DNA of 64,000 bases from Nitrosovibrio tenuis. Lineage in GTDB: Bacteria > Pseudomonadota > Gammaproteobacteria > Burkholderiales > Nitrosomonadaceae. The DNA lies in assembly GCF_900109785.1 (NCBI RefSeq), contig NZ_FOBH01000001.1, forward strand, positions 496,001 through 560,000, in the 5' to 3' direction. Both the position numbers and the translations under genes were made by a program. Below, in pieces: positions 1-64,000 of this stretch. Position 1 is the first letter of the stretch; each line of letters begins with the position of its first letter. Under the pieces are notes generated by a model that was not told the DNA's origin, did not search any database, and saw only the letters and a list, made by a program, of their open reading frames with translations.

Positions 1-2972
1 AGGCCGGTGCGTAGATCGCTGGCCGCACCTTCCATCACGGCAAACATTCCTACGACGTTATGCGGTACTTTTGTACCACAACCAAAACGTTCGTTGTTAA
101 CGGTAGAGAAGTAATACTCCAGGTTAATTCCGGCGCCGACGGGTCCGACAGCCAGGAGGATTCCTTCCACCACTTTTCCCTCCGGGTCTTGCGTGGGATC
201 GTAGGAAATCAGAAAAACGCGGCGATCGAAGAACGCACCCTGGGTTACCGATCTGCGTCCGACCACTGCCGCGGCATTGGTAGCGTGCCCCAGTTCAGGT
301 CTGGCCTGGGAAAAGTCGGTAGCGCGCTCTTCAATATGCTTCAAAGCTTGCTCCGGGGTGGGGTTACGCGGTGCCGATGCCAGCCGGCGGCAGCGCTCGT
401 GTGCTGACATTTGCTGCGCGTGGCGCAATTCACCCGTTAATTTGGTGAGCGCAGCTTTTCGTTCTCCTGGAACATCCCCTATGTCATACCAGGTGATTTC
501 CTCGTTGCAGGTATTATGCTCAGCGCCAATAAACCAGGTATCAGATGGGATATTGATGCCACGTTCGGCCACCAGTTTGCGTATTTCCGGCCGATTGGCC
601 ATCGCTGCGAACAGTCTTGCATTCGGGCCGCCATGGCGGCCGCTACAAGCCCCGCAATCATACGCCGCCAGATGAGGGTTATTCTGGCTAATGGAGCCGT
701 GCCCCATCAATACCACTATTTCCGAGAAGCCGTAGGTCAGCCCGGTATTGCGCAGGAAACCGGCAACGCGATCGGCCTGTTCCTTATCCGTGAAGCCCAG
801 CTTGGGGTGATCCGGCGTGGCAATGGTTGCGGTATCCGTTGACGTAAACATCAGCTGGGTGTCCACTGCGGGGGATACTCCCTGGCGAATGCTCGCCAGA
901 ACGGTTTGCTGGCGTTTAGGCAGCAACGTTTTTGCCAATAATCCAGCCAGGGTAACCGGTGCAATCGCATCAATAAGGGGTTGTGAAAGCAACAGGTTCC
1001 TGCGTAAGCTCTGGTACATCAGGTTAGCGGCGCGCTGTGCCAATCTGCGTCCGTCATTATGCCGCAAGAACGTTTCGTCAGTTTTGGGCCTGGGTATTTC
1101 CCGCACCTCATGGGCGGGTGTTACCACTATGGGACACAATGGCGTAACCCTGGTGTCATCCAGACCTTTATAGTTCATCGGTACGCCAAAAAAGCCCGCA
1201 GCCCCGAGCGTTTCGATTGTGGAATTCAGTTCTTCCAGATGCCTGCGAAAGCCTTCCTCCCGATCATCTATACAGAAAACTACTTGTGAGTCGGGGCGTC
1301 TATCGCGCTGAGCCCATGTTCCATGATTATGGTTAGCGCGTATTGCCTGAAAAAAAGCTTCGCGGTAATGCCGCTCGTAAGCATACAGCCAGACTTTACC
1401 GCGTTCTGCCGGCGAAAATTGATCCAGCAGCGCCAGCATCTGGAGCAAATCGCTTTTTTCAAGTTCCTGTACGTGCGAGGCGTTCAGACCCAGGTGCTGG
1501 CATAAACGAAACAGCCGCCAACCACTACTATAGATGGTATGTTCCGTGTCTTGGGATTCAGCCAGCGGGCTGAATTGCCAAGTCTGAATCAGATCAGCAA
1601 CACGCTGCCAGTCCGCACGCTCATGCCGCTCCGAACCTGCAAGCAGGATCAGAGACGCTACCCGTTCGGTAAGGTATTCCGGCAACCTCCTCTTGTACAA
1701 CTGGCTGCGCACCAGGAATTCCGACAGGTTTTTACGGAAATAGGTCTGCAATCCGCTCAACCTGGCTTCGACGCGCCAATTTTCATGGCAAATACGGTTT
1801 AGCCAGAATCGGTCCAACGTTAACCGTATGGCCAGATAATCGGCGAGGTTAGGTCTCGCATCCTCGACCGCATAATAATTTGGATGATGCTGACGCCAGT
1901 TGATCAGGCCTGACCAGCCGGGTAATTCGAGCGCCAAACGGCGGAGATATCCTTCCCATTTTGCTTGCGGTATTTCCAGTCGCGTCAATTGTAGAATGAT
2001 GGTATCTACCGCATCCGCAGGCAATTCCGCGATGATCTCCTGCCAATCGGGCAATTCGTGCAGAAAGGGATCCGCGTCATACTGAACAACTGCTCGCCAA
2101 GCGCCATAAACACCCAATCGGCTGCGCTCAGGCATCTGCCATGCCGCGATGCCCTCGTCCATGCATGAGGCGCAAATACGTATCAGTTGCGGGCGAATAG
2201 AGTCAAGAACATCGGTCCCGCTCAACGCCATGATCAAACCGCGCAACGTGATGCTATCGCCCAGTTGGCCGAGCAATTCATCCAGCGCCCTGTTTGCCTG
2301 CTGTTGCATTTGCTGATGAACCGATGCCCCCTGGCTTCTTTCATGGACGTGTTCCAGCCATTCCTCAGCCTGCTCCAACGATAAATCAAGTAAATTTTCG
2401 GGGTGCAGACCAGCTTGTCTCATTCCGAGTTTTTTCAGAATGCCTTCCCACAGCTCCCTTATCACGCTTTCCGGGCTGGTGCTGTCAGCAAACAATTGCT
2501 TATGAACTTTTAACGGTACATCGGCTTGCACGGAATCCAACGCATTCAATTCTTCTATTTGCCAATTCAGCTGGCTGACCGTCAAGGATTGCAGGTCGAA
2601 TAACAATGCAACGCGATACACGTCCCCACGAGTTAGGACTCTATCTTTTACTTTGCAGATAATCTGTTCCGCTTGTAGAGCGGCATCATGCGCGAGGGCC
2701 GCCGAGATATCGTCGTCATTGATACGCCCCTGACCGTAAAAAGCACGGTTCTGTGTTTCTGGAAGATAACCGGAGATGCCGGTCAGTTTTTCGAATTCAG
2801 CCAAGGCTTTTTCGAAGGGAAGATGCTGGAAGCCATGCAACGTATTGTGGTGCACGAAATCGAGAATGGGCGCCTGGCCAGGCAGGACATGGTCCAGATG
2901 GTTTAATGCTTGCGTGATGTGCTCGCGTATGTCTGCTACCGGATGGCTGGATTTCAAGTGTGCTTCAGGCAT
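1..2972 (-). CDS. dabA: DabA-type inorganic carbon uptake subunit (DUF2309/UPF0753), C-terminus cut by window edge
   Basis: This is the soluble zinc subunit of the DabAB energy-coupled CO2-to-bicarbonate trap; DabA is beta-carbonic-anhydrase-like and works with the membrane subunit DabB. The frame is open from an ATG at 2972 to the left edge, about 990 codons, so only the C-terminal end is missing. Visible signatures are VFCIDDREEG (Cys567, Asp569) and MGHGSISQNNP (His758), followed by DCGACSGRHGG (Cys773). The Cys/Asp/His/Cys set and the 15-residue His-Cys spacing match the zinc ligands known in DabA. The start lies inside the end of dabB (8-bp overlap) and is preceded by a GGAGGG ribosome site, so the two are translationally coupled. 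Family assignment is firm; the transported species is inferred from the family. Confidence 0.95.
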   Translation of the reverse strand, partial: MPEAHLKSSHPVADIREHITQALNHLDHVLPGQAPILDFVHHNTLHGFQHLPFEKALAEFEKLTGISGYLPETQNRAFYGQGRINDDDISAALAHDAALQAEQIICKVKDRVLTRGDVYRVALLFDLQSLTVSQLNWQIEELNALDSVQADVPLKVHKQLFADSTSPESVIRELWEGILKKLGMRQAGLHPENLLDLSLEQAEEWLEHVHERSQGASVHQQMQQQANRALDELLGQLGDSITLRGLIMALSGTDVLDSIRPQLIRICASCMDEGIAAWQMPERSRLGVYGAWRAVVQYDADPFLHELPDWQEIIAELPADAVDTIILQLTRLEIPQAKWEGYLRRLALELPGWSGLINWRQHHPNYYAVEDARPNLADYLAIRLTLDRFWLNRICHENWRVEARLSGLQTYFRKNLSEFLVRSQLYKRRLPEYLTERVASLILLAGSERHERADWQRVADLIQTWQFSPLAESQDTEHTIYSSGWRLFRLCQHLGLNASHVQELEKSDLLQMLALLDQFSPAERGKVWLYAYERHYREAFFQAIRANHNHGTWAQRDRRPDSQVVFCIDDREEGFRRHLEELNSTIETLGAAGFFGVPMNYKGLDDTRVTPLCPIVVTPAHEVREIPRPKTDETFLRHNDGRRLAQRAANLMYQSLRRNLLLSQPLIDAIAPVTLAGLLAKTLLPKRQQTVLASIRQGVSPAVDTQLMFTSTDTATIATPDHPKLGFTDKEQADRVAGFLRNTGLTYGFSEIVVLMGHGSISQNNPHLAAYDCGACSGRHGGPNARLFAAMANRPEIRKLVAERGINIPSDTWFIGAEHNTCNEEITWYDIGDVPGERKAALTKLTGELRHAQQMSAHERCRRLASAPRNPTPEQALKHIEERATDFSQARPELGHATNAAAVVGRRSVTQGAFFDRRVFLISYDPTQDPEGKVVEGILLAVGPVGAGINLEYYFSTVNNERFGCGTKVPHNVVGMFAVMEGAASDLRTG

Positions 2973-4449
2973 CGCTACCCTCCAGAATTCGTAACCTGAT
3001 CAGGCTGTTCATATGCGAAGTGGTCGCTGCCGACAGATCAACCAGCGATGCGGGCAGCAGGCCGAACAACACGATGCCGCCGACCAGAACACCGAGTGCC
3101 AGCAACTCAGGCGGCCTTAAATCTTCAATCTGTTTCATTTGCGGCTTAACCGGGCCTGTAAACAGCAAACCAATGGTACGGATCGCGTAAGCGGTACTGA
3201 TCAGGATGGCCAGACTGAAAAACACCATCAAGCCCCCCCACTGCCTGAAACCGCCCACCATCGCATGTAGTTCAGCCACCGCCCCGACCGTTCCGGGCAT
3301 TCCCATCGCGGCCAACAATGTTATGGTGGTACAAAATGCAAAACGCGGCATGACCTGAACCAGCGAGCTATAGTCCTGTATGTTGCGCGTATGGGTGCGT
3401 TCGTATAGCAGACCGACCACCAGAAACAATGCGCCCGCGATCAAACCGTGGGCGCTCATCTGCAGAACCGCACCGGTGAAACCAGTTTCGTTCAGCGTGG
3501 CGATACCCAGAAGAACAATGCCCATATGGCTGATCGAAGAATACGCGACCATCGCTTTAAGATCGCTTTGCCGCCAAGCCAGCAATCCGCCATAGATCAT
3601 GCCGAACAGCGCAAGAAATACCAGAAGTGACTGCAAAGCAAGCGCAGCTGTCGGAAGGAGGACCACTACCCGGAGCAGACCGTATGCTCCCATTTTCAGC
3701 AGAATACCCGACAGAAGAATGCTGACCGGGCTCGGCGCCTCAACATGGGCAAGCGGCAACCAGCCATGCAGCGGAAAAATTGGCATCTTGACGCCGAAGC
3801 CGATCAGGAAACCCAGAAACGCCCAAATCTGCTGATCCTTGGGCATGGTCTCCGATACCCGGCTCATTGCGCTCATCAGGGAGACATGCTCCGGAACGTA
3901 TTGATAGACCGCAATCAGACTGACGAGCATAAAAATGGAGCCACCCATCGTATACAGCACAAAATTGAGACTTGCTGTCTGGCGGCGTTGCCCACCCCAG
4001 CGGTCTATCAGGAAAAACATGGGAATCAAGGTCGCCTCCCAAAAAATATAGAAGAGAGACCAGTCCTGGGCAAGAAACACGCCCAACATTCCAAATTCCG
4101 TCAGCAGTATGCTGATGTGATAGCCCTTGACACCGATATTGATGCCGGAAGAAGCAAGTAATGCTATTGATGTGAGCAGCGTGGCCAATGCCACCATGGG
4201 AAGGGACAAACCATCAACGCCCAGGGCGTACGCACTGCCGACCTTGGGATTGATTGCGAAGTATTCGTTGAACTGCAGACCGGCGTCGCGCTGGTCATAA
4301 CTGAACAGCAGATAACAGGTGAATAAAACGGTAATACCGGCGAAAAACCTGCCGAGAGCACGGGTGAAATCTTGATCACGGTCGGGGATCAGTGCCAATA
4401 GTAAGGCACCCATCGCTGGCGTCCACAGAATTGCGCTTAAGATCCCCAT
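2965..4449 (-). CDS. dabB: DabB-type proton-conducting membrane subunit (NuoM/MrpD-like)
   Basis: This polytopic membrane protein belongs to the proton-conducting transporter family (NuoL/M/N, MrpD) and is the partner of DabA in Ci uptake, where it is thought to couple the proton gradient to CO2 hydration. Many hydrophobic helices are visible. Family-type conserved pieces are LFYIFWEATLIPMFFLI with its Glu, FGVKMPIFPLHGWLP with Lys and His, and HVEAPSPVSILLSG. I chose the ATG at 4449 (MGILSAIL); an in-frame TTG at 4503 would add 18 polar residues, and neither start has a strong ribosome site. It is the first gene of dabB-dabA, which runs leftward away from the sbt modules. The position directly before a DUF2309 gene separates it from complex I genes, none of which are nearby. 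Confidence 0.93.
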   Translation of the reverse strand: MGILSAILWTPAMGALLLALIPDRDQDFTRALGRFFAGITVLFTCYLLFSYDQRDAGLQFNEYFAINPKVGSAYALGVDGLSLPMVALATLLTSIALLASSGINIGVKGYHISILLTEFGMLGVFLAQDWSLFYIFWEATLIPMFFLIDRWGGQRRQTASLNFVLYTMGGSIFMLVSLIAVYQYVPEHVSLMSAMSRVSETMPKDQQIWAFLGFLIGFGVKMPIFPLHGWLPLAHVEAPSPVSILLSGILLKMGAYGLLRVVVLLPTAALALQSLLVFLALFGMIYGGLLAWRQSDLKAMVAYSSISHMGIVLLGIATLNETGFTGAVLQMSAHGLIAGALFLVVGLLYERTHTRNIQDYSSLVQVMPRFAFCTTITLLAAMGMPGTVGAVAELHAMVGGFRQWGGLMVFFSLAILISTAYAIRTIGLLFTGPVKPQMKQIEDLRPPELLALGVLVGGIVLFGLLPASLVDLSAATTSHMNSLIRLRILEGSDA

Positions 4450-4654
4450 TTCCTGGTGCGCCAACCCCCGTTTCTCATTATGGAAAACAACCGCCTGTTT
4501 CAATTAATTGCAGGTCTGTATGTGGTTGTTAGCTGTGTTTCTAACTGCTATTGCCGGCCATATATTATTTTTAGATGAAATAAAATAACACTGATTGTGT
4601 CATGGATTTAACAAATAAGTACAATTTTTTTTAATATGCAGAAATCATTTAAAT

Positions 4655-4696
4655 ATTCACAAATTAATCACGGATTCCGAATGTTTTCCTCACAAT
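4655..4696 (+). promoter_or_regulatory. Phased TCAC motif, copy 1
   Basis: ATTCACAAA, then ATCACG, then CTCACA, with the TCAC cores at 4657, 4668 and 4690 (spacing 11 and 22 bp). It lies between divergent dabB and the first sbt module and points right. No -10-like element follows at the usual 10-bp distance. It could be an extra operator; the binding protein is unknown. Confidence 0.6.
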
Positions 4697-4787
4697 CAAG
4701 CAGATACCCAAGCATTGAATTCTAATCATGGCATGAATGCTGCATAAAAGCACAACTTTGCTGGAATATTGTTGACTGCCGTACGAC

Positions 4788-4829
4788 ATTCACAAATTCA
4801 TCACGAATTCATAATGCTTTCTTCACAAA
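4788..4829 (+). promoter_or_regulatory. Phased TCAC motif, copy 2
   Basis: ATTCACAAA, ATCACG and CTTCACA with TCAC cores at 4790, 4801 and 4823, the same 11/22-bp spacing as copy 1. It is 133 bp from copy 1, also points right, and has no obvious -10 behind it. Confidence 0.62.
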
Positions 4830-5550
4830 CATGCGATTCGCACGTAAACACGAAGTCTTAATTCTGGTAAGTAAATTGCCCCTATGGAAGTGTAGCTTGT
4901 GCTTTCCACGATGATGGCGATGCCCACGGGCGATTTTTCTCCAACTCGATGGGAAGGCCACAGATTGAAATGCGGTAAGCAATGTAAAGCTTTCGTCAGA
5001 CTTTAGCGCGATGGGGAACCAAGAACGCTGCGCGAAGGGCCCGCCCTGGAGCGGGGATCGGGCAGTGGGAATGCCGCTACCACCACGCTTCGGGCGCCGC
5101 ATCCTGCTCTGGGTCGCGCCTTCCTGCAGAAGGCCCTGCTCTACCCTGCGCGGTTGCGCGCTATTCGGGTCCGACTTCCTCGTTTATAGACCAGCCCATT
5201 GCGCAAGGCCATCGTCGAGTCCCTGCTTGCGAGATAAGGTATTACTTATTCGGTATTTCCTCGTAGGTACCGTCAGGATGCCGATATCCAAGTCTTCGAC
5301 AGGTGATCCCAGGATGAAACGCCTGCACGACCATTTATCCCCGACCTCACATGAAGCACGAATTCTAATTGACGCTTCACGGCAGGGTTGCAATTTAAAC
5401 CTGTCAGACAGACCCCTTGGCTGTGTAACACGTAAATTCAGGCTATCTCAATGTTAATTTGGAGACCAGGCAAATTCTATTGAATGTGTTGGAAAGTTCT
5501 GGTGGAAGATTGAATGCAACATGGAATTAAATCCTTTTAACACTTATGAC
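4830..5550. other. Long non-coding stretch with a GC-rich island
   Basis: No convincing gene is seen here. Roughly 5010-5200 is clearly GC-richer than the AT-rich sequence on both sides and carries overlapping open frames on both strands without family features or good ribosome sites. From about 5350 (CATGAAGCACG) to 5510 the sequence aligns loosely with 8947-9150 in front of the second sbt module, so the duplicated unit begins here. Confidence 0.5.
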
Positions 5551-5592
5551 ATTCACAATTTCATAACCTATACAAAATATTTTCTTCACATC
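5551..5592 (+). promoter_or_regulatory. Phased TCAC motif, copy 3 (degenerate middle block)
   Basis: ATTCACAAT, ATAACC in place of ATCACG, and CTTCACAT, with first and third cores at 5553 and 5586 (33 bp apart). A further TTCACAT follows at about 5602 out of helical phase. It is part of a run of three copies before sbtA-1. Confidence 0.55.
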
Positions 5593-5638
5593 AATACTTT
5601 CTTCACATTTAAGGCCCTTCAACACGTTTACGGGTGAC

Positions 5639-5680
5639 ATTCACAAAATCATCACGCATAAAAAATTATTTTTTCACATA
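5639..5680 (+). promoter_or_regulatory. Phased TCAC motif, copy 4
   Basis: ATTCACAAA, ATCACG and TTTCACAT with cores at 5641, 5652 and 5674. It sits 88 bp from copy 3 and 79 bp from copy 5 in the same orientation, with no -10-like element of its own. Confidence 0.62.
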
Positions 5681-5717
5681 TAAATGTCCCTTTAACACTG
5701 CTTTTAACACTTCTAAC

Positions 5718-5759
5718 ATTCACAAAATGATCACGTATAAAAAATATTTTCTTCACATA
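5718..5759 (+). promoter_or_regulatory. Phased TCAC motif, copy 5, with putative sbtA-1 promoter
   Basis: ATTCACAAA, ATCACG and CTTCACAT with cores at 5720, 5731 and 5753. Ten bases after the third TTCACA comes TGTTAATTT (5765-5773), an extended -10-like element. The same layout precedes sbtA-2 and sulP. A repeat replacing the -35 about 10 bp before the -10 is how PhoB/OmpR-type activators act, so I infer the activated sbtA-1 promoter here, starting transcription near 5780 and giving a leader of about 500 nt. Confidence 0.65.
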
Positions 5760-5870
5760 CAGTGTGTTAATTTGCGCCCCAGTTGCTTGTTTGCTCCGGG
5801 GATTTAATTTCAAACTAATTGTCATCAGATTGCCTAAAAGATCTGCTTGATCAATGGAGGAAGCGTTTAA

Positions 5871-5948
5871 ATGATGGACATAAAAAAACAATTGCGGGTC
5901 AGCCGTTCGCTTGTATTGCCAGATGTTATTAAGTCCGTTCCCGTTTAA
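5871..5948 (+). other. Possible 25-residue leader ORF upstream of sbtA-1
   Basis: An ATG preceded by GGAGG 9 bases upstream opens a 25-codon frame (MMDIKKQLRVSRS...). A second mini-frame starts at 5980 (MTCVFLGNEQSS) behind GGAGAGAG. The DNA around both aligns with 9434-9560 in front of sbtA-2, where the same two starts exist but the frames differ. They may be leader peptides or relics of a decayed gene; I cannot decide which. Confidence 0.25.
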
Positions 5949-6279
5949 GTAATTCTTATTCACCATCGGAGAGAGAAATATGACATGCGTGTTTTTGGGA
6001 AATGAACAAAGCTCTTAAACGGAGATGAAACTTCTGATGAACTTCATCTCTATCACGGTGGAAGGGGATGTCGCGGGAACCGGCTTGGTGGCCACTGTGG
6101 TCTTCAGAAAAATTCCAGACGTTTACAGCGCGGTCTCCGTAGATCAATGGATTCTTCTCTGACGTGTTCATAACCACTCGATTACCCGACTTGAAGGTTC
6201 CAGTGTGCCCATGACGCCATCTCGGAGGCGGGTAAGTCGTGCAGTCTAATTTAACTAATTTTTAGATAAGGGGGTAGCG

Positions 6280-7260
6280 ATGTCAGTTTCCAGTCTTCTT
6301 GTACCGGCGATATTATTTTTCGCCCTTGGGATGTTTGCGTGTGTAATCAAATCGGATCTTAAATTTCCGCCTGATATGCACAAGATGATTGTTATCTACT
6401 TGCTGATCGGAATCGGACTGCACGGCGGCAAGGCGCTGTCCTCGTCAAACATGGGTGACGCCCTTCCCGCCGTATGGGCAGCCCTGGCATTTGGCATTGG
6501 CTTGCCTATCATCGCTTACATTATCTTGCGAGTCATTGGAAAGATCGATCCGCTCAACGCCGCGGCCATCTCCGCACATTACGGTTCGGTGAGCGCAGGG
6601 ACTTATATGACCGCGGTGGCATTCCTGGGGGGGATCGGCGTGACCTATGAAGCCTATCCCGTGATCATGCTGGCAATCATGGAGTCACCCGCGATCATGA
6701 TTGGCTTGGTGCTGGCCGGATACTCGCGAAAAATCATGGGAGGAGCGCAAAAGCAGGACAAGGGCATGTATAAGCATTTGCTGCTCGAGGCCTTTACCAA
6801 TGGCAGTATCCTGCTGCTGTTCGGCTCAATGGCGATTGGTGCAGTGGTGTCGGATACGAGCTACAAGAAGATCGAGCCATTCTTTGAAACCATATTCATG
6901 GGCGCCTTGTGCATATTCCTTGCGGACATGGGGATGGAAGCGGGAAAAAGACTATCGGAATTTAAAACGGTGGGTGTGTTCCTTGTCGGTTTCGGGATCG
7001 TGATGCCACTAATAGGTGCGTTCTTCGGACTCCTGTTGGGCCATTACTACCTCGGATACTCCGTGGGTGGTGTCACGCTGGTGACGGTGCTCGCCGCAAG
7101 CTGCTCCTATATCGCGGTACCTCCGGCGATGCGACTTGCGATACCCGAGGCCAATCCCTCTTTTTACTTGACTCTGTCGCTCGGCTGTACCTTTCCGTTT
7201 AACGTGGTGATCGGCATTCCTTCTTATTACGCGGCTGCGCAGTATCTGGCCGGGCAGTAA
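6280..7260 (+). CDS. sbtA: Sodium-dependent bicarbonate transporter SbtA, copy 1
   Basis: This inner-membrane permease of the SbtA (DUF897) family takes up bicarbonate with sodium in cyanobacteria and some chemoautotrophs. The 326 residues are almost wholly hydrophobic, about ten helices in two inverted halves. Family pieces are AAAISAHYGSVSAGT in the first half and LAASCSYIAVPPAMRLAIPEANP in the second. The ATG follows GGGGG 5 bases upstream. SbtB-1 follows after 126 bp, the partner arrangement expected for Sbt systems. A paralogue (10091-11041) shares the same motifs but is clearly diverged. A motif-associated promoter is predicted about 500 bp upstream. Bicarbonate as substrate is inferred from the family and context. 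Confidence 0.95.
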   Translation: MSVSSLLVPAILFFALGMFACVIKSDLKFPPDMHKMIVIYLLIGIGLHGGKALSSSNMGDALPAVWAALAFGIGLPIIAYIILRVIGKIDPLNAAAISAHYGSVSAGTYMTAVAFLGGIGVTYEAYPVIMLAIMESPAIMIGLVLAGYSRKIMGGAQKQDKGMYKHLLLEAFTNGSILLLFGSMAIGAVVSDTSYKKIEPFFETIFMGALCIFLADMGMEAGKRLSEFKTVGVFLVGFGIVMPLIGAFFGLLLGHYYLGYSVGGVTLVTVLAASCSYIAVPPAMRLAIPEANPSFYLTLSLGCTFPFNVVIGIPSYYAAAQYLAGQ

Positions 7261-7386
7261 GCGAGATTGCCTGGGAATAAGTTGGGGAATAAGTTGCCGG
7301 TCATTCGAAAGTATTAGAGATAGATCTGATCTGATTGAAAGCATTCAAATCCTGACTATCACGTAAACATTTTTGGGAGAAAAACT

Positions 7387-7716
7387 ATGATGTTAAGACC
7401 AGAAATTTTAATATCGATGAAGCGGATCGAAATCGTCATCGAAGAAGAGGAGCTCGATAACCTGATCGAGTTATTGCGGTCGGCGGATGTGCGGGGCTAT
7501 ACCGTTATCAAGCCGGCTGGCGGTCTGGGTTCACGCGGAGAACGGAAACCCGATGAACCTTTTCTGAAGGAAGATAATGCGGTCGTAATCCTGGCTTGTG
7601 AAGAAAAGCAGGCGGAAAGAGTGATCATGACGCTTCGCCCCAAGCTGAAGGATTTTGGAGGCATGTGTCTGGTCTCAGATTGTCAGTGGGTTATAGGACC
7701 GGCGGTTTCATACTGA
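7387..7716 (+). CDS. sbtB: PII-like SbtB regulator of bicarbonate uptake, copy 1
   Basis: This small cytosolic PII-like trimeric protein binds adenine nucleotides and regulates SbtA in studied systems. The 109 residues carry the ferredoxin-like start MKRIEIVIEEEELD, the T-loop region around GGLGSRGERKPD, and the C-terminal KLKDFGGMCLVSDCQWV. The start with GGGAG ahead gives 10 residues before MKRIEIV; the copy-2 protein has 6, so the exact start is uncertain. A hairpin (7763-7783) follows. SbtB-1 and SbtB-2 share most residues of the core. Confidence 0.93.
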   Translation: MMLRPEILISMKRIEIVIEEEELDNLIELLRSADVRGYTVIKPAGGLGSRGERKPDEPFLKEDNAVVILACEEKQAERVIMTLRPKLKDFGGMCLVSDCQWVIGPAVSY

Positions 7717-7762
7717 GCTGGAAGAGTGGTTCAGGTGACGATCAATCCTGGGTCAAACCGAA

Positions 7763-7783
7763 TCCCGGCTGATATTAGCCGGG
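7763..7783 (+). terminator. Hairpin after sbtB-1
   Basis: TCCCGGCT and AGCCGGGA form a perfect 8-bp stem with a 5-base loop, between sbtB-1 and the HTH gene. The following tract is only weakly T-rich, so it could attenuate or process the transcript and need not stop it fully. Confidence 0.5.
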
Positions 7784-7818
7784 ACCTATTCCAATATTTA
7801 ACTTGACTGAGTATAAAA

Positions 7819-8316
7819 ATGGCTAGACCTGCTAGGGGACGAGAGTTCGTTAAGACTGCAAAGGAGAGAATCGCATCAGCCAAAACGGTTGATGCGCTGC
7901 GTGCTGCCCAGGCATTACTCCTGCCGCTGGAGTTTGGGTTATCGCTGGAACAGACGGCTACCATCATTGGATTATCCAAGAGCCGCACGGGGAAGCTCCG
8001 GACACGGTTTCAGCGTATCGAAACCGGCGCTGAACAGGTTAAAACCAAAAAAGGATTGCGAAACCACGCCCGGATGAGTCTTGAAGAAGAGGTAAAATTT
8101 CTGGCGCCATTTGTTGCCCAGGCAAAAGTCACAGGTGCTTTCCCCGCCGCACAACTGAAAGCTGAACTTGAACGAAGCATAGGCAGGCCAGTATCGACAT
8201 CCACCGTTTATCAATTGCTCAGGCGTCACGGATTGTCAAGACTGGCGCAGCACCCGCAAACGACTATGTTAGTGGCGCAAGCATGGGAAAGAGTGGGCCA
8301 GCAGAAAGAGACGTGA
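7819..8316 (+). CDS. Double helix-turn-helix protein (transposase-like DNA-binding domains), copy 1
   Basis: The 165 residues hold a homeodomain-like HTH around residues 25-75 (GLSLEQTATIIGLSKSRTGK) and a winged HTH near 90-150 ending STSTVYQLLRRHGLSR. These two folds make up the DNA-binding half of IS630/Tc1-type transposases, but the DDE catalytic half is absent and no terminal repeats are visible. A nearly identical gene ends the second sbt module (11806-12297). About 5 of the first 88 residues differ, far fewer than between the neighbouring SbtA or SbtB pairs. It may be a domesticated DNA-binding regulator of the module or a transposase remnant; function is not known to me. No strong ribosome site precedes the ATG. 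Confidence 0.8.
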   Translation: MARPARGREFVKTAKERIASAKTVDALRAAQALLLPLEFGLSLEQTATIIGLSKSRTGKLRTRFQRIETGAEQVKTKKGLRNHARMSLEEEVKFLAPFVAQAKVTGAFPAAQLKAELERSIGRPVSTSTVYQLLRRHGLSRLAQHPQTTMLVAQAWERVGQQKET

Positions 8317-9194
8317 CCCCGGAGAATAATCAAACCCCAGCGCGGGCATGATTGAAGGGAATCTCTGAACAGGTTCTCTCAGTTGGCAACTAAGTTGGGA
8401 ACGAAGTTGATAATCACGCGCGAAGCGCGTCCCGGCCCCGGGCCGTTGCCTTGATCCCTCGCTTCGCGAGGCTTCCCTCATATAACCCCAAAAGTCTCAC
8501 AAAGCAGCCCGCTAGCAAAGCCGCGAGCGCCTCCTGCTCGCGAACTCCAGAATTAATTTTGATGTTCCCTGGTGAGAACCCGCAGATCCAGGTGTGGGAT
8601 CACCCGCAGCCGCCGAGCCCCTTTCGGTTGGCGTGTCAGAACGGCGCAGCCCTAACTGTGCGCGCAGAGGGAGTCACAGCCCCCTGTTCGCCGCGCTGGA
8701 TGTGGCTATCGCTCAAATCATGGTCCACTTGCACCGGCGTCATCCTGGCACTAAATTCCTCCGTTTATGTGTACCAGTCGAGCGTGCTGGTAGACTGGAC
8801 ATATCCGCTTGATGGGCACTATCGCATGCATAAAACATGCAATGTGCACTTAGCTTGCCCGACATTCGCTTTTCTCGCGATCACATACCCATTCGGCGCG
8901 CAGCTCAGCTTGGGGGAATGCTGTTATGTCGCTCGCGCAGCCTTTGCATGAAGCACGCATTCTCAGGAATGCCCGACAGCGGAATGCAACACAAACCCGT
9001 CAGTCAACCCGCCAGTCAACCCGTCTACAACCCGTCAGATAACCCACGTGGTCATACACCCCAAGTCGAATTCGTGCCATCTCAATTTTAACCTGGACAC
9101 CAGCTAGATTTTAATCGGCATTATGTGTTTCGTGAGGGAGACTGAATTCAATAAGAAATTAGTACTTTTTTAAAAAAATTGATTGTTCTTCGGT
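8317..9194. other. Non-coding spacer between the two sbt modules
   Basis: I see no convincing gene. Around 8415-8475 there are short perfect palindromes with GAAGC or CTTCG centres (CGCGCGAAGCGCG-like and CCTCGCTTCGCGAGG). A GC-rich part reaches to about 8720, then the sequence turns AT-rich. At 8998-9045 there is a degenerate short tandem repeat, listed separately. The part from 8947 on aligns with the start of the first module at 5350. Confidence 0.5.
8998..9045 (+). repeat. Degenerate tandem repeat, CAGTCAACCCG type
   Basis: About four imperfect units are seen: CAGTCAACCCG, CAGTCAACCCG, a variant CTACAACCCG and CAGATAACCC. The aligned place in the first module (about 5398) has a single CTGTCAGAC-like unit, so the array expanded after the duplication. 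Confidence 0.55.
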
Positions 9195-9236
9195 ATTCAC
9201 AAATTAATCACACATACAAAATATTTTTTTCACATA
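9195..9236 (+). promoter_or_regulatory. Phased TCAC motif, copy 6, with putative sbtA-2 promoter
   Basis: ATTCACAAA, ATCACA and TTTCACAT with cores at 9197, 9208 and 9230. Ten bases after the third TTCACA is TGCTAATTT (9242-9250), matching the sbtA-1 promoter layout. The predicted transcript would have a leader of about 830 nt before sbtA-2. Confidence 0.65.
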
Positions 9237-9433
9237 TGGTGTGCTAATTTTCGCCTCATCCGTAAATTTATATCCCCTATAACTAAACGGGTCTTTGCTT
9301 AACCACATATTTTGGTGAATATTCAAGTACTTAGTACGAGATATTTTATTGGGATACGCGTACGGGGATTTAATTTCAGACTATTTTTATCAAACTCCGA
9401 AGAAGAACTGCTGATCAATGGGATAAATAATTT

Positions 9434-9636
9434 ATGGAAAATGGCCATAACAGCAAATTATTGGCTCAGCTGTTCGGTTGTATCCAAATTGTTATTAATT
9501 CCATTTGTGTTTCAGAAATTCCTTACTTTCGGAGGAATTTATGACAATCGTATGTTTGAAAAGTGTCTTTGAGAAGTTAACAAATTGCTGGAAGCGGGTG
9601 GATTTCATGAAGGTGCTGTCTCTGCGACCGGATTAG
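9434..9636 (+). other. Two overlapping short leader ORFs upstream of sbtA-2
   Basis: A 36-codon frame (9434-9544) ends in ATGA, where a second frame of 31 codons (9541-9636) starts behind GGAGG. The overlap would couple their translation. The DNA aligns with 5871-6018 before sbtA-1, but the reading frames are not conserved between the modules, which argues for decay or for a regulatory RNA and against two maintained proteins. Confidence 0.25.
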
Positions 9637-9958
9637 AAGATATGTGTTGTGAAGCGGGTCGGTACGAATCAGCTCAAAATTCATATAGGGGCATTCAAGA
9701 AACCGAATGATAGCCGCGTGGCTGTGCTTGCCGTTCACGAAAACTGCGGCGCTGGTGCTGTGAAACAAGTTTTTTTGCGAGAGCAGACGCCACCCGTTCT
9801 CTGGAGGCGAGTCAATCAAAAAATCATTTTCATCAGGCGTGTGCGGTCGGGAAGAAGCCAGGAAGAAGTTGAGGCAGGTCAATGCGTAATAAACCTGATT
9901 TATGCAATTAATGCTGGGGTGCAGTACATGTAAATAGAGTAATGCTGAGGGTAACGTT

Positions 9959-10087
9959 ATGAATAGCAACGTCAATTTGGGGGGAGAGAAAGTGCTTAAA
10001 CGCCACATGCAACACAAAAGAGGCTGGGACATAGCGCTGGCAAAATCGCGCAGATCCTTACAACAACTGATCAAAATAGGAGGATAA
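9959..10087 (+). CDS. Small basic protein or leader ORF directly upstream of sbtA-2
   Basis: This 42-codon frame (start MNSNVNLGGEK) has GAGGG 7 bases before its ATG. It stops 3 bases before the sbtA-2 start (TAA, GCG, ATG), and its last codons contain the sbtA-2 ribosome site GGAGG. The product would be rich in Lys, Arg and Gln with no recognised domain. The close spacing suggests translational coupling. No counterpart is seen before sbtA-1. Confidence 0.4.
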   Translation: MNSNVNLGGEKVLKRHMQHKRGWDIALAKSRRSLQQLIKIGG

Positions 10088-10090
10088 GCG

Positions 10091-11041
10091 ATGCCAACCA
10101 TACAACCTGTAGTGGGATTCTTCATATTGGGCGTTTTAGCTGGCGTACTGAAATCCGACCTCAAGATCCCCGAGGCCTTATACAAAAGCCTGAGCATTTT
10201 CCTGTTGATAGCCATTGGTTTCAAGGGTGGAGTATCGATGGCCAAGTACGAGATCATGGACGTACTGCCCATCGCCCTGTCGATGGTTGTGCTCGCGGCG
10301 CTGGTGCCGCTGACGGCCTATCCTATATTGAAGAAGCTGGGGAAATTTAGTCAGGCCGATTCCGGCGCTATTGCCGCCCACTACGGTTCGGTAAGCGCGG
10401 TAACCTTTGCCGTCGGCCTCGCCTTCCTGGAAGGTATCAAGGAGACGTCCGAAGGCTACATGGTCCTGATAATGGCGCTTATGGAGATACCGGCGCTGGT
10501 TACGGGGACGGTGCTGGCGCGCATGGGTGCCAAGGGCACTACCCAGTGGGGCAAATTGTTGCACGAGATACTGACCGGCACGAGTATTTTTCTGATGGTC
10601 GGCGGCGTTATCATCGGTTACTACGCCGGAATGGTAAAACTTGTCGCGCCGCTGGATAAGATGTACATGGACCTGTTCATGGGCGTGCTGTCGCTCTTCC
10701 TGCTGGAAATGGGCTTGCTGGCATCGGCGCGGTTGTCGGCGATCAGGGCGAAAGGCCCGTTCCTGCTCGTGTTCGGCATACTGTTCCCGTTAACAGCGGG
10801 GTTCTTTGGCGCATTCCTGGGCGCCGCATTCGGTTTATCTACGGGCGGTACCATGATGCTGGCTGTTCTGTATGCAAGTTGTTCCTACATCGCGGCTCCC
10901 GCAGCCATGCGCATCGCGGTGCCAGAAGCGGATCCGGCGGTATCGATCGGTGCGTCTCTAGGGGTTACCTTCCCATTTAACATCTTCATCGGAGTGCCGA
11001 TCTACTGGGAAATGGCGAAATGGTTTAAAGGCGTAGCATAG
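10091..11041 (+). CDS. sbtA: Sodium-dependent bicarbonate transporter SbtA, copy 2
   Basis: This is the second SbtA-family permease, 316 residues of hydrophobic helices. It has the half-site motifs GAIAAHYGSVSAVT and LYASCSYIAAPAAMRIAVPEADP aligned with copy 1. GGAGG sits 8 bases before the ATG. Divergence from copy 1 is spread over the loops and helices, which suggests an old duplication and possibly different affinity or pH optimum (inference). SbtB-2 follows after 153 bp. A motif-associated promoter is predicted about 840 bp upstream. Confidence 0.95.
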   Translation: MPTIQPVVGFFILGVLAGVLKSDLKIPEALYKSLSIFLLIAIGFKGGVSMAKYEIMDVLPIALSMVVLAALVPLTAYPILKKLGKFSQADSGAIAAHYGSVSAVTFAVGLAFLEGIKETSEGYMVLIMALMEIPALVTGTVLARMGAKGTTQWGKLLHEILTGTSIFLMVGGVIIGYYAGMVKLVAPLDKMYMDLFMGVLSLFLLEMGLLASARLSAIRAKGPFLLVFGILFPLTAGFFGAFLGAAFGLSTGGTMMLAVLYASCSYIAAPAAMRIAVPEADPAVSIGASLGVTFPFNIFIGVPIYWEMAKWFKGVA

Positions 11042-11194
11042 TCTCAGCGCAAAAAAAGATGGACGTACTATCATTACCAAGGTGGCATTAGTAAAGCACT
11101 TTCTGGGCTGATAGTACGTTTCGATAGGACGTTACATCAATAACAGGGCGCTGCGGTTATACGGCCCTCTCTTTAATTATTCTCGGGGAAAACC

Positions 11195-11512
11195 ATGAAT
11201 TCTACGATAGCAATGAAACGGATGGAGATCGTAATTGATGAGGAAAAGCTCGAAGAACTGATAGCTCTGTTGCGTGAAATTGGCGTGCGTGGCTACACGT
11301 TCATCAAGTCAGCTGGCGGTCTCGGTTCGCGTGGGTCGCGACGCCCTGACGATATCTTTTTTGAGGAGACTAATGCCTTGTTGATTCTCGCATGCCTGGA
11401 ACCTACAGCACAGAAGGTGATTAATGCACTTCGCCCCAAACTAAAAGATTTTGGAGGCATGTGCCTAATCTCGGACTGTTCCTGGGTTGAAGGGCCAGCG
11501 GCTTCATATTAA
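11195..11512 (+). CDS. sbtB: PII-like SbtB regulator, copy 2
   Basis: The 105-residue PII-like protein begins MNSTIAMKRMEIVIDEE and carries the T-loop region GGLGSRGSRRPDD and the end KLKDFGGMCLISDCSWVEG, parallel to SbtB-1. In related systems the protein binds AMP, ADP, ATP or cAMP and blocks SbtA when energy or carbon status demands. A clear terminator hairpin follows at 11581, separating sbtAB-2 from the HTH gene. Confidence 0.93.
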   Translation: MNSTIAMKRMEIVIDEEKLEELIALLREIGVRGYTFIKSAGGLGSRGSRRPDDIFFEETNALLILACLEPTAQKVINALRPKLKDFGGMCLISDCSWVEGPAASY

Positions 11513-11580
11513 ACCTGACTTGGATTTTGCGAAGTTACTCATGTGTTTCGGGCATATTTTCTCACTACTCAGCCATTAAC

Positions 11581-11619
11581 CCTGGACACATCTCCTACCT
11601 AACTGGGTCCAGGTTTTTT
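11581..11619 (+). terminator. Rho-independent terminator after sbtB-2
   Basis: CCTGGAC (11581-11587) pairs with GTCCAGG (11607-11613) and is followed by six T. The loop is long (19 bases), so strength is moderate. Confidence 0.65.
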
Positions 11620-11805
11620 GGCAGCACGCTTATAGTCGTGTTTGCTGGGCTTACGCACTATTTGAGAGGTTGATCATGTTACAACACAGAGTTTTTCGAA
11701 TTATATGTTGGGCCGCACCGCGATCCTGCTGATGGCTGGCCTAAGCGGTTATCCGGGGTTCATTACCTAAAATTATTTGATTTAATTGATTTATTTGAGA
11801 GTGAT

Positions 11806-12297
11806 ATGGCAAGACCTGCGACGGGACGGGAGTTTGTTGAGGCTGCGAAGGAGAGGATCGCATCAGCCAAAACGGTTGACGCGTTGCGTGCTGCACAAGC
11901 ATTACTCCTGCCGCTGGAATTTGGGCTATCGCTGGAACAGACGGCTACGATCATTGGATTATCCAAGAGCCGTACCGGAAAACTGCGGACGCGGTTCCAG
12001 CGTATCGAAATCGGCACAGAACAGGTAAAGACAAAAAAGGGCCTTCGGAATCATGCGCGGATGAGCCTTGACGAAGAGGTAACGTTTCTTGCGCCGTTCG
12101 TCAGCGAAGCAAAAGATACGGGTATTCTTCCTATACCCCAATTAAAGGCTGAGCTTGAAAGGCGGGTAGGAAGACAAGTGTCAACTTCAACGGTTTATCA
12201 ATTGCTTCGGCGCCATGGGTTCTCGAAACTTACGCAACATTCTAAAACGGACGCAATGGTCACGCAAGCATGGGAAAGAATGAATCAGAAGAAATAA
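11806..12297 (+). CDS. Double helix-turn-helix protein, copy 2
   Basis: The 163 residues have the same two-HTH layout as the protein at 7819-8316 and no catalytic domain. The DNA of the first 220 bases is about 90% or more identical to copy 1 by eye, while the C-terminal third has diverged (LRRHGFSKLTQHSKTD against LRRHGLSRLAQHPQTT). It lies behind the sbtB-2 terminator, so it may have its own promoter. Repeated linkage to sbtAB makes it a candidate regulator of the Ci genes, but a transposase relic remains possible. Confidence 0.8.
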   Translation: MARPATGREFVEAAKERIASAKTVDALRAAQALLLPLEFGLSLEQTATIIGLSKSRTGKLRTRFQRIEIGTEQVKTKKGLRNHARMSLDEEVTFLAPFVSEAKDTGILPIPQLKAELERRVGRQVSTSTVYQLLRRHGFSKLTQHSKTDAMVTQAWERMNQKK

Positions 12298-12942
12298 TCA
12301 CGGTAAAACTTATGCTGGATATATTCGAACACCTGGTAAAAAAACAGGGTTATCTGATCTATTGAGGCTTTTTTCGCCTCCTGACACTGGACCAAGTGGT
12401 TAGCGGCACAAACTAAGCGTTGGTACAATTGCTGGTTTTTAATTCAATCGGGGCAGCGCAAGACTTATCGCTGCCCTGCCTACTTCCTTTTCCTTTTCCT
12501 TTTCCTTTTCCTTTCTTTCTCTTTCTCCTGCTCTTTTCTTTCTTCTCCCTTTTTTACTTTAGAAAGATTGAGAGTGTTGGCCATAAAGTACGGACAATTG
12601 TCCGGCTGAAGCGATCCTTAGGCGCATTTGCTCGATAGTGCGTTATTCACTCATGTCGCATGCTCGACTAGCGATGGCCTCCGACCGCGTTTATTTCCGC
12701 CCCGCATATTAGTTAGCGCACGTGTAAGTGGAAACCCATTTCATATCAGTTATTACCATTTTTACAGCGCTGCCCATAATTTTACATAAACTTCACATTC
12801 GTGATGAAATTGGCTTATGCATCTAATACCCGTAATAGTAAGCATAATAATTATAAGTCTATGTTTAAAGAGCGACAAAATAAGGAAATTTTAGATTTAT
12901 ATAAGACACAGGGAAAATCAAATGTGAAGATAATTTAAAGTA
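12298..12942. other. Non-coding region before the sulP promoter
   Basis: No gene is supported. A weak hairpin GAGGC/GCCTC with a T-rich loop lies at 12364-12380 after the HTH gene. A pyrimidine-rich stretch with hexamer repeats follows (12486-12550). The last part is AT-rich and contains TGTGAAG (12923) facing CTTCACA (12943), an inverted pair next to motif copy 7. Confidence 0.45.
12486..12513 (+). repeat. CCTTTT hexanucleotide tandem repeat
   Basis: Four and a half perfect CCTTTT units are followed by an imperfect CTTTCT pyrimidine tract to about 12550. It lies 400-450 bp upstream of the sulP motif in a gene-free region. The tract could vary by slippage. Confidence 0.8.
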
Positions 12943-12984
12943 CTTCACAAAAACTTGACAATTAATATACATAATCTTCACATA
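12943..12984 (+). promoter_or_regulatory. Phased TCAC motif, copy 7, with putative sulP promoter
   Basis: CTTCACAAA, TTGACA in place of ATCACG, and CTTCACAT with cores at 12945, 12956 (TGAC) and 12978. Ten bases after the third TTCACA is TGTTATGTT (12990-12998), an extended -10-like element in the same place as before both sbtA genes. The predicted leader to sulP is about 250 nt. Confidence 0.65.
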
Positions 12985-13050
12985 TCCGATGTTATGTTAG
13001 CGCCGTCTTTAAAGCCAAAGAAAATAACTGATGAGTAACCACCGTGATTC

Positions 13051-13245
13051 GTGGCAGAAACCATTGCCAGACTGTTACACGGCACCTCTATCTACATGGC
13101 CGAAGACGAGCTTCTAAAGTAACTTGAAGTCGCTTTCGGTGTATCCGTTTTCCAGTATGCGGCGAAAGCAGGCAAAGGACGAGGCGTCACCGAAAGCATT
13201 ACCGTGCCGGGTATTCTCCATAAATCTTATTCGTTAAATTTTTAA
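13051..13245 (+). pseudogene. Possible decayed small reading frame upstream of sulP
   Basis: From a GTG at 13051 the frame reads VAETIARLLHGTSIYMAEDE, reaches one in-frame TAA at about 13120, and continues LEVAFGVSVFQYAAKAGKG to a stop at 13245, just before the sulP ribosome site. The residue mix looks protein-like on both sides of the stop. I do not recognise the family. It could equally be leader RNA. Confidence 0.3.
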
Positions 13246-13258
13246 AAGGAAGATAGGT

Positions 13259-14602
13259 ATGAGCTCACATACTTCAGATAAGTCGCTTCCCACGGATGAT
13301 CACGGGTCCAGCGGAACAGCGGCACCGGTCGTCGCTCCTGGATCGGCCGGGTTCCAGGCAAAGTATATTGCCCGAGACCTGCAGGCGGGGATTATATGCG
13401 GAGCCATGGCCATCCCCCTCTCAACGGGGATCGCGATGATGTCGGAATATCCCATCAAGGTGGCGCTGGCAACGGTGGTTTTTGCCTGTTTCATCGGATG
13501 GGTTAATGCCTTCTTCCGGCCGGGCAACTATATCGGTGTGCCAGGGGTGGCGGCCGGCCTGGCGCCCGCCTTGGCTTTGGGCGTTCACAGCTTCGGCATC
13601 GAAAACATGGCATTTGCCATTTTCCTGACATCTGCCATGCAGGCAGTGGTGTGGAAATACAACTGGCAGCGGTATATCCTGCTGGCTGTTCCGGCGTATC
13701 TCGTCGAGGGGTTGCTGGCAGGAGTCGGTTTAAAGATTGCGCTTAAGTTTATGACGTTTACTTATGAGATCCCTGCGGATCAGGAGACGGCTGACGCATT
13801 CTGGAATGGCGCCCGTGTACAGATGGTCCTCATATCGCTGGCCGGATTTGCCATGTTCGTGTATCTGTTTTCCAGGTTCAAGAACTCGAAACCCGCAATT
13901 CCATACTTTCTGCTGATCGGCGCAAGCATAATCGTAGCCCAATTCATAACCGTCCCCATGCTGCACGTGGATGATGTGGAGCTTAAGCTTGCCCTCCCGA
14001 TACCACACGTAGAAGATGCCATGACCTGGGTATATCTCATCGGCTTCTGCGCGATGCTTGCGACCATCGATGTGATCGAGCAGGTCATGAGCAATGCCGC
14101 CATCGAAAAAATAGACCCATTGGGCCGCAAATGCAACACCAACAACAGCCTGCTTGCCATCTGGATAGCCAATATGGGTTCGAGCTTCTTTGGAGGCATG
14201 ACCAATCTCGATGGTCTGGCTAAAAGCACGACCAACAAGCTTGCCGGGGCTTATACAAAATTCTCCAATCTCGTCGTAGGGTCTGTCATCCTCTTCTTCG
14301 TGATCAATTCACACTACCTCGAGTACCTGCCGAAATTTTCGCTGGCTGCAATCATGATTTTCTCGGGCTGGAAAATGATCATGGGTCTGTGGCACGTCGC
14401 CCACTACGGGCAATATGCATTGATTCTTGCCACGGTTACCGGCCTGCTGGTATTCAAGATCGGCATTTTCGAAGGGATGATCGTCGCCTTGGCGGTGCAC
14501 GGGCTTGTCAACTATCTCGTCTTTAACCAGGCCGGAAAAATTCCAAGCAAAGTCATCATCAAAAAGTATTTCGAGAAATTCTCGGGTGGCGGGGTCGACT
14601 GA
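13259..14602 (+). CDS. SulP-family anion permease without STAS domain, likely bicarbonate transporter
   Basis: The 447-residue inner-membrane transporter is of the SulP (SLC26) family, whose bacterial members include the bicarbonate carrier BicA. After a polar start of about 35 residues come helices with the family pieces AGIICGAMAIPLSTGIAMM, NYIGVPGVAAGLAPALALG and NMGSSFFGGMTNLDG. The protein ends soon after the last helix (KVIIKKYFEKF), so the cytoplasmic STAS domain usual for the family is missing. AAGGAAGATAGG before the ATG is a good ribosome site. A UspA-type gene follows after 80 bp. Bicarbonate as substrate is inferred from the Ci context; sulfate or another anion cannot be excluded. 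Confidence 0.88.
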   Translation: MSSHTSDKSLPTDDHGSSGTAAPVVAPGSAGFQAKYIARDLQAGIICGAMAIPLSTGIAMMSEYPIKVALATVVFACFIGWVNAFFRPGNYIGVPGVAAGLAPALALGVHSFGIENMAFAIFLTSAMQAVVWKYNWQRYILLAVPAYLVEGLLAGVGLKIALKFMTFTYEIPADQETADAFWNGARVQMVLISLAGFAMFVYLFSRFKNSKPAIPYFLLIGASIIVAQFITVPMLHVDDVELKLALPIPHVEDAMTWVYLIGFCAMLATIDVIEQVMSNAAIEKIDPLGRKCNTNNSLLAIWIANMGSSFFGGMTNLDGLAKSTTNKLAGAYTKFSNLVVGSVILFFVINSHYLEYLPKFSLAAIMIFSGWKMIMGLWHVAHYGQYALILATVTGLLVFKIGIFEGMIVALAVHGLVNYLVFNQAGKIPSKVIIKKYFEKFSGGGVD

Positions 14603-14682
14603 GCAGGTCATTCAAAGGACGGCGGGCGGACTAGCACATCCGCTCGTCGGATATAGTGGATCGTCTACAAACAGGAGTTCGT

Positions 14683-15099
14683 ATGTACAGGAAGGTCATG
14701 GTAGCAATCGGCAGCGATGAAACCTCACCATTCGCTCTACAGGAGGCTCTGCATATAGCTTCAACCGACGGCGCCCAGCTATGCATAGTACATGCTGCGG
14801 CCAAAGCGGATGACGAAGAAAATAAAAATCAGCGAGCCGGGGCGGACCTGCTGGGGCAGGCCGCGTCGGCGGCAAGTGCCGTACCGCGGGTTGAAACCCG
14901 CTTGCTGAATTCCGACGGAGTATACGGCTTGAACGGGATAGCCGAAGTTATCGCAAATGCTGCTGCCGAGTGGGGAGCCGAGTTACTCGTGGTGGGTACA
15001 AAAGGGCGCCGTGGGCTGGAACGCCTGGTCATCGGTTCGGTGGCGGAGAAGTTGGTGCAAACGGTTGAAATTTCAATTTTGCTCGTTCGCCCGCATTAG
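14683..15099 (+). CDS. Universal stress protein, UspA family, ATP-binding type
   Basis: The 138-residue cytosolic protein starts MYRKVMVAIGSDETS, chosen because AGGAG sits 5 bases ahead; an in-frame GTG lies 27 bases upstream. It contains the ATP-binding pattern G-2x-G-9x-GS (GTKGRR...VIGSVAEKL) near the C-terminus. Behind a STAS-less SulP permease it may act as the nucleotide-sensing partner of the transporter, in parallel with SbtA/SbtB; that is inference. A partial copy of its 3' end lies at 15638-15706. Confidence 0.9.
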   Translation: MYRKVMVAIGSDETSPFALQEALHIASTDGAQLCIVHAAAKADDEENKNQRAGADLLGQAASAASAVPRVETRLLNSDGVYGLNGIAEVIANAAAEWGAELLVVGTKGRRGLERLVIGSVAEKLVQTVEISILLVRPH

Positions 15100-15123
15100 T
15101 TCATCGGCCTAAAAAATTTGCGC

Positions 15124-15167
15124 ATAATGTTAAGAATATGTGTACTAAATGTAAAATACTTGTGAAG
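15124..15167 (-). promoter_or_regulatory. Phased TCAC motif, copy 8 (degenerate, reversed)
   Basis: Read on the minus strand it is CTTCACAAG, TTTACA and TTAACA with cores 11 and 22 bp apart. It overlaps the start of copy 9 region and lies just behind the usp gene. No extended -10 follows. Confidence 0.5.
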
Positions 15168-15208
15168 TTGTGAAGAATATGTATAATATTTGTTAAGTAA
15201 TTGTGATC
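15165..15208 (-). promoter_or_regulatory. Phased TCAC motif, copy 9 (reversed)
   Basis: On the minus strand it is GATCACAAT, CTTAACA and TTCTTCACAA, with cores at + positions 15203, 15192 and 15170. The spacing is again 11 and 22 bp. It lies about 100 bp before the small gene at 15310, in the orientation opposite to that gene. Confidence 0.55.
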
Positions 15209-15309
15209 TGTATGTCAGCTAGGTTCTATTAATAAATTCTAAGCTGCTCAGGGCACTCTTATAGTTAGCGTGAAATTCCTTAAACAATATTCTTTTCAGG
15301 AGTCATTCC

Positions 15310-15525
15310 GTGAAAACTACTCATCGTATCTCCGCTTTAATATTGAATTTGAGTCTTCTCCTGCTATGGGCGGTTCCCATTCTCGCATCGCGGGAAATCA
15401 ATGCTGGGTGGCTGGCTATAGACTTCGGCATCGTGGCTAGTACTTACCTGATGCTCGCTTACCCCAATCTTTTCAGCTTCATACCGCGTCGCAATAAGCA
15501 GATTTTAAGCCGTGCCATGGCGTAA
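15310..15525 (+). CDS. Small two-helix membrane protein of unknown function
   Basis: The 71-residue protein begins at GTG with CAGGAG 7 bases ahead. Two hydrophobic stretches are visible (about residues 8-26 and 34-56: SALILNLSLLLLWAVPILA and WLAIDFGIVASTYLMLAY), followed by a basic tail RRNKQILSR. I do not recognise the family. Its place between motif copies 8-10 suggests control together with the Ci genes. Confidence 0.6.
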   Translation: MKTTHRISALILNLSLLLLWAVPILASREINAGWLAIDFGIVASTYLMLAYPNLFSFIPRRNKQILSRAMA

Positions 15526-15637
15526 AAACGAGCCTTTCGGGGGGGGGCGGGAAAGCAAAACGGGTCTATCCAGTCTACCCGCCCCACATCTTCTGCACGG
15601 TATATTGAAGAATGATTCCGACTCCAGTGAAAGACGC

Positions 15638-15706
15638 AATAAATTTATATCAGAGAAGCTCGTGCATACGGTTGATATTTTAATTCCACTTATTCGCTCA
15701 CACTAA
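15638..15706 (+). pseudogene. Fragment of a second UspA gene (3' end only)
   Basis: The frame FISEKLVHTVDILIPLIRSH ending at 15706 closely matches the last residues of the UspA protein at 14683-15099 (VAEKLVQTVEISILLVRPH). The sequence after the stop also matches (a CAAAAAAATTTTGC-like tract followed by a phased motif). So the 3' end of usp plus its downstream motif was duplicated, and the rest of the copy is lost. Confidence 0.7.
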
Positions 15707-15727
15707 ATCTCAAAAAAATTTTGCCTA

Positions 15728-15770
15728 TTATGTGAAGAATATGTGTATAAAACATAAAGAAACTGTGAAG
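15728..15770 (-). promoter_or_regulatory. Phased TCAC motif, copy 10 (reversed)
   Basis: On the minus strand the first CTTCACAG and the third TTCTTCACAT have cores exactly 33 bp apart (+ positions 15765 and 15732); the middle block is degenerate (TTAT). It sits directly before the gene at 15799 and is the duplicate of copy 8/9 downstream of usp. Confidence 0.5.
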
Positions 15771-15798
15771 TTGTGAAAATATATTGATGTACTATCAC

Positions 15799-16227
15799 AT
15801 GAAAATCAATTTGGTCAAAGCGCTGCTACTCAGTAGTGCCATATTCGCCGGGCTCCCGGTTCTTGCGCAACAATCCGCAACGACAGTCTCTTCCAAGATC
15901 GATGTTCTGTGCATACAAAGCGCCATCGATACTCGTGATACCACGTTGGCTAATATGGTTAGCGACTGGTCATCGTCGACAAAAAATGCTCTGGAAGCGC
16001 GGCGTGACGCGCTGAAGGGTAGTTGGAGCATAAGCGATTATAAAACCCGACGGCTTGCGCAACGGAAGGCATGGAGCGATTACCGCAAAGTCCTGCGCAG
16101 TGCAAATACCACCAAAACAAAAGAGCGGAGCCGTACATGGAAAAAATTCGAGCACGACCGCAGACAATGTGAGGGAGCCTATTCTCCCGAGATGACAACG
16201 GGCAGCACTTATGACGCACATCTTTAG
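15799..16227 (+). CDS. Exported protein of unknown function
   Basis: The 142-residue product begins MKINLVKALLLSSAIFAG, a typical signal peptide with likely cleavage near VLAQQ (residues 23-25). The mature part is charged and mostly helical (RRDALKGSWSISDYKTRRLA, KERSRTWKKFEHDRR), with two cysteines (CIQS and RRQCEG) that could pair. In-frame starts upstream (TTG 15784, ATG 15787) would add a few residues. I do not recognise the family. It follows motif copy 10. Confidence 0.65.
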   Translation: MKINLVKALLLSSAIFAGLPVLAQQSATTVSSKIDVLCIQSAIDTRDTTLANMVSDWSSSTKNALEARRDALKGSWSISDYKTRRLAQRKAWSDYRKVLRSANTTKTKERSRTWKKFEHDRRQCEGAYSPEMTTGSTYDAHL

Positions 16228-16488
16228 GCGTAACGTTCAATGAAATTAAAAGAGATCACAGGCGATATGAGTTCATTGCCTGAAACCCAAAAAGCGCGGG
16301 ACTCCCCTATTTAAAAAGAAAAACAGGAGAAGCGCAGGAATTGCCACCATCCAGGATGACTTGTTCCTCTAGTCTTCTATATTCGGCGCCCAATCTTCTG
16401 ATGCCGTATAGCAATTGATTGGCTGTTTATTAGCTATCTGTAATACGCAAGCGATTAATTTCTTTAACCTCTTTATATCGGTAAAATC
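16228..16488. other. Intergenic region without visible features
   Basis: About 260 bases hold no supported gene, repeat or strong hairpin. An AT-rich segment just before 16489 probably contains the promoter of the next gene. Confidence 0.4.
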
Positions 16489-17073
16489 ATGCTAAACAAA
16501 TCGACTCAAACATTTCTTTACTTTGCATATGGTGCAAATATGTTGTCTCGCAGAATTAATGCCCCGGATAGAGCGCCGTCCGCCGTAGCTATTGACGTCG
16601 GTTTTGTTCAGGGACGTCGATTCTCATTCGGTAAAATAAGTCGCGACGGCTCCGGAAAATGTGATATCGAGCTCACGGGCAATCCGAACGATCGGGCTTA
16701 TGGGATTCTTTATAAGATAAACAAGAAAGAGAAGCCGAGCTTTGAAGAAAGAGAAGGACTGGGGATTGGATATAGTGAAACGAATATCCAAGTCGTCACG
16801 TCAACCGGCACTTACATCGCGGTAACATATGTAGCGAGCTATAGGGAGGACCCGCTTCTGCCATATCAATGGTATAAAGCATCTGCCATAGCGGGAGCCA
16901 TTGAGCATGGTCTGCCCAATGAGTACATTGAGTGGCTGCGGACGTTTGACGCACAACCCGACTTCAATAAAAAGCGCCGTTCCGAGAGAGAATCGCTACT
17001 ATTCGGTGCGTTACCGCTAAGCCATTTTCAATTTAATACAGGTATGCGTCAGGCTGCCGTTCAGGAGGCCTAG
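16489..17073 (+). CDS. Gamma-glutamylcyclotransferase-like protein
   Basis: The 194-residue cytosolic protein of the GGCT/AIG2-like fold carries the substrate-loop signature YFAYGANM (residues 11-18) and a later FEEREGLGIGY segment, where the family places its catalytic glutamate. Such enzymes release 5-oxoproline from gamma-glutamyl compounds, though many members have other or unknown substrates. It stands alone, with a hairpin between it and the converging rsgA. Confidence 0.82.
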   Translation: MLNKSTQTFLYFAYGANMLSRRINAPDRAPSAVAIDVGFVQGRRFSFGKISRDGSGKCDIELTGNPNDRAYGILYKINKKEKPSFEEREGLGIGYSETNIQVVTSTGTYIAVTYVASYREDPLLPYQWYKASAIAGAIEHGLPNEYIEWLRTFDAQPDFNKKRRSERESLLFGALPLSHFQFNTGMRQAAVQEA

Positions 17074-17110
17074 GCGAAAAACAGTTTGGCGTTTTCGAAT
17101 ATCCATTCAG

Positions 17111-17143
17111 CGGGTGGTACTGGTTTCGGTACCGCCCGTTTTC
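17111..17143 (+). terminator. Hairpin between converging genes
   Basis: CGGGTGGTAC (17111-17120) pairs with GTACCGCCCG (17129-17138), with one G-T wobble and an 8-base loop, followed by TTTTC. It can serve the gene at 16489 and, with poorer T-tract, the end of rsgA. Confidence 0.65.
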
Positions 17144-17174
17144 GTCCCGGACTGTTTAAGATTTCATGCCGCGC

Positions 17175-18080
17175 TCACGAGATGGCGGCAGATGACGCAG
17201 CCAGCTTTTGATAAAAAACGAGGCGACGCGCGCTGATCTTTTCCTCCCTCACCGCCTGTGCGAGCGCGCAGTCCGGCTCATGCATATGCCGGCAGTCTGT
17301 AAATCTGCACTGTCCAATGTAGGGACGAAATTCTATAAATCCCCACGCCAATTCCTCGCCATTGAGTTGATGCAAGCCAAATTCCTGCAAACCCGGAGAA
17401 TCGATGATGCCGCTGTGCTCGTCAAGTTCATAAAGCCGGGCATAAGTAGTAGTGTGGCGTCCGGTGTCAAGCGCTACGGAAATTGCAGCGGTCGCGCATT
17501 CGGCCTCGGGGATAAGCGTATTGATGAGTGTGGATTTTCCCATACCCGATTGGCCTATCAGAACGCTGAGTTGCCCTCGCAGATACGGTAACAGGGGCGC
17601 CGCATCAAATTTGGCGCTCAGTTCCAAGAGCGTATAGCCGAGCTCACGGTAGAGAGCAAGTTTGGTCGCTGCAGCGTGCGTTGGCTGAACGATGTCAGCC
17701 TTATTGAGTACAATCAGAAGCTTGAGCCGCTGGCTCTCGGCAGCAGCAAGGCATCGGTTGATGAGCTCCTCACTGAAACCAGGGACCCCAGCGACTACGA
17801 TAATTATTTGTGTGGCATTTGCAGCGATGAGTTTTTCGCGGTAAGCATCGCTACGATACAACAGTGTGCTGCGCGGAAGAATGCGCTCTATTACACCTTG
17901 TCCCGATCCCGTAAGCTGAATTTCTACCTGATCACCGCACGCCACGCCACCCTTCTTTCCGCGCATTACGCATGGGAGAACCGCGTCACTTTGGGTTTTT
18001 ACGAGGAAATGCCTGCCAAAGGCGGCGATTATTTGTCCGGCAACGGGCGGTGAGGCGGTAGAAAGCGGATTGGATCTCAA
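17175..18080 (-). CDS. rsgA: Small ribosomal subunit biogenesis GTPase RsgA
   Basis: This circularly permuted GTPase helps the late maturation of the 30S subunit. Motifs occur in permuted order: NKAD (126-129), P-loop GQSGMGKST (176-184) and DSPG (227-230). A zinc knuckle follows with Cys258, Cys263, His265 and Cys271. An OB-fold makes up the first 80 residues or so. The 301-residue length is normal. It starts at a TTG that overlaps the stop of the dehydratase gene (TTGA), so translation is coupled to it. Confidence 0.96.
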   Translation of the reverse strand: MRSNPLSTASPPVAGQIIAAFGRHFLVKTQSDAVLPCVMRGKKGGVACGDQVEIQLTGSGQGVIERILPRSTLLYRSDAYREKLIAANATQIIIVVAGVPGFSEELINRCLAAAESQRLKLLIVLNKADIVQPTHAAATKLALYRELGYTLLELSAKFDAAPLLPYLRGQLSVLIGQSGMGKSTLINTLIPEAECATAAISVALDTGRHTTTYARLYELDEHSGIIDSPGLQEFGLHQLNGEELAWGFIEFRPYIGQCRFTDCRHMHEPDCALAQAVREEKISARRLVFYQKLAASSAAIS

Positions 18081-18418
18081 ATTGTGAACAGGGTGTCAAT
18101 TTTTGCCGCGCAAATAAAGTCGTTTTCGGACAGCCCACCGATGGCATGAGTCGTGTACTCAACCCGGCATTTGTTGTAGCCAACCATTAGATCAGGATGA
18201 TGATCTTCGCGATGTGAGATCCATGCAATGGCGTTGACAAAAGCCATGGTCTGATAATAGTTTTTAAAATGGTAATCCTTTCCAATTCTGGCCTCTAGAA
18301 ATTCCCATCCATCGAGCTGCTGCATCAGCTCGGTTATTTCGCTGGATGAAAGGGGGGGCGTGCCGCCTTCGCAGGGCCGGCATGTTTTCATGGTGAGATC
18401 ATCGACAGCGTTATTCAT
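18077..18418 (-). CDS. 4a-hydroxytetrahydrobiopterin (pterin-4a-carbinolamine) dehydratase
   Basis: The 113-residue enzyme dehydrates 4a-hydroxy-tetrahydropterin; in bacteria it recycles the cofactor of aromatic hydroxylases or has a moonlighting role. The signature HREDHHPDLMVGY with its clustered histidines is intact, as is the C-terminal THAIGGLSENDF. It overlaps rsgA by 4 bp. No aromatic hydroxylase is in the window. Confidence 0.94.
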   Translation of the reverse strand: MNNAVDDLTMKTCRPCEGGTPPLSSSEITELMQQLDGWEFLEARIGKDYHFKNYYQTMAFVNAIAWISHREDHHPDLMVGYNKCRVEYTTHAIGGLSENDFICAAKIDTLFTI

Positions 18419-18463
18419 TGGCGCTCCTGGTAGTTATAAGAAACTATAATTATGCTTTAGCGG

Positions 18464-19720
18464 TCAATTTCGCGCCAGGCTCTGCAGGCGCGCGATCCTC
18501 AGCGAAGCCGGAGGATGGGAATCGTAAAAAGCGGAATGCAGCGGATCGGGAGTGAGTGTCGCGGCATTGTCCTGATAGAGTTTGACCAATGCGCGTATGA
18601 GGTCCATTGCGGAAGCATTATGCGCAGCGTATTCGTCAGCCTCGAATTCATGTTTGCGGGAATACAGGCTGGCGACTGGCTGGAACAGGAATGTGAACGC
18701 AGGCATGACCAGGAAGAATATCAATAGGGCTGTTGCAGTAGAAGGTACAGATGGAGCATGGACACCCAGCCCCAGGTAAAACCAGGGCTGTTGCATTAAA
18801 TACCCGAGGCACCATAAGAACAAGAGGCTCATAGCAAACGTCCACGCAATACGCTTGATAACGTGATGCCGTTTGAAATGCCCCAGCTCATGCGCTAACA
18901 CCGCTTCAATTTCCGGCACATCCAAACGCGCCAATAGAGTATCGAAGAAAACAATGCGTTTGGTATTTCCAAAACCGGTGAAATAAGCGTTGCCGTGATT
19001 GCTCCGGCGCGAGCCATCCATTACAAAAAGACCACTGGTTCTGAAGCCGCATTTTCGCATCAGTTGCTCGATGCGCGCCTTGAGTGGCGCATCTTCAAGC
19101 GGCGTGAACCTATTGAATAGCGGAGCGATCCAGGTGGGGAACACGGCCAGGAGAGCCAGATTGAAACCCATCCACCCCAGCCAGGCATAAAACCACCAGT
19201 TCGAACCCATCTTATCCATTAGCCATAAAATGCCGAGCAGCAGTGGAACGCCGAGCAGAAGCCCGACTAGTGTCCGTTTGACAAGATCGAGCAGGAACAT
19301 CCGGGGCGTCATTTTGTTGAAGCCGAATTGTTGCTCGATAACAAAGTTCCGGTAGTAGCTTATGGGAATTTCCAATAAGCCCATCAGCAACATGGTACTG
19401 AGGATGAGCGCCATCCCGTGAATGAGCGGATTATTCAATCGGGCCGACCAGAATGAGGATAGGGCATCTATTCCCCCTCCCAAGGTCAATATCAGCAATA
19501 CCGCCGTTTCCAACAAAATGCTGACGTAACCCAGGCGCGTCTTTGCGCAGGTATAGTCAGCCGCTCTCTGATGAGCTTCAAGGTTGATCTGCGAAGAAAA
19601 ATTTGCAGGAACGCTGCCACGATGAGCGAGAACATGACGAATATGTCGGGCTGAGAGCCACATCCGCGTCACGAACGTAAGCGATAAAGCGATGAGAAAA
19701 ACAGCTGTGAACGTTTGCAT
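18464..19720 (-). CDS. M48 family membrane zinc metalloprotease (Ste24/CAAX protease type)
   Basis: The 418-residue integral membrane protease carries HELGH at 277-281 as the zinc and catalytic motif, and EFEADEYAA later with the third ligand. Several helices lie ahead of the motif and two after it (FLWCLGYLMQQPWF and ALLIFFLVMPAFTFLF). Length and layout fit the Ste24/CAAX prenyl protease 1 family. I start at ATG 19720 (MQTFTAVFLIAL), which gives an immediate helix. The frame stays open upstream to 20017, but that part overlaps orn and has no family likeness. The natural substrates in bacteria are uncertain. Confidence 0.92.
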   Translation of the reverse strand: MQTFTAVFLIALSLTFVTRMWLSARHIRHVLAHRGSVPANFSSQINLEAHQRAADYTCAKTRLGYVSILLETAVLLILTLGGGIDALSSFWSARLNNPLIHGMALILSTMLLMGLLEIPISYYRNFVIEQQFGFNKMTPRMFLLDLVKRTLVGLLLGVPLLLGILWLMDKMGSNWWFYAWLGWMGFNLALLAVFPTWIAPLFNRFTPLEDAPLKARIEQLMRKCGFRTSGLFVMDGSRRSNHGNAYFTGFGNTKRIVFFDTLLARLDVPEIEAVLAHELGHFKRHHVIKRIAWTFAMSLLFLWCLGYLMQQPWFYLGLGVHAPSVPSTATALLIFFLVMPAFTFLFQPVASLYSRKHEFEADEYAAHNASAMDLIRALVKLYQDNAATLTPDPLHSAFYDSHPPASLRIARLQSLARN

Positions 19721-19819
19721 AAATCTAAAGTAAGCGAACGAAACCTGGATGGAAGATGACGCGCTGATATCGGATATGACACAATAACGCATTGAAAATT
19801 CATGGACTGCGTTCCCATT

Positions 19820-20365
19820 ATGGCACAAGATAGCCACAACCTCATCTGGATAGACATGGAAATGAGCGGCCTCAGCCCGGAGAACGACCGCATCATAGAG
19901 GTCGCTCTGGTAGTGACTGATTCTCAACTGAACGTAGTGGCGGAAGCGCCGGTATTGGTCGTCTTCCAGCCAGACACGGTACTCGATGCCATGGACAGCT
20001 GGAACACGTCCACTCATACCCGTTCCGGGCTGATAGATAAGGTCAGATTATCCCGGTTGGTGGAAGCTGAGGTTGAAGCATCCATGATCGCGTTTCTGCA
20101 AGAGCATATTCCCCCGGGGATCTCGCCCATGTGCGGCAATTCCATTTGCCAGGATCGACGTTTCCTGGGGCGATGGATGCCGCGGCTGGAAGCTTATTTT
20201 CACTACCGCAACCTTGACGTGAGCACTTTGAAGGAGTTGGCAAAACGCTGGAAACCTGAAATCCTGGCGGGTCTGGTAAAGCAATCCAGGCATGAAGCGC
20301 TCTCGGATATTTATGATTCCATCGCCGAGCTGAAGCATTACCGCGAGCACTTCATTAGAATATAA
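19820..20365 (+). CDS. orn: Oligoribonuclease
   Basis: This DEDDh 3'-5' exonuclease finishes RNA decay and degrades pGpG and other tiny RNAs. The 181 residues contain exonuclease motifs [21 protein letters not shown] and the closing [11 protein letters not shown] with its histidine and aspartate. ATG 19820 gives the usual start [12 protein letters not shown]; an upstream ATG at 19802 would add 6 residues. It is divergent from the protease gene. Confidence 0.96.
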
Positions 20366-20434
20366 ATCATCAGGGAATTTTCCCCTCTCGGGGCCTGAAT
20401 AACACTTTTTCCACCCCTGCAAGGAAAATTACAT

Positions 20435-22990
20435 ATGCCCACTGGTACCGTCTTTACTGTTGCTGTCAACCCCAAAATACCCCCCAGGCTTGCGCGCCTC
20501 GAAGAGTTGGCTAATGACCTTTGGTACAGTTGGGACCGCTCGACACGCTCGCTGTTTTCGCGCCTGAATCCCAGCCTGTGGGGAGCGGTGGGCCACAATC
20601 CGAAGGCATTTCTCAAGCGCGTGGATGAATCGCTGTTGTGGAAGGCAGCCGAGGATCAGGTGTTTCTGGCTAATTACAACAGCATTCTCTCTGCCTATGA
20701 TTCATATCATTCCGAACCGGTACGGCGTGACGGCGCCAAAGGTCTCAAAGCAAACGATCAGGTGGCGTATTTTTGTTTCGAATTCGGTTTCCACGAGAGC
20801 TTTCCCATTTATTCCGGCGGCTTGGGTATTCTGGCGGGGGATCACTGTAAGGCAGCAAGCGATTTGCGCTTGCCGTTGATCGGCGTTGGATTGCTTTACC
20901 GTCAGGGATATTTCTTCCAGACCATAGATAATCAGGGCAATCAGCGGGTCACCTATACCGATTCTGATTTTGAAGATTTGCCGGTGGCACCGGTGTTGCG
21001 CAATGACGGGACGGAAGTTCGGATCGACGTGGAATTACCTCAGCGCAAAGTAGAGGCAAAGATCTGGCGTGCCAAAATTGGACATGTCACCCTCTATCTG
21101 CTGGATACGGATCTTCCGGAAAATTCAGCGGATGACCGTGATATTACTCACCAGCTCTATGGCGGCGACAGGTCCATGCGTATCGAGCAGGAAATCCTGC
21201 TCGGCGTCGGGGGTGTACTTGCACTGCAGGAAATGGGGATCAAGCCGACGATATGGCATATCAATGAAGGCCACGCGGCTTTCATGATGCTGGAGCGCAT
21301 GCGCGGCCTGGTGCAGCAGGGGCTGGATTTTCCAAGTGCGCTGGAGGCGGTGGCCGCGAGCACGGTATTTACTACTCATACCGCGGTACCGGCAGGGCAC
21401 GACCAATTCAGCGATGACATGATAAATACATATTTCCAAAAATTTTATCATGACCTCGGTATAACCCGTGAAGAATTCATGGCGCTTGGCCGTGTCCCGG
21501 GTAACCATGATTTCAATATGACCGCGCTCGCCATTCACGGTTCTCGGTTCCACAATGGCGTAAGCAAGATACACGGCAATGTATCGGCCCGCATATGCAG
21601 GGATTTATGGCCCCAGATCGAGCCGGAGGAAAATCCGATCGCTTACATCACAAATGGTGTGCATGTGCCAACATTCCTGGCGCAGGAATGGTCCGACTTA
21701 TTTGACCGGTATCTCGGCTATGAGTGGCGCAACAACATGTGTGATACCGAATACTGGTCCCGTATCAGTGCAATACCGGATCATTTATTCTGGAGCGTCC
21801 GTCAAACCCTGAAGTCGCAGATGTTTTACGGGATACGCGCGCGTCTGGCCACGCAGAACTCCCGGAATCACGGGTCTGAAGCGCACCTGGACCGGCTGCT
21901 GAAATCGGTCGATCCGATCAATCCCAACATCCTGACGCTCGGCTTTGCCCGCCGCTTCGCCACCTATAAGCGGGCGACACTGCTATTCCAGGATCTCGAC
22001 TGGTTGCGCAGGATCATGCTCAATCAGGAGCGTCCCGTCATGATCATTTTCGCAGGCAAAGCGCACCCGGTAGATGTTCCCGGGCAGGATCTGATCCGCA
22101 GCGTGAGCCAGGTTGCACGGATGCCTGAATTTGAAGGGCGACTATTTCTGATCGAGGATTATGATCTGCGCCTCGCCCGGCGATTGGTAGCCGGGGTGGA
22201 CGTCTGGCTTAACAGTCCGGTATATCCACTGGAAGCAAGCGGTACTTCAGGTATGAAAGCAGGTATCAATGGGACGATTAATTTGAGTGTGCTCGACGGT
22301 TGGTGGGGGGAGGGTTACGATGGCAAAAATGGCTGGGCTATTAAACCGGGACCGGAGAATATGGACCCAGCGCTTCGCGACAGGGAAGAAAGCAAAGATT
22401 TTTATGAAACCCTGCAGGACCATGTTGTGCCTCTCTATTACACTCGTGATAAGCCGGGTTACTCGTCGGGATGGGTAAAGATGGCCAAGAACTCGATGAT
22501 ATCGTTGCTGCCGCGTTACAACGCCGCGCGCATGGTAAACGAGTACACCGAAAAATTTTATGTGCCGGCCAGCAGGCAGGGCAGAGTTTATTCTGAGAAT
22601 GATTTCGAGGGTGCGATAAAAACCGCAGCCTGGAAAGCTTTTGTTAGAAAGGCGTGGGGAGGGGTCCGTATTCGCCGGTTGGATACGCCAGCCAAGCGCA
22701 TCAGCTTCGGTGATGCTTTGCATTTTGAGGTCGCTGCGATACTGAACGGTTTGAAGCCTGAGGATGTAATCGTCGAGCTGCTGATCTGCCGTCAGCTCAA
22801 AAAGAGCAAGCTATCCGAATTCAGGCATTTCCGGTTTGAGTTCACCGGGGTCGAAGAATCGGGAGAACACCTGTTTGCATTGAATCTCACTCCGGATTTA
22901 TGCGGGAAACTGGAGTACTACATTCGCATCTATCCATATCAGCCTTTGCTGACCCATCCGTTTGAAATGGGCATGATGGTATGGCTTTGA
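20435..22990 (+). CDS. glgP: Alpha-glucan (glycogen) phosphorylase
   Basis: This enzyme releases glucose-1-phosphate from glycogen ends with phosphate. The 851 residues match the GT35 branch with an N-terminal DUF3417-like region (EELANDLWYSWDR). The phosphate and PLP region near residues 598-625 reads EASGTSGMKAGINGTINLSV, with the PLP lysine near 607. Other family pieces are YSGGLGILAGDHCKAASD and TNGVHVPTF. AAGGAA precedes the ATG. The gene converges on glgA and opens the glycogen cluster on the degradation side. Confidence 0.95.
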   Translation: MPTGTVFTVAVNPKIPPRLARLEELANDLWYSWDRSTRSLFSRLNPSLWGAVGHNPKAFLKRVDESLLWKAAEDQVFLANYNSILSAYDSYHSEPVRRDGAKGLKANDQVAYFCFEFGFHESFPIYSGGLGILAGDHCKAASDLRLPLIGVGLLYRQGYFFQTIDNQGNQRVTYTDSDFEDLPVAPVLRNDGTEVRIDVELPQRKVEAKIWRAKIGHVTLYLLDTDLPENSADDRDITHQLYGGDRSMRIEQEILLGVGGVLALQEMGIKPTIWHINEGHAAFMMLERMRGLVQQGLDFPSALEAVAASTVFTTHTAVPAGHDQFSDDMINTYFQKFYHDLGITREEFMALGRVPGNHDFNMTALAIHGSRFHNGVSKIHGNVSARICRDLWPQIEPEENPIAYITNGVHVPTFLAQEWSDLFDRYLGYEWRNNMCDTEYWSRISAIPDHLFWSVRQTLKSQMFYGIRARLATQNSRNHGSEAHLDRLLKSVDPINPNILTLGFARRFATYKRATLLFQDLDWLRRIMLNQERPVMIIFAGKAHPVDVPGQDLIRSVSQVARMPEFEGRLFLIEDYDLRLARRLVAGVDVWLNSPVYPLEASGTSGMKAGINGTINLSVLDGWWGEGYDGKNGWAIKPGPENMDPALRDREESKDFYETLQDHVVPLYYTRDKPGYSSGWVKMAKNSMISLLPRYNAARMVNEYTEKFYVPASRQGRVYSENDFEGAIKTAAWKAFVRKAWGGVRIRRLDTPAKRISFGDALHFEVAAILNGLKPEDVIVELLICRQLKKSKLSEFRHFRFEFTGVEESGEHLFALNLTPDLCGKLEYYIRIYPYQPLLTHPFEMGMMVWL

Positions 22991-23041
22991 AGATATTTGC
23001 GTGAAGCTGGAAAACTTCACCATCGAATGGCGCGCGGCCCG

Positions 23042-24526
23042 TCAAGATAACAGAGACAAATAAATTTTACGGTAATCGGCGGCGCTGGAGCGCCAACTGA
23101 AATCCTTGGTCATGCCATTTTTCTTCAAGCGGCGCCAGACGGATTTATCGTTGTAGGCAGCGACGACGCGCTGTATTCCGTTAAGGAAACTCTCCGCCGT
23201 CATATCGCGGAACAGAAAACCACTGGCGCTTCCGACAGCCAAGGTTGCGGGTGTGCAATCGACGACCGTATCAACCAGGCCACCCGTGGCGTGCACGAGC
23301 GGAGGCGTGCCATAGCGTTGGCTGTACATCTGATTCAGGCCGCACGGTTCAAAGCGCGAAGGCATGATAAAGCTGTCGGCTCCGGCTTCGATCAGGTGCG
23401 CGAGTTTTTCATTGAAGCCGATACATACGGCGATCTTTCCGCCGTTATTTCTTGCCAGCGCGGTCAATTCACGTTCCAGTATTATCTCTCCATTGCCCAG
23501 GATCGCCAGTTGGGCTGGTATTTCCGTGAGCTCTTTTGCTACTTGCAGCAGCAGGTCGTAACCTTTTTGGTATGTGATACGGCTTATAGCAGCAAACAAC
23601 GGGATTTGAGGATCTATAGTCAACCCCAGCAATTTCTGCAGCGCTTTTTTATTAGCGGATTTGGCAGCCAGATTAGTAATCGAATACTTCCGCGCGAGAT
23701 ATGGATCAGTAGCGGGATCCCATTCATCAGTGGCGATGCCATTAAGAATGCCGCTGATGTCTTCGCGGCGTGAAGCCAGCAAACCCTGCATACCAAAACC
23801 CAGCGGTGCAGTCTGAATTTCCCGGGCGTAGGTCGGGCTCACGGTAGAGATGTGGTCTGAATAATACAGCCCGGCCTTGAGGAAGGACATTCCGCCGTAA
23901 TACTCCACGCCATTCATATTCATGCTTGCGGCGGGCAGTCCCAGTTGAGTCGCGGTATCGGGAGGAAAAACACCCTGGAAAGCGAGATTGTGTATCGTCA
24001 TCAATGAAGTTGCTTTTTGCCCTGCATGAAAGTGAAGATACGCGGGCAGCAGGCCGCTTTGCCAATCATTGCAGTGGGCGATTCGGGGACGCCAGGCAAT
24101 GGGACTGGCGTCACTTGCAAGAATCGCCCCGATCTTGGATAGAAGCCCGAAACGCAAGGCATTGTCCGGCCAGTTGCGCCCGGATGCGTCCGAATAGGGA
24201 CCTCCATCTCGGCAGTAAAAGGACGGACAATCGATGATAAGTAAGGGAAGGTCCGCGGATCCTCCCAGTGGCAGCTTTGCCGACAACAGTGCAGCTGAAG
24301 GAAACGGAGGCCGGGCGGAAAATTCAGCTATCTTGCGCTTGTATTTTAGCCCCGCTAGTACTTGAGGATAGCCAGGGATCAGTACCCGCACGTCCACACA
24401 CAATTCGCGTAACGCCGCAGGTAACGCCGCGCTTACGTCACCTAGGCCGCCCGTTTTATTCAGGGGATGAATTTCTGGCGTGATAAATAGCACCCGAAGG
24501 CCGGGATGGGTAGAACCGAGCGGCAT
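23042..24526 (-). CDS. glgA: Glycogen synthase (ADP-glucose type)
   Basis: The GT5 enzyme elongates alpha-1,4-glucan from ADP-glucose. The 494 residues show KTGGLGDV near residues 24-31 (ADP-glucose binding), HNLAFQG, and the C-terminal FEPCGLNQMYSQRYGTPP and GGLVDTV segments. ATG 24526 is preferred over the in-frame TTG just before it. It lies 53 bp after glgB on the same strand, so glgB-glgA form an operon making branched glycogen. Confidence 0.96.
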   Translation of the reverse strand: MPLGSTHPGLRVLFITPEIHPLNKTGGLGDVSAALPAALRELCVDVRVLIPGYPQVLAGLKYKRKIAEFSARPPFPSAALLSAKLPLGGSADLPLLIIDCPSFYCRDGGPYSDASGRNWPDNALRFGLLSKIGAILASDASPIAWRPRIAHCNDWQSGLLPAYLHFHAGQKATSLMTIHNLAFQGVFPPDTATQLGLPAASMNMNGVEYYGGMSFLKAGLYYSDHISTVSPTYAREIQTAPLGFGMQGLLASRREDISGILNGIATDEWDPATDPYLARKYSITNLAAKSANKKALQKLLGLTIDPQIPLFAAISRITYQKGYDLLLQVAKELTEIPAQLAILGNGEIILERELTALARNNGGKIAVCIGFNEKLAHLIEAGADSFIMPSRFEPCGLNQMYSQRYGTPPLVHATGGLVDTVVDCTPATLAVGSASGFLFRDMTAESFLNGIQRVVAAYNDKSVWRRLKKNGMTKDFSWRSSAADYRKIYLSLLS

Positions 24527-24579
24527 CAATGAATCCGTTTTCTATTTTTATGTATGAGGGAACTGCCTTACCAGTGCCT

Positions 24580-26829
24580 TCACACCTCATCCGTCAGCAC
24601 CACAACGCCGCGCGAGCTTTCAAGCGAGAGAATAATTCCCGTCAGGGGCGGGAGCGTGATGACAATAGAATGCGGCCACCCCATCCATGGCTCGGACGTA
24701 GCGTCGATACGTCCCATATTACCCAGATTGCTGCCGCCGTAGTATGAAGAGTCGCTGTTAAATATTTCGTGATACGTTCCCCCGGCCGGAACACCGATAC
24801 GGTATTCTCTCCGCGGCACGGGCGTAAAATTCAGAATGACCAGCACGAATGAGCCATTGCAGGCATGGCGGAGATAACTGATCACGGAATTATCAGCGTC
24901 GTGGCAGTCTATCCATGTAAAGCCTTCTGGTAAAAAGTCGAGTTGATGCAATGCCGGGATACTGCTGTACAGGTGATTGAGATCCCGCGACAACCTTTTT
25001 ACGCCGAGGTGTTGCGGGGATTTGAACTGTTCCCAGTCCAGTTCCCCGCCGGAATTCCATTCCTGCTGTTGCGCGGATTCATTACCCATGAAATTCAGCT
25101 TTTTGCCGGGGTAGGTCATCTGATAAGAAAATAACAGACGCAGATTTGCGAATCGCTGCCACGCGTCGCCCGGCATTTTGCCTAACAATGAGCCCTTCCC
25201 GTGGACAACTTCATCATGAGAGAACGGCAGCACGAAATTTTCGCTGTATGCGTACAATTGACCAAAGGTAAGCTGCTCATGATGAAACCGCCGATGAACA
25301 GGATCGTTTCTCATATACGATAAGGTGTCGTTCATCCAGCCCATGTTCCATTTCATCGAAAACCCCAAGCCGCCGACATAAGCGGGGCGAGATACAGCTG
25401 GCCACGCAGTGGATTCCTCAGCCAGAGTCAATGCGCCAGGAAATTCCTGGTGCACCATGATATTCAGTTCGCGCAGGAAATCCATCGCTTCCAGATTTTC
25501 CCGACCTCCAAATCTATTGGGTATCCATTCTCCCGGCTTGCGCGAATAATCCAGGTAGAGCATGGATGCGACGGCATCCACCCGCAACCCATCAATATGG
25601 AATTCTGATAACCAGTAATGGGCGCTCGACAGTAGAAAGCTTTTTACCTCATTACGCCCAAAATTAAAGATGTGCGTGCCCCAGTCCTGATGGAATCCCA
25701 TACGCGGATCTTCATGTTCATACAGCGCTGTGCCATCAAACCGGGTCAAGGCGAATGCATCGGTTGGAAAATGCGCCGGAACCCAGTCGAGAATGACGCC
25801 AAGCCCTGCCCGATGGCAGGCATTAACAAAAAATTTCAGATCGTCCGGGGAGCCAAAGCGACTGGTGGGGGCAAAATACCCGGTGGTCTGATAACCCCAG
25901 GATTCATCGAGCGGGTGCTCCGAAACGGGTAACAATTCTATATGGGTGTAACCCATCTCGCGTACGTACGGGATCAGATGCCCGGCAAGTTCGCGATATG
26001 AAAGGAAACTTCCGTCCGGATTACGCTTCCACGACCCTGCATGAACCTCGTAAATATTCAGCGGAGCGTGCAACCAATCGGATATCGCACGGTTTGCCAT
26101 CCACCCGGCATCGTGCCAGCCTGGCTGGCTGGCAGCAGGCGTACAAGCGGCGGTGTTGGGACGCAGCTCATAATATCCGGCATAAGGATCTGTTTTAAGA
26201 AGGAGCTCGCCACTGCTGCGGTTGAGTATTTCATATTTATAGAGCGAACCCGGCGGCAAGCCGGGAATGAACAATTCCCATACCCCGCTGAAGCCATGAA
26301 CCGTCATCGGATGTATGCGCCCATCCCAGCGGTTAAAATCCCCCACCACGCTGACGCGCTCAGCATTGGGTGCCCACACTGCAAAAAGAACCCCGGCGAT
26401 ACCATCGATTTCCCTGGCGTGGGAGCCAAGAGTGCGATACGCCTGCCATAATCTGCCTTCGTTGAACAGGTACAGGTCATAATGGGAAACGCGGGGCAGG
26501 AATGCGTACGCGTCGTAGGTCTCATATATATGTGCTTCCGGCGTATTGCTGTCATTCTCCACGCGCAACAGGTAGGGCATGACCGGCGAAATGGGGCCAC
26601 GCCATTCAAAAACTCCGCATGGATGCACCCTTGCCATCAGCTCGAAATTGCCTGCTATACTGATCCATACATTCATCGCATGAGGGTAGAATACCCGTAT
26701 AAGGATATAATCCTGCTCCATGTGAGCACCCAGATAACTAAAGGGATCATGCAGTCGTGCTGCAAGGAGCGCTTCCAGGGCTGGGTTGACTTTGACGATC
26801 AGGGCATATCTTGAGGGATTCGATTGCAT
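24580..26829 (-). CDS. glgB: 1,4-alpha-glucan branching enzyme
   Basis: The GH13 enzyme introduces alpha-1,6 branches. The 749 residues have two N-terminal CBM48-like beta domains, a catalytic barrel, and a C-terminal beta domain. Barrel motifs seen are [15 protein letters not shown] (nucleophile Asp), [11 protein letters not shown] (acid Glu) and [11 protein letters not shown] (third Asp). I use ATG 26829 ([12 protein letters not shown]); the frame continues upstream to 26931 without family likeness. Only about 140 bp separate it from divergent glgC, so the promoters of both lie there. Confidence 0.95.
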
Positions 26830-26966
26830 GGGATGAATTATAGCCTGTGCATGAGGTGAGGAACAGATATGCCTCTGATTAAGCCCCTGATTTTTCAAGC
26901 CCAGCTGCCAGCTGGGCCATTGATGAAGCACGACGCGGAGATTTATTCAGGAGTTCTGTCAATGTT

Positions 26967-28262
26967 ATGTACGGGTGGCTGCTCATGAAACAAGAGGCGG
27001 ATATACGTTTTCACAGCCAGACTACGCGTAATTCGATTGCGTTCATACTGGCTGGCGGGCGTGGCAGCCGGCTGCGGCAACTTACCGATTGGCGCGCCAA
27101 GCCCGCCGTGCCGTTCGGGGGCAAGTTCCGCATTATCGATTTTGCCCTTTCCAACTGCGTCAATTCCGGAATCCGGCGTATCGGCGTGGCAACCCAGTAC
27201 AAATCACAAAGTTTAATCAGCCATATACAGCACGGATGGGGCTTTCTCGACGGCCGCTTTCATGAATTTGTCGAGCTGCTGCCCGCCCAACAGCGCATTG
27301 AGGAAACCTGGTACCAGGGAACCACCGATGCCGTGTTCCAGAACCTGGACATTCTTCGCTCCCATAATCCGAATTATGTGGTAATCCTGGGCGGCGATCA
27401 CGTTTACAAAATGGACTATAGCAAGCTGCTGGCCGATCATGTGGAGAAATCGGCGGATATGACAATTGCGTGCATCGACGTGCCGCTGCAGTCGGCGGGC
27501 GGGTTCGGTGTCATGAGTGTCGATGCTGACTGGCGTATCACCAGTTTTGCCGAGAAACCAGCGAATCCGGCTCCTATCCCCGGTCAGCCCGGGCACGCCC
27601 TTGCCAGCATGGGTATTTACGTATTCAACGCGCAGTTTCTTTTCGAACAAGTGATCCGCGACCATGATGAGCCGGATTCATCCCATGATTTTGGTAAGGA
27701 TCTGATTCCGTATCTGGTACCACGTCGTCGGATATTTGCTCATCGCTTTATGGACAGTTGCGTCAATATGGCCTCTGGCGTACCGTACTGGCGGGACGTG
27801 GGCACAGTCGACGCCTATTGGGAGGCAAACCTTGATCTCACTCACATCACACCGGACCTGAACTTGTACGATGAGGATTGGCCCATATGGACTCACCAGG
27901 AGCAATTACCCCCGGCAAAATTCGTTTTTGACGACGACGATCGTCGCGGCCAGGCGCTGGATTCCATGGTTTCGGGCGGTTGCATTATTAGCGGTTCAAC
28001 GGTACGCCGCTCACTATTATTTTCCAACGTGCAGGTGCGCAGCTACAGCAATATAGAGGACTCCGTTATATTGCCCAATGTCGATGTCGGCAGAAACGTG
28101 CGCCTGAGGCGGGTGGTGGTGGACAAGAACTGCGTCATCCCCCCCGGAATGAGGGCTGGATTTGACCCGCTGGAAGACCGTAAGCGATTTTACGTTACCG
28201 AAAATGGGATCACCCTGATTACTCCGGAAATGCTGGGCCAAAAAATACATTATGTCAGATGA
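26967..28262 (+). CDS. glgC: Glucose-1-phosphate adenylyltransferase
   Basis: This enzyme makes ADP-glucose from glucose-1-phosphate and ATP, the committed step of bacterial glycogen synthesis, usually under allosteric control. The 431 residues begin with the nucleotide loop [20 protein letters not shown]. Further on come GTTDAVFQN, the [12 protein letters not shown] segment, the sugar-binding SFAEKP, and a left-handed helix domain at the end ([20 protein letters not shown]). ATG 26967 has AGGAG 13 bases ahead; ATG 26985 ([10 protein letters not shown]) is an alternative. Confidence 0.96.
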
Positions 28263-28293
28263 GAGAGCACAGTTTTATTAGATCTGGAAAGAA

Positions 28294-29994
28294 ATGCAAC
28301 CATTACAATTAGTTTTGCTGTGGCACATGCATCAGCCGGATTATCGCAATTACGAAACCGGCGAATTTATGCTCCCATGGGTATATTTGCACGCTATCAA
28401 GGATTACACCGACATGGTGTATCACTTGGAATCACATCCTTCCATGAAGGCGGTTGTCAATTTCGTGCCGGTATTGCTGGATCAGCTTGAGGACTATGCC
28501 GCGCAGTTCGCCTCCGGCCAGCTGCGGGATCCGCTCCTGCGTCTGCTGGGCACGCCGGATCTGGAACAGATATCCATAGGCGATCGTGTAAGAATCTTTG
28601 ATAGCTGTTTTCGCAGTAACCATACGACAATGATGCAACCCTACCCCGCGTACAAGCGTCTGCACGACATGCACGAAAGATTAAGGGAGCGTAGTGAAGC
28701 TGAGCTGGTGTATCTCTCGGGTCAATATCTGTCGGACTTGCTCGTATGGTATCACCTTGCGTGGACCGGAGAGAGTGTGCGGAGAAACAATGAGACAGTC
28801 GTACGGTTGATGACGCAAGGTGCGCGTTTCAGCCATGCCGACCGAACCCAGCTATTGAATCTGATCGGGGAGCTGATACAGGGGTTGATCCCGCGCTATC
28901 GGAAGCTCGCCGAGTCCGGGCAAATCGAATTGTCCACTACGCCCCACTATCATCCTTTGGCGCCGCTGCTGATAGACTTTTCTTCTGCGCGCGACAGTAT
29001 GCCGGGCGTTAACCTGCCGACCGAAGCAGCCTACCCTGGAGGGAAAAGCCGGGTCGCATCTCAGTTAGCCTCGGCCATTGCGACCCATTCACGGCGCTTT
29101 GGTGCAAGGCCTTGTGGCGTATGGCCCGCAGAGGGCGCTGTATCGGCACCGTTTCTTGAAATTCTGGCGGAACAGGATTGCCAATGGAGCGCGAGTGGCG
29201 AGGTGGTTTTGGCCAACAGTCTACGCGAATCGTACCCAGCCGAACCCCTGCCGGAACGAGGCCGTTATCTCTATCGAGCTTATCGGGTAGCGGGCAAATC
29301 AAACAATGTCATTTGTTTTTTTCGCGATGAGAGACTTTCCGACATGATTGGTTTCGAGTATTCGAAATGGTTTGGACGGGATGCCGCCGAGCATTTGGTA
29401 CACTCTTTGGAAGACATCGGTCACAACGCACTACCCAGAGAGAGCCCGGTGGTAAGCGTAATACTCGACGGTGAAAATGCCTGGGAATATTATCCCTACA
29501 ACGGCTATTATTTTCTAAATGATCTCTATGAGATACTCGAAAATCACCCTGTAATCCGCACCACGACCTATCGTGACTATATTGCATCCGCAGAGGCTGA
29601 AGCCACCGTGCTCCCGGTTTTGGCCGCAGGCAGCTGGGTTTATGGAACATTTTCGACCTGGATCGGGGACAAGGAAAAAAACCAGGCTTGGGATCTGCTA
29701 TGTGCAGCCAAGCATAGTTACGATCTGGTTATGCAGAGCGGGCGCCTGACGGAGGATGAAAAGGCTAAAGCGGAACGGCAACTTGCTTCTTGCGAAAGTT
29801 CTGACTGGTTCTGGTGGTTAGGGGATTACAACCCGCCCCATGTGGTGGAAAGTTTTGACAAATTGTTCCGCGCCAATCTGGCTAATCTTTACTGTCTGTT
29901 GAAGCTGCCCGTACCGGTATCGGTAAGGGAACCCATCAGCCAGGGTGTCGGCGGTACTCCTGAATCGGGCGGCGCCATGCGTCGTGCCTCGTGA
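28294..29994 (+). CDS. Glycoside hydrolase family 57 protein
   Basis: The 566-residue GH57 enzyme acts on alpha-glucans (alpha-amylase or amylopullulanase type). The family start LVLLWHMHQPDYRNYETGEF and the barrel pieces YHPLAPLLIDF, GVWPAEGAVS and VVSVILDGENAWEYYPYNG are visible; the last holds the expected catalytic aspartate region. The gene follows glgC by 31 bp with a good ribosome site, so it is in the same transcription unit. Likely role: trimming storage glucan. The exact bond specificity cannot be read from the sequence. Confidence 0.9.
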   Translation: MQPLQLVLLWHMHQPDYRNYETGEFMLPWVYLHAIKDYTDMVYHLESHPSMKAVVNFVPVLLDQLEDYAAQFASGQLRDPLLRLLGTPDLEQISIGDRVRIFDSCFRSNHTTMMQPYPAYKRLHDMHERLRERSEAELVYLSGQYLSDLLVWYHLAWTGESVRRNNETVVRLMTQGARFSHADRTQLLNLIGELIQGLIPRYRKLAESGQIELSTTPHYHPLAPLLIDFSSARDSMPGVNLPTEAAYPGGKSRVASQLASAIATHSRRFGARPCGVWPAEGAVSAPFLEILAEQDCQWSASGEVVLANSLRESYPAEPLPERGRYLYRAYRVAGKSNNVICFFRDERLSDMIGFEYSKWFGRDAAEHLVHSLEDIGHNALPRESPVVSVILDGENAWEYYPYNGYYFLNDLYEILENHPVIRTTTYRDYIASAEAEATVLPVLAAGSWVYGTFSTWIGDKEKNQAWDLLCAAKHSYDLVMQSGRLTEDEKAKAERQLASCESSDWFWWLGDYNPPHVVESFDKLFRANLANLYCLLKLPVPVSVREPISQGVGGTPESGGAMRRAS

Positions 29995-30088
29995 AATCAC
30001 CGGAAGAGGCGGTGCTCATTAATCTGTTGAGAACATCATTATAGCTGGTGCAAACTCAGAGACGGCCGGTAATACGGACAACCCGGCT

Positions 30089-30116
30089 GCGGGCGCCCTA
30101 TGAATAGGGCGCCCGC
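30089..30116 (+). terminator. Perfect 13-bp palindromic hairpin between the GH57 genes
   Basis: GCGGGCGCCCTAT (30089-30101) and ATAGGGCGCCCGC (30104-30116) are exact complements with a 2-base centre. The sequence after it (GTAAATTT) is only partly T-rich. It could stop or trim the glgC-GH57 message before the second GH57 gene. Confidence 0.6.
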
Positions 30117-30153
30117 GTAAATTTGGCCGAAGCTTTTTCTGGAGAATAGGTCC

Positions 30154-32181
30154 ATGTCTCAACCCGTCTCTCTGCTTTTCGGCGTTCATGCTCATCAGCC
30201 TGTTGGCAATTTCCCCGAGGTATTGGCCGATGCCCACCTTCGTTGCTACAAGCCCTTCCTGCAAGTAGTTTATCGCTACCCGAAGTTCTGCTTTGCATTG
30301 CATATTTCCGGCTGGCTATTGGATTATTTGCTGCATCATTATCCTGAGGACATGTTGCTGTTGCGCGAAATGGTTGCTCGCGGACAAGTCGAGCTATTTG
30401 GCGCGGGTGAGACCGAGCCTGTACTGGCAGCCATTCCGAACCGCGATCGTATTGGTCAGATCCAGACTTTCTCGGATAAGCTGGAGATGGAGCTGGGGCA
30501 GCGTCCGCAAGGTGCCTGGCTGACGGAGCGCGTCTGGGAGGCAACCGTTGTGCCCGCGCTGGCTGATTGTGGTATTCGCTATGTAATCGTGGACGATTAT
30601 CACTTTCTTTGCGCAGGTAAAACTGCAGCAGAACTGGATGGTTATTTCACGACCGAAGAGGATGGACGCGTACTGGATCTGTTTCCAATTTCAGAAACTC
30701 TGCGTTACAGACTGCCGTTCTCTCCAGCGGATGAAGTAGTGGCCTATATCGAGTCCTTCGCCAAAAGCAACGTGGCCGGCGGCCGGAATGCGGCGATCTA
30801 CTTCGACGATATCGAAAAATTTGGCATTTGGCCGGAAACCTACCAGTGGGTCTATGAAAGAGGATGGCTCGATCAATTCATCCAGGGAATCCTGAGTTCG
30901 TCCATGATTCGCACTCAACACTACCGTGATTATCATTCCATTGAAAAAACCCGTGGCGTGGTGTATTTGCCAACCACTTCCTATATCGAAATGAACGAGT
31001 GGACATTGCCCGCCCAGCCCGCCCATATTTATGCCGATCTGGTACGGCAGGCAAAATCGGCAGGTTGGTATGAGTCCCACAAGGCGTTTCTGCGCGGCGG
31101 TATCTGGAAGAATTTTTTTTCCCGATATCCCGAATCCAACTGGATGCATAAACGCATGCTGGGCCTTTCGGCGCGGCTCGACTCGCTGCCGGTCAGCCAG
31201 CACACCAGCAGGATGAAAGAGAAACTCTACGAGTCGCAAGCCAATGATGCGTATTGGCATGGCCTGTTCGGGGGGCTATATCTACCCCATCTGAGGCGGG
31301 CGATATATAAAGCAATCGTCGAGCTGGAAGCAATGCTGGACGCATGCGCACCGCGTGCGGCCCGCTTTATCGAAGACACTGATCTCGACGGCACGGATGA
31401 AATGTATCTGCAGAACGGGTTGATTCAGGCGGTACTGAAGCTGGACGGGGATGGAGGTATCTGCGAGTTCGATTCTTATCTGCTGAACCATAATTTTGGT
31501 GATACCTTACGGCGCCAGACTGAACATTATTATCATAAAATTCGTCACAGCGAAAGCAGCGGACATAGCGGCACCGGTATCGCTTCAGCGCATGAGCGAA
31601 TCAGCTTCAAGCATAAGATAGATGTGGAAGATATGGAGGTGGACGGTGATGCGCGAGGATTGTTTATAGATCGCTTGAATGGCGATACGGTGGACTACCG
31701 GCATGAACCATTCACCGCCAGTGGCCCATACTGTCATGCGGAAGTGTTTTCGTTGCAGATATCGAAGAGTTTCGATCTGGTGGACAGTCGCTTGCAGGTC
31801 TCATACCGGTTCGCGGCGGACGTGGAGGGTGTGTTCAGTACGGAAATCAATCTCGCCATGCCCAGTTGTGATGGCTGGAGCGGACGTTATGTTTATCGAG
31901 GCGGAATCCCAGGCGGGTTCGGTCAACTGCTCGAATTGCGTGATGTAGTTGATATTGCGCTGGATGACGATGAGCTGCAGGGAAGTGTTGAGCTTAAAGT
32001 TTCATCTCCCGCGTCATTGCGCGCCCAACCCTATTATTCCGTATCACAGTCGGAGGCCGGCTTCGAGAAAATCATGCAGGCGGTTACATTGAAGCTGGAG
32101 TGGCCGGTAACAATGGACGAGCTGCTGGTTTCGCTGGAGATCAAGGCGAAAGGGGGAACCCTGAAAGAGGGCTCATCATAA
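30154..32181 (+). CDS. GH57 4-alpha-glucanotransferase-like enzyme with C-terminal DUF1925/DUF1926 regions
   Basis: The 675-residue protein begins LLFGVHAHQPVGNFPEVL as in GH57 glucanotransferases and alpha-amylases. The nucleophile region reads ELFGAGETEPVLAAIPN, and the acid region IYFDDIEKFGIWPETY. After residue 300 come the helical region (HKRMLGLSARLDSL, NDAYWHGLFGGLYLPHLR) and a long beta-rich tail typical of DUF1925/DUF1926. GGAG lies ahead of the ATG. It probably reshapes short maltodextrins left by phosphorylase and the other GH57 enzyme. Confidence 0.9.
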   Translation: MSQPVSLLFGVHAHQPVGNFPEVLADAHLRCYKPFLQVVYRYPKFCFALHISGWLLDYLLHHYPEDMLLLREMVARGQVELFGAGETEPVLAAIPNRDRIGQIQTFSDKLEMELGQRPQGAWLTERVWEATVVPALADCGIRYVIVDDYHFLCAGKTAAELDGYFTTEEDGRVLDLFPISETLRYRLPFSPADEVVAYIESFAKSNVAGGRNAAIYFDDIEKFGIWPETYQWVYERGWLDQFIQGILSSSMIRTQHYRDYHSIEKTRGVVYLPTTSYIEMNEWTLPAQPAHIYADLVRQAKSAGWYESHKAFLRGGIWKNFFSRYPESNWMHKRMLGLSARLDSLPVSQHTSRMKEKLYESQANDAYWHGLFGGLYLPHLRRAIYKAIVELEAMLDACAPRAARFIEDTDLDGTDEMYLQNGLIQAVLKLDGDGGICEFDSYLLNHNFGDTLRRQTEHYYHKIRHSESSGHSGTGIASAHERISFKHKIDVEDMEVDGDARGLFIDRLNGDTVDYRHEPFTASGPYCHAEVFSLQISKSFDLVDSRLQVSYRFAADVEGVFSTEINLAMPSCDGWSGRYVYRGGIPGGFGQLLELRDVVDIALDDDELQGSVELKVSSPASLRAQPYYSVSQSEAGFEKIMQAVTLKLEWPVTMDELLVSLEIKAKGGTLKEGSS

Positions 32182-32428
32182 ATCACGGCTCTCCGGAAAA
32201 AAGGCCCCCCGATCCCCGTTTGACTTTACTTCGCTCAACTCCTGCCGCTCACATATCAGTTGCCAGTTCAACGGGAACTGAGGCGTTGCCTGTCGACTCT
32301 ATCTGTAGACTCGTTTGGAAGGATAAAAGGCCCGTGATGATAAGCGCGTCGCGGGTTATAGAGTTATGGTGCCCCTAATAATTTCTGGTAAAATCGCGAA
32401 TTCTCCAAGAGCTCAGCAAGGATCCGTC
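32182..32428. other. Intergenic region upstream of fdxA
   Basis: A run of about 250 bases without a gene. It probably carries the fdxA promoter; AT-rich blocks near 32340-32400 are candidates but no clear -35/-10 pair stands out. Confidence 0.35.
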
Positions 32429-32752
32429 ATGACTTATGTAGTAACTGAAGCCTGTATCAAGTGCAAGTACACTGATTGCGTAGACGTATGCCCGGTGGAT
32501 TGCTTTCGCGAGGGACCCAACTTTCTGGTGATTGATCCGGACGAATGCATAGATTGTACCCTTTGTGTCGCTGAGTGCCCGGTAGAGGCAATTTTCTCGG
32601 AAGATGATGTGCCGGTGGAACAGCAGCATTTCACCGCACTCAACGCTGAATTGTCAAAGGCCTGGAAACCTATCATTGAGAAAAAAGAAGCGCCGCCCGA
32701 TGCCGATGACTGGGCGAAGGTAACTGAAAAGCTGGATAAACTAGAACGCTGA
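32429..32752 (+). CDS. fdxA: Seven-iron ferredoxin FdxA ([3Fe-4S][4Fe-4S])
   Basis: The 107-residue cytosolic electron carrier has cysteine blocks [17 protein letters not shown] (residues 9-25) and [12 protein letters not shown], the pattern of Azotobacter-type 7Fe ferredoxins, with the usual acidic C-terminal extension. ATG 32429 ([12 protein letters not shown]) is chosen for the family start and the AAGGA 6 bases ahead; the frame is open 63 bases further upstream. No obvious redox partner gene is adjacent. Confidence 0.96.
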
Positions 32753-32776
32753 TACGCAGCGGTAGCTTGCCGCCGC

Positions 32777-35620
32777 ATGTCCTCCAATCTGAATTTCCCA
32801 CAAACTTCTCTCTCCGAGATTTTTGTCGACCTTGCCGCCGGCCCGCAGGCCGGCGTGACGGTGGTTACACCCACCCGCCGGCTCGCGAGAATGCTTAAAA
32901 GCGAGTTCGACCGCACCCAGGCCATCCGAGGTATCACTATCTGGGATTCGGCTGATATTCTTCCAATTTCCGCTTTTGTCGAACGTATTTACGAAGATGT
33001 GCTGTATTCCGGGGAGGCACGCGGGTTGCCTGCGCTTCTTGAATCCGCTCAGGAACAGGTGTTGTGGGAAAGCGCCATCAACTATTCGGAGAAGGGCGCA
33101 GTTCTGCTTGCTGTTGCGGAGGCGGCGCTGCTTGCTCGCGAAGCCTGGCAGCTTGCCCATGCCTGGCATCTCATTCCGCGGCTCAAGGGTTTTATACTGA
33201 ATGAAGACACGAAGGCATTCCGGGACTGGTCACAATGCTACGAGGAGATGACCGGTCGCGCTGGCCAGATTGACCGGGCGCGCCTTTACAACCTGATATG
33301 CGAATTGTGCGGACACCTGAAATTCCATAAGCCGAAACGGCTGGTTTGCTATGGTTTCGATATCGTTACACCCCAGCAGGCGACATTGCTGAGCAAGCTT
33401 CAAGAGGCGGATTGTGAAGTCATGATGGCACAGCCTCGGTCGCAGCTTCAGCTGCACAATTTTAATGCGCGTCGCCTTGTACATGACAATAGTGTTGATG
33501 AGATCCGCTGCGCGGCGGTATGGGCTAGGGCGCGGCTCGAGGCCAATGGCTCGGCGCGCATAGGCGTGGTGGTCCCGGAGTTTTCCAAATACCATAACAA
33601 GATCATACGGATCTTTGATTCCGTAATGAATCCGGATCGCCAGCATTCACTGTCGAGCCGAGCCGAGCACACGTTCCCATTCAACGTGTCGCTCGGTATG
33701 ACTTTGGATTCGTATCCTCTTGTAAGCGCCGCACTCCTGATGCTCGAACTCGGTTCAGGAGAAATTGAGTTCGAGCGAGCAAGTCATTTACTTCGATCAC
33801 CGTTCCTCAGCGGCGGCGAGACTGAAATCATGGACCGTGCGCGGCTGGATATGCGGTTGCGCAAGCGTGCCGAGTCTACGATTACACTTGAATGGCTGCT
33901 GATCCTGATCGAGCGTGAAGATTCCGCGGCAGGCTGCCCCATCCTGGTACAAGGGCTATTCAATTTTTCCGAGCACGTCAAAGCGAAATTAGCCGGTTTG
34001 CATAAACCGTCAACATTGGCCCGCGAAATCTCCGAAGCGTTGCGGACTCTCGGTTTTCCCGGCGAGCGCGATCTGGATTCGTCTGAATATCAGACTTTGA
34101 AAAAGTGGCAGGAAATTCTGGCTGATTTTGCCGCACTTGATTCCGTCCTCGCTCATATTCGCTACAGCGAAGCTCTGGTTCGGCTGCGCCATATGGTTGC
34201 GCAGGTGATGTTTCAGCCTGAGACACCGGATGTTCCGATACAGATACTCGGCGTTTTGGAATCCAGCGGGATGGCGTTCGATCACCTCTGGGTAATGGGT
34301 TTATCTGATGAGGCATGGCCGCCCCAGCCACGGCCGAATCCTTTCCTTCCGGTCGAGCTGCAGCAATCAGCTGGGTTTCCGCAGGGCTCTGCAGCCGCCT
34401 CGCTCGAGCTCGCGCATCGGCTTACCGCCACATGGCTTTCTACGGCGGATGAGGTTGTTTTAAGCCATTCGCGGTACAGCGACGACCGTGAGGCGCGTAC
34501 GCTTTCGCTCAGCCCGCTGATTCTGGATATTGCCATTGTGACTACTGCAGAGCTTGTGCTGCCTGATTATCCGGATTACCGGGACTTGATCCACCAAGTC
34601 CGCAGGCTTGAGCGAGTAAGCGACGATAAAGCCCCGGCGCTGATTGTGGCACCCGTTGCGCCCGCCGCCGGCGAAACGAACGGAGCGGATAGTCCGCGCG
34701 GGAGTAATGCGGCAAAAATGGGTGGGCGCGTCCGTGGGGGCGTGGCGGTAATAAAAGATCACGCCGCTTGCCAATTCCGTGCATTGGCACTGCACAGGTT
34801 GGGTGCGGAGAGTCCGGAATCGCCATCCGCCGGACTGGATGCGGCAGAGCGGGGCACGCTCATACATCATGTACTCGCGCTGACGTGGAGCCAGCTCAAA
34901 ACCAAAGATGCGCTCGATACTATTAGCGATGACGATCTTGAAGCGCTGCTCATGCGCGCAGCGAAGGAAGCGATCGCCCGCCTACGCCGAGATCGTCCGG
35001 TCGCGATGTCTGGTCGTTTTGCGGAAATCGAACAGCGCCGCCTGATGCGATCGGCGCGAGAATGGCTTAACGAAGATCGAAAGCGCGGTAGATTCGAGGT
35101 AGTAGCCATTGAAGATAAACGCAGCGTTGAAATCGGCGGGCTTGTCCTGACGGCACGCCTGGATCGAGTAGACGAGCTCGCTGACGGGCGCCGCATTATT
35201 ATCGATTACAAATCCAGGGCGCCGGTGGCGCGCTCCCTGCTCGATGAGCGACCGGAGGAACCGCAACTGCCTCTGTATCTTGTCACCAGCGAACCGGATG
35301 CTGCAGCCATTGTATTTGCGCAGGTCAGGATGGGGGACATGCGATTTGTAACCCTTGCGCGCGACAGCGATCTGTTGCCCGGGGTGCCTGCATTTCCCGG
35401 ACCGCGTATGGGTGATCAATTTCGCTCATGGGAAGAACTGATTAAGGCCTGGCATACGAATATTGCCGATATCGCAGCCAGTTTCGCCAGCGGCGACGCC
35501 AGGGTTGATCCCAAGAAATACCCTCACACATGTCGCAACTGCGATTTGAGATCCTTTTGCCGTATTGATGAGCGAACGGGGGACAGGGGGGATAGATTTA
35601 TCGAGAGCGATGATGAATGA
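32777..35620 (+). CDS. AddB-like PD-(D/E)XK nuclease of a helicase-nuclease pair
   Basis: The 947-residue protein is of the proteobacterial AddB-like DNA repair family. The N-terminal part is an inactivated helicase-like fold. The C-terminal nuclease core has LTARLDRVDEL followed by IIIDYKSRAP near residues 805-814. Cysteines at about 665 (CQFRALALHRLG) and at the end (CRNCDLRSFC, about 918-927) form the iron-sulfur staple known in AddB. It overlaps the next gene by 4 bp (ATGA), so the pair is coupled and should form one double-strand-break processing complex. Confidence 0.9.
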   Translation: MSSNLNFPQTSLSEIFVDLAAGPQAGVTVVTPTRRLARMLKSEFDRTQAIRGITIWDSADILPISAFVERIYEDVLYSGEARGLPALLESAQEQVLWESAINYSEKGAVLLAVAEAALLAREAWQLAHAWHLIPRLKGFILNEDTKAFRDWSQCYEEMTGRAGQIDRARLYNLICELCGHLKFHKPKRLVCYGFDIVTPQQATLLSKLQEADCEVMMAQPRSQLQLHNFNARRLVHDNSVDEIRCAAVWARARLEANGSARIGVVVPEFSKYHNKIIRIFDSVMNPDRQHSLSSRAEHTFPFNVSLGMTLDSYPLVSAALLMLELGSGEIEFERASHLLRSPFLSGGETEIMDRARLDMRLRKRAESTITLEWLLILIEREDSAAGCPILVQGLFNFSEHVKAKLAGLHKPSTLAREISEALRTLGFPGERDLDSSEYQTLKKWQEILADFAALDSVLAHIRYSEALVRLRHMVAQVMFQPETPDVPIQILGVLESSGMAFDHLWVMGLSDEAWPPQPRPNPFLPVELQQSAGFPQGSAAASLELAHRLTATWLSTADEVVLSHSRYSDDREARTLSLSPLILDIAIVTTAELVLPDYPDYRDLIHQVRRLERVSDDKAPALIVAPVAPAAGETNGADSPRGSNAAKMGGRVRGGVAVIKDHAACQFRALALHRLGAESPESPSAGLDAAERGTLIHHVLALTWSQLKTKDALDTISDDDLEALLMRAAKEAIARLRRDRPVAMSGRFAEIEQRRLMRSAREWLNEDRKRGRFEVVAIEDKRSVEIGGLVLTARLDRVDELADGRRIIIDYKSRAPVARSLLDERPEEPQLPLYLVTSEPDAAAIVFAQVRMGDMRFVTLARDSDLLPGVPAFPGPRMGDQFRSWEELIKAWHTNIADIAASFASGDARVDPKKYPHTCRNCDLRSFCRIDERTGDRGDRFIESDDE

Positions 35621-38600
35621 ATAAACTTTCGCCTATTTCAAGTATGACGGATACGCCGGACCTTGCCGAGCGCCGCCGTGCGCTTGATCCCAGTCATTCC
35701 TTTATTGTTCAGGCCCCTGCTGGATCCGGCAAGACCGGGCTTTTGATCCAGCGTTATCTCAAACTGCTTACATGCGTCAATGAGCCCGAAGAGATTATTG
35801 CGATAACCTTCACCCGAAAAGCCGCCGGGGAGATGCGTGAACGGGTGATCGGAGCATTGGCTCAGGCGGGCAGCAAGCTTGATCCATTGACCTTGCCTGA
35901 AACTGAGCACCAAAAACTCACTCGCGAGCTGGCTGATGCGGCGGTTCGGCGCGACGCGGAGGCCGGCTGGCGGTTGGCCGAAAATCCGGCGCGCCTACGC
36001 ATTCAGACCTTTGATTCGTTATGCGCCTCGCTGAGCCGCCAGATGCCCATCTTGTCGGAATTTGGCTGCCAACCGGAGACCCTAGAGGATGCGTCCGATC
36101 TGTATCGAGAAGCGGCGCGCACAGTTATCCATCTGGTGGACAGCAACGAAGTTGTCATGAGGGATATCGAGTGCTTACTGGAACATCTCGACAATGACAT
36201 GGCCCGCGTCGAATCACTGCTTGCTGAAATGCTGGCGCGACGCGACCACTGGCTGCGCCATATTCATGGAAGGGACCGTGATGAGCTGGAAGCCGCACTG
36301 AGAAATACGCGGCAGGATGCGCTCAGGCACCTGCGCAGCCTTTTTCAACTTCATCCTGAGTCGATGCAGGATGAATTGGTTCAGCTTATGCGATATGCCG
36401 CCTGCAATTTGGCTGCAAGCGGCAGAAACTCGATTGCAATGAACTATGAGCAGTTCGGCGGGCTTTGCGTATTGCCTCGCGATGAGGAGCAGGATTACGC
36501 CTGCTGGTATGCGATCGCCGAGCTATTGCTCACAAGAGACGGCGCCTGGCGCAAACAGCACACGATAAACGATGGCTTTCCTACCGTCACAAAGGGACGG
36601 AAAGACATTGCGAAGGAATGGAAAGAGAGAGCATGCACACTTGTTTCATCGTTGGCGGCGCACGAAAATGGCAATACTTTATGTCGGGCGCTGCATGATG
36701 TTCGGCTTCTGCCGCCCTCCTGTTACACCGAAAAACAGTGGGAAGTGCTCGGCTCGATCATGCGGCTGCTGCCGCGCGCCGTCGCCCAGCTCAGACTCGT
36801 ATTCCAGGTTCGTAGCAAGGTGGATTTTACCGAGGTCTCGCAAGGCGCCCTGCGCTCGCTCGGTGAGCCTGAGATGCCCACCGATCTTGCGCTCGCGCTC
36901 GACTATCGCATTCGCCATCTATTAATAGACGAGTTTCAGGACACATCGATCAGTCAGTACGAACTTGTCACCAGACTTACCTCAGGGTGGGAGGCGGGAG
37001 ACGGCCGCAGTATGCTGATAGTCGGCGACCCCATGCAGTCCATCTATGGTTTTCGCGAAGCCGAGGTGGGCCTTTTCCTGCGTGCCCGCGCTGCGGGAAT
37101 CGGGGATATTACTTTGCACCCGATTTCTCTTTCGGCTAATTTCCGGTCCCAGCGCGGTATCGTGGATTGGGTCAATATCACTTTTGCACGCATCATGCCG
37201 AAGCAGGAGGACATCGCTCTGGGCGCAACCCCATACATACCGTCCGCCTCAATGCATGGCCTGCTTGATGGCGCGGCAGTCGGCGTGCACCCTTTTTTCG
37301 ACGATGATCACACCGCCGAGGCGACGAGAGTGGTAGAGATCGCCCTGCAAGCACAAAAAAATGATCCATCCGCGACGATGGCTATTCTGGTGCGCAACCG
37401 CAGCCATCTCCGTGAAATCGCGCCACGGCTCAGGAATGCCGGGCTGAAGTTTCGCGCGATTGATATTGAGGGATTGGCGTTCCGGCCAGTTGTCCAGGAT
37501 TTGCTTGCCCTGACGCGTGCGCTGACCCATCCGGGAGACCGGTTGGCCTGGCTTGCGTTGTTGCGCGCCCCGTGGTGCGGTCTTACACTGGCAGACATCC
37601 ATGCGTTGGTTTCGACACCCGCACCCGTTCCCATGGATCAAAGCGGAATGTCCGGCGATACCGAGCCGACGGGATCTGGCACAAGAGATCAAACGATCTG
37701 GGAAGTGCTAAACGATGCTTCACGCATTGCGACCATCTCCACCGATGGCCAAGCCCGGCTGCGGCGCGTACGGGAAGAGCTGAGGGTCTGCCTGGACAAT
37801 CGCTACCGGCAATCGCTGCGGGAGACAGTCGAGGCGGCTTGGCTCGCGCTGGGAGGACCCGCTTGCGTGGATGGTTTGGCAGACCTTGAAGATGCGGCAG
37901 CCTATCTCGATCACCTTGAAGCGCACGAGGATGCAGGCAACGCCGGCATTCGCGCGGTGGAAGAAGGCCTCACCAAGCTTTACGCATTACCGGACCTGAA
38001 GGCTGACGGTCGATTGCAGATCATGACCATACACAAAGCCAAAGGTTTGGAATTCGATTATGTCATCCTGCCCGGTCTTGGTCGTTCATCCCGCAGCAAC
38101 GATAAAAAGCTGTTCATGTGGATGGAGCGCTTGCGCGCGCGGTCGTCTCCAAGTGAAGCAAGCTGCGGTAATGATTTATTGCTTGCGCCGATACAGGAAA
38201 CGGGCGCCGACGGAGACCGTATCTACGCCTGGCTGGAGAAAATGGATAATGAAAAAGAGCGCCTGGAGGACGAGCGCCTGCTCTATGTCGCGGCAACGCG
38301 CGCTAGAAAACGGTTACACTTGCTCGGGAGCACAAGCGTATTTTACAGCCGCGATGGCGAGCATGAGCTGAGGCCGCCCGCCAGAAAATCCTTACTGAGC
38401 AAAATTTGGCCCGCGGTTCAACCCATCTATGAAAAAGCGGCGGTGCAGGCGGTTTCTTCGCAACCATCGCCTGTTCCGCATAGTCCTACGGGCAAAGAGT
38501 CAGGCCGGACGGGTGAGTATCCGATTGACCAATCATTGCGCCGTCTGGTCTCGGGTTGGGCCTTGCCGGCCGCGCCGCCAGCCACAAAGTGGAAGGCTCA

Positions 38601-39189
38601 GCAGCCTGCGAGTTCGACGCGAGGCGATATCGAATATTCATGGGCCGGCGAAAGGGCGCGCCATATTGGGAATATAGTACACCGCTGGTTGCGGTGTATC
38701 GCCGAGGATGGGCTGGAAACATGGAATACGGCGCGGATTCAGGATTTGCGCGATACTGTCAGGCACCAGTTGATGGCGGGCGGCATGTATAAATATAACA
38801 GGGAAACGGATGTGGCTGCCGACCGCATCATAACTGCCCTCACCCACGCGGTGAGCGATACACGCGGGCGATGGCTGTTGGGATCGCAACAGGATGCTTG
38901 CAACGAGTTGTGCATGACAGCAGTCATCGATGGCCAGCCGCGGGATCTCGTCATCGACCGGACATTTTGTGATGCACATGGCCAGCGCTGGGTTGTGGAC
39001 TACAAGACCAGCAGCCATGAAGGCGCCGACCTGGAAGGCTTTCTCAGCCGTGAGCAGGAGCGCTACCGTGCCCAGCTCGACCGCTACGCCGAGCTTATGC
39101 ACAGGGTTGACAATAAACCGGTAAAGCGGGGACTCTATTTCCCTCTTTTAAGAGGATGGCGGGAGTGGGAGGATGAGGTACGAAAATAG
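35617..39189 (+). CDS. AddA-like UvrD-family helicase-nuclease
   Basis: The 1190-residue SF1 helicase has Walker A APAGSGKT (33-40), IAITFTRKAAGEMRERV, motif II LLIDEFQDTS (about 434-443), LSANFRSQRGIVDWVN, and TIHKAKGLEFDYV and LLYVAATRARKRL near 800-890. A C-terminal nuclease motif WVVDYKTSSHEG lies near 1125-1140. With the preceding AddB-like protein it should resect DNA ends for recombination, in place of RecBCD. An alternative start is MTDTPDLAER, 9 codons in. Confidence 0.92.
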   Translation: MNKLSPISSMTDTPDLAERRRALDPSHSFIVQAPAGSGKTGLLIQRYLKLLTCVNEPEEIIAITFTRKAAGEMRERVIGALAQAGSKLDPLTLPETEHQKLTRELADAAVRRDAEAGWRLAENPARLRIQTFDSLCASLSRQMPILSEFGCQPETLEDASDLYREAARTVIHLVDSNEVVMRDIECLLEHLDNDMARVESLLAEMLARRDHWLRHIHGRDRDELEAALRNTRQDALRHLRSLFQLHPESMQDELVQLMRYAACNLAASGRNSIAMNYEQFGGLCVLPRDEEQDYACWYAIAELLLTRDGAWRKQHTINDGFPTVTKGRKDIAKEWKERACTLVSSLAAHENGNTLCRALHDVRLLPPSCYTEKQWEVLGSIMRLLPRAVAQLRLVFQVRSKVDFTEVSQGALRSLGEPEMPTDLALALDYRIRHLLIDEFQDTSISQYELVTRLTSGWEAGDGRSMLIVGDPMQSIYGFREAEVGLFLRARAAGIGDITLHPISLSANFRSQRGIVDWVNITFARIMPKQEDIALGATPYIPSASMHGLLDGAAVGVHPFFDDDHTAEATRVVEIALQAQKNDPSATMAILVRNRSHLREIAPRLRNAGLKFRAIDIEGLAFRPVVQDLLALTRALTHPGDRLAWLALLRAPWCGLTLADIHALVSTPAPVPMDQSGMSGDTEPTGSGTRDQTIWEVLNDASRIATISTDGQARLRRVREELRVCLDNRYRQSLRETVEAAWLALGGPACVDGLADLEDAAAYLDHLEAHEDAGNAGIRAVEEGLTKLYALPDLKADGRLQIMTIHKAKGLEFDYVILPGLGRSSRSNDKKLFMWMERLRARSSPSEASCGNDLLLAPIQETGADGDRIYAWLEKMDNEKERLEDERLLYVAATRARKRLHLLGSTSVFYSRDGEHELRPPARKSLLSKIWPAVQPIYEKAAVQAVSSQPSPVPHSPTGKESGRTGEYPIDQSLRRLVSGWALPAAPPATKWKAQQPASSTRGDIEYSWAGERARHIGNIVHRWLRCIAEDGLETWNTARIQDLRDTVRHQLMAGGMYKYNRETDVAADRIITALTHAVSDTRGRWLLGSQQDACNELCMTAVIDGQPRDLVIDRTFCDAHGQRWVVDYKTSSHEGADLEGFLSREQERYRAQLDRYAELMHRVDNKPVKRGLYFPLLRGWREWEDEVRK

Positions 39190-39294
39190 GAGAATCGCTA
39201 TCTCAACTTGTAAATTCCATATAGTGGCGGCCGTTTGTCCCGTTTACAACAGTGAGCTGGGGCGTCTATTCCGCACAATATTATTCGGAAAGCC

Positions 39295-40290
39295 ATGCAT
39301 CTGCTGAGATACACATTCGGACTTGTTGCACTCGCCGGGTGCATGGGGGCTGCCGCGACGCCTGCCGCAGCGCAACTGCGGCCGGAGATCGAGGCATTTA
39401 TCGGCGAGATGGTGAATCGGCACGGGTTCAACCAAGCCGAGCTTGAAAGCATTCTCGTCATGGCACAGTTTCAGCCGGCGATTCTCAATGCCATTTCGCA
39501 GCCGGCTACTTCAAGGCCGTGGTACGAGTTTCGTACGCTATTCGTCAACCCGAGGCGTATTGCCGGGGGCGTCGCGTTCTGGAATAGTCATGCCGAAACG
39601 CTGGAGCGCGCGCGCAGGGAGTTTGGCATTCCCGAAGAAATCATCACGGCAGTAATCGGCGTGGAAACACTTTATGGCGCGCAGGCCGGCAAACACCGCG
39701 TTTTGGATGCATTGACCACGCTGGCTTTCGACTACCCCAAGCGAGCCCAATTTTTTCGTGGTGAACTGGAGCAATACCTGCTGTTGGGCAAGGATCAAAA
39801 TGCGGATGTACTGAATATAAAAGGATCTTATGCTGGTGCTATCGGTATTCCGCAATTCATGCCCAGCAGCTACCGGCGCTATGCCGTGGACTACGATAAC
39901 GACGGCAGAATCGATTTATCCGGCAGCACAACGGATGCGATAGGCAGTGTTGCGAACTATCTAAAAAGCCATGGCTGGCAAATGGGAGAAGCGGTGGCGG
40001 TTCCCGCCCTGGTTAACAGTGAAAATTACCGTGCAGCACTCTTCACCGGAAACTGGCCGACCTATACCGTAGCCGACTTGAGAACATTGGGTATCGCTTC
40101 GCGGGTGAGTATGCCTGGCAACCCTCATGCTACATTGATCGAGCTGGAAAACAATGGCGGGAATGAGTATTGGCTGGGGTTCAACAATTTCTTTGTCATT
40201 ACCCGCTATAACCGCAGTGTGAATTATGCAATGTCAGTGTTGGAGTTGGCGAAGGAGATTTACGCAGCCAGGAATTCGAGTTTGCGGTGA
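39295..40290 (+). CDS. mltB: Lytic murein transglycosylase B
   Basis: This periplasmic enzyme cleaves peptidoglycan glycan strands to anhydromuropeptides. The 331 residues start with a lipoprotein-type signal (FGLVALAGC, lipidated Cys16). The catalytic segment is VIGVETLYGAQ with Glu124, followed by SYAGAIGIPQFMPSSYRRYAVDYDNDG, written here in two family blocks (GAIGIPQFMPSSYR and AVDYDNDG). Length and order fit MltB. It stands alone after the helicase gene. Confidence 0.94.
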   Translation: MHLLRYTFGLVALAGCMGAAATPAAAQLRPEIEAFIGEMVNRHGFNQAELESILVMAQFQPAILNAISQPATSRPWYEFRTLFVNPRRIAGGVAFWNSHAETLERARREFGIPEEIITAVIGVETLYGAQAGKHRVLDALTTLAFDYPKRAQFFRGELEQYLLLGKDQNADVLNIKGSYAGAIGIPQFMPSSYRRYAVDYDNDGRIDLSGSTTDAIGSVANYLKSHGWQMGEAVAVPALVNSENYRAALFTGNWPTYTVADLRTLGIASRVSMPGNPHATLIELENNGGNEYWLGFNNFFVITRYNRSVNYAMSVLELAKEIYAARNSSLR

Positions 40291-40374
40291 AGATAACGTT
40301 TATTGAATTCATTCCTCATGCCTATTGCCCTTCGTACTTTTAAACAAACAGGGACCTGAAGTTTGAATTTATCA

Positions 40375-41451
40375 TTATGATGTAGGTTGGCTGAACGCTA
40401 CGACATGGTCAACCTCAAGCTTGATGCCTATTTTCTCCCCTATTGCGTGATTATGATGGCTGGGCACCAGTGACAGGGCAGTTGCACCGCCGGGCAGGCG
40501 TAATGTATATAAAATGTCGGCACCTCGGAACGCCTTGTGCAAAATCACTGCCCATAAGGGGCTGGCGTCGTCATGCACGATGTCATCCGGTCTTATAAGT
40601 ACCTCCACGGGGGATCCGGGGCTACATAAAAGGCAGTATCCCGGAGTACATTCGTGCGGTGTGGTCCCTGTGAGGACTCCCAGTTCTATTTCGACATGTT
40701 GCGGATCGAGCATCCTGCCGGGAAGAAAAACTCCTTGGCCGATGAAGTTTGCGACAAACCGGTTGGTGGGCTGGTGGTAGAGATTGTAAGCCGTGTCCCA
40801 CTGCTGTATTTCGCCATGATGCATGACGCCGATCTCGTCCGCGATTGCAAAAGCCTCGTCCTGATCGTGGGTAACTAAAATCGCCGTAGCGTTCTGACTC
40901 TTGAGAATATCCCGCACTTCCAGGCTCAAGCGTTCCCGCAGGCTCACATCCAGATTGGAGAAAGGTTCGTCCAGTAATAGTAAATCGGGGCGTGGGGCCA
41001 GCGCGCGCGCTAGCGCCACGCGTTGTTGCTGACCCCCGGAAAGCTCATGGGGGTACTTCTTTGCCGCCTCGGCGAGGCCTACGGTTTGCAGCATTTCGGC
41101 AACGCGCGTCTCACGCTCGGTTTTCCGCATGCGATGCAAGCCGAAGCCGACATTCGCGGCGACAGTCAGATGGGGAAACAATGCATAATCTTGAAATACC
41201 ATGCCGATGTGCCGCTGTTCGGGCGGTAAACACACGCTTGCGTTGCTTACTACCGTCCCCTTGAGGGAAATCTCGCCAGCCGAGATAGATTCAAACCCGG
41301 CAATGCAACGTAGCACAGTTGTCTTGCCGCAGCCGCTCGGGCCCAGCAGGCAACCGATCTCACCCTTTTTTAGCGTGAGCGATAAATCGTTCACCACGGT
41401 TTGCCGGCCGTAGGCATGCCGGATATTCCTGAGATCAAGCAGTGTATTCAT
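40375..41451 (-). CDS. fbpC: Iron(III) ABC transporter ATPase
   Basis: The 358-residue ATPase of the Fbp/Sfu-type ferric iron importer has Walker A GPSGCGKTT (37-45), Q-loop MVFQDYALFPH, signature LSGGQQQRVA (137-146), Walker B LLLLDEPFSNLD and the switch TILVTHDQDEA-like region. The C-terminal TOBE-like part holds a short Cys-containing segment (CTPGYCLLCSPG). It is the last gene of fbpA-fbpB-fbpC, 24 bp behind the permease. Confidence 0.92.
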   Translation of the reverse strand: MNTLLDLRNIRHAYGRQTVVNDLSLTLKKGEIGCLLGPSGCGKTTVLRCIAGFESISAGEISLKGTVVSNASVCLPPEQRHIGMVFQDYALFPHLTVAANVGFGLHRMRKTERETRVAEMLQTVGLAEAAKKYPHELSGGQQQRVALARALAPRPDLLLLDEPFSNLDVSLRERLSLEVRDILKSQNATAILVTHDQDEAFAIADEIGVMHHGEIQQWDTAYNLYHQPTNRFVANFIGQGVFLPGRMLDPQHVEIELGVLTGTTPHECTPGYCLLCSPGSPVEVLIRPDDIVHDDASPLWAVILHKAFRGADILYTLRLPGGATALSLVPSHHNHAIGEKIGIKLEVDHVVAFSQPTS

Positions 41452-41475
41452 GCAGCTGTTCAGGTTTTGCTCAAC

Positions 41476-43161
41476 CTATCTATCGGTTTGCCGCATGAAG
41501 AGTACGATGGGGAGCAGCCCTGCCAGCACCAGGGCAACCGCGGGCAGCGCAGCCTGCTCCCATTGTCCTTCCGAAGTCATTTCAAAAATTCTCACCGCCA
41601 GCGTATCCCATCCGAAAGGCCGGGTCATCAGCGTAATGGGCATTTCTTTCATCACATCCACGAACACCAGTGTTGCGCCAGTGAACAGGCCGCCTTTCAG
41701 CATGGGCAAGTGAACACGGCGCAGGACCGACCACCCACCCAGGCCGAGCCCCATGGCGGCCTCGTCAATGTTACCGGTTATACGCTGCATTGCGCTATCT
41801 ATGGGGCTGTGGCTTACGGCGAGAAAACGCGTCATATAGGCGATGAGCATCGTAGCAAGCGTGCCCTGGATCAGCAGTCCCGTTTCTATATGAAACAATC
41901 GCATGACCACTTCACTCAACCAGTTATCCAGCCATGCCAACGGAATAAAGATTCCCACCGCCAGAACCGCCCCGGGCAGCGCATAACCAATGGTGGCGAT
42001 ACGCACGGCGGCGCGAGTGACCCTATCAGATTGCCGGCGCGTTGCATAAACCAGGAGTAGAGCGACGGAACAGGTAAGTAGTGCGGCAAGGAAGGATACC
42101 AGCAATGAATGCCAGAGAAATTCCAGGTAACGCTGGTCGAAATCGCGCGCAAAAACATCCGCAGCCCAGATACTCAGTTGAGTGACCGGTAAAAGGAACG
42201 CAAAAAAAAGTGTGCCCGAGGCAAAACCGGCGATCAACCATGCGCGCCAGCCGGCGAGCGGAATACGATCGCCGGGTGCGCTCTGTTTGATTTCTGCATA
42301 GCGCGTACGTGAACGAAGCTGTTGTTCAATGAGGATCATTGCAAAGACGATCACAATCAGCAGGGACGCGAGCTGAGAGGCCGCAGATAATGAAAACATG
42401 GCGAACCACGCTTTATAGATGGCGGTGGTGAATGTGTCATAGTTGAAAACTGCCACCGTACCGAAATCCGCGAGCGTTTCCATCAACGCCAGCATCAGCC
42501 CGCCTGCAATCCAAGGTCGCGCCATGGGTAGTGCCAGCTTGAAAAATCCTTGTGTACGATTAAGGCCCAGGGATTGAGCGGCCTCCAGTGAGCGCTTACC
42601 CTGAGTGAGAAATGCGTTGCGTGCCAGCAGATAGACATAGGGATAAAACGCCAGAACCATAACAACGATAACACCCGTTCTGCTGCGTACATTCGGAAAC
42701 CAGAACAGGTCCGGTCCCAGCCATTCACGGAGCATGGTTTGAACGGGACCAATGTAATCGAATAATCCTAGCGCAACGAATGCAGTGACATACGCGGGAA
42801 TCGCAAGAGGCAGCAGCAAGGCCCAGGAAAAGAATTTGCGCCCGGGAAATTCACATACCGCGGTGAACCACGCAAGGCTGACCCCCAGCAGCGTTACACC
42901 ACAGGCGACTCCCACAGCGAGCCAGAATGTATTACTCAGCAGGGCCGGTAGCGTTGTCTCAACAAGATGTTGCCAGACATCGCTGGCAGGAGAGAAGAAT
43001 GACGAGATGACTGTGCCGACGGGAATCAGCACGACTGCCGCGACCAGAATAGGGATCAGGCGCCAGCGCAGTAAGCCGCTTTGTTTATAGATCGATAAGC
43101 GGGAAAAATAACTTCTGGTGCTTGTATTGTCCCCCGTGGAGTTAATCGCCTCACTTTTCAC
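41476..43161 (-). CDS. fbpB: Iron(III) ABC transporter permease (fused two-domain type)
   Basis: The 561-residue membrane protein contains two BPD-type permease halves, each with an EAA loop (EAAQSLGLNRTQGFFKLALP near 195-214, and DEAAMGLGLGGWSVLRRVHLP near 470-490), typical for FbpB/SfuB. Translation starts at a GTG 10 bp after fbpA, with AAAGG just ahead. It forms the channel for the ferric iron delivered by FbpA. Confidence 0.93.
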   Translation of the reverse strand: MKSEAINSTGDNTSTRSYFSRLSIYKQSGLLRWRLIPILVAAVVLIPVGTVISSFFSPASDVWQHLVETTLPALLSNTFWLAVGVACGVTLLGVSLAWFTAVCEFPGRKFFSWALLLPLAIPAYVTAFVALGLFDYIGPVQTMLREWLGPDLFWFPNVRSRTGVIVVMVLAFYPYVYLLARNAFLTQGKRSLEAAQSLGLNRTQGFFKLALPMARPWIAGGLMLALMETLADFGTVAVFNYDTFTTAIYKAWFAMFSLSAASQLASLLIVIVFAMILIEQQLRSRTRYAEIKQSAPGDRIPLAGWRAWLIAGFASGTLFFAFLLPVTQLSIWAADVFARDFDQRYLEFLWHSLLVSFLAALLTCSVALLLVYATRRQSDRVTRAAVRIATIGYALPGAVLAVGIFIPLAWLDNWLSEVVMRLFHIETGLLIQGTLATMLIAYMTRFLAVSHSPIDSAMQRITGNIDEAAMGLGLGGWSVLRRVHLPMLKGGLFTGATLVFVDVMKEMPITLMTRPFGWDTLAVRIFEMTSEGQWEQAALPAVALVLAGLLPIVLFMRQTDR

Positions 43162-43171
43162 CCTTTATGCC

Positions 43172-44185
43172 TTACCGATAGCCGGCCCGATCCATCAATT
43201 TAACCGCTTCTGCCTGCAGTTCACCTGCCGTAGTCACATTGATACGATTTTCTTTAAAAGAGCCCCAAGCAGCCACCAGCGGGTCCGGTTTGACTTTGGG
43301 ATTGGCTGGATACTCCATGTTTACATCGGCAAACAGGTTCTGCGCCTTTTCCGATGACAGAAATTCCAGCAATTTAATTGCAGCCGGAACGTTATGCGCG
43401 TATCTTGTAACTCCTGCCCCTGAGATGTTTACATGGACTCCGGTACCCGTCTGGTTTGGCCAGAAAATTGCTAGCGGAAGTGAAGGGTTCTTCTCCATCA
43501 GGCGGCCGTAATAATAAGTGTTAGCCAAGGTAACGTCGCATTGCCCGGCAGCAACAAATTCCATTGCCCTGGTTTCATCGGATAGGGGGTCGATGGCCAG
43601 ATTGGCGACCCAGCCTTTTACGATTTGTTCGGTTTTGGCCTCGCCATGCTCGGCAATCATCATTGCCACCAGAGACTGATTGTATACTTTCTTGGAAGTG
43701 CGCAGGCACAGCCGCCCCTTCCATTTTGGCTCAGCCAGGGCTTCGTAAGTAGAAAGATCGGAAGGTTTTACTTTTTGCGTATTATATATGATGGTGCGCG
43801 CGCGCACCGACAGGCCGAACCACTGATTCTGCGGGTCGCGCAGATAAGCGGGGATATTGGCTCCGAGTATTTTGGATTCTACCGGCTGCAGGAGCCCCTC
43901 CCGGGCAGCTTCCCAGAGGTTGCCTGCATCTGAAGTGATTAACATATCGGCAGGGGTGTTTTTTCCTTCCGCTTTAAGTCGAGCGAGCAATGCGCCCTCC
44001 TTATCGGTAATGAATTTCACGCCGATGCCCGTATCTTTAGTGAATGCGTCGAACATCGGTTTTATGAGCTGTTCGATCCGGGCCGAATAGACAACCACTT
44101 GCTCCGCATGTGCCGCGTTGGCGCTAAATAGGCTGACACAACAAAACATTGCGGTAAGATAATGGTACAAGCGGCGGCTCGGCAT
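43172..44185 (-). CDS. fbpA: Iron(III) ABC transporter substrate-binding protein
   Basis: The periplasmic ferric-binding protein is 337 residues from ATG 44185, with GGAG 7 bases ahead; the frame runs 14 codons further up. A signal peptide is clear (LYHYLTAMFCCVSLFSANAAHA). The mature start EQVVVYSARIEQL is typical of FbpA/FutA. The tyrosine pair NTYYYGRL, used in the family to hold iron, is present. A Fur-box-like site lies 51 bp upstream, so iron repression is expected. Confidence 0.93.
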   Translation of the reverse strand: MPSRRLYHYLTAMFCCVSLFSANAAHAEQVVVYSARIEQLIKPMFDAFTKDTGIGVKFITDKEGALLARLKAEGKNTPADMLITSDAGNLWEAAREGLLQPVESKILGANIPAYLRDPQNQWFGLSVRARTIIYNTQKVKPSDLSTYEALAEPKWKGRLCLRTSKKVYNQSLVAMMIAEHGEAKTEQIVKGWVANLAIDPLSDETRAMEFVAAGQCDVTLANTYYYGRLMEKNPSLPLAIFWPNQTGTGVHVNISGAGVTRYAHNVPAAIKLLEFLSSEKAQNLFADVNMEYPANPKVKPDPLVAAWGSFKENRINVTTAGELQAEAVKLMDRAGYR

Positions 44186-44235
44186 TTTTTTCTCCGGGTA
44201 TGAATAGCGGAAGACTATTATTGTCATATTATAAA

Positions 44236-44250
44236 TGATAATAATTATCA
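44236..44250. promoter_or_regulatory. Fur box
   Basis: TGATAATAATTATCA is a perfect 15-bp palindrome around A-T and matches the core of the Fur consensus GATAATGATAATCATTATC. It lies between divergent fbpABC and the gene at 44273, so it may control both. Confidence 0.8.
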
Positions 44251-44272
44251 GTAAAGCACCACATTAATTATC

Positions 44273-44539
44273 ATGGAAAAATCCCAATCGGCTTCATCTT
44301 ATCAGCGCCTGCAGGAGCTTCTTGCAGTTCCCGAGCGCCAGCGTACCGAAGCCCAATGGGCTGAAATCAATGAGCTCGAGATTACGCTTACTCCTGTCAA
44401 CCGGGCCAACGCTCCGGAGCAGAACCATCGGCGTAAACCCGGCGCACCCACGGATCAGCCGAAACCTCGGGAGGGCGCTCCCGGGAAATGGGGGCTGAAG
44501 AAGCTGCGTAAAAGGCCGCCCAGAGGAGGAACGCCTTAA
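44273..44539 (+). CDS. Hypothetical charged protein next to a Fur box
   Basis: The 88-residue product has a helical first half (SYQRLQELLAVPERQRTEAQ, EINELEITL) and a Pro/Arg/Lys-rich, probably disordered, second half (RRKPGAPTDQPKPREGAPGK). No family is recognised. The ATG is 23 bp from the Fur box, leaving little room for a promoter on this side; the box may cover its -10. No strong ribosome site is seen, so the gene is only likely. Confidence 0.5.
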   Translation: MEKSQSASSYQRLQELLAVPERQRTEAQWAEINELEITLTPVNRANAPEQNHRRKPGAPTDQPKPREGAPGKWGLKKLRKRPPRGGTP

Positions 44540-44629
44540 TGAATAGATGGCATGAATCTCAAGCAACACCTGGCAATATCTTTTATGAATAACCGATAAG
44601 CATATATTCTGGATTCGGAGGGGAGCGTA

Positions 44630-44950
44630 ATGCAACTTACAACAACGCCAAGCATCGAGGGCAAACGCATCACCAAATATTGCGGAGTCATCGCTGGTGA
44701 AGCAATCCTCGGCGCCAACTTGTTCAAGGATTTGTTTGCGGGTATTCGGGACCTGGTGGGGGGCCGTTCGGGTACCTACGAGAGAGAACTGCAACGTGCG
44801 CGTGAGATTGCCCTTGAAGAGCTAACGCAACGGGCGGTGGATCTGGGAGCAAACGCCGTGATCGGTATTGATATCGATTACGAGATCATGGGTAAGGAAA
44901 ATGGCATGCTTATGGTCTCCGCGAGTGGAACTGCGGTGATCGTTGAATAG
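44630..44950 (+). CDS. YbjQ/UPF0145 family protein
   Basis: The 106-residue protein of the YbjQ family (putative heavy-metal-binding, pentameric fold) starts [20 protein letters not shown]. It has [20 protein letters not shown] and the closing [19 protein letters not shown] lies before the ATG. Function is unknown in the family. Confidence 0.92.
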
Positions 44951-45235
44951 GCGACCGCGCAGGACGGAGCAGTGTCTTCCGCAGGAAGATACAACCTGGA
45001 GTGAGCAGTTTTGAATGATGAAGTTACGGTCGTGGCATCCCGCTTCGCGGGAACCCTCGCCCCTAAGCTTCGGGGCGCCACCTCGCAGCGGATGCAGGCG
45101 CCTCCAACCAATGCGATCGGACATTCAGCTGCTCTGATACCGCTCGGGCGATGCTCCAAGGGCGCCAACGCCCCCTCCCACTTTTTTGGATCCCTCGGCA
45201 ACGCTCAGGGTGCGCGATGAAAGTGGGCCGTGCAT
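44951..45235. other. Non-coding stretch with short palindromes
   Basis: No gene is supported. Small hairpins occur: TCTTCC/GGAAGA near 44975-44989, CCCGCTTCGCGGG near 45039-45051, and CCCC/GGGG around AAGCTTCG near 45061-45075. The CTTCG-centred palindromes resemble those at 8415-8475, so a short dispersed palindromic repeat family may exist. Confidence 0.4.
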
Positions 45236-45934
45236 TTACCACGGCACAAGCTGCCCATCATAGGCGAAGAATTTACCCGAGTCGCCCATGGTCAGGCGGC
45301 TAATGACCTGACGCATTCCCGATACGCTTTGCACTGCGGAGATCAGTGCGTTCGGCCCACCCATATCGGTCTTTACCCATCCTGGATGAAAAACCACTGC
45401 GATAACGCCGGCTGGGTTAAGGTCGATGGATAGTGTTTTCACGACCATATTGACTGCGGCCTTGCTGGATCGGTACATGTAACTGCCCCCGCTGGTGTTT
45501 TCCGAGATACTGCCCATTTTGCTGCTGATCGTCACGATCGTTTTCTGGCTTCCCCGAGCGACATGGGAAGCAAACGCCTGAACCATCTTCAGCGGCGCCA
45601 TGGTATTGACGAGGAACGCGCGGACCCATGCCTCATAATCAATATTAGTGAAAGTGCCGGCATGAGAATCGGTATAAACCCCGGCATTATTAATCAGTAG
45701 ATCAATGGATTCGCCGGATAGCGAACGGGCCAGTTCATCGATCTGGTCATGGTCAGCGACATCCAGCATATATACACTGACCCGGTCAGGATATTTCGTT
45801 GCCAGCATATTGAGTGCATCTGCCTTCTCTGGAGTACGGCAGCAGGCCAATACACGCCAGCCGTCCTCGGCATATTGTCGGGAGAACTCCAAACCAATCC
45901 CACGGTTGGCGCCGGTGATCAATGTTGTTTTCAT
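45236..45934 (-). CDS. SDR family oxidoreductase
   Basis: The 232-residue short-chain dehydrogenase has the NAD(P) loop TGANRGIG (residues 6-13), NNAG, a catalytic Ser in VTISSKMG, and YRSSKAAVNM with the Tyr-x-x-x-Lys pair. GGAGGAAAGC precedes ATG 45934, which sets the start. The sequence resembles the C-factor/sniffer-like branch of carbonyl reductases; the substrate is unknown. It is divergent from another SDR gene. Confidence 0.9.
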   Translation of the reverse strand: MKTTLITGANRGIGLEFSRQYAEDGWRVLACCRTPEKADALNMLATKYPDRVSVYMLDVADHDQIDELARSLSGESIDLLINNAGVYTDSHAGTFTNIDYEAWVRAFLVNTMAPLKMVQAFASHVARGSQKTIVTISSKMGSISENTSGGSYMYRSSKAAVNMVVKTLSIDLNPAGVIAVVFHPGWVKTDMGGPNALISAVQSVSGMRQVISRLTMGDSGKFFAYDGQLVPW

Positions 45935-46164
45935 GCTTTCCTCCATTTGGATATTGCCCGGATGCGGTTTCCCATAACCAGAGTAGCTGTTGTCTAAAAT
46001 TATAGACAACAGACTGTAGTATCAGAGGCTCAAATCGAAGGTGCAAGTGGCGAATCTACCGAAGTTGATCGAAAACATGATCGGAGAGCGCGCACGAAGC
46101 CGCGGCTTGCGTATGAGATGGGCGAGAAGCTAAACATAACGCAATAAAAATGAAGGAGGGAGAA

Positions 46165-46980
46165 ATGAGTCAGAAAATCGCACTGGTGACAGGCGCATCC
46201 AGCGGTATTGGAAGAGCCACGGCCAAGCTTCTTGCAAGAAATGGCTATTACGTATTCGCAGCGGCCCGGCGTATGCATAGGTTGGAACGGATACGCTCCG
46301 ACCATATTGAGCCGATCAGGCTGGATGTCACGGATGAAGAAGCTATTCAAGCAACGGTAAACCATATCATTTCAACAAAGGGAAGAATTGATGTGCTGGT
46401 GAATAATGCTGCGTTCTGCCAACTGGGCGCTATAGAATGCGTTTCGATGGAGGCCGCTCACCGTCAGTTCGAGGTTAACGTTTTTGGCTACGCGCGATTC
46501 ATGCAGGCGGTTCTGCCATACATGCGGGATCAGAAATCTGGATGCATCATCAATATTGTTTCGGCGTTGAGCAGGGTATCCATTCCGGGTTTTGGCTGGT
46601 ATGCGGCCTCGAAGCATGCTGTGGAAGCACTGACTGATGCCTTGCGGGGAGAGGTGATGGAGTTCGGGATCGACGTCGTGCTCATCGCACCTGGCCTGAT
46701 CAAAACTGAATTCGTTCCCAATCAGCTACGGCTGCTTCAGACGGTCGCGCATCCATCTGCCTATCAAAAACTTCTCGCGGGTGTGCACAAGCTTCTGGCT
46801 GGCGAACCCAAGGCGCCTGGGCCGGACATCATTGCACAATCCGTACTTGATGCTTTGACGGCTATTGTTCGCCCAGTACGGCATGCTCTGCCTTTTGATT
46901 CCAAGATAGCCGTTGTGGCCAGGTGGCTGCTTGGGGACCGCCTCTTTGCCTGGGGAGCCAGGCGTCAGATGAAATTTTAA
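46165..46980 (+). CDS. SDR family oxidoreductase
   Basis: The 271-residue short-chain dehydrogenase starts MSQKIALVTGASSGIGRAT behind AAGGAGGGAG, which decides against the ATG 15 bases upstream. It has VNNAAFCQ, the active-site IVSALSRVS and WYAASKHAVEAL. The middle and C-terminal parts (APGLIKTEF) fit the classical retinol/17-beta-type SDRs. Substrate not predictable. The 230-bp space to the divergent SDR gene holds their promoters. Confidence 0.9.
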   Translation: MSQKIALVTGASSGIGRATAKLLARNGYYVFAAARRMHRLERIRSDHIEPIRLDVTDEEAIQATVNHIISTKGRIDVLVNNAAFCQLGAIECVSMEAAHRQFEVNVFGYARFMQAVLPYMRDQKSGCIINIVSALSRVSIPGFGWYAASKHAVEALTDALRGEVMEFGIDVVLIAPGLIKTEFVPNQLRLLQTVAHPSAYQKLLAGVHKLLAGEPKAPGPDIIAQSVLDALTAIVRPVRHALPFDSKIAVVARWLLGDRLFAWGARRQMKF

Positions 46981-47198
46981 CCTAGTCAGGCAGTTGGACG
47001 GAGTAGCGAACTCATCACAAGGTAAAAATTCAAGTATCGCAAACCTTTGGGATCACGGCGGGGTAAACCCAAAAATGAGCGGTTAACTGCCGGATTCAGG
47101 TTTAATCCCGGTATTGCCCGCCTTGCACCCACTGTACCGCCTTGATCTGGCCGTAAGCTTTGCGGCAGATACGGTCGAGGCCGGAGGATAAGGCATTA
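46981..47198. other. Intergenic region between converging genes
   Basis: About 220 bases without a supported gene. On the minus strand a frame ending IKAVQWVQGGQYRD (stop near 47102) looks protein-like, but it has no start of its own and overlaps the permease end in another frame. It may be a small decayed gene. Confidence 0.3.
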
Positions 47199-48266
47199 TC
47201 AGGATCCCGAATTCCTGTTGTTTTCGTTTGCCGTAGAAAAGAGATCCCAGGCAGCGATGAATAGCGCTGCAATGACCGGGCCAATAACAAAGCCGTTAAG
47301 CCCGAAAAGAACCATGCCGCCGAGCGTTGAGATGAGTATCACATAGTCGGGTATCTGGGTATCCTTGCCGACGAGTATGGGCCGCAGTATGTTATCGACC
47401 AAGCCGATTACCAGCACCCCGAAAAGAATGAGGACTACTCCCTGCCAGACCGCTCCGGTAAACAGAAAATAAATCGCCACAGGCCCCCATATCAATCCCG
47501 CGCCAATTGCTGGTAACAGAGACAGGATGGCCATCACGAATCCCCAGAGCAGCGCTCCCTGTATATCAAGAAAATAGAATATCAATCCACCCAGCATGCC
47601 TTGTGCCGCCGCCACGGCTATATTGCCTTTGACAGTGGCGCGAACAGCGGTGATAAATTTGCTGAACAAGTGGTGCTTGTGCTCCATGCTTAGCGGGATG
47701 GCCTGATTTATCTTGGCGGTTAAAATAGCCCCGTCGCGAAGCAGGAAGAACAACAGATATAACATGATGATAAAACTGATGATAAACTCGAACGTATTCT
47801 GGCCGATACTGAGCGCTTCTGTCGCGATACGCTGACTTCCCTGCAAAACGCTGTTCGATAGCGCATCGCGCAACTCTGAAATATTTCCTATTCCCGAACG
47901 TTCCATCAAATGGACTACCCATGTTGGCAGGGCGCTCATGACTTGTTGCAAATAGGCGCCGAAATTCAGCTCACCAGAGCGGATCCGCTGATAAACAGCC
48001 AGCCCCTCTTGCAGCAGCGAAGCCGTAATCAATGTTAACGGCAGAATCACCATGATAAGGCAGAGCAGCAAGGTGGTGAATGCAGCCAGGTTCCGCCTCT
48101 GGTTCATGGTGATCAGCAATCTGCGATAAAACGGGGTAAATATGATGGCCAGAACAGAACCCCAGAATACCGCGCCGTAGAATGGCAGCAGTATCCACCC
48201 GAACGCCAGAGAAACGGCAATCAGCATGAGCAGGAAGGTTTTCTGTTGAATCTCCGGAAAATTCAT
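47199..48266 (-). CDS. AI-2E family transporter (PerM-like)
   Basis: The 355-residue membrane protein starts at ATG 48266 (MNFPEIQQKTFLLML), with 7-8 helices. Family-type pieces are LLFFLLRDGA, AAAQGMLGGLIFYFL, LLPAIGAGLIWGPVAIY and LVDNILRPILVGKDTQIPD. The name reflects autoinducer export reported for one E. coli member; other members are sodium/proton antiporters or have unknown roles. The frame extends to 48326 upstream. No linked genes point to a substrate. Confidence 0.9.
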   Translation of the reverse strand: MNFPEIQQKTFLLMLIAVSLAFGWILLPFYGAVFWGSVLAIIFTPFYRRLLITMNQRRNLAAFTTLLLCLIMVILPLTLITASLLQEGLAVYQRIRSGELNFGAYLQQVMSALPTWVVHLMERSGIGNISELRDALSNSVLQGSQRIATEALSIGQNTFEFIISFIIMLYLLFFLLRDGAILTAKINQAIPLSMEHKHHLFSKFITAVRATVKGNIAVAAAQGMLGGLIFYFLDIQGALLWGFVMAILSLLPAIGAGLIWGPVAIYFLFTGAVWQGVVLILFGVLVIGLVDNILRPILVGKDTQIPDYVILISTLGGMVLFGLNGFVIGPVIAALFIAAWDLFSTANENNRNSGS

Positions 48267-48326
48267 ATTCTCAGATAATGAAGTGATGACGCGTTTTAGC
48301 CGCCATTTTATCCAGTTGCAGCTCAA

Positions 48327-48598
48327 TCCTACCTTAACTTAGCCTCAAGTTGGGCAATGGTGCAAGAAAAAGGGATGCACCCCTGATGGAATTCATGGAA
48401 GGGCTTTCTCGAAGGCCTGAAGGAATATTGGGGAGTTGAGAGCAATCTTATCGAGATTGCCGTCAGACCTGCTGACGCCCGCTATAAGACGTGTAGCGGG
48501 CGATCATGGCATTCGACTTCAAGACTGCCACATTACGCAATCTGTGGCAGCGCTGTGGAATTCGCTGCCCGTAGAAAGGGCGTCAAGGCGGAGTCTGA
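48327..48598. other. Intergenic region with a possible gene remnant
   Basis: No gene is supported. One plus-strand frame reads WKGFLEGLKEYWGVESNLIE near 48395-48460 and stays protein-like to about 48500 without a good start or recognisable family, so a decayed gene is possible. Confidence 0.3.
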
Positions 48599-49009
48599 TC
48601 AGCGGGCGTTCAACCATGTGTCCAGCCCGGCTTGCGCAATCTGTGCATCCTGGTTGGATCTCACTCCGCTGACTCCCACAGCACCGATGAATTGACCGCC
48701 GGCATAGATGGGCAAACCTCCTTCAATCGGTACGGCTCCGGGCAGGCCGAGATACCGCATGCGCCCCTCCGCAATATGGTCCTCCCACACCTTGGTAGGG
48801 CGGCGAAAGGCAATGGCGGAATGGGCTTTTTCAATCGCAACTTCAACGCTGCCGAATTGAGTATTGTCGAGGCGCAGGAGATGGATGAGGTGACCCCCAT
48901 CATCGACAATTGCAATCACAACCGGCCAATCGTTGTGTCTGGCTTCAGCCTCTGACGCAGCCGCAATGGTTTTGGCATCATCGAGACTGAGGATAATTTT
49001 ATTGTTCAT
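48599..49009 (-). CDS. GlcG/HbpS family protein (DUF336, heme-binding-like)
   Basis: The 136-residue protein of the GlcG/HbpS family begins MNNKIILSLDDAKTIAAASE and contains VIAIVDDGGHLIHLLRLD, the GLPGAVPIEGGLPIY block and GAVGVSG. ATG 49009 is chosen for the family start; the frame is open further upstream. The family binds heme or small ligands in some members, and many are of unknown role. It stands just behind the hppA terminator. Confidence 0.9.
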   Translation of the reverse strand: MNNKIILSLDDAKTIAAASEAEARHNDWPVVIAIVDDGGHLIHLLRLDNTQFGSVEVAIEKAHSAIAFRRPTKVWEDHIAEGRMRYLGLPGAVPIEGGLPIYAGGQFIGAVGVSGVRSNQDAQIAQAGLDTWLNAR

Positions 49010-49059
49010 GGAGAATGGGGTGTCGAGGAACCATTGAAGAAGCAGACCATGAGTGCGGT

Positions 49060-49094
49060 AAAAAATAAAGCACGCCGAACGACCGGCGTGCTTT
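49060..49094 (-). terminator. Rho-independent terminator of hppA
   Basis: On the minus strand AAAGCACGCCG and CGGCGTGCTTT form an 11-bp stem with a 6-base loop, followed by TATTTTTT. It lies 21 bp after the hppA stop codon and is the clearest terminator in the window. Confidence 0.88.
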
Positions 49095-49114
49095 GCAGAA
49101 AACACAATCTGGTT

Positions 49115-51148
49115 TTATATCAGCGGCACAATGAGCAAGGCTACGATATTCATGATCTTGATGAGCGGGTTGATTGCGGGGCCGGCAGTATCCTTGTAAG
49201 GATCGCCGACGGTGTCGCCAGTTACCGCCGCTTTATGCGCCTCCGAGCCCTTGCCGCCAAAGTTGCCGTCTTCGATATATTTCTTGGCGTTATCCCAGGC
49301 TCCGCCACCGGCAGTCATCGAAATGGCTACGAAAATGCCGGTAATGATGGCACCAATCAGGACACCACCCAGAGCAACCGGACCAAGCAGGAGGCCGACG
49401 AGCACGGGCACCGCTACCGGCAACAATGAGGGAACAATCATTTCCTTGATGGCCGCTTTGGTTACCATGTCCACCGCTCTGGAGTAATCAGGTTTGGCCG
49501 TGCCTTCCATGATGCCGGGTATTTCCTTGAACTGCCGGCGCACTTCCACCACCACCGAACCGGCCGCGCGACCGACGGCTTCCATCGCCATGGCGCCGAA
49601 CAGATAGGGCACCATACCACCGATAAACAGGCCAATGATCACCATGTGATCGGATAAATCGAAGTTTACGATCTTGCCGCCGCTGGAGAGTGCGTGAGTA
49701 TAATCCGCGAACAGCACCAGCGCTGCCAGACCAGCCGAGCCGATAGCGTAGCCTTTGGTCACCGCCTTGGTGGTGTTGCCCACGGCATCCAGCGGATCGG
49801 TGATATCGCGCACCTCCGGCGGCAAGCCGGCCATTTCCGCGATGCCGCCGGCGTTGTCGGTAATGGGGCCGTAGGCGTCGAGTGCCACGATGATGCCCGC
49901 CATCGACAACATTGAAGTGGCGGCAATGGCGATGCCATACAGTCCTGCCAGCTCGTAAGTGCACCAGATGGAGAGGCAAACCACGAGCACGGGAGCGGCG
50001 GTCGATTTCATGGAAACGCCCAATCCGGCAATTACATTCGTGCCGTGGCCAGTACTGGATGCTTCCGCGATATGCCTCACTGGCGCGTATTCGGTGGAGG
50101 TGTAGTATTCGGTAATCCATACCATGGCGGCAGTCAGCGCCAGGCCGACCAGGACGGAAAGGTACAGATTCAACGATGAGACCAGTTTGCCCTCGATCAT
50201 GACACCGTCGCCCAGCATTATGGTAGTGATGGGATAATAAGCGATTGCCGCCAGCCCACCCGCAACTGCCAGACCACGGTACAGCGCATTCATGATCTTG
50301 CCGCCCTCGCGTGCCTTGACAAAATAGCAGCCGATAATGGAAGCGATGATGGAGACTCCACCTAATACCAGCGGGTAGAGTACCGCGTGAGGACCCGCAT
50401 CGGTAATCAGGAGACCGCCCAGCAGCATGGTGGCGATAATGGTCACGGCATAGGTTTCAAACAGGTCCGCAGCCATACCGGCACAGTCACCGACATTATC
50501 GCCAACGTTGTCAGCGATGACCGCCGGATTGCGCGGATCATCCTCGGGAATGCCTGCCTCAACCTTACCCACCAAGTCGGCGCCGACGTCCGCACCTTTA
50601 GTGAAAATGCCGCCTCCAAGGCGGGCAAAAATGGAAATAAGCGAACTGCCAAACGCCACACCCACCAGAGCATGCGTTGCCTGCGCTTCGGTGGCGCCCA
50701 TGCCGATAAGGACCGCAAAATAGCCCGCTACGCCCAGCAAACCCAATCCCACAACCAGCATGCCGGTGATCGCACCGCCTTTGAAGGCTACATCCAGCGC
50801 GGCATTGAGGCCATGGCGGGCGGCTTCCGCAGTGCGAACATTCGCGCGTACCGACACGTTCATGCCGATATAACCGGTCAGGCCCGACAGAAATGCGCCA
50901 AGAGCGAACCCCACTGCGGTTTGCCAGCCCAAGGCCAAAAAAATCGCCATCAGCAGAATAACACCCACAATGCTGATGGTGGTGTATTGGCGGTTCAAAT
51001 AAGCCGAAGCGCCCTGCTGAATAGCAAGAGCAATATCCCGCATGCGCTCGTTACCCGTAGGCAGCGCTACAATCCATTTTATCATTAGCACTCCATACAC
51101 GAGTGCCGCCATCGCACAACCGATTGCGATGATTAAACCATTAGCCAT
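49115..51148 (-). CDS. hppA: Membrane-bound proton-pumping pyrophosphatase, K+-independent type
   Basis: This many-helix enzyme hydrolyses PPi and pumps protons. The 677 residues contain [14 protein letters not shown] and [13 protein letters not shown] (about 198-223), the PPi-binding acidic motifs, and [12 protein letters not shown]. The residue that separates the classes reads [10 protein letters not shown] with Lys461, the mark of K+-independent pumps. CTGGAGA lies ahead of the ATG. The neighbouring PPi-dependent phosphofructokinase and adenylate kinase suggest a locus for PPi and adenylate energy use. Confidence 0.97.
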
Positions 51149-51276
51149 TCAAATCTCCAGTTAAATTCAGATCGCCTGAGCACATATGCGAAATACGATT
51201 TGTTTTTTAAGGTGCCATCCTTACTTTTGAGCGCGAAGATCAGGTTGCCCACGCCTGCACCATAGCTTGTAAAGGC

Positions 51277-52536
51277 TCAGATCGTAAAATCGCTCAATTT
51301 CTTCGGAACTGCCACATTCTTCAGCCTGACATAGCTGGGTAAACCGTCCTTATAGGGGGGATAGTCTTCCCCTTTGATGAGAGGAGCGAGGTATTCCCGG
51401 CATTTGTCCGTAATCCCAAAACCATCCTTGCTGATGAAGTTCTTGGGCATCATTTTTTCGACGTTGGCAACTTTCGATAGCTGTGCCATGCCCACCTTCC
51501 ATTTATAGGGCTTGCTGGAGGTACGCTCTACCGTGGGCATTACCGAGTTGTGCCCGCCGATGGCGAATTCCACAGCGGCCTTGCCCATTGCGTAGGCCTG
51601 CTCCACATCCGTTTTCGACGCGATGTGGCGGGCGGCGCGTTGCAGATAATCAGCTACCCCCCAGTGATATTTAAGGCCCAACCCCTCTTTGATGATATTT
51701 GCCACAACAGGGGCCACACCGCCCAGTTGGGCATGGCCGAAAGCGTCGCGCAGGCCTTGATCGGAAAGGAAATTGCCGTCCTCTCCTTTCACCCCCTCGG
51801 ATACCACGACAGAGCAGTAGCCGAACTTCTTGACATGACTGTCCACCTTGGCAAGGAATTTCGTTCGGTCGAACGGGATCTCCGGGAAAAGGATAACGAT
51901 CGGTATTTCACCGTCCTTGCCGGATGCCAGGCCGCCCGCCGCCGCAATCCAGCCGGCATGTCGTCCCATCACTTCCAGCACGAATACCTTTGTCGATGTT
52001 TTCGACATGCTGGCTACGTCAAAGCTTGCTTCAAGCGTTGAGACAGCAATATATTTCGCGACCGAGCCAAAACCGGGGCAGCAGTCCGTAATGGGCAGAT
52101 CGTTATCCACTGTTTTCGGCACATGAACGGCCTGGACAGGATAGCCTAGCGTATCGGCCAGTTGGGATACCTTTAGGCAGGTATCAGCCGAATCGCCGCC
52201 GCCGTTATAAAAAAAATAGCCGATGTTATGGGCTTTAAATACTTCGATCAGGCGTTCGTACTCGCGCCGGTTCTGTTCCAGGCTTTTCAATTTATAACGG
52301 CAAGATCCAAAAGCGCCTGATGGAGTATGGCGCAGCGCTCGGATTGCCGTGATGGAATCCTTGCTGGTATCGATCAGATCTTCGGTAAGCGCGCCGATAA
52401 TACCGTTACGGCCCGCGTAAATCTTACCGATCTTCCCCTTCTGCTGGCGCGCGGTTTCGATAACGCCAGCGGCGGAAGCATTGATGACGGCGGTGACCCC
52501 GCCGGATTGAGCATAAAAGGCGTTCTTTGCTGCCAT
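51277..52536 (-). CDS. 6-phosphofructokinase, pyrophosphate-dependent type
   Basis: This 419-residue enzyme is of the PfkA superfamily. The nucleotide loop region reads NGGGDSADTC (112-116 GGGDS), where ATP enzymes have GGDGS/T, and the catalytic loop reads PKTVDNDL (140-147) with the lysine of the PPi enzymes. These point to PPi as phosphoryl donor and a reversible reaction, useful in glycolysis and in Calvin-cycle sugar turnover. AGGGGAGAAAC precedes the ATG. It is downstream of adk and upstream of hppA on one strand. Confidence 0.93.
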   Translation of the reverse strand: MAAKNAFYAQSGGVTAVINASAAGVIETARQQKGKIGKIYAGRNGIIGALTEDLIDTSKDSITAIRALRHTPSGAFGSCRYKLKSLEQNRREYERLIEVFKAHNIGYFFYNGGGDSADTCLKVSQLADTLGYPVQAVHVPKTVDNDLPITDCCPGFGSVAKYIAVSTLEASFDVASMSKTSTKVFVLEVMGRHAGWIAAAGGLASGKDGEIPIVILFPEIPFDRTKFLAKVDSHVKKFGYCSVVVSEGVKGEDGNFLSDQGLRDAFGHAQLGGVAPVVANIIKEGLGLKYHWGVADYLQRAARHIASKTDVEQAYAMGKAAVEFAIGGHNSVMPTVERTSSKPYKWKVGMAQLSKVANVEKMMPKNFISKDGFGITDKCREYLAPLIKGEDYPPYKDGLPSYVRLKNVAVPKKLSDFTI

Positions 52537-52744
52537 GTTTCTCCCCTGATAATTAAAATCCTTGTGCTACCGCCGGCGTATGAACCGGCACGCTTTCTCC
52601 CTGGCGCTATAGTCTTGTCGGCGCCAATATGCATCCGGCAGCGTCCGGGATCGCTGCCTCTGCAGTAGTGCTTTTATTCGCGATTAAAAGGCGGGTAATA
52701 CTGAAAGACTAAAAGCTCAAATCCCGCCAGGACTTTGATTGAAG
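52537..52744. other. Intergenic region between adk and the PPi-PFK gene
   Basis: About 208 bases without a gene. GGCGGG (52690) and CCCGCC (52724) could pair over a long loop after adk; no T-tract follows, so I do not call a terminator. Confidence 0.35.
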
Positions 52745-53476
<732 letters not shown>

Positions 53477-53509
53477 TTATAACGCAGGCAAGCCGGTTGC
53501 TTGAATTTT

Positions 53510-53689
53510 TTACTGGCAATCCCTTCTGTTGCTTATGTGCTTTTTATGTTTCTTGCCGCGGTAGCTTCGCTTTTCTACAAGCGCTTGCGGGACAGTTGCC
53601 AGACCTTCGGGATATTCCTCGCGGGCGGGGACGTATGCAGGTGCGGCGTTTAATTTGCAACCGGAATCATCGTCGGTAAAAACAGCCAT
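53510..53689 (-). CDS. Possible 59-residue protein coupled to valS
   Basis: The ATG lies 2 bases after the valS stop (TGAGCATG), so ribosomes finishing valS could restart here. The 59 residues are acidic at first (MAVFTDDDSGCKLNAAP) and very basic at the end (EKRSYRGKKHKKHISNRRD). No family is recognised, and it has no ribosome site of its own except within the end of valS. It may be a real small protein or chance coding in the valS 3' region. Confidence 0.4.
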   Translation of the reverse strand: MAVFTDDDSGCKLNAAPAYVPAREEYPEGLATVPQALVEKRSYRGKKHKKHISNRRDCQ

Positions 53690-53691
53690 GC

Positions 53692-56493
53692 TCAGCCCAG
53701 TTTCCGCAGCTGTTCTTTCACCTTTTGCAGCGTTGCGCCGAAGCTTGCAAGCCGCTCTTTTTCCTGCTCCACCACCCTGGCCGGTGCGCGCTCAACAAAG
53801 CTGGTATTGCCAAGCTTGTTTTCCGCTTTAACGATTTCGCTCTCGATGCGAGCGATTTCCTTGGCCAGGCGAGCGCGCTCCTCTTCTTTATCCACTTCGA
53901 TTTTCAGCATCAATCTGAACTCGCCGACGATTGCGACCGGCGCCTCGGCGTCGGGCAATTCATCCATGATTTCAACAGCGGACAGCTTAGCCAACGCCAC
54001 CAGGTAAGGGGTAAATTCAGCAAGTGCCTGCGCGTTTCCCGCGGTAAACAGAGGCACTTTTAACGCTGGGGATAGATTCATTTCTCCGCGCAGCGTGCGG
54101 CAGGCGTTAATCATGTCCTTGAGTAAAGCGATATGTGCGATGGCGTCTTCGCTGATTTTCATAGGGTCGGGTTCGGGATAGGGCTGGAGCATAATGCTCG
54201 GACCCGTTTTCCCGGAAAGCGGCGCGACGTTCTGCCACAGTTCTTCCGTAATGAAGGGAATGATAGGATGGGCAAGCCGCAACGCTGCTTCCAACACCTG
54301 CACCAAAGTATGGCGAGTAGCGCGCTGTACGGATTCAGTACCGCTATTCAACTGTACCTTCGCAAACTCCACGTACCAGTCACAGTACTCGTCCCAGACA
54401 AATTCATAGATTTCTCGTGCCGCAATATCGAAGCGGTAGTCATGGAAGGCCTGCTCCACCACGCTTTCCGCATGTTGCAGGCGGCTAATGATCCACTTGT
54501 CGGTGTCCAGATGTGCCAGTGGCTGTGCATAAACGGGCTGTACGTCCAAATCTGCAACCAACCCCGTATCTTTTCCCGTGCAGTTCATCAATACGTAACG
54601 CGTAGCATTCCACAGCTTGTTGCAGAAATTCCGATAACCTTCGCAGCGCTGCATATCGAATTTAATATCACGGCCATGTGAAGCGAGGCTGGCAAAGGTG
54701 AAACGCAGCGCATCGGCGCCAAATGCGGGAATGCCGTCGGGGAATTGCTTGCGCGTGAGTTTCTCGATGGATTCCGCCTGCCCGGGATTCATCAGGCCGG
54801 TCGCACGCTTGAAAATCAGTTCCGGTAACGTAATGCCATCGATGAGATCCAGCGGATCCAGCACATTGCCCTTCGATTTGCTCATCTTGTGGCCTTCCGC
54901 GTCGCGGATCAGCCCGGTTATATAGACTTCCCGGAACGGCACCTTGCCGGTAAAGTAGAGCGACATCATGACCATGCGCGCGACCCAGAAGAAAATGATG
55001 TCAAAGCCGGTGATCAGAACGGACGTAGGCAAAAACATCTTGAGCTCTGGCGTTTCATCAGGCCAGCCGAGCGTGGAGAACGGCCAGAGCGCGGACGAAA
55101 ACCAGGTATCCAGGACATCCTCATCCTGCATGAGCTTGTGTGCGCCAGCCTGGCGTTGCGCTTCCTTCAAATCATGCGCGACAAAGATATTTCCGTCTTC
55201 GTCATACCATGCGGGGATGCGGTGGCCCCACCACAATTGGCGGGAAATGCACCAGTCCTGGATGTTTTCGAGCCATTGGTTGTAGACGTGGCTCCAGTTT
55301 TCCGGAATGAACTTTACATCGGCACCTGCCACTGCCTCCAGTCCGCTCTTGGCAAGACCTTCCATTGCTACATACCATTGGTCGGTAAGCATCGGCTCGA
55401 TCACCGCATGGGTTCGGTCGCCCCTCGGGACCATCAGCTTGTGCGGCTTTGTTTCAACCAGAAACCCTTGTTGTTCCAAGTCCGCGATAACCTTCTTGCG
55501 AGCGTCAAAACGATCCAGGCCTTGATACTCGACAGGCGCAAGATCGTTGATCCTTCCCTCCAGTGTGAAAATGTTGAGGGGAACGAGTTTATGCCGTTGT
55601 CCCACCTGATAGTCGTTGAAATCATGCGCGGGAGTGATTTTGACGCACCCAGTGCCGAACGCGGGATCGACGTAGGGATCGGCAATAATGGGAATGTTTC
55701 GTTCGCATAACGGCAGGCGCGCATGGCGGCCGATCAGATGACGGTAACGTGCATCGTCCGGATGCACGGCGACCGCCATATCGCCCAGCATGGTTTCGGG
55801 GCGGGTCGTGGCGACGATCAATCCATCTGCCTCTTTCTCATCCGGGATCCCGCCTGCAATTTTTTCGAGCGGATACCGGATGTGCCAGAGAAATCCTTCT
55901 TCCTCCACCGATATCACTTCCAGGTCGGATACAGCGGTTTGCAGCACCGGATCCCAATTGACCAGGCGCTTGCCCCGATAAATGAGGCCATCGCGATAGA
56001 GCCGCACGAAAACCTCGGTCACGGCCCGTGATAATTCCGGATCCATGGTGAAACGCTCACGCGACCAGTCGCATGATGCACCCAACCGCCTCATCTGGCG
56101 GCTAATGGTGGAGCCCGATCCCGCTTTCCATTCCCACACGCGCTTGACGAATTCTTCGCGCCCCAGGTCGCGCCGGTCGATATTTTGCTGATCCAGTTGG
56201 CGCTCCACCACAATCTGGGTGGCGATCCCGGCATGATCCGTGCCTGGCTGCCATAACGTATTGTAGCCGCGCATACGGTGATAACGGATAAGCGCGTCCA
56301 TCAACGTATGCTGAAAGGCGTGCCCCATATGCAATGTGCCGGTCACATTGGGAGGGGGCAGCATAATGCAATAAGCAGGAACCCCTTCAGCCCCTGCGTT
56401 ATTCGAAAGTGGCTTGAAATAGCCGGCCGCTTCCCAAACTGAATACCAATGGTTTTCGATGGCGCGGGGGTTGAAGCTTTTTTCAAGTTCCAT
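53692..56493 (-). CDS. valS: Valine-tRNA ligase
   Basis: This class I synthetase has 933 residues from ATG 56493 ([17 protein letters not shown]); a frame-internal ATG 21 bases further up is possible. It shows the HIGH-type site [14 protein letters not shown] (about 47-60), the editing domain with [17 protein letters not shown], the KMSKS-type site [10 protein letters not shown] (about 535), and the C-terminal coiled coil rich in Lys and Glu ([20 protein letters not shown]). Length is normal. Confidence 0.97.
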
Positions 56494-56626
56494 ATATCTA
56501 TCAAAGACTTGCATTAAAACCGGCCATTATAGCGGAAGAGGAAGCGCCGGCAGGGCGGTAGGATCGAAAGCTTTATGAAATGGTGGCTTCGGCACAGCTC
56601 TCTAGTCTGAGGTAACCGCGAATGGC

Positions 56627-56989
56627 TCAGAGGCCGAACAGATGACTTTCCAGCGCGTGTACAAGCGCTTTCCGCGCAACTGGATCCAGGTCGACACCGG
56701 CATCATTGAGCGCAGAATCCAGGATTTGGCCAAGCAAGGAGGTAATGTCAGACTGAGGCAAGAGCATCGCCGGAGTGATATGAACCGTTTCAGTGAGCGT
56801 CGGAATATTGTCGTTCGCTGTCAGTGGCACGTCCATGCTTCCCGTAATTGAGCTGGGATATGCCGCCGCGCCGCCCGCTGCTGCCATTGTAGCTGAGGAT
56901 TTGCGTTTGTGTTTTTGCAGTAACGCCTCCAATTTGCTCACGATCTCATCATATTGGGCTTCCTGAGAGACGTCATTGCCATTTGTCAT
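56627..56989 (-). CDS. Hypothetical protein between holC and valS
   Basis: The 120-residue protein has a helical, acidic start (EAQYDEIVSKLEALLQKHKRK), an Ala/Gly-rich linker (TMAAAGGAAAYPSS) and a helical C-terminus (SLLGQILDSALNDAGVDLDP, ALVHALESHLFGL). No family is recognised by name. Order pepA-holC-this gene-valS on one strand suggests an operon. The KLEALLQKH element resembles a short coiled coil. Confidence 0.7.
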   Translation of the reverse strand: MTNGNDVSQEAQYDEIVSKLEALLQKHKRKSSATMAAAGGAAAYPSSITGSMDVPLTANDNIPTLTETVHITPAMLLPQSDITSLLGQILDSALNDAGVDLDPVARKALVHALESHLFGL

Positions 56990-57100
56990 GTGGATATCCC
57001 GGTTTCGCTAAGGGGATGGTAAGGAGATCATAAGGAGGTTATAACGGACCGAGAATAATGGATGAACCGGACGATTTCTTCGAATCAGAGTTAACGATTA

Positions 57101-57523
57101 CTATTGCCAGCCAAGCTTGTGATGGCGAATTTCATATCCCCGGTCCTGGTAAAAACGGTACCGTTTTCGTGCCGCCTCAGTATCTTCCGGTCTTGTTCCG
57201 GCAATTTCGATCAAGCGGCGGAAGCGACTGAAAAAAACGGGATTCTCTATATCCAGGTTGAGCAACACTTCATCATGGGGGAGCTTGGTGGCCTTGTGGC
57301 CCAATATGACCGGGGTAACATTGACCAACTTATCGTCAACCCGGCAGTGCGGGATAAAATCCGTTGGAGAGAAGGTCCACAGAAGATTATCCAGTTGTTC
57401 GACCATCACGAGGTCGGGTGTGTAGATCATTATTCTGAAACCCTTGCGAACAACCTTCGTGATGAGGCGGCACGCGACATCCAACCTATCGCCACCGCCA
57501 GAGTAGAAGTCGATTTCAGTCAT
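57101..57523 (-). CDS. holC: DNA polymerase III subunit chi
   Basis: The clamp-loader accessory subunit that binds SSB is 140 residues from ATG 57523 (MTEIDFYSGGGDRLDVACRL). The family layout VRKGFRIMIYTPD, LDNLLWTFSPTDFIPH and the C-terminal RKRYRFYQDRGYEIRHHKL is intact. A TTG 9 bases upstream is also in frame. It follows pepA by 16 bp, a pairing that is common in proteobacteria. Confidence 0.93.
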   Translation of the reverse strand: MTEIDFYSGGGDRLDVACRLITKVVRKGFRIMIYTPDLVMVEQLDNLLWTFSPTDFIPHCRVDDKLVNVTPVILGHKATKLPHDEVLLNLDIENPVFFSRFRRLIEIAGTRPEDTEAARKRYRFYQDRGYEIRHHKLGWQ

Positions 57524-57539
57524 GCTATTCAAATCGACG

Positions 57540-59045
57540 TCAGGTTTTCCTTAATGACCGGTCAATCAGAAATTGGGTCAACAAAGGTACCGGTCGGCCG
57601 GTAGCGCCTTTCTCCTTGCCTGATTTCCATGCGGTGCCGGCAATGTCCAGGTGAGCCCACCGGTATTTCCTGGTGAAACGCGAAAGGAAGCACGCGGCCG
57701 TAATGGTTCCGGCAGCGCGCCCGCCAATATTGGCCATATCGGCAAAATTACTTTTGAGCTGCTCCTGGTAATCTTCCCATAATGGCAGGCGCCAGGCAGG
57801 GTCGGCCGCTCGCCCGGAGGCATAAAGCAATTCCTCAGCCAGTTTCTCATCTGTGCTAAGAAGGCCCGATGCGACATGACCGAGCGCAATGACGCAAGCG
57901 CCCGTCAGGGTCGCGATGTCTATAACGGTCTCCGGTTCATAGCGCTCGGCATAAGTCAGTGCGTCGCACAAGATGAGCCGTCCTTCAGCATCGGTGTTGA
58001 GAATTTCCACGGTTTGCCCCGACATGCTGGTAACCACGTCGCCAGGTTTGGTGGCATTGCCGCCCGGCATATTCTCAGTGGTGGGAATGACACCGACGAC
58101 GTTCAGGGGGAGCCGCATTTTTGCGATTGCGCTAATGGTGCCGAGCACGCTGGCTGCGCCGCACATGTCGTACTTCATTTCATCCATTTCCGACGCCGGC
58201 TTCAAGGAAATGCCGCCTGTGTCAAAAGTGATACCCTTACCCACCAGTACGACAGGTTTCTCTTTCTTTGGCCGTCCCCAATATTCCAGGGCAATCAGCT
58301 TCGCGGGCTGATGGCTGCCGCGGGCAACGGCGAGCAGCGCACCCATGCCGAGCTTTTCCATATCCTTTTGTTCGAGGACAGTAGCCTTGAGTTTGTGGGT
58401 CTTGGCCATACCCACTGCTTGCTCCGCCAGATAGGTTGGGGTACAGATATTAGGCGCAAGGTTGCCTAGATCTTTAGCCAGATTCATACCCTCCGCGATG
58501 GCAAGCCCCTGCTGTAGGGCTTCTTCGCTCCCGGCAAGCTCCGTCGCCCCGCCCGCGTTGACAGCGCGCAACGTGACTTTGTGCAGGCGGGGTTTGGTTT
58601 CCTCCACTTTACTTTTAAGCCGATCGAAGCGATAGATGGTTTCCATGGCTACAATCGCGGTTTGTGAGACTTTCCAGGCGGTGTCGCGGTCCTTGACTGG
58701 CGTCTCGGTCAAAAACAAGGCCGCCTCAGCGGCGCCGGTCTCATTCAGTGCCTTAAAGGCGGCACGTACCGCGTCGCGATACCCCTTTTCGGTTAGCTCT
58801 GACTCTTTGCCAAGCCCCACCAGCAATACGCGCTCGCACGGCGTGTCGGGAATGTTATGCAACATGAGCGTGGAGCCTGCCTTGCCTTCCATATCGCCGC
58901 TGCGCAATATGGCGCTGATATAACCGTTGGCGATCGTGTCGAGAGCCTCCGCAGGTTCGCTCATTTTACGCGGCTCAAATATACCCACGACCATGCAGGC
59001 ACTGCGTTGCTTCTCCAGACTTCCCTTTTTTATGCTGAATTTCAC
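57540..59045 (-). CDS. pepA: Leucyl aminopeptidase (M17)
   Basis: The 501-residue two-metal exopeptidase has the metal and catalytic blocks VGKGITFDTGGISLKP and NTDAEGRLILCDAL, plus GGRAAGTITAACFLSRF and the closing HLDIAGTAWKSG. It starts at GTG 59045 with AAGGAG 7 bases ahead. In some bacteria PepA also binds DNA and serves Xer recombination; here xerD lies about 700 bp away, divergent. Confidence 0.96.
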   Translation of the reverse strand: MKFSIKKGSLEKQRSACMVVGIFEPRKMSEPAEALDTIANGYISAILRSGDMEGKAGSTLMLHNIPDTPCERVLLVGLGKESELTEKGYRDAVRAAFKALNETGAAEAALFLTETPVKDRDTAWKVSQTAIVAMETIYRFDRLKSKVEETKPRLHKVTLRAVNAGGATELAGSEEALQQGLAIAEGMNLAKDLGNLAPNICTPTYLAEQAVGMAKTHKLKATVLEQKDMEKLGMGALLAVARGSHQPAKLIALEYWGRPKKEKPVVLVGKGITFDTGGISLKPASEMDEMKYDMCGAASVLGTISAIAKMRLPLNVVGVIPTTENMPGGNATKPGDVVTSMSGQTVEILNTDAEGRLILCDALTYAERYEPETVIDIATLTGACVIALGHVASGLLSTDEKLAEELLYASGRAADPAWRLPLWEDYQEQLKSNFADMANIGGRAAGTITAACFLSRFTRKYRWAHLDIAGTAWKSGKEKGATGRPVPLLTQFLIDRSLRKT

Positions 59046-59237
59046 CGCGTACTCCTTAATTCAAGGTCTTGCCGACGACTTGCTCAAACCGGATAATGGC
59101 CGATTATCGCCGGACTGTTCGCATAAAGTCAAAGCGGGCAAAAAATTATTGACGCGCTATGGTAAACCGGCTCGCAACCAGTCCTGTAACAGGCCCGCCT
59201 CGTAGCCCTGCTAGGTCGAGCCGATGCCGATACATAA
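59046..59237. other. Promoter region between divergent pepA and ogt
   Basis: About 190 bases without a gene or striking repeat. It must hold the promoters of both directions; no clear -35/-10 pair stands out. Confidence 0.35.
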
Positions 59238-59747
59238 ATGATCATGAGTAAATCAAAGGCCAACCTGACGATGCAACCATCGGCTGATTATCAGGCGAAG
59301 CTCGCTACGCCGTTTGCCGTGCTCGGTCTCCGCATCGACGAAGACTGGCTGACGGATATTGAATATCTGCCCATCGATACCCCTACACTTGCGCCGCAAA
59401 ACATTCTTGCGAGAGAGATTTGCGATCAATTACAAGCGTATTTGACCGATCCGCGCTTCATATTCGATCTGTCGATGCATATTGGTGGCACGATTCATCA
59501 GCGCCGGGTATGGCGTACCATTCAGGATATCCCCAGTGGCACAACGCGCAGCTATGCCGATATCGCTGCGCAGTTGCATTCCGCTCCTCGTGCCGTAGGA
59601 CAGGCATGCGGCGCCAATCGCCTTCCCATCATTATTCCCTGCCATCGCGTTATTGCCAAAAGCGGGGGGTTGGGCGGCTTTATGAATGCGAGTGACGGGA
59701 TCCCGCTCGCCATCAAGCGCTGGCTATTGCACCATGAGCGTGTCTGA
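59238..59747 (+). CDS. ogt: Methylated-DNA--protein-cysteine methyltransferase
   Basis: This suicide enzyme takes the methyl group from O6-methylguanine. The 169 residues carry the active-site IIIPCHRVIAKSGGLGGF (Cys about 135) and the helix SYADIAAQLHSAPRAVGQAC that inserts into DNA. The N-terminal half is short. It overlaps xerD by 14 bp, so the two are likely cotranscribed. Confidence 0.93.
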   Translation: MIMSKSKANLTMQPSADYQAKLATPFAVLGLRIDEDWLTDIEYLPIDTPTLAPQNILAREICDQLQAYLTDPRFIFDLSMHIGGTIHQRRVWRTIQDIPSGTTRSYADIAAQLHSAPRAVGQACGANRLPIIIPCHRVIAKSGGLGGFMNASDGIPLAIKRWLLHHERV

Positions 59748-60645
59748 GCTTGATATGGCGTTACTGGACGAATTCCTGGACGTCCTGTGGTTGGAAGATG
59801 GCCTGTCGCGCAACACGCTGGACAGCTACCGCAGTGATCTGCAACAGTTCGGAGAATGGCTTGGCAAACCGAAACAGAATGACAGCGCATTCATCGCTGC
59901 AATGCATTCCGACCTGCTCGGATTTCTTGCCCAAAAGGTTTCCGCCAAGGTCAAAGCCAGCACGACCAGCCGCGAGCTTTCCAGCTTAAAGCGGTTCTAC
60001 CGTTTTTTGTTACAGCAGGGAAAAGTTCAGGCTGACCCCAGCCTCAACATCGATTCACCCAAACTACCGCGCAGTCTGCCTGTCAGCCTGACCGAAGCAG
60101 AGGTTGAGGCATTACTTCATGCGCCTGATGTCCAACAACCGCTGGGATTGCGCGACCGCACCATGCTCGAGGTATTGTATGCCAGCGGTCTGCGGGTGTC
60201 AGAGCTCGTCAGCCTGGAAGCTGGGCAGATCAGTTTGAGCATGGGTGTTGTAAAGGTTATGGGAAAGGGCGGAAAGGAGCGCCTTACACCTTTGGGTGAG
60301 GAGGCGCTGGAATGGGTAGTCCGCTACGCCAAAGAAACTCGGCCAGGCTTACTGGGCGAAAAGCTGAGCAATGCGCTGTTTGTAACCGCTCGAGGCTCCG
60401 CCATGACGCGCCAGGCATTCTGGTATCTGATCAAACGCTATGCCCGCCAGGCTGGCATAGCCAAGCTCCCTTCGCCCCATACGTTGCGTCATGCTTTCGC
60501 TACACATCTCCTCAATCACGGAGCCGACTTGCGCGTGGTGCAACTGCTGTTGGGCCACGCGGACATTTCCACCACTCAAATTTATACTCACGTGGCGCGG
60601 GAACGGCTGAAGCGGATCCATGCCATGCATCACCCACGCGGATAA
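59734..60645 (+). CDS. xerD: Site-specific tyrosine recombinase XerD
   Basis: The 303-residue recombinase resolves chromosome dimers with XerC at dif. The N-terminal SAM-like domain reads LDEFLDVLWLEDGLSRNTL. Catalytic blocks are LYASGLRVSELVSL (Arg about 155), KVMGKGGKERLTPL (Lys), HTLRHAFATHLLNHGADL (His and Arg about 248-251), GHADISTTQIYTHV (His, Tyr about 284). ATG 59734 is inside ogt; MALLDEF at 59755 is another candidate. Confidence 0.94.
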   Translation: MSVSELDMALLDEFLDVLWLEDGLSRNTLDSYRSDLQQFGEWLGKPKQNDSAFIAAMHSDLLGFLAQKVSAKVKASTTSRELSSLKRFYRFLLQQGKVQADPSLNIDSPKLPRSLPVSLTEAEVEALLHAPDVQQPLGLRDRTMLEVLYASGLRVSELVSLEAGQISLSMGVVKVMGKGGKERLTPLGEEALEWVVRYAKETRPGLLGEKLSNALFVTARGSAMTRQAFWYLIKRYARQAGIAKLPSPHTLRHAFATHLLNHGADLRVVQLLLGHADISTTQIYTHVARERLKRIHAMHHPRG

Positions 60646-60964
60646 TGCAACGGCAGTATTCCGTAGTGGGTATTCCGATACTCATTTGAGCATTCTCTTT
60701 CCTATCTTCCGTTGCTGACGTTTTGGCGCTTGATTCGATCATAAGCAATACAAGCCATGTTGCATGTCACCCCTCTCGTCACACCGCTCATCTCGAGCTT
60801 TGCTATCAATACTAGGAAGCCGAAGCAAAAGGTGGCAAAAAAGGTGCAATCAGCATAATAGTTCTTAAAGATTAACCCGAGATCGTACTCGCCACGAATA
60901 ATCGTAATACACATGGAGTAGGGTGACACCTCCCACAGTTGTACCCACCCCAAGGAGGATCCCC
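60646..60964. other. Intergenic region upstream of the exported phosphodiesterase
   Basis: About 320 bases without a supported gene. An AT-rich patch near 60850-60900 probably holds the promoter of the next gene; the rest shows nothing clear. Confidence 0.35.
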
Positions 60965-62491
60965 ATGCAGTTTCGCAAGATTACCCTGTCGCTGTTGGCC
61001 TCATCCGCCCTAGTGATATCCGCTAACCTCTACGCCGGCGAACACAGCGAACATCATTTTCCCACGGAGCATCATGTCCGGCATGTATTGCTGATTAGCG
61101 TGGATGGCATGCATGCAATTGACGTCGAGAATTACATCCGGACACATCCGGGTTCAGCGCTGGCAACGTTGAGTCAGCATGCTGTACGCTACACCAACGC
61201 ATCCTCGTCGAAACCATCCGACTCGTTCCCTGGCCTATTGGCACTCGTTACGGGCGGATCACCGAGCTCGACGGGAGTTTTCTACGACAACAGTTACGAC
61301 CGAACTTTCTTTGCACCGGGCAAATGCGGCGGTACTCCAGGAACCGAAGTCGTACTCGATGAAACCATTGATAATGCTACCAATGACGGTATCGACCCGG
61401 CCAAGCTGCCGTTGGGGCCCGACTGCAAACCGGTATTTCCGCATCAGTTCGTAAAAGTGAATACTATCTTCGAAGTCATCAAGAATCACGGCGGCCGCAC
61501 AGCATGGGCAGATAAGCATCCTGCTTACGATCTGGTGAATGGACCATCCGGAAAAGGCGTGGATGATCTGTACACACCGGAGATAACGATTGTCAACGGT
61601 TTTGACGCAACGTTTAGCGTTGTGACCGCCGCTGCGAACGACAAGCTCAAGGTCGATGCCGTAATTAACGAAATTCGTGGCTTCGATCATAGCGGAACAA
61701 AGAATGTCGGTAAGCCGACCATTCTTGGGATGAATTTCCAGGCTGTCAGCGTTGGACAGAAAATCGCATCAGACAACGATCCCCGACCGCAGCCCAATCT
61801 GAAAGGAAAGCGCGGCGGCTATATCGATGCATTGGCCACACCCTCAGAAGTTCTGGCTTTTGGGCTCGATCAAACGGATGCTTCCTTGGGCAAAATAGTG
61901 AAGGCACTGAGGGACGAGGGGATCTACGATTCGACCCTAATGATCATTAGCGCCAAGCACGGTCAAGGCCCAATAGACCCGGTTAAAGTTAACAAGATTG
62001 GTACATTGGAAGACAAAGTCAGCCCAGCAATCGCTGGCATGTTCGCCAAGATTACAGATGATGACGTTGCGCTTATCTGGCTGAAGGATCAAAGTCAGAC
62101 CCAGGCGGTAGCTGATTATTTGCGTGCCAACCAGACAGCCCTTAACATACAGGACGTGCTTGCCGGCGATTTGCTGAAACTCAGGTTCAACGATCCCCTC
62201 ATCGATAGCCGAACACCGGATATTATCGTGCTGCCCACTCCCGGCGTCATCTTCACCACGTCGTCGAAAAAGATCGCGGAACACGGGGGCTTTAGCAATG
62301 ACGATACCAATGTCGCGCTCATCGTATCGCATCCCGGGCTATCGAAGAAAGTGGTAAAGTCGCCGGTTGAGACCATGCAGGTGGCCCCAACGATTCTTGA
62401 AGCGTTACGCATCGATCCTGAAGAACTACTTGCAGTGCGCAAGGAAAAAACAACCCCGTTGCCAGCGCTTCGCGGCGATGACCGGGAGTGA
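60965..62491 (+). CDS. Exported alkaline phosphatase family protein (type I phosphodiesterase/nucleotide pyrophosphatase)
   Basis: The 508-residue protein begins with a signal peptide (MQFRKITLSLLASSALVISA, cleavage near YAGEH) after AAGGAGG, which sets the start. The alkaline phosphatase-type core has LLISVDGMHAIDV (metal Asp about 46), a nucleophile segment SKPSDSFPGLLALVTGG, IISAKHGQGPID and AEHGGFSNDDTNVAL with the metal ligands. It likely hydrolyses phosphodiesters or nucleotides outside the cytoplasm. A histidine-rich stretch follows the signal (EHSEHHFPTEHH), perhaps metal-binding. Confidence 0.88.
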   Translation: MQFRKITLSLLASSALVISANLYAGEHSEHHFPTEHHVRHVLLISVDGMHAIDVENYIRTHPGSALATLSQHAVRYTNASSSKPSDSFPGLLALVTGGSPSSTGVFYDNSYDRTFFAPGKCGGTPGTEVVLDETIDNATNDGIDPAKLPLGPDCKPVFPHQFVKVNTIFEVIKNHGGRTAWADKHPAYDLVNGPSGKGVDDLYTPEITIVNGFDATFSVVTAAANDKLKVDAVINEIRGFDHSGTKNVGKPTILGMNFQAVSVGQKIASDNDPRPQPNLKGKRGGYIDALATPSEVLAFGLDQTDASLGKIVKALRDEGIYDSTLMIISAKHGQGPIDPVKVNKIGTLEDKVSPAIAGMFAKITDDDVALIWLKDQSQTQAVADYLRANQTALNIQDVLAGDLLKLRFNDPLIDSRTPDIIVLPTPGVIFTTSSKKIAEHGGFSNDDTNVALIVSHPGLSKKVVKSPVETMQVAPTILEALRIDPEELLAVRKEKTTPLPALRGDDRE

Positions 62492-62813
62492 TGACCCGCG
62501 GCTCATTCGTTTAACATAGCGGGCAGCCGCATCAGCCATAGGCAGGGGCTAACATGGCGTCATCGCGAGCAGCCGTGATGACGCTTTCTCTTCGTTCGGT
62601 TGTCGTTCTTTCAAAAGAATTTAAGTGAATAACTCAGGTCCGCGAAAATGGACTGGCTTCTTCGTCGATAGATAGAAGATATTCTGGCTTATCATTGGTT
62701 TTGGTAGCTACCCGCGTCGACTTTGGCATCTCTTATCTCCTCTGCTACAGTTATAGTTATAAATAGCAGGAGTCATTCCTACCAGAAGAAGTTAATACAG
62801 ACGAGGAGAGATC
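62492..62813. other. Intergenic region
   Basis: About 320 bases without a gene apart from the hairpin at 62557. Before 62814 the sequence is AT-rich (TTATAGTTATAAATAG), a likely promoter area for the OmpA gene, with GAGGAGAG at the start codon. Confidence 0.4.
62557..62588 (+). terminator. Hairpin after the exported phosphodiesterase
   Basis: GCGTCATC (62557-62564) and GATGACGC (62577-62584) pair around a 12-base loop, followed by TTTCTCTT. The T-tract is interrupted, so it is a moderate terminator. Confidence 0.5.
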
Positions 62814-63479
62814 ATGCGTAATCAGTTGGCAACTATTTCCGTAGCAGCGATCTTGGTGCTGAGCGGTTGCGCCACACCCGAAATGAGTCCAAGAACCCGC
62901 GATACGGCCATTGGGGCGGGAGTAGGCGCGAGTGCGGGAGCATTGATCGGGGCAATCGCGGGCGGAGGGAAAGGGGCAGCGATTGGCGGGGCTGCCGGCG
63001 CTGGCCTGGGGGCCATTGCGGGCAATGTGTGGTCCCGAAAAATGGAAGAGCAAAAGAAGGAAATGGAACAAGCCACCGCAGGCACTGGCGTGCAGGTAGT
63101 CAGGACGTCCGATAATCGCCTGAAGCTGGATATACCAAGCGATATTTCCTTCGATACGGGCCGCGCAGAGATCAAATCTGATTTCAAACCGGTACTGGAT
63201 AGCTTTGCAACAAGCCTTACCAACAATCCTGGCACGCGGGTGAGCATTATCGGCCACACGGACAGTTCAGGTAGCGATGCCATCAATAACCCGTTATCGC
63301 TCAACCGTGCAGCCAGTACGCGCGACTATCTGGTGAGCCGGGGGGTGTCCGCCAGTCGCATTAATATTGATGGCCGGGGCTCACGTCAGCCTCTTGTGGC
63401 GAATGATACGCTTGCGAACCGGGCTAAAAACCGTCGTGTTGAAATCTTTGTGGCTGAACCACAGGCTGCTCCACAATAA
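62814..63479 (+). CDS. OmpA-family lipoprotein with glycine-zipper segment
   Basis: The 221-residue outer-membrane lipoprotein has signal and lipobox AAILVLSGC (Cys19). A Gly/Ala-rich zipper follows (AIGAGVGASAGALIGAIAGG, about 34-53). The C-terminal OmpA domain that binds peptidoglycan contains FDTGRAEIKSDF, VSIIGHTDSSGSD, NRAASTRDYL and NRAKNRRVEIFV. It resembles YiaD/YfiB-type proteins. GAGGAGAG is close to the ATG. Likely envelope anchoring. Confidence 0.94.
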   Translation: MRNQLATISVAAILVLSGCATPEMSPRTRDTAIGAGVGASAGALIGAIAGGGKGAAIGGAAGAGLGAIAGNVWSRKMEEQKKEMEQATAGTGVQVVRTSDNRLKLDIPSDISFDTGRAEIKSDFKPVLDSFATSLTNNPGTRVSIIGHTDSSGSDAINNPLSLNRAASTRDYLVSRGVSASRINIDGRGSRQPLVANDTLANRAKNRRVEIFVAEPQAAPQ

Positions 63480-63504
63480 GAGCGTACGTGAATAAGAGCG
63501 TACG
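63475..63504 (+). repeat. Short tandem duplication at the OmpA gene end
   Basis: AATAAGAGCGTACG occurs twice (63475-63488 and 63491-63504) with 2 bases between. The first copy contains the stop codon of the OmpA-type gene, the second follows it. Confidence 0.8.
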
Positions 63505-63757
63505 AAAATGCAGCGTTCGCGGTAAGGGATGATGACACTACCCTTTAGCCATTTTTCCCCGCGCTTTCTGTTTGTGGGGTGACCGGGTCCGGCGCTTTAC
63601 CCACCGAAAAATCTTCGGATGGATCCATGAATGGATGGATGGGTGTTCGAGATACGCTGCTTCGTCATTCGGTCGCGGCTCCGCTTCATCGGGTGCTGCC
63701 AAACAGGCTGCAACTGGGCCGTCGGAGACAGTTCAGAATCTTCCTCATCATTTCTCC

Positions 63758-64000
63758 TCATCCCGCATCGGTATCCCTCACGGGTATGCGCCAGACAAAT
63801 ACGGCCAGGGCGACACCCAGTACGGCTAGCATCCCCTGATGCCACCCAGAGGGCATGAAGAGCATGGAGCTGCCGAATGACAGTGCCAGCAACAGGTACA
63901 CCCAGCGCTTGACCTGACGGCGAATGCTGCGGTGCTCGACCCACTCGTGGATAACGGGTCCGGCGATGCGGTTGGCCAGGAGCATGTCATGGAAGCGCTT
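63758..64000 (-). CDS. DUF454 (YbaN) family membrane protein, N-terminus beyond window
   Basis: The visible 80 residues are open to the right edge (frame KRFHDMLLANRIAGPVIHEW). The family shows this pattern with a WEHRxxxxxVKR block; here it is VEHRSIRRQVKRW. Two helices follow (VYLLLALSFGSSMLFM and GMLAVLGVALAVFVWRI). The first part with the other helices lies outside the window. Inner-membrane protein of unknown role. Confidence 0.82.
   Translation of the reverse strand, partial: KRFHDMLLANRIAGPVIHEWVEHRSIRRQVKRWVYLLLALSFGSSMLFMPSGWHQGMLAVLGVALAVFVWRIPVRDTDAG

Follow-up and report, generated by a model that had tools for sequence, protein, structure and literature searches.

Putative four-half-site operators of an OmpR-type response regulator in the inorganic-carbon island of Nitrosovibrio tenuis

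The window, a stretch of 64,000 nucleotides from the Nitrosovibrio tenuis genome, contains an island of inorganic-carbon (Ci) genes. DabA (3..2972), which runs past the window edge, and DabB (Proton_antipo_M; 2965..4503) are encoded on the minus strand. The plus strand carries two SbtA-SbtB pairs, namely SbtA1 (Sbt_1; 6280..7260) with SbtB1 (P-II like; 7387..7716) and SbtA2 (Sbt_1; 10091..11041) with SbtB2 (P-II like; 11195..11512), followed by a SulP family transporter (13259..14602). A remnant of a Pro_CA_2-like gene was found at 9670..9768 on the plus strand, and in three relatives this reading frame is open between the operator and sbtA. Between window positions 4500 and 16500 there was no Rfam match at gathering scores, which at this threshold leaves no known riboswitch in the long leaders.

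A sequence-only reading had described ten copies of a phased motif confined to this island. All ten were found to be real, seven on the plus and three on the minus strand, each at most four bases from where it had been placed. The pattern TTCACA-N5-ATCACG-N16-TTCACA has eight matches in the window with up to three mismatches, against a mean of 0.07 and a largest count of one in 100 dinucleotide shuffles. With a weight matrix trained on the ten window copies and two genomic copies, the in-sample scores of all ten are 41.6 or higher, and the next-best window score is 17.4. The nine other window positions scoring at least 8 likewise lie within the island (5.5-15.8 kb).

Judged by sequence, each site is a set of four 11-bp direct repeats of TTNACA, the third of which is degenerate. 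The 16-base gap of the earlier layout resolves into five bases, a third six-base slot and five bases. This third slot reads TATACA or TACACA in the copy at 12944 and in the three left-pointing copies, and the ATCACG-like second block does not hold for the same four, where it is TTTATG, TTAACA, TTTACA or TTGACA. We reduced 78 sites to 54 non-redundant ones and then to 47 after removal of seven overlapping or neighboring array phases. Among these 47 related sites, ACA occurs at slots 1 to 4 in 42, 32, 24 and 42 sites respectively, and elsewhere between offsets -30 and 59 in no more than eight at any one position. Tandem direct repeats some 10-11 bp apart are the arrangement of OmpR/PhoB-family operators. 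LysR-type proteins are the usual regulators of Ci and cbb genes, but a LysR- or CRP/FNR-type regulator was rejected on symmetry, as the sites are direct 11-bp repeats and not dyads, and we regard this explanation as extremely improbable.

Three of the copies, all on the plus strand, are of a promoter type in which slot 4 ends exactly 10 nt ahead of an extended -10 box. These are the promoter-proximal operators of sbtA1 (5719..5757), which has the top score genome-wide, and sbtA2 (9196..9234), and the sulP operator (12944..12982), whose four slots are all filled (TTCACA, TTGACA, TATACA, TTCACA). The inferred -10 hexamers are TAATTT for sbtA1 (5768..5773, preceded by TGT), TAATTT for sbtA2 (9245..9250) and TATGTT for sulP (12993..12998). 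Six of the ten window copies are without TAnnnT at +10: the two plus-strand copies in the dabB-sbtA1 gap, directed away from dabB (4656..4694, with CTCACA as slot 4, and 4789..4827), the distal (5552..5590) and middle (5640..5678) plus-strand copies 5' of sbtA1, and two of the minus-strand copies, one between usp and orf15310 (15128..15166, inverted relative to orf15310) and one directly 5' of orf15799 (15731..15769, inverted relative to that gene). The remaining minus-strand copy (15169..15207) also lies between usp and orf15310 in inverted orientation, and its TATTTT at +10 falls within the neighboring copy. Over the 47 related sites, TAnnnT was found at offset 10 in 27, compared with zero to nine at the remaining offsets from 3 to 23, and TGn precedes the offset-10 box in 25. 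As the sites were chosen on their repeats alone, the -10 box is independent evidence.

Confinement of the motif to the island holds within the window, where none occurs elsewhere, but not genome-wide, where we found five further copies outside the island. One of the five precedes an alpha-carbonic anhydrase gene, and the other four have no recognizable Ci gene beside them. In a genome-wide scan with model R1, ten of the 13 best sites are in the island, as the earlier reading would predict, 12 of the 13 being members of the training set; a weaker R1 site is the one before the alpha-carbonic anhydrase gene. The out-of-sample R1 values are 1.1e-6 (C21:27772), 0.0043 (C10:21623) and 0.018 (C8:21229). 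Model R2 was trained on all 15 sites of this genome and its genome scores are therefore in-sample.

The spacing of the repeats is kept in the orthologous regions of relatives. Across 23 genomes of the genus, 21 sbtA genes were found, and every one is preceded on its own strand by a site at a distance of 124-861 bp, seventeen of them at E<=1e-3. In seven sbtA upstream regions the operator with its -10 box is the main conserved block while the leaders have diverged. A site also precedes alpha-carbonic anhydrase genes in four genomes belonging to two genera (L031, L218, L220, L217). Sites in relatives, including genomes without SbtA, also precede porins, BBP2, DUF2490, DUF6733 and other envelope genes; no more than 150 candidates per genome were scored (49 in one search), which makes the site counts in these genomes lower bounds, and seven of 65 sites have no assigned gene. 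The two sbtAB-HTH units, which look like an old duplication (HTH proteins 82% identical), might suggest that the copies are only repeats, dispersed or duplicated, with no role in regulation, but the conserved block between diverged leaders, the fixed +10 spacing and the presence of sites at unrelated genes make this scarcely credible.

A candidate regulator was found some 8 kb to the left of the window, where an OmpR-type response regulator (RR; G000:C22:487593-488273) is encoded in the order hemE-RR-HK-carbonic-anhydrase-like gene, adjoining the dab cluster. It contains Response_reg (PF00072, 8.3e-28) and Trans_reg_C (PF00486, 1.3e-18) domains. The expectation of a PhoB/OmpR-type site is thus borne out at the sequence level by the direct 11-bp repeats and by this protein, and for the regulator, previously called unnamed, there is now a specific candidate beside the island that resembles members of the ColR/RaxR group. 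An RR orthologue is present in 22 of the 23 genus genomes; G018 (93% complete, 260 contigs) has good sites, yet no RR orthologue was found in it. There is no sign of autoregulation: 5' of the RR, a matrix score of 8 or more occurs at none of the 22 orthologue loci, and solely before the additional RR copies in G015 and G032.

Operator and regulator genes were found to be linked across the family. Eight genomes of sister genus g14 gave a match, and at the seven g14 loci inspected the site is found at the HK end, directly ahead of sbtA (five loci) or sulP (two). The typical operator position in g14 and in Nitrosomonas is between HK and sbtA, sulP or dabA. Of 17 named Nitrosomonadaceae RR loci (a set omitting L151, which ends after the RR, and L142, which does not carry that family name), 14 have sbtA, sulP or dabA in the examined stretch, with the operator ahead in all 14. 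In the other three, where that stretch has no Ci gene, neither search criterion gave an operator; a looser array pattern also matches inside the HK gene of one of them, L143. Beyond the family, arrays with at least three of four slots occur at eight of 13 order-level and seven of 28 class-level RR loci, with none in the reversed-sequence control, and in seven of the eight order-level loci the array is directly 3' of HK. In other lineages, related RR-HK pairs with the same architecture stand before eptA, other envelope genes or sulP, the SulP-linked relatives belonging to three other families. When two half-sites plus TAnnnT were counted over 43 loci (L127-L153 and L257-L272, duplicates not removed), 21 were found at offset 10 and three or fewer at each of the remaining offsets between 4 and 18, while the reversed sequences of the same loci gave four in total over the 15 offsets and none at 10.

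The half-sites also appear to follow the recognition protein. TTGACG half-sites pair with the RR helix DSD(A/V)LRAH and TTCACA with TSDTLRSH, and intermediates occur in Massilia L150 (TTCACG/TTGACG with DSDTLRAH) and L262 (CTCACA with SSDALRTQ), a co-variation across few lineages that the sequences suggest. Only five Trans_reg_C proteins exist in the whole focal genome, and besides the candidate the response regulators of ordinary size that carry the domain, named by eye, are PhoB, a CusR-like and a CpxR-like protein. One of these could bind the sites instead, the more so as PhoB also binds 11-bp direct repeats, but the operator accompanies the hemE-linked RR-HK pair across the family and in relatives beyond it, and the half-site changes track the helix of that RR, which leaves binding by another OmpR-family protein very unlikely.

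We therefore consider it highly likely that the ten copies are four-half-site operators of an OmpR-family RR, most likely the hemE-linked one, with activation at the promoter-type copies. The repeat register, the -10 spacing, the conservation and the linkage of operator and RR-HK pair are properties of the sequence; RR binding, activation, its dependence on phosphorylation and the sign of regulation we infer. Four tandem half-sites would give room for two RR dimers. Since slot 4 lies 10 nt ahead of the extended -10 box, the phosphorylated RR would stand in for the -35 element at the promoter-type copies and activate transcription in a PhoB-like, class II manner. The copies directed away from dabB, orf15310 and orf15799 may be distant activator sites or repressor sites.

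The signal is the weakest step of this mechanism; it is probably a shortage of Ci or something that varies with it, periplasmic bicarbonate or pH for example. In the predicted HK structure (mean pLDDT 72.7) the sensor part is a long helix with a small beta sheet, and a Foldseek search returned mostly kinase cores among the best 50 of 702 matches, which was uninformative on the ligand. Alternatively, the same RR could bind the sites as part of an ordinary ColRS-type switch for envelope or metal stress, in which Ci transporters are mere membrane targets and Ci is not the signal. This is a serious possibility, though we place it on the unlikely side. It agrees with the envelope genes behind sites in relatives, with the eptA, PAP2/arnT or sulfatase genes that neighbor relatives of the RR-HK pair, and with ColR itself, whose predicted regulon is rich in membrane proteins and whose verified targets include oprQ (PMC2689224). 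Against it stand the RR-HK-operator-Ci gene order across Nitrosomonadaceae and the alpha-carbonic anhydrase genes behind sites in two genera. The ExxE metal motif just before the second transmembrane helix is also absent from all 18 Nitrosomonadaceae kinases compared (two have ExxE elsewhere in the domain), but this argument is weak because ten relatives not linked to Ci genes are also without it, and its absence as a Ci-tied loss was dropped for the same reason. In a wider comparison, four of 25 rows have ExxE at the ColS position (L142, L146, L259, L262). The earlier description of a dedicated Ci regulator is thus supported as to its tie to Ci genes and only partly as to dedication, since the predicted regulon also includes porins and further envelope genes.

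Our proposal on function falls a little short of probable: the ColRS-like system of Nitrosomonadaceae would be a Ci sensor, in which the kinase, lacking the metal motif of ColS, reads CO2 or bicarbonate status in the periplasm and the RR drives SbtA, SulP, DAB and carbonic anhydrase genes through the four-half-site promoter. If true, this RR-HK lineage would have come together with anion or Ci transport repeatedly or early, to judge by its SulP-linked relatives in three other families. Were Ci the signal, a proteobacterium would have Ci control by way of a two-component system, and the sensor family would have changed its input and its targets with the promoter architecture retained. Our literature search, with subscription journals mostly outside its reach, found no description of Ci-uptake regulation in ammonia oxidizers. 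The proposed operators suggest how these nitrifiers tune carbon uptake, and that control can be tested directly now that there is a candidate regulator, an exactly defined operator and a predicted start of transcription.

Among known systems, CmpR, NdhR and CbbR also regulate genes for Ci uptake or the Calvin cycle, but they are LysR-type proteins with dyad sites and no kinase, a different protein family from the candidate. PhoB is closer, as a class II activator bound to 11-bp direct repeats next to the -10 box in place of the -35 element. However, the Pho box half-site is of the TGTCA type, whereas the slot consensus here is TTNACA, which rules out a Pho box, as had been stated before, and PhoB is a separate gene in the focal genome (by eye). 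ColR-type regulators elsewhere control metal and outer-membrane functions. The class-level RR relatives are 40-55% identical, in a comparison containing no named ColR reference. RaxR/RaxH of Xanthomonas, an OmpR-type pair, has eptA, lpxE and arnT as neighbors (PMC8306577), and eptA, PAP2 and arnT genes likewise lie beside two relatives of the candidate RR. The Nitrosomonadaceae pairs differ from it in neighbors and sensor motif, and no lipid A gene (lpxE, eptA, arnT) was found among the nine scanned neighbors of the RR-HK pair in its own genome and the island genes; in the other family members, neighbors were compared with a selected set of genes. The three RR copies in each of three f63 genomes and in G677 (f230) recall Xanthomonas (cf. 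PMC8306577). ColR/ColS of Pseudomonas putida is likewise an OmpR-type RR with a kinase, and its binding consensus YYNASNNYTTTTTSAC (PMC2689224) contains two half-sites spaced 11 bp. The exact consensus occurs in none of the 47 sites, and its mean mismatches out of 13 informative positions are 3.1 at slot pairs 1-2 and 3-4, 5.0 at 2-3 and 8.3 out of register. Unlike ColR/ColS, the system described here has four half-sites, a fixed +10 spacing to the -10 box and Ci transporters as linked targets.

All ten phased TCAC motifs described by the sequence-only reading were located in the inorganic-carbon (Ci) island of the window, and the pattern as first described occurs eight times at up to three mismatches against 0.07 expected. 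A matrix scan of the window gave ten scores of at least 41.6, followed by 17.4 (an in-sample comparison). The three-block layout originally proposed was replaced by four 11-bp slots, as slot-final ACA was found in 42, 32, 24 and 42 of 47 non-redundant sites at slots 1-4 and in at most eight at other offsets, the A in slot 3 being invariant. A TAnnnT hexamer lies exactly 10 nt past slot 4 in 27 of the 47 sites, and TGn stands ahead of that position in 25. Four of the ten window copies have the hexamer at this distance (5719, 9196, 12944 and 15169-15207, the last having its hexamer within the neighbouring copy).

The genome comprises 3.10 Mb in 32 contigs (window at G000:C22:496001-560000), and the island encodes DabA, DabB, two SbtA/SbtB pairs, SulP and a Usp protein. 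Genome-wide, the initial pattern gave 17 matches at up to three mismatches, compared with three in the backward-read sequence; eight had 0-2 mismatches, six of these in the island. A sequence-only covariance model built from 12 copies (R1) found thirteen sites at E<=3e-6, the next score being 10 bits lower. Ten of the thirteen lie in the island, and twelve were in the training set. The other three are located upstream of a secreted-looking 160-aa protein (C10:83143), upstream of a membrane-protein-looking 132-aa protein (C13:323872), and at a DUF2490 protein (C21:27772), the site absent from training. Weaker sites occur upstream of an alpha-carbonic anhydrase with PEP-CTERM (C10:21623) and a BBP2 porin (C8:21229). 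The family keeps to the island inside the window, though not across the genome.

R1 matched at E<=1 in all 19 same-genus genomes searched, own genome included. Among 12 genomes from the order's other families, four had one match each (E 0.15-0.6) and eight had none at this threshold. Of 120 family genomes, 55 had a match at E<=0.001: 22 of 23 in the genus, eight in the sister genus (g14) and 25 in a further genus (g15). The 18 same-genus relatives have 65 sites at E<=1e-3, of which 34 are no more than 8 kb from an sbtA gene, 24 are beside envelope-type genes or other genes that recur, and seven stayed unassigned. Each of the 21 sbtA genes detected across the 23 genomes of the genus is preceded on its own strand by a site, at a distance of 124-861 bp; 17 of these sites reach E<=1e-3, and the weakest has E 0.06. 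An alignment of seven regions upstream of sbtA shows the operator and -10 hexamer as the main conserved block, the remainder having diverged, and the spacing is retained in orthologous regions. Because of this site conservation and the genome-scan results, the proposal withstands the two objections anticipated for it, equal frequency outside Ci genes (here with the qualification of a regulon broader than Ci) and loss of spacing.

Several other features accompany the operators. Copies at 4656, 4789, 15128-15207 and 15731-15769 are directed away from the nearest gene (dabB, orf15310 or orf15799), and copies next to orf15310-like genes of G018 and G011 (loci L274 and L279) are inverted in the same way. 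Arrays of about ten head-to-tail 11-bp TTCACA-like units precede a DUF6733 gene in G010, G012 and G013 (L278:1529-1665, L051 from 1502 and L046 from 1505). The operator-to-sbtA leaders (5758-6279, about 520 nt, and 9235-10090, about 860 nt) are weakly conserved in sequence within the genus and gave no Rfam match at gathering scores. A Pro_CA_2-like remnant lies between operator and sbtA2 (9670-9768, + strand), with an open 113-aa version at the equivalent place in G004 (L112), G011 (L126, L045) and G002 (L048, L117). One HTH_23 protein follows each sbtAB pair (7819-8316 and 11806-12297; 82% identical, homologues in relatives' islands), the second also matching transposase-type HTH models.

Five Trans_reg_C proteins are encoded in the genome, by eye PhoB, a CusR-like, a CpxR-like, one of 1,036 aa and a 227-aa response regulator (RR, C22:487593-488273). 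The RR gene is followed by its kinase gene (HK) and that of a CsoSCA-catalytic-domain-like protein, and a dab cluster adjoins on the opposite strand. At L071:8622-9743 (+), a CsoSCA-like gene lies between kinase and dab cluster, and TTAACT-N5-TTCACA-N10-TAGTAT was seen upstream by eye. The closest named relatives of RR are from Nitrosovibrio and Nitrosospira, then Nitrosomonas. Of the 23 genus genomes, 22 encode it with no less than 87% identity; hemE lies ahead in all 22 loci and HK behind in 21, the remaining locus being cut. In the RR tree, 56 rows form one supported group, outside which fall six SulP-linked, two Colwellia and three outgroup rows. An extra RR copy near a porin fragment, with an operator-like site upstream, was observed in G015 and G032 (L099, L100), where no HK-like gene was found beside it.

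Linkage between regulator and operator points to RR as the candidate binder. Among the seven sister-genus loci inspected, out of eight genomes with a match (G056 being the eighth), five read HK-operator-sbtA, with products 87-88% identical to SbtA2, and two read HK-operator-sulP, at 71-72% identity. Across seventeen named Nitrosomonadaceae loci (L127-L141, L143, L144), fourteen have sbtA, sulP or dabA within the fetched stretch, all with the operator ahead, called by matrix in L128 and L130 and by a two-slot plus -10 pattern in the other twelve. The L134 operator has a 9-nt spacing; that of L140 precedes a sulP 4.8 kb away, with one additional match elsewhere in the locus. Neither method called an operator in L139, L141 and L143, which are without these genes. 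A looser array pattern gave one match in L143, inside its HK gene, and an additional one in L140.

The RR search of 200 order-level genomes (E<=1e-70) gave 17 carriers, four within the family and 13 outside. Eight of these 13 loci contain arrays, directly behind HK in L257, L258, L262, L263, L264, L267 and L268 and distant from it in L265. The half-site behind HK is CTCACA ahead of eptA in L262, and TTGACG ahead of sulP in L264, L266, L267 and L268; SulP genes also adjoin L263 and L265. At class level, 7 of 28 RR loci have an array, mostly about 1.3 kb past RR, the presumed end of the kinase gene. Reversed sequence gave no arrays in either set. The TTGACG half-site appears to go with the RR helix DSD(A/V)LRAH and TTCACA mostly with TSDTLRSH, with intermediates. 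Behind SulP-linked RR-HK relatives in L321, L323 and L324, a cluster resembles by eye a hydrogenase-4-like membrane complex, perhaps another ion-driven device.

In the proposed mechanism, phosphorylated RR would occupy slots 1-4, and RR at slot 4 would touch polymerase and activate transcription; the geometry suggests activation as the sign of regulation. Among the literature matches listed, none described a Ci regulator for ammonia oxidisers or connected ColR with bicarbonate. Information on Ci toolkits was taken from PMC10880623.

The HK sensor consists of about 101 residues flanked by two membrane helices. The metal motif of ColS/RaxH, as described in PMC8306577, is ExxE immediately ahead of the second helix. 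None of 18 Nitrosomonadaceae kinase rows has it there, and two have ExxE elsewhere in the sensor. In a second alignment of 25 kinase rows, ExxE is missing from five Nitrosomonadaceae, six SulP-linked and ten other rows and present in four (L142, L146, L259, L262). Since the ten other rows also lack it, absence alone is no mark of a Ci system. The comparison with RaxRH is likewise based on PMC8306577, and the ColR binding consensus was taken from PMC2689224.
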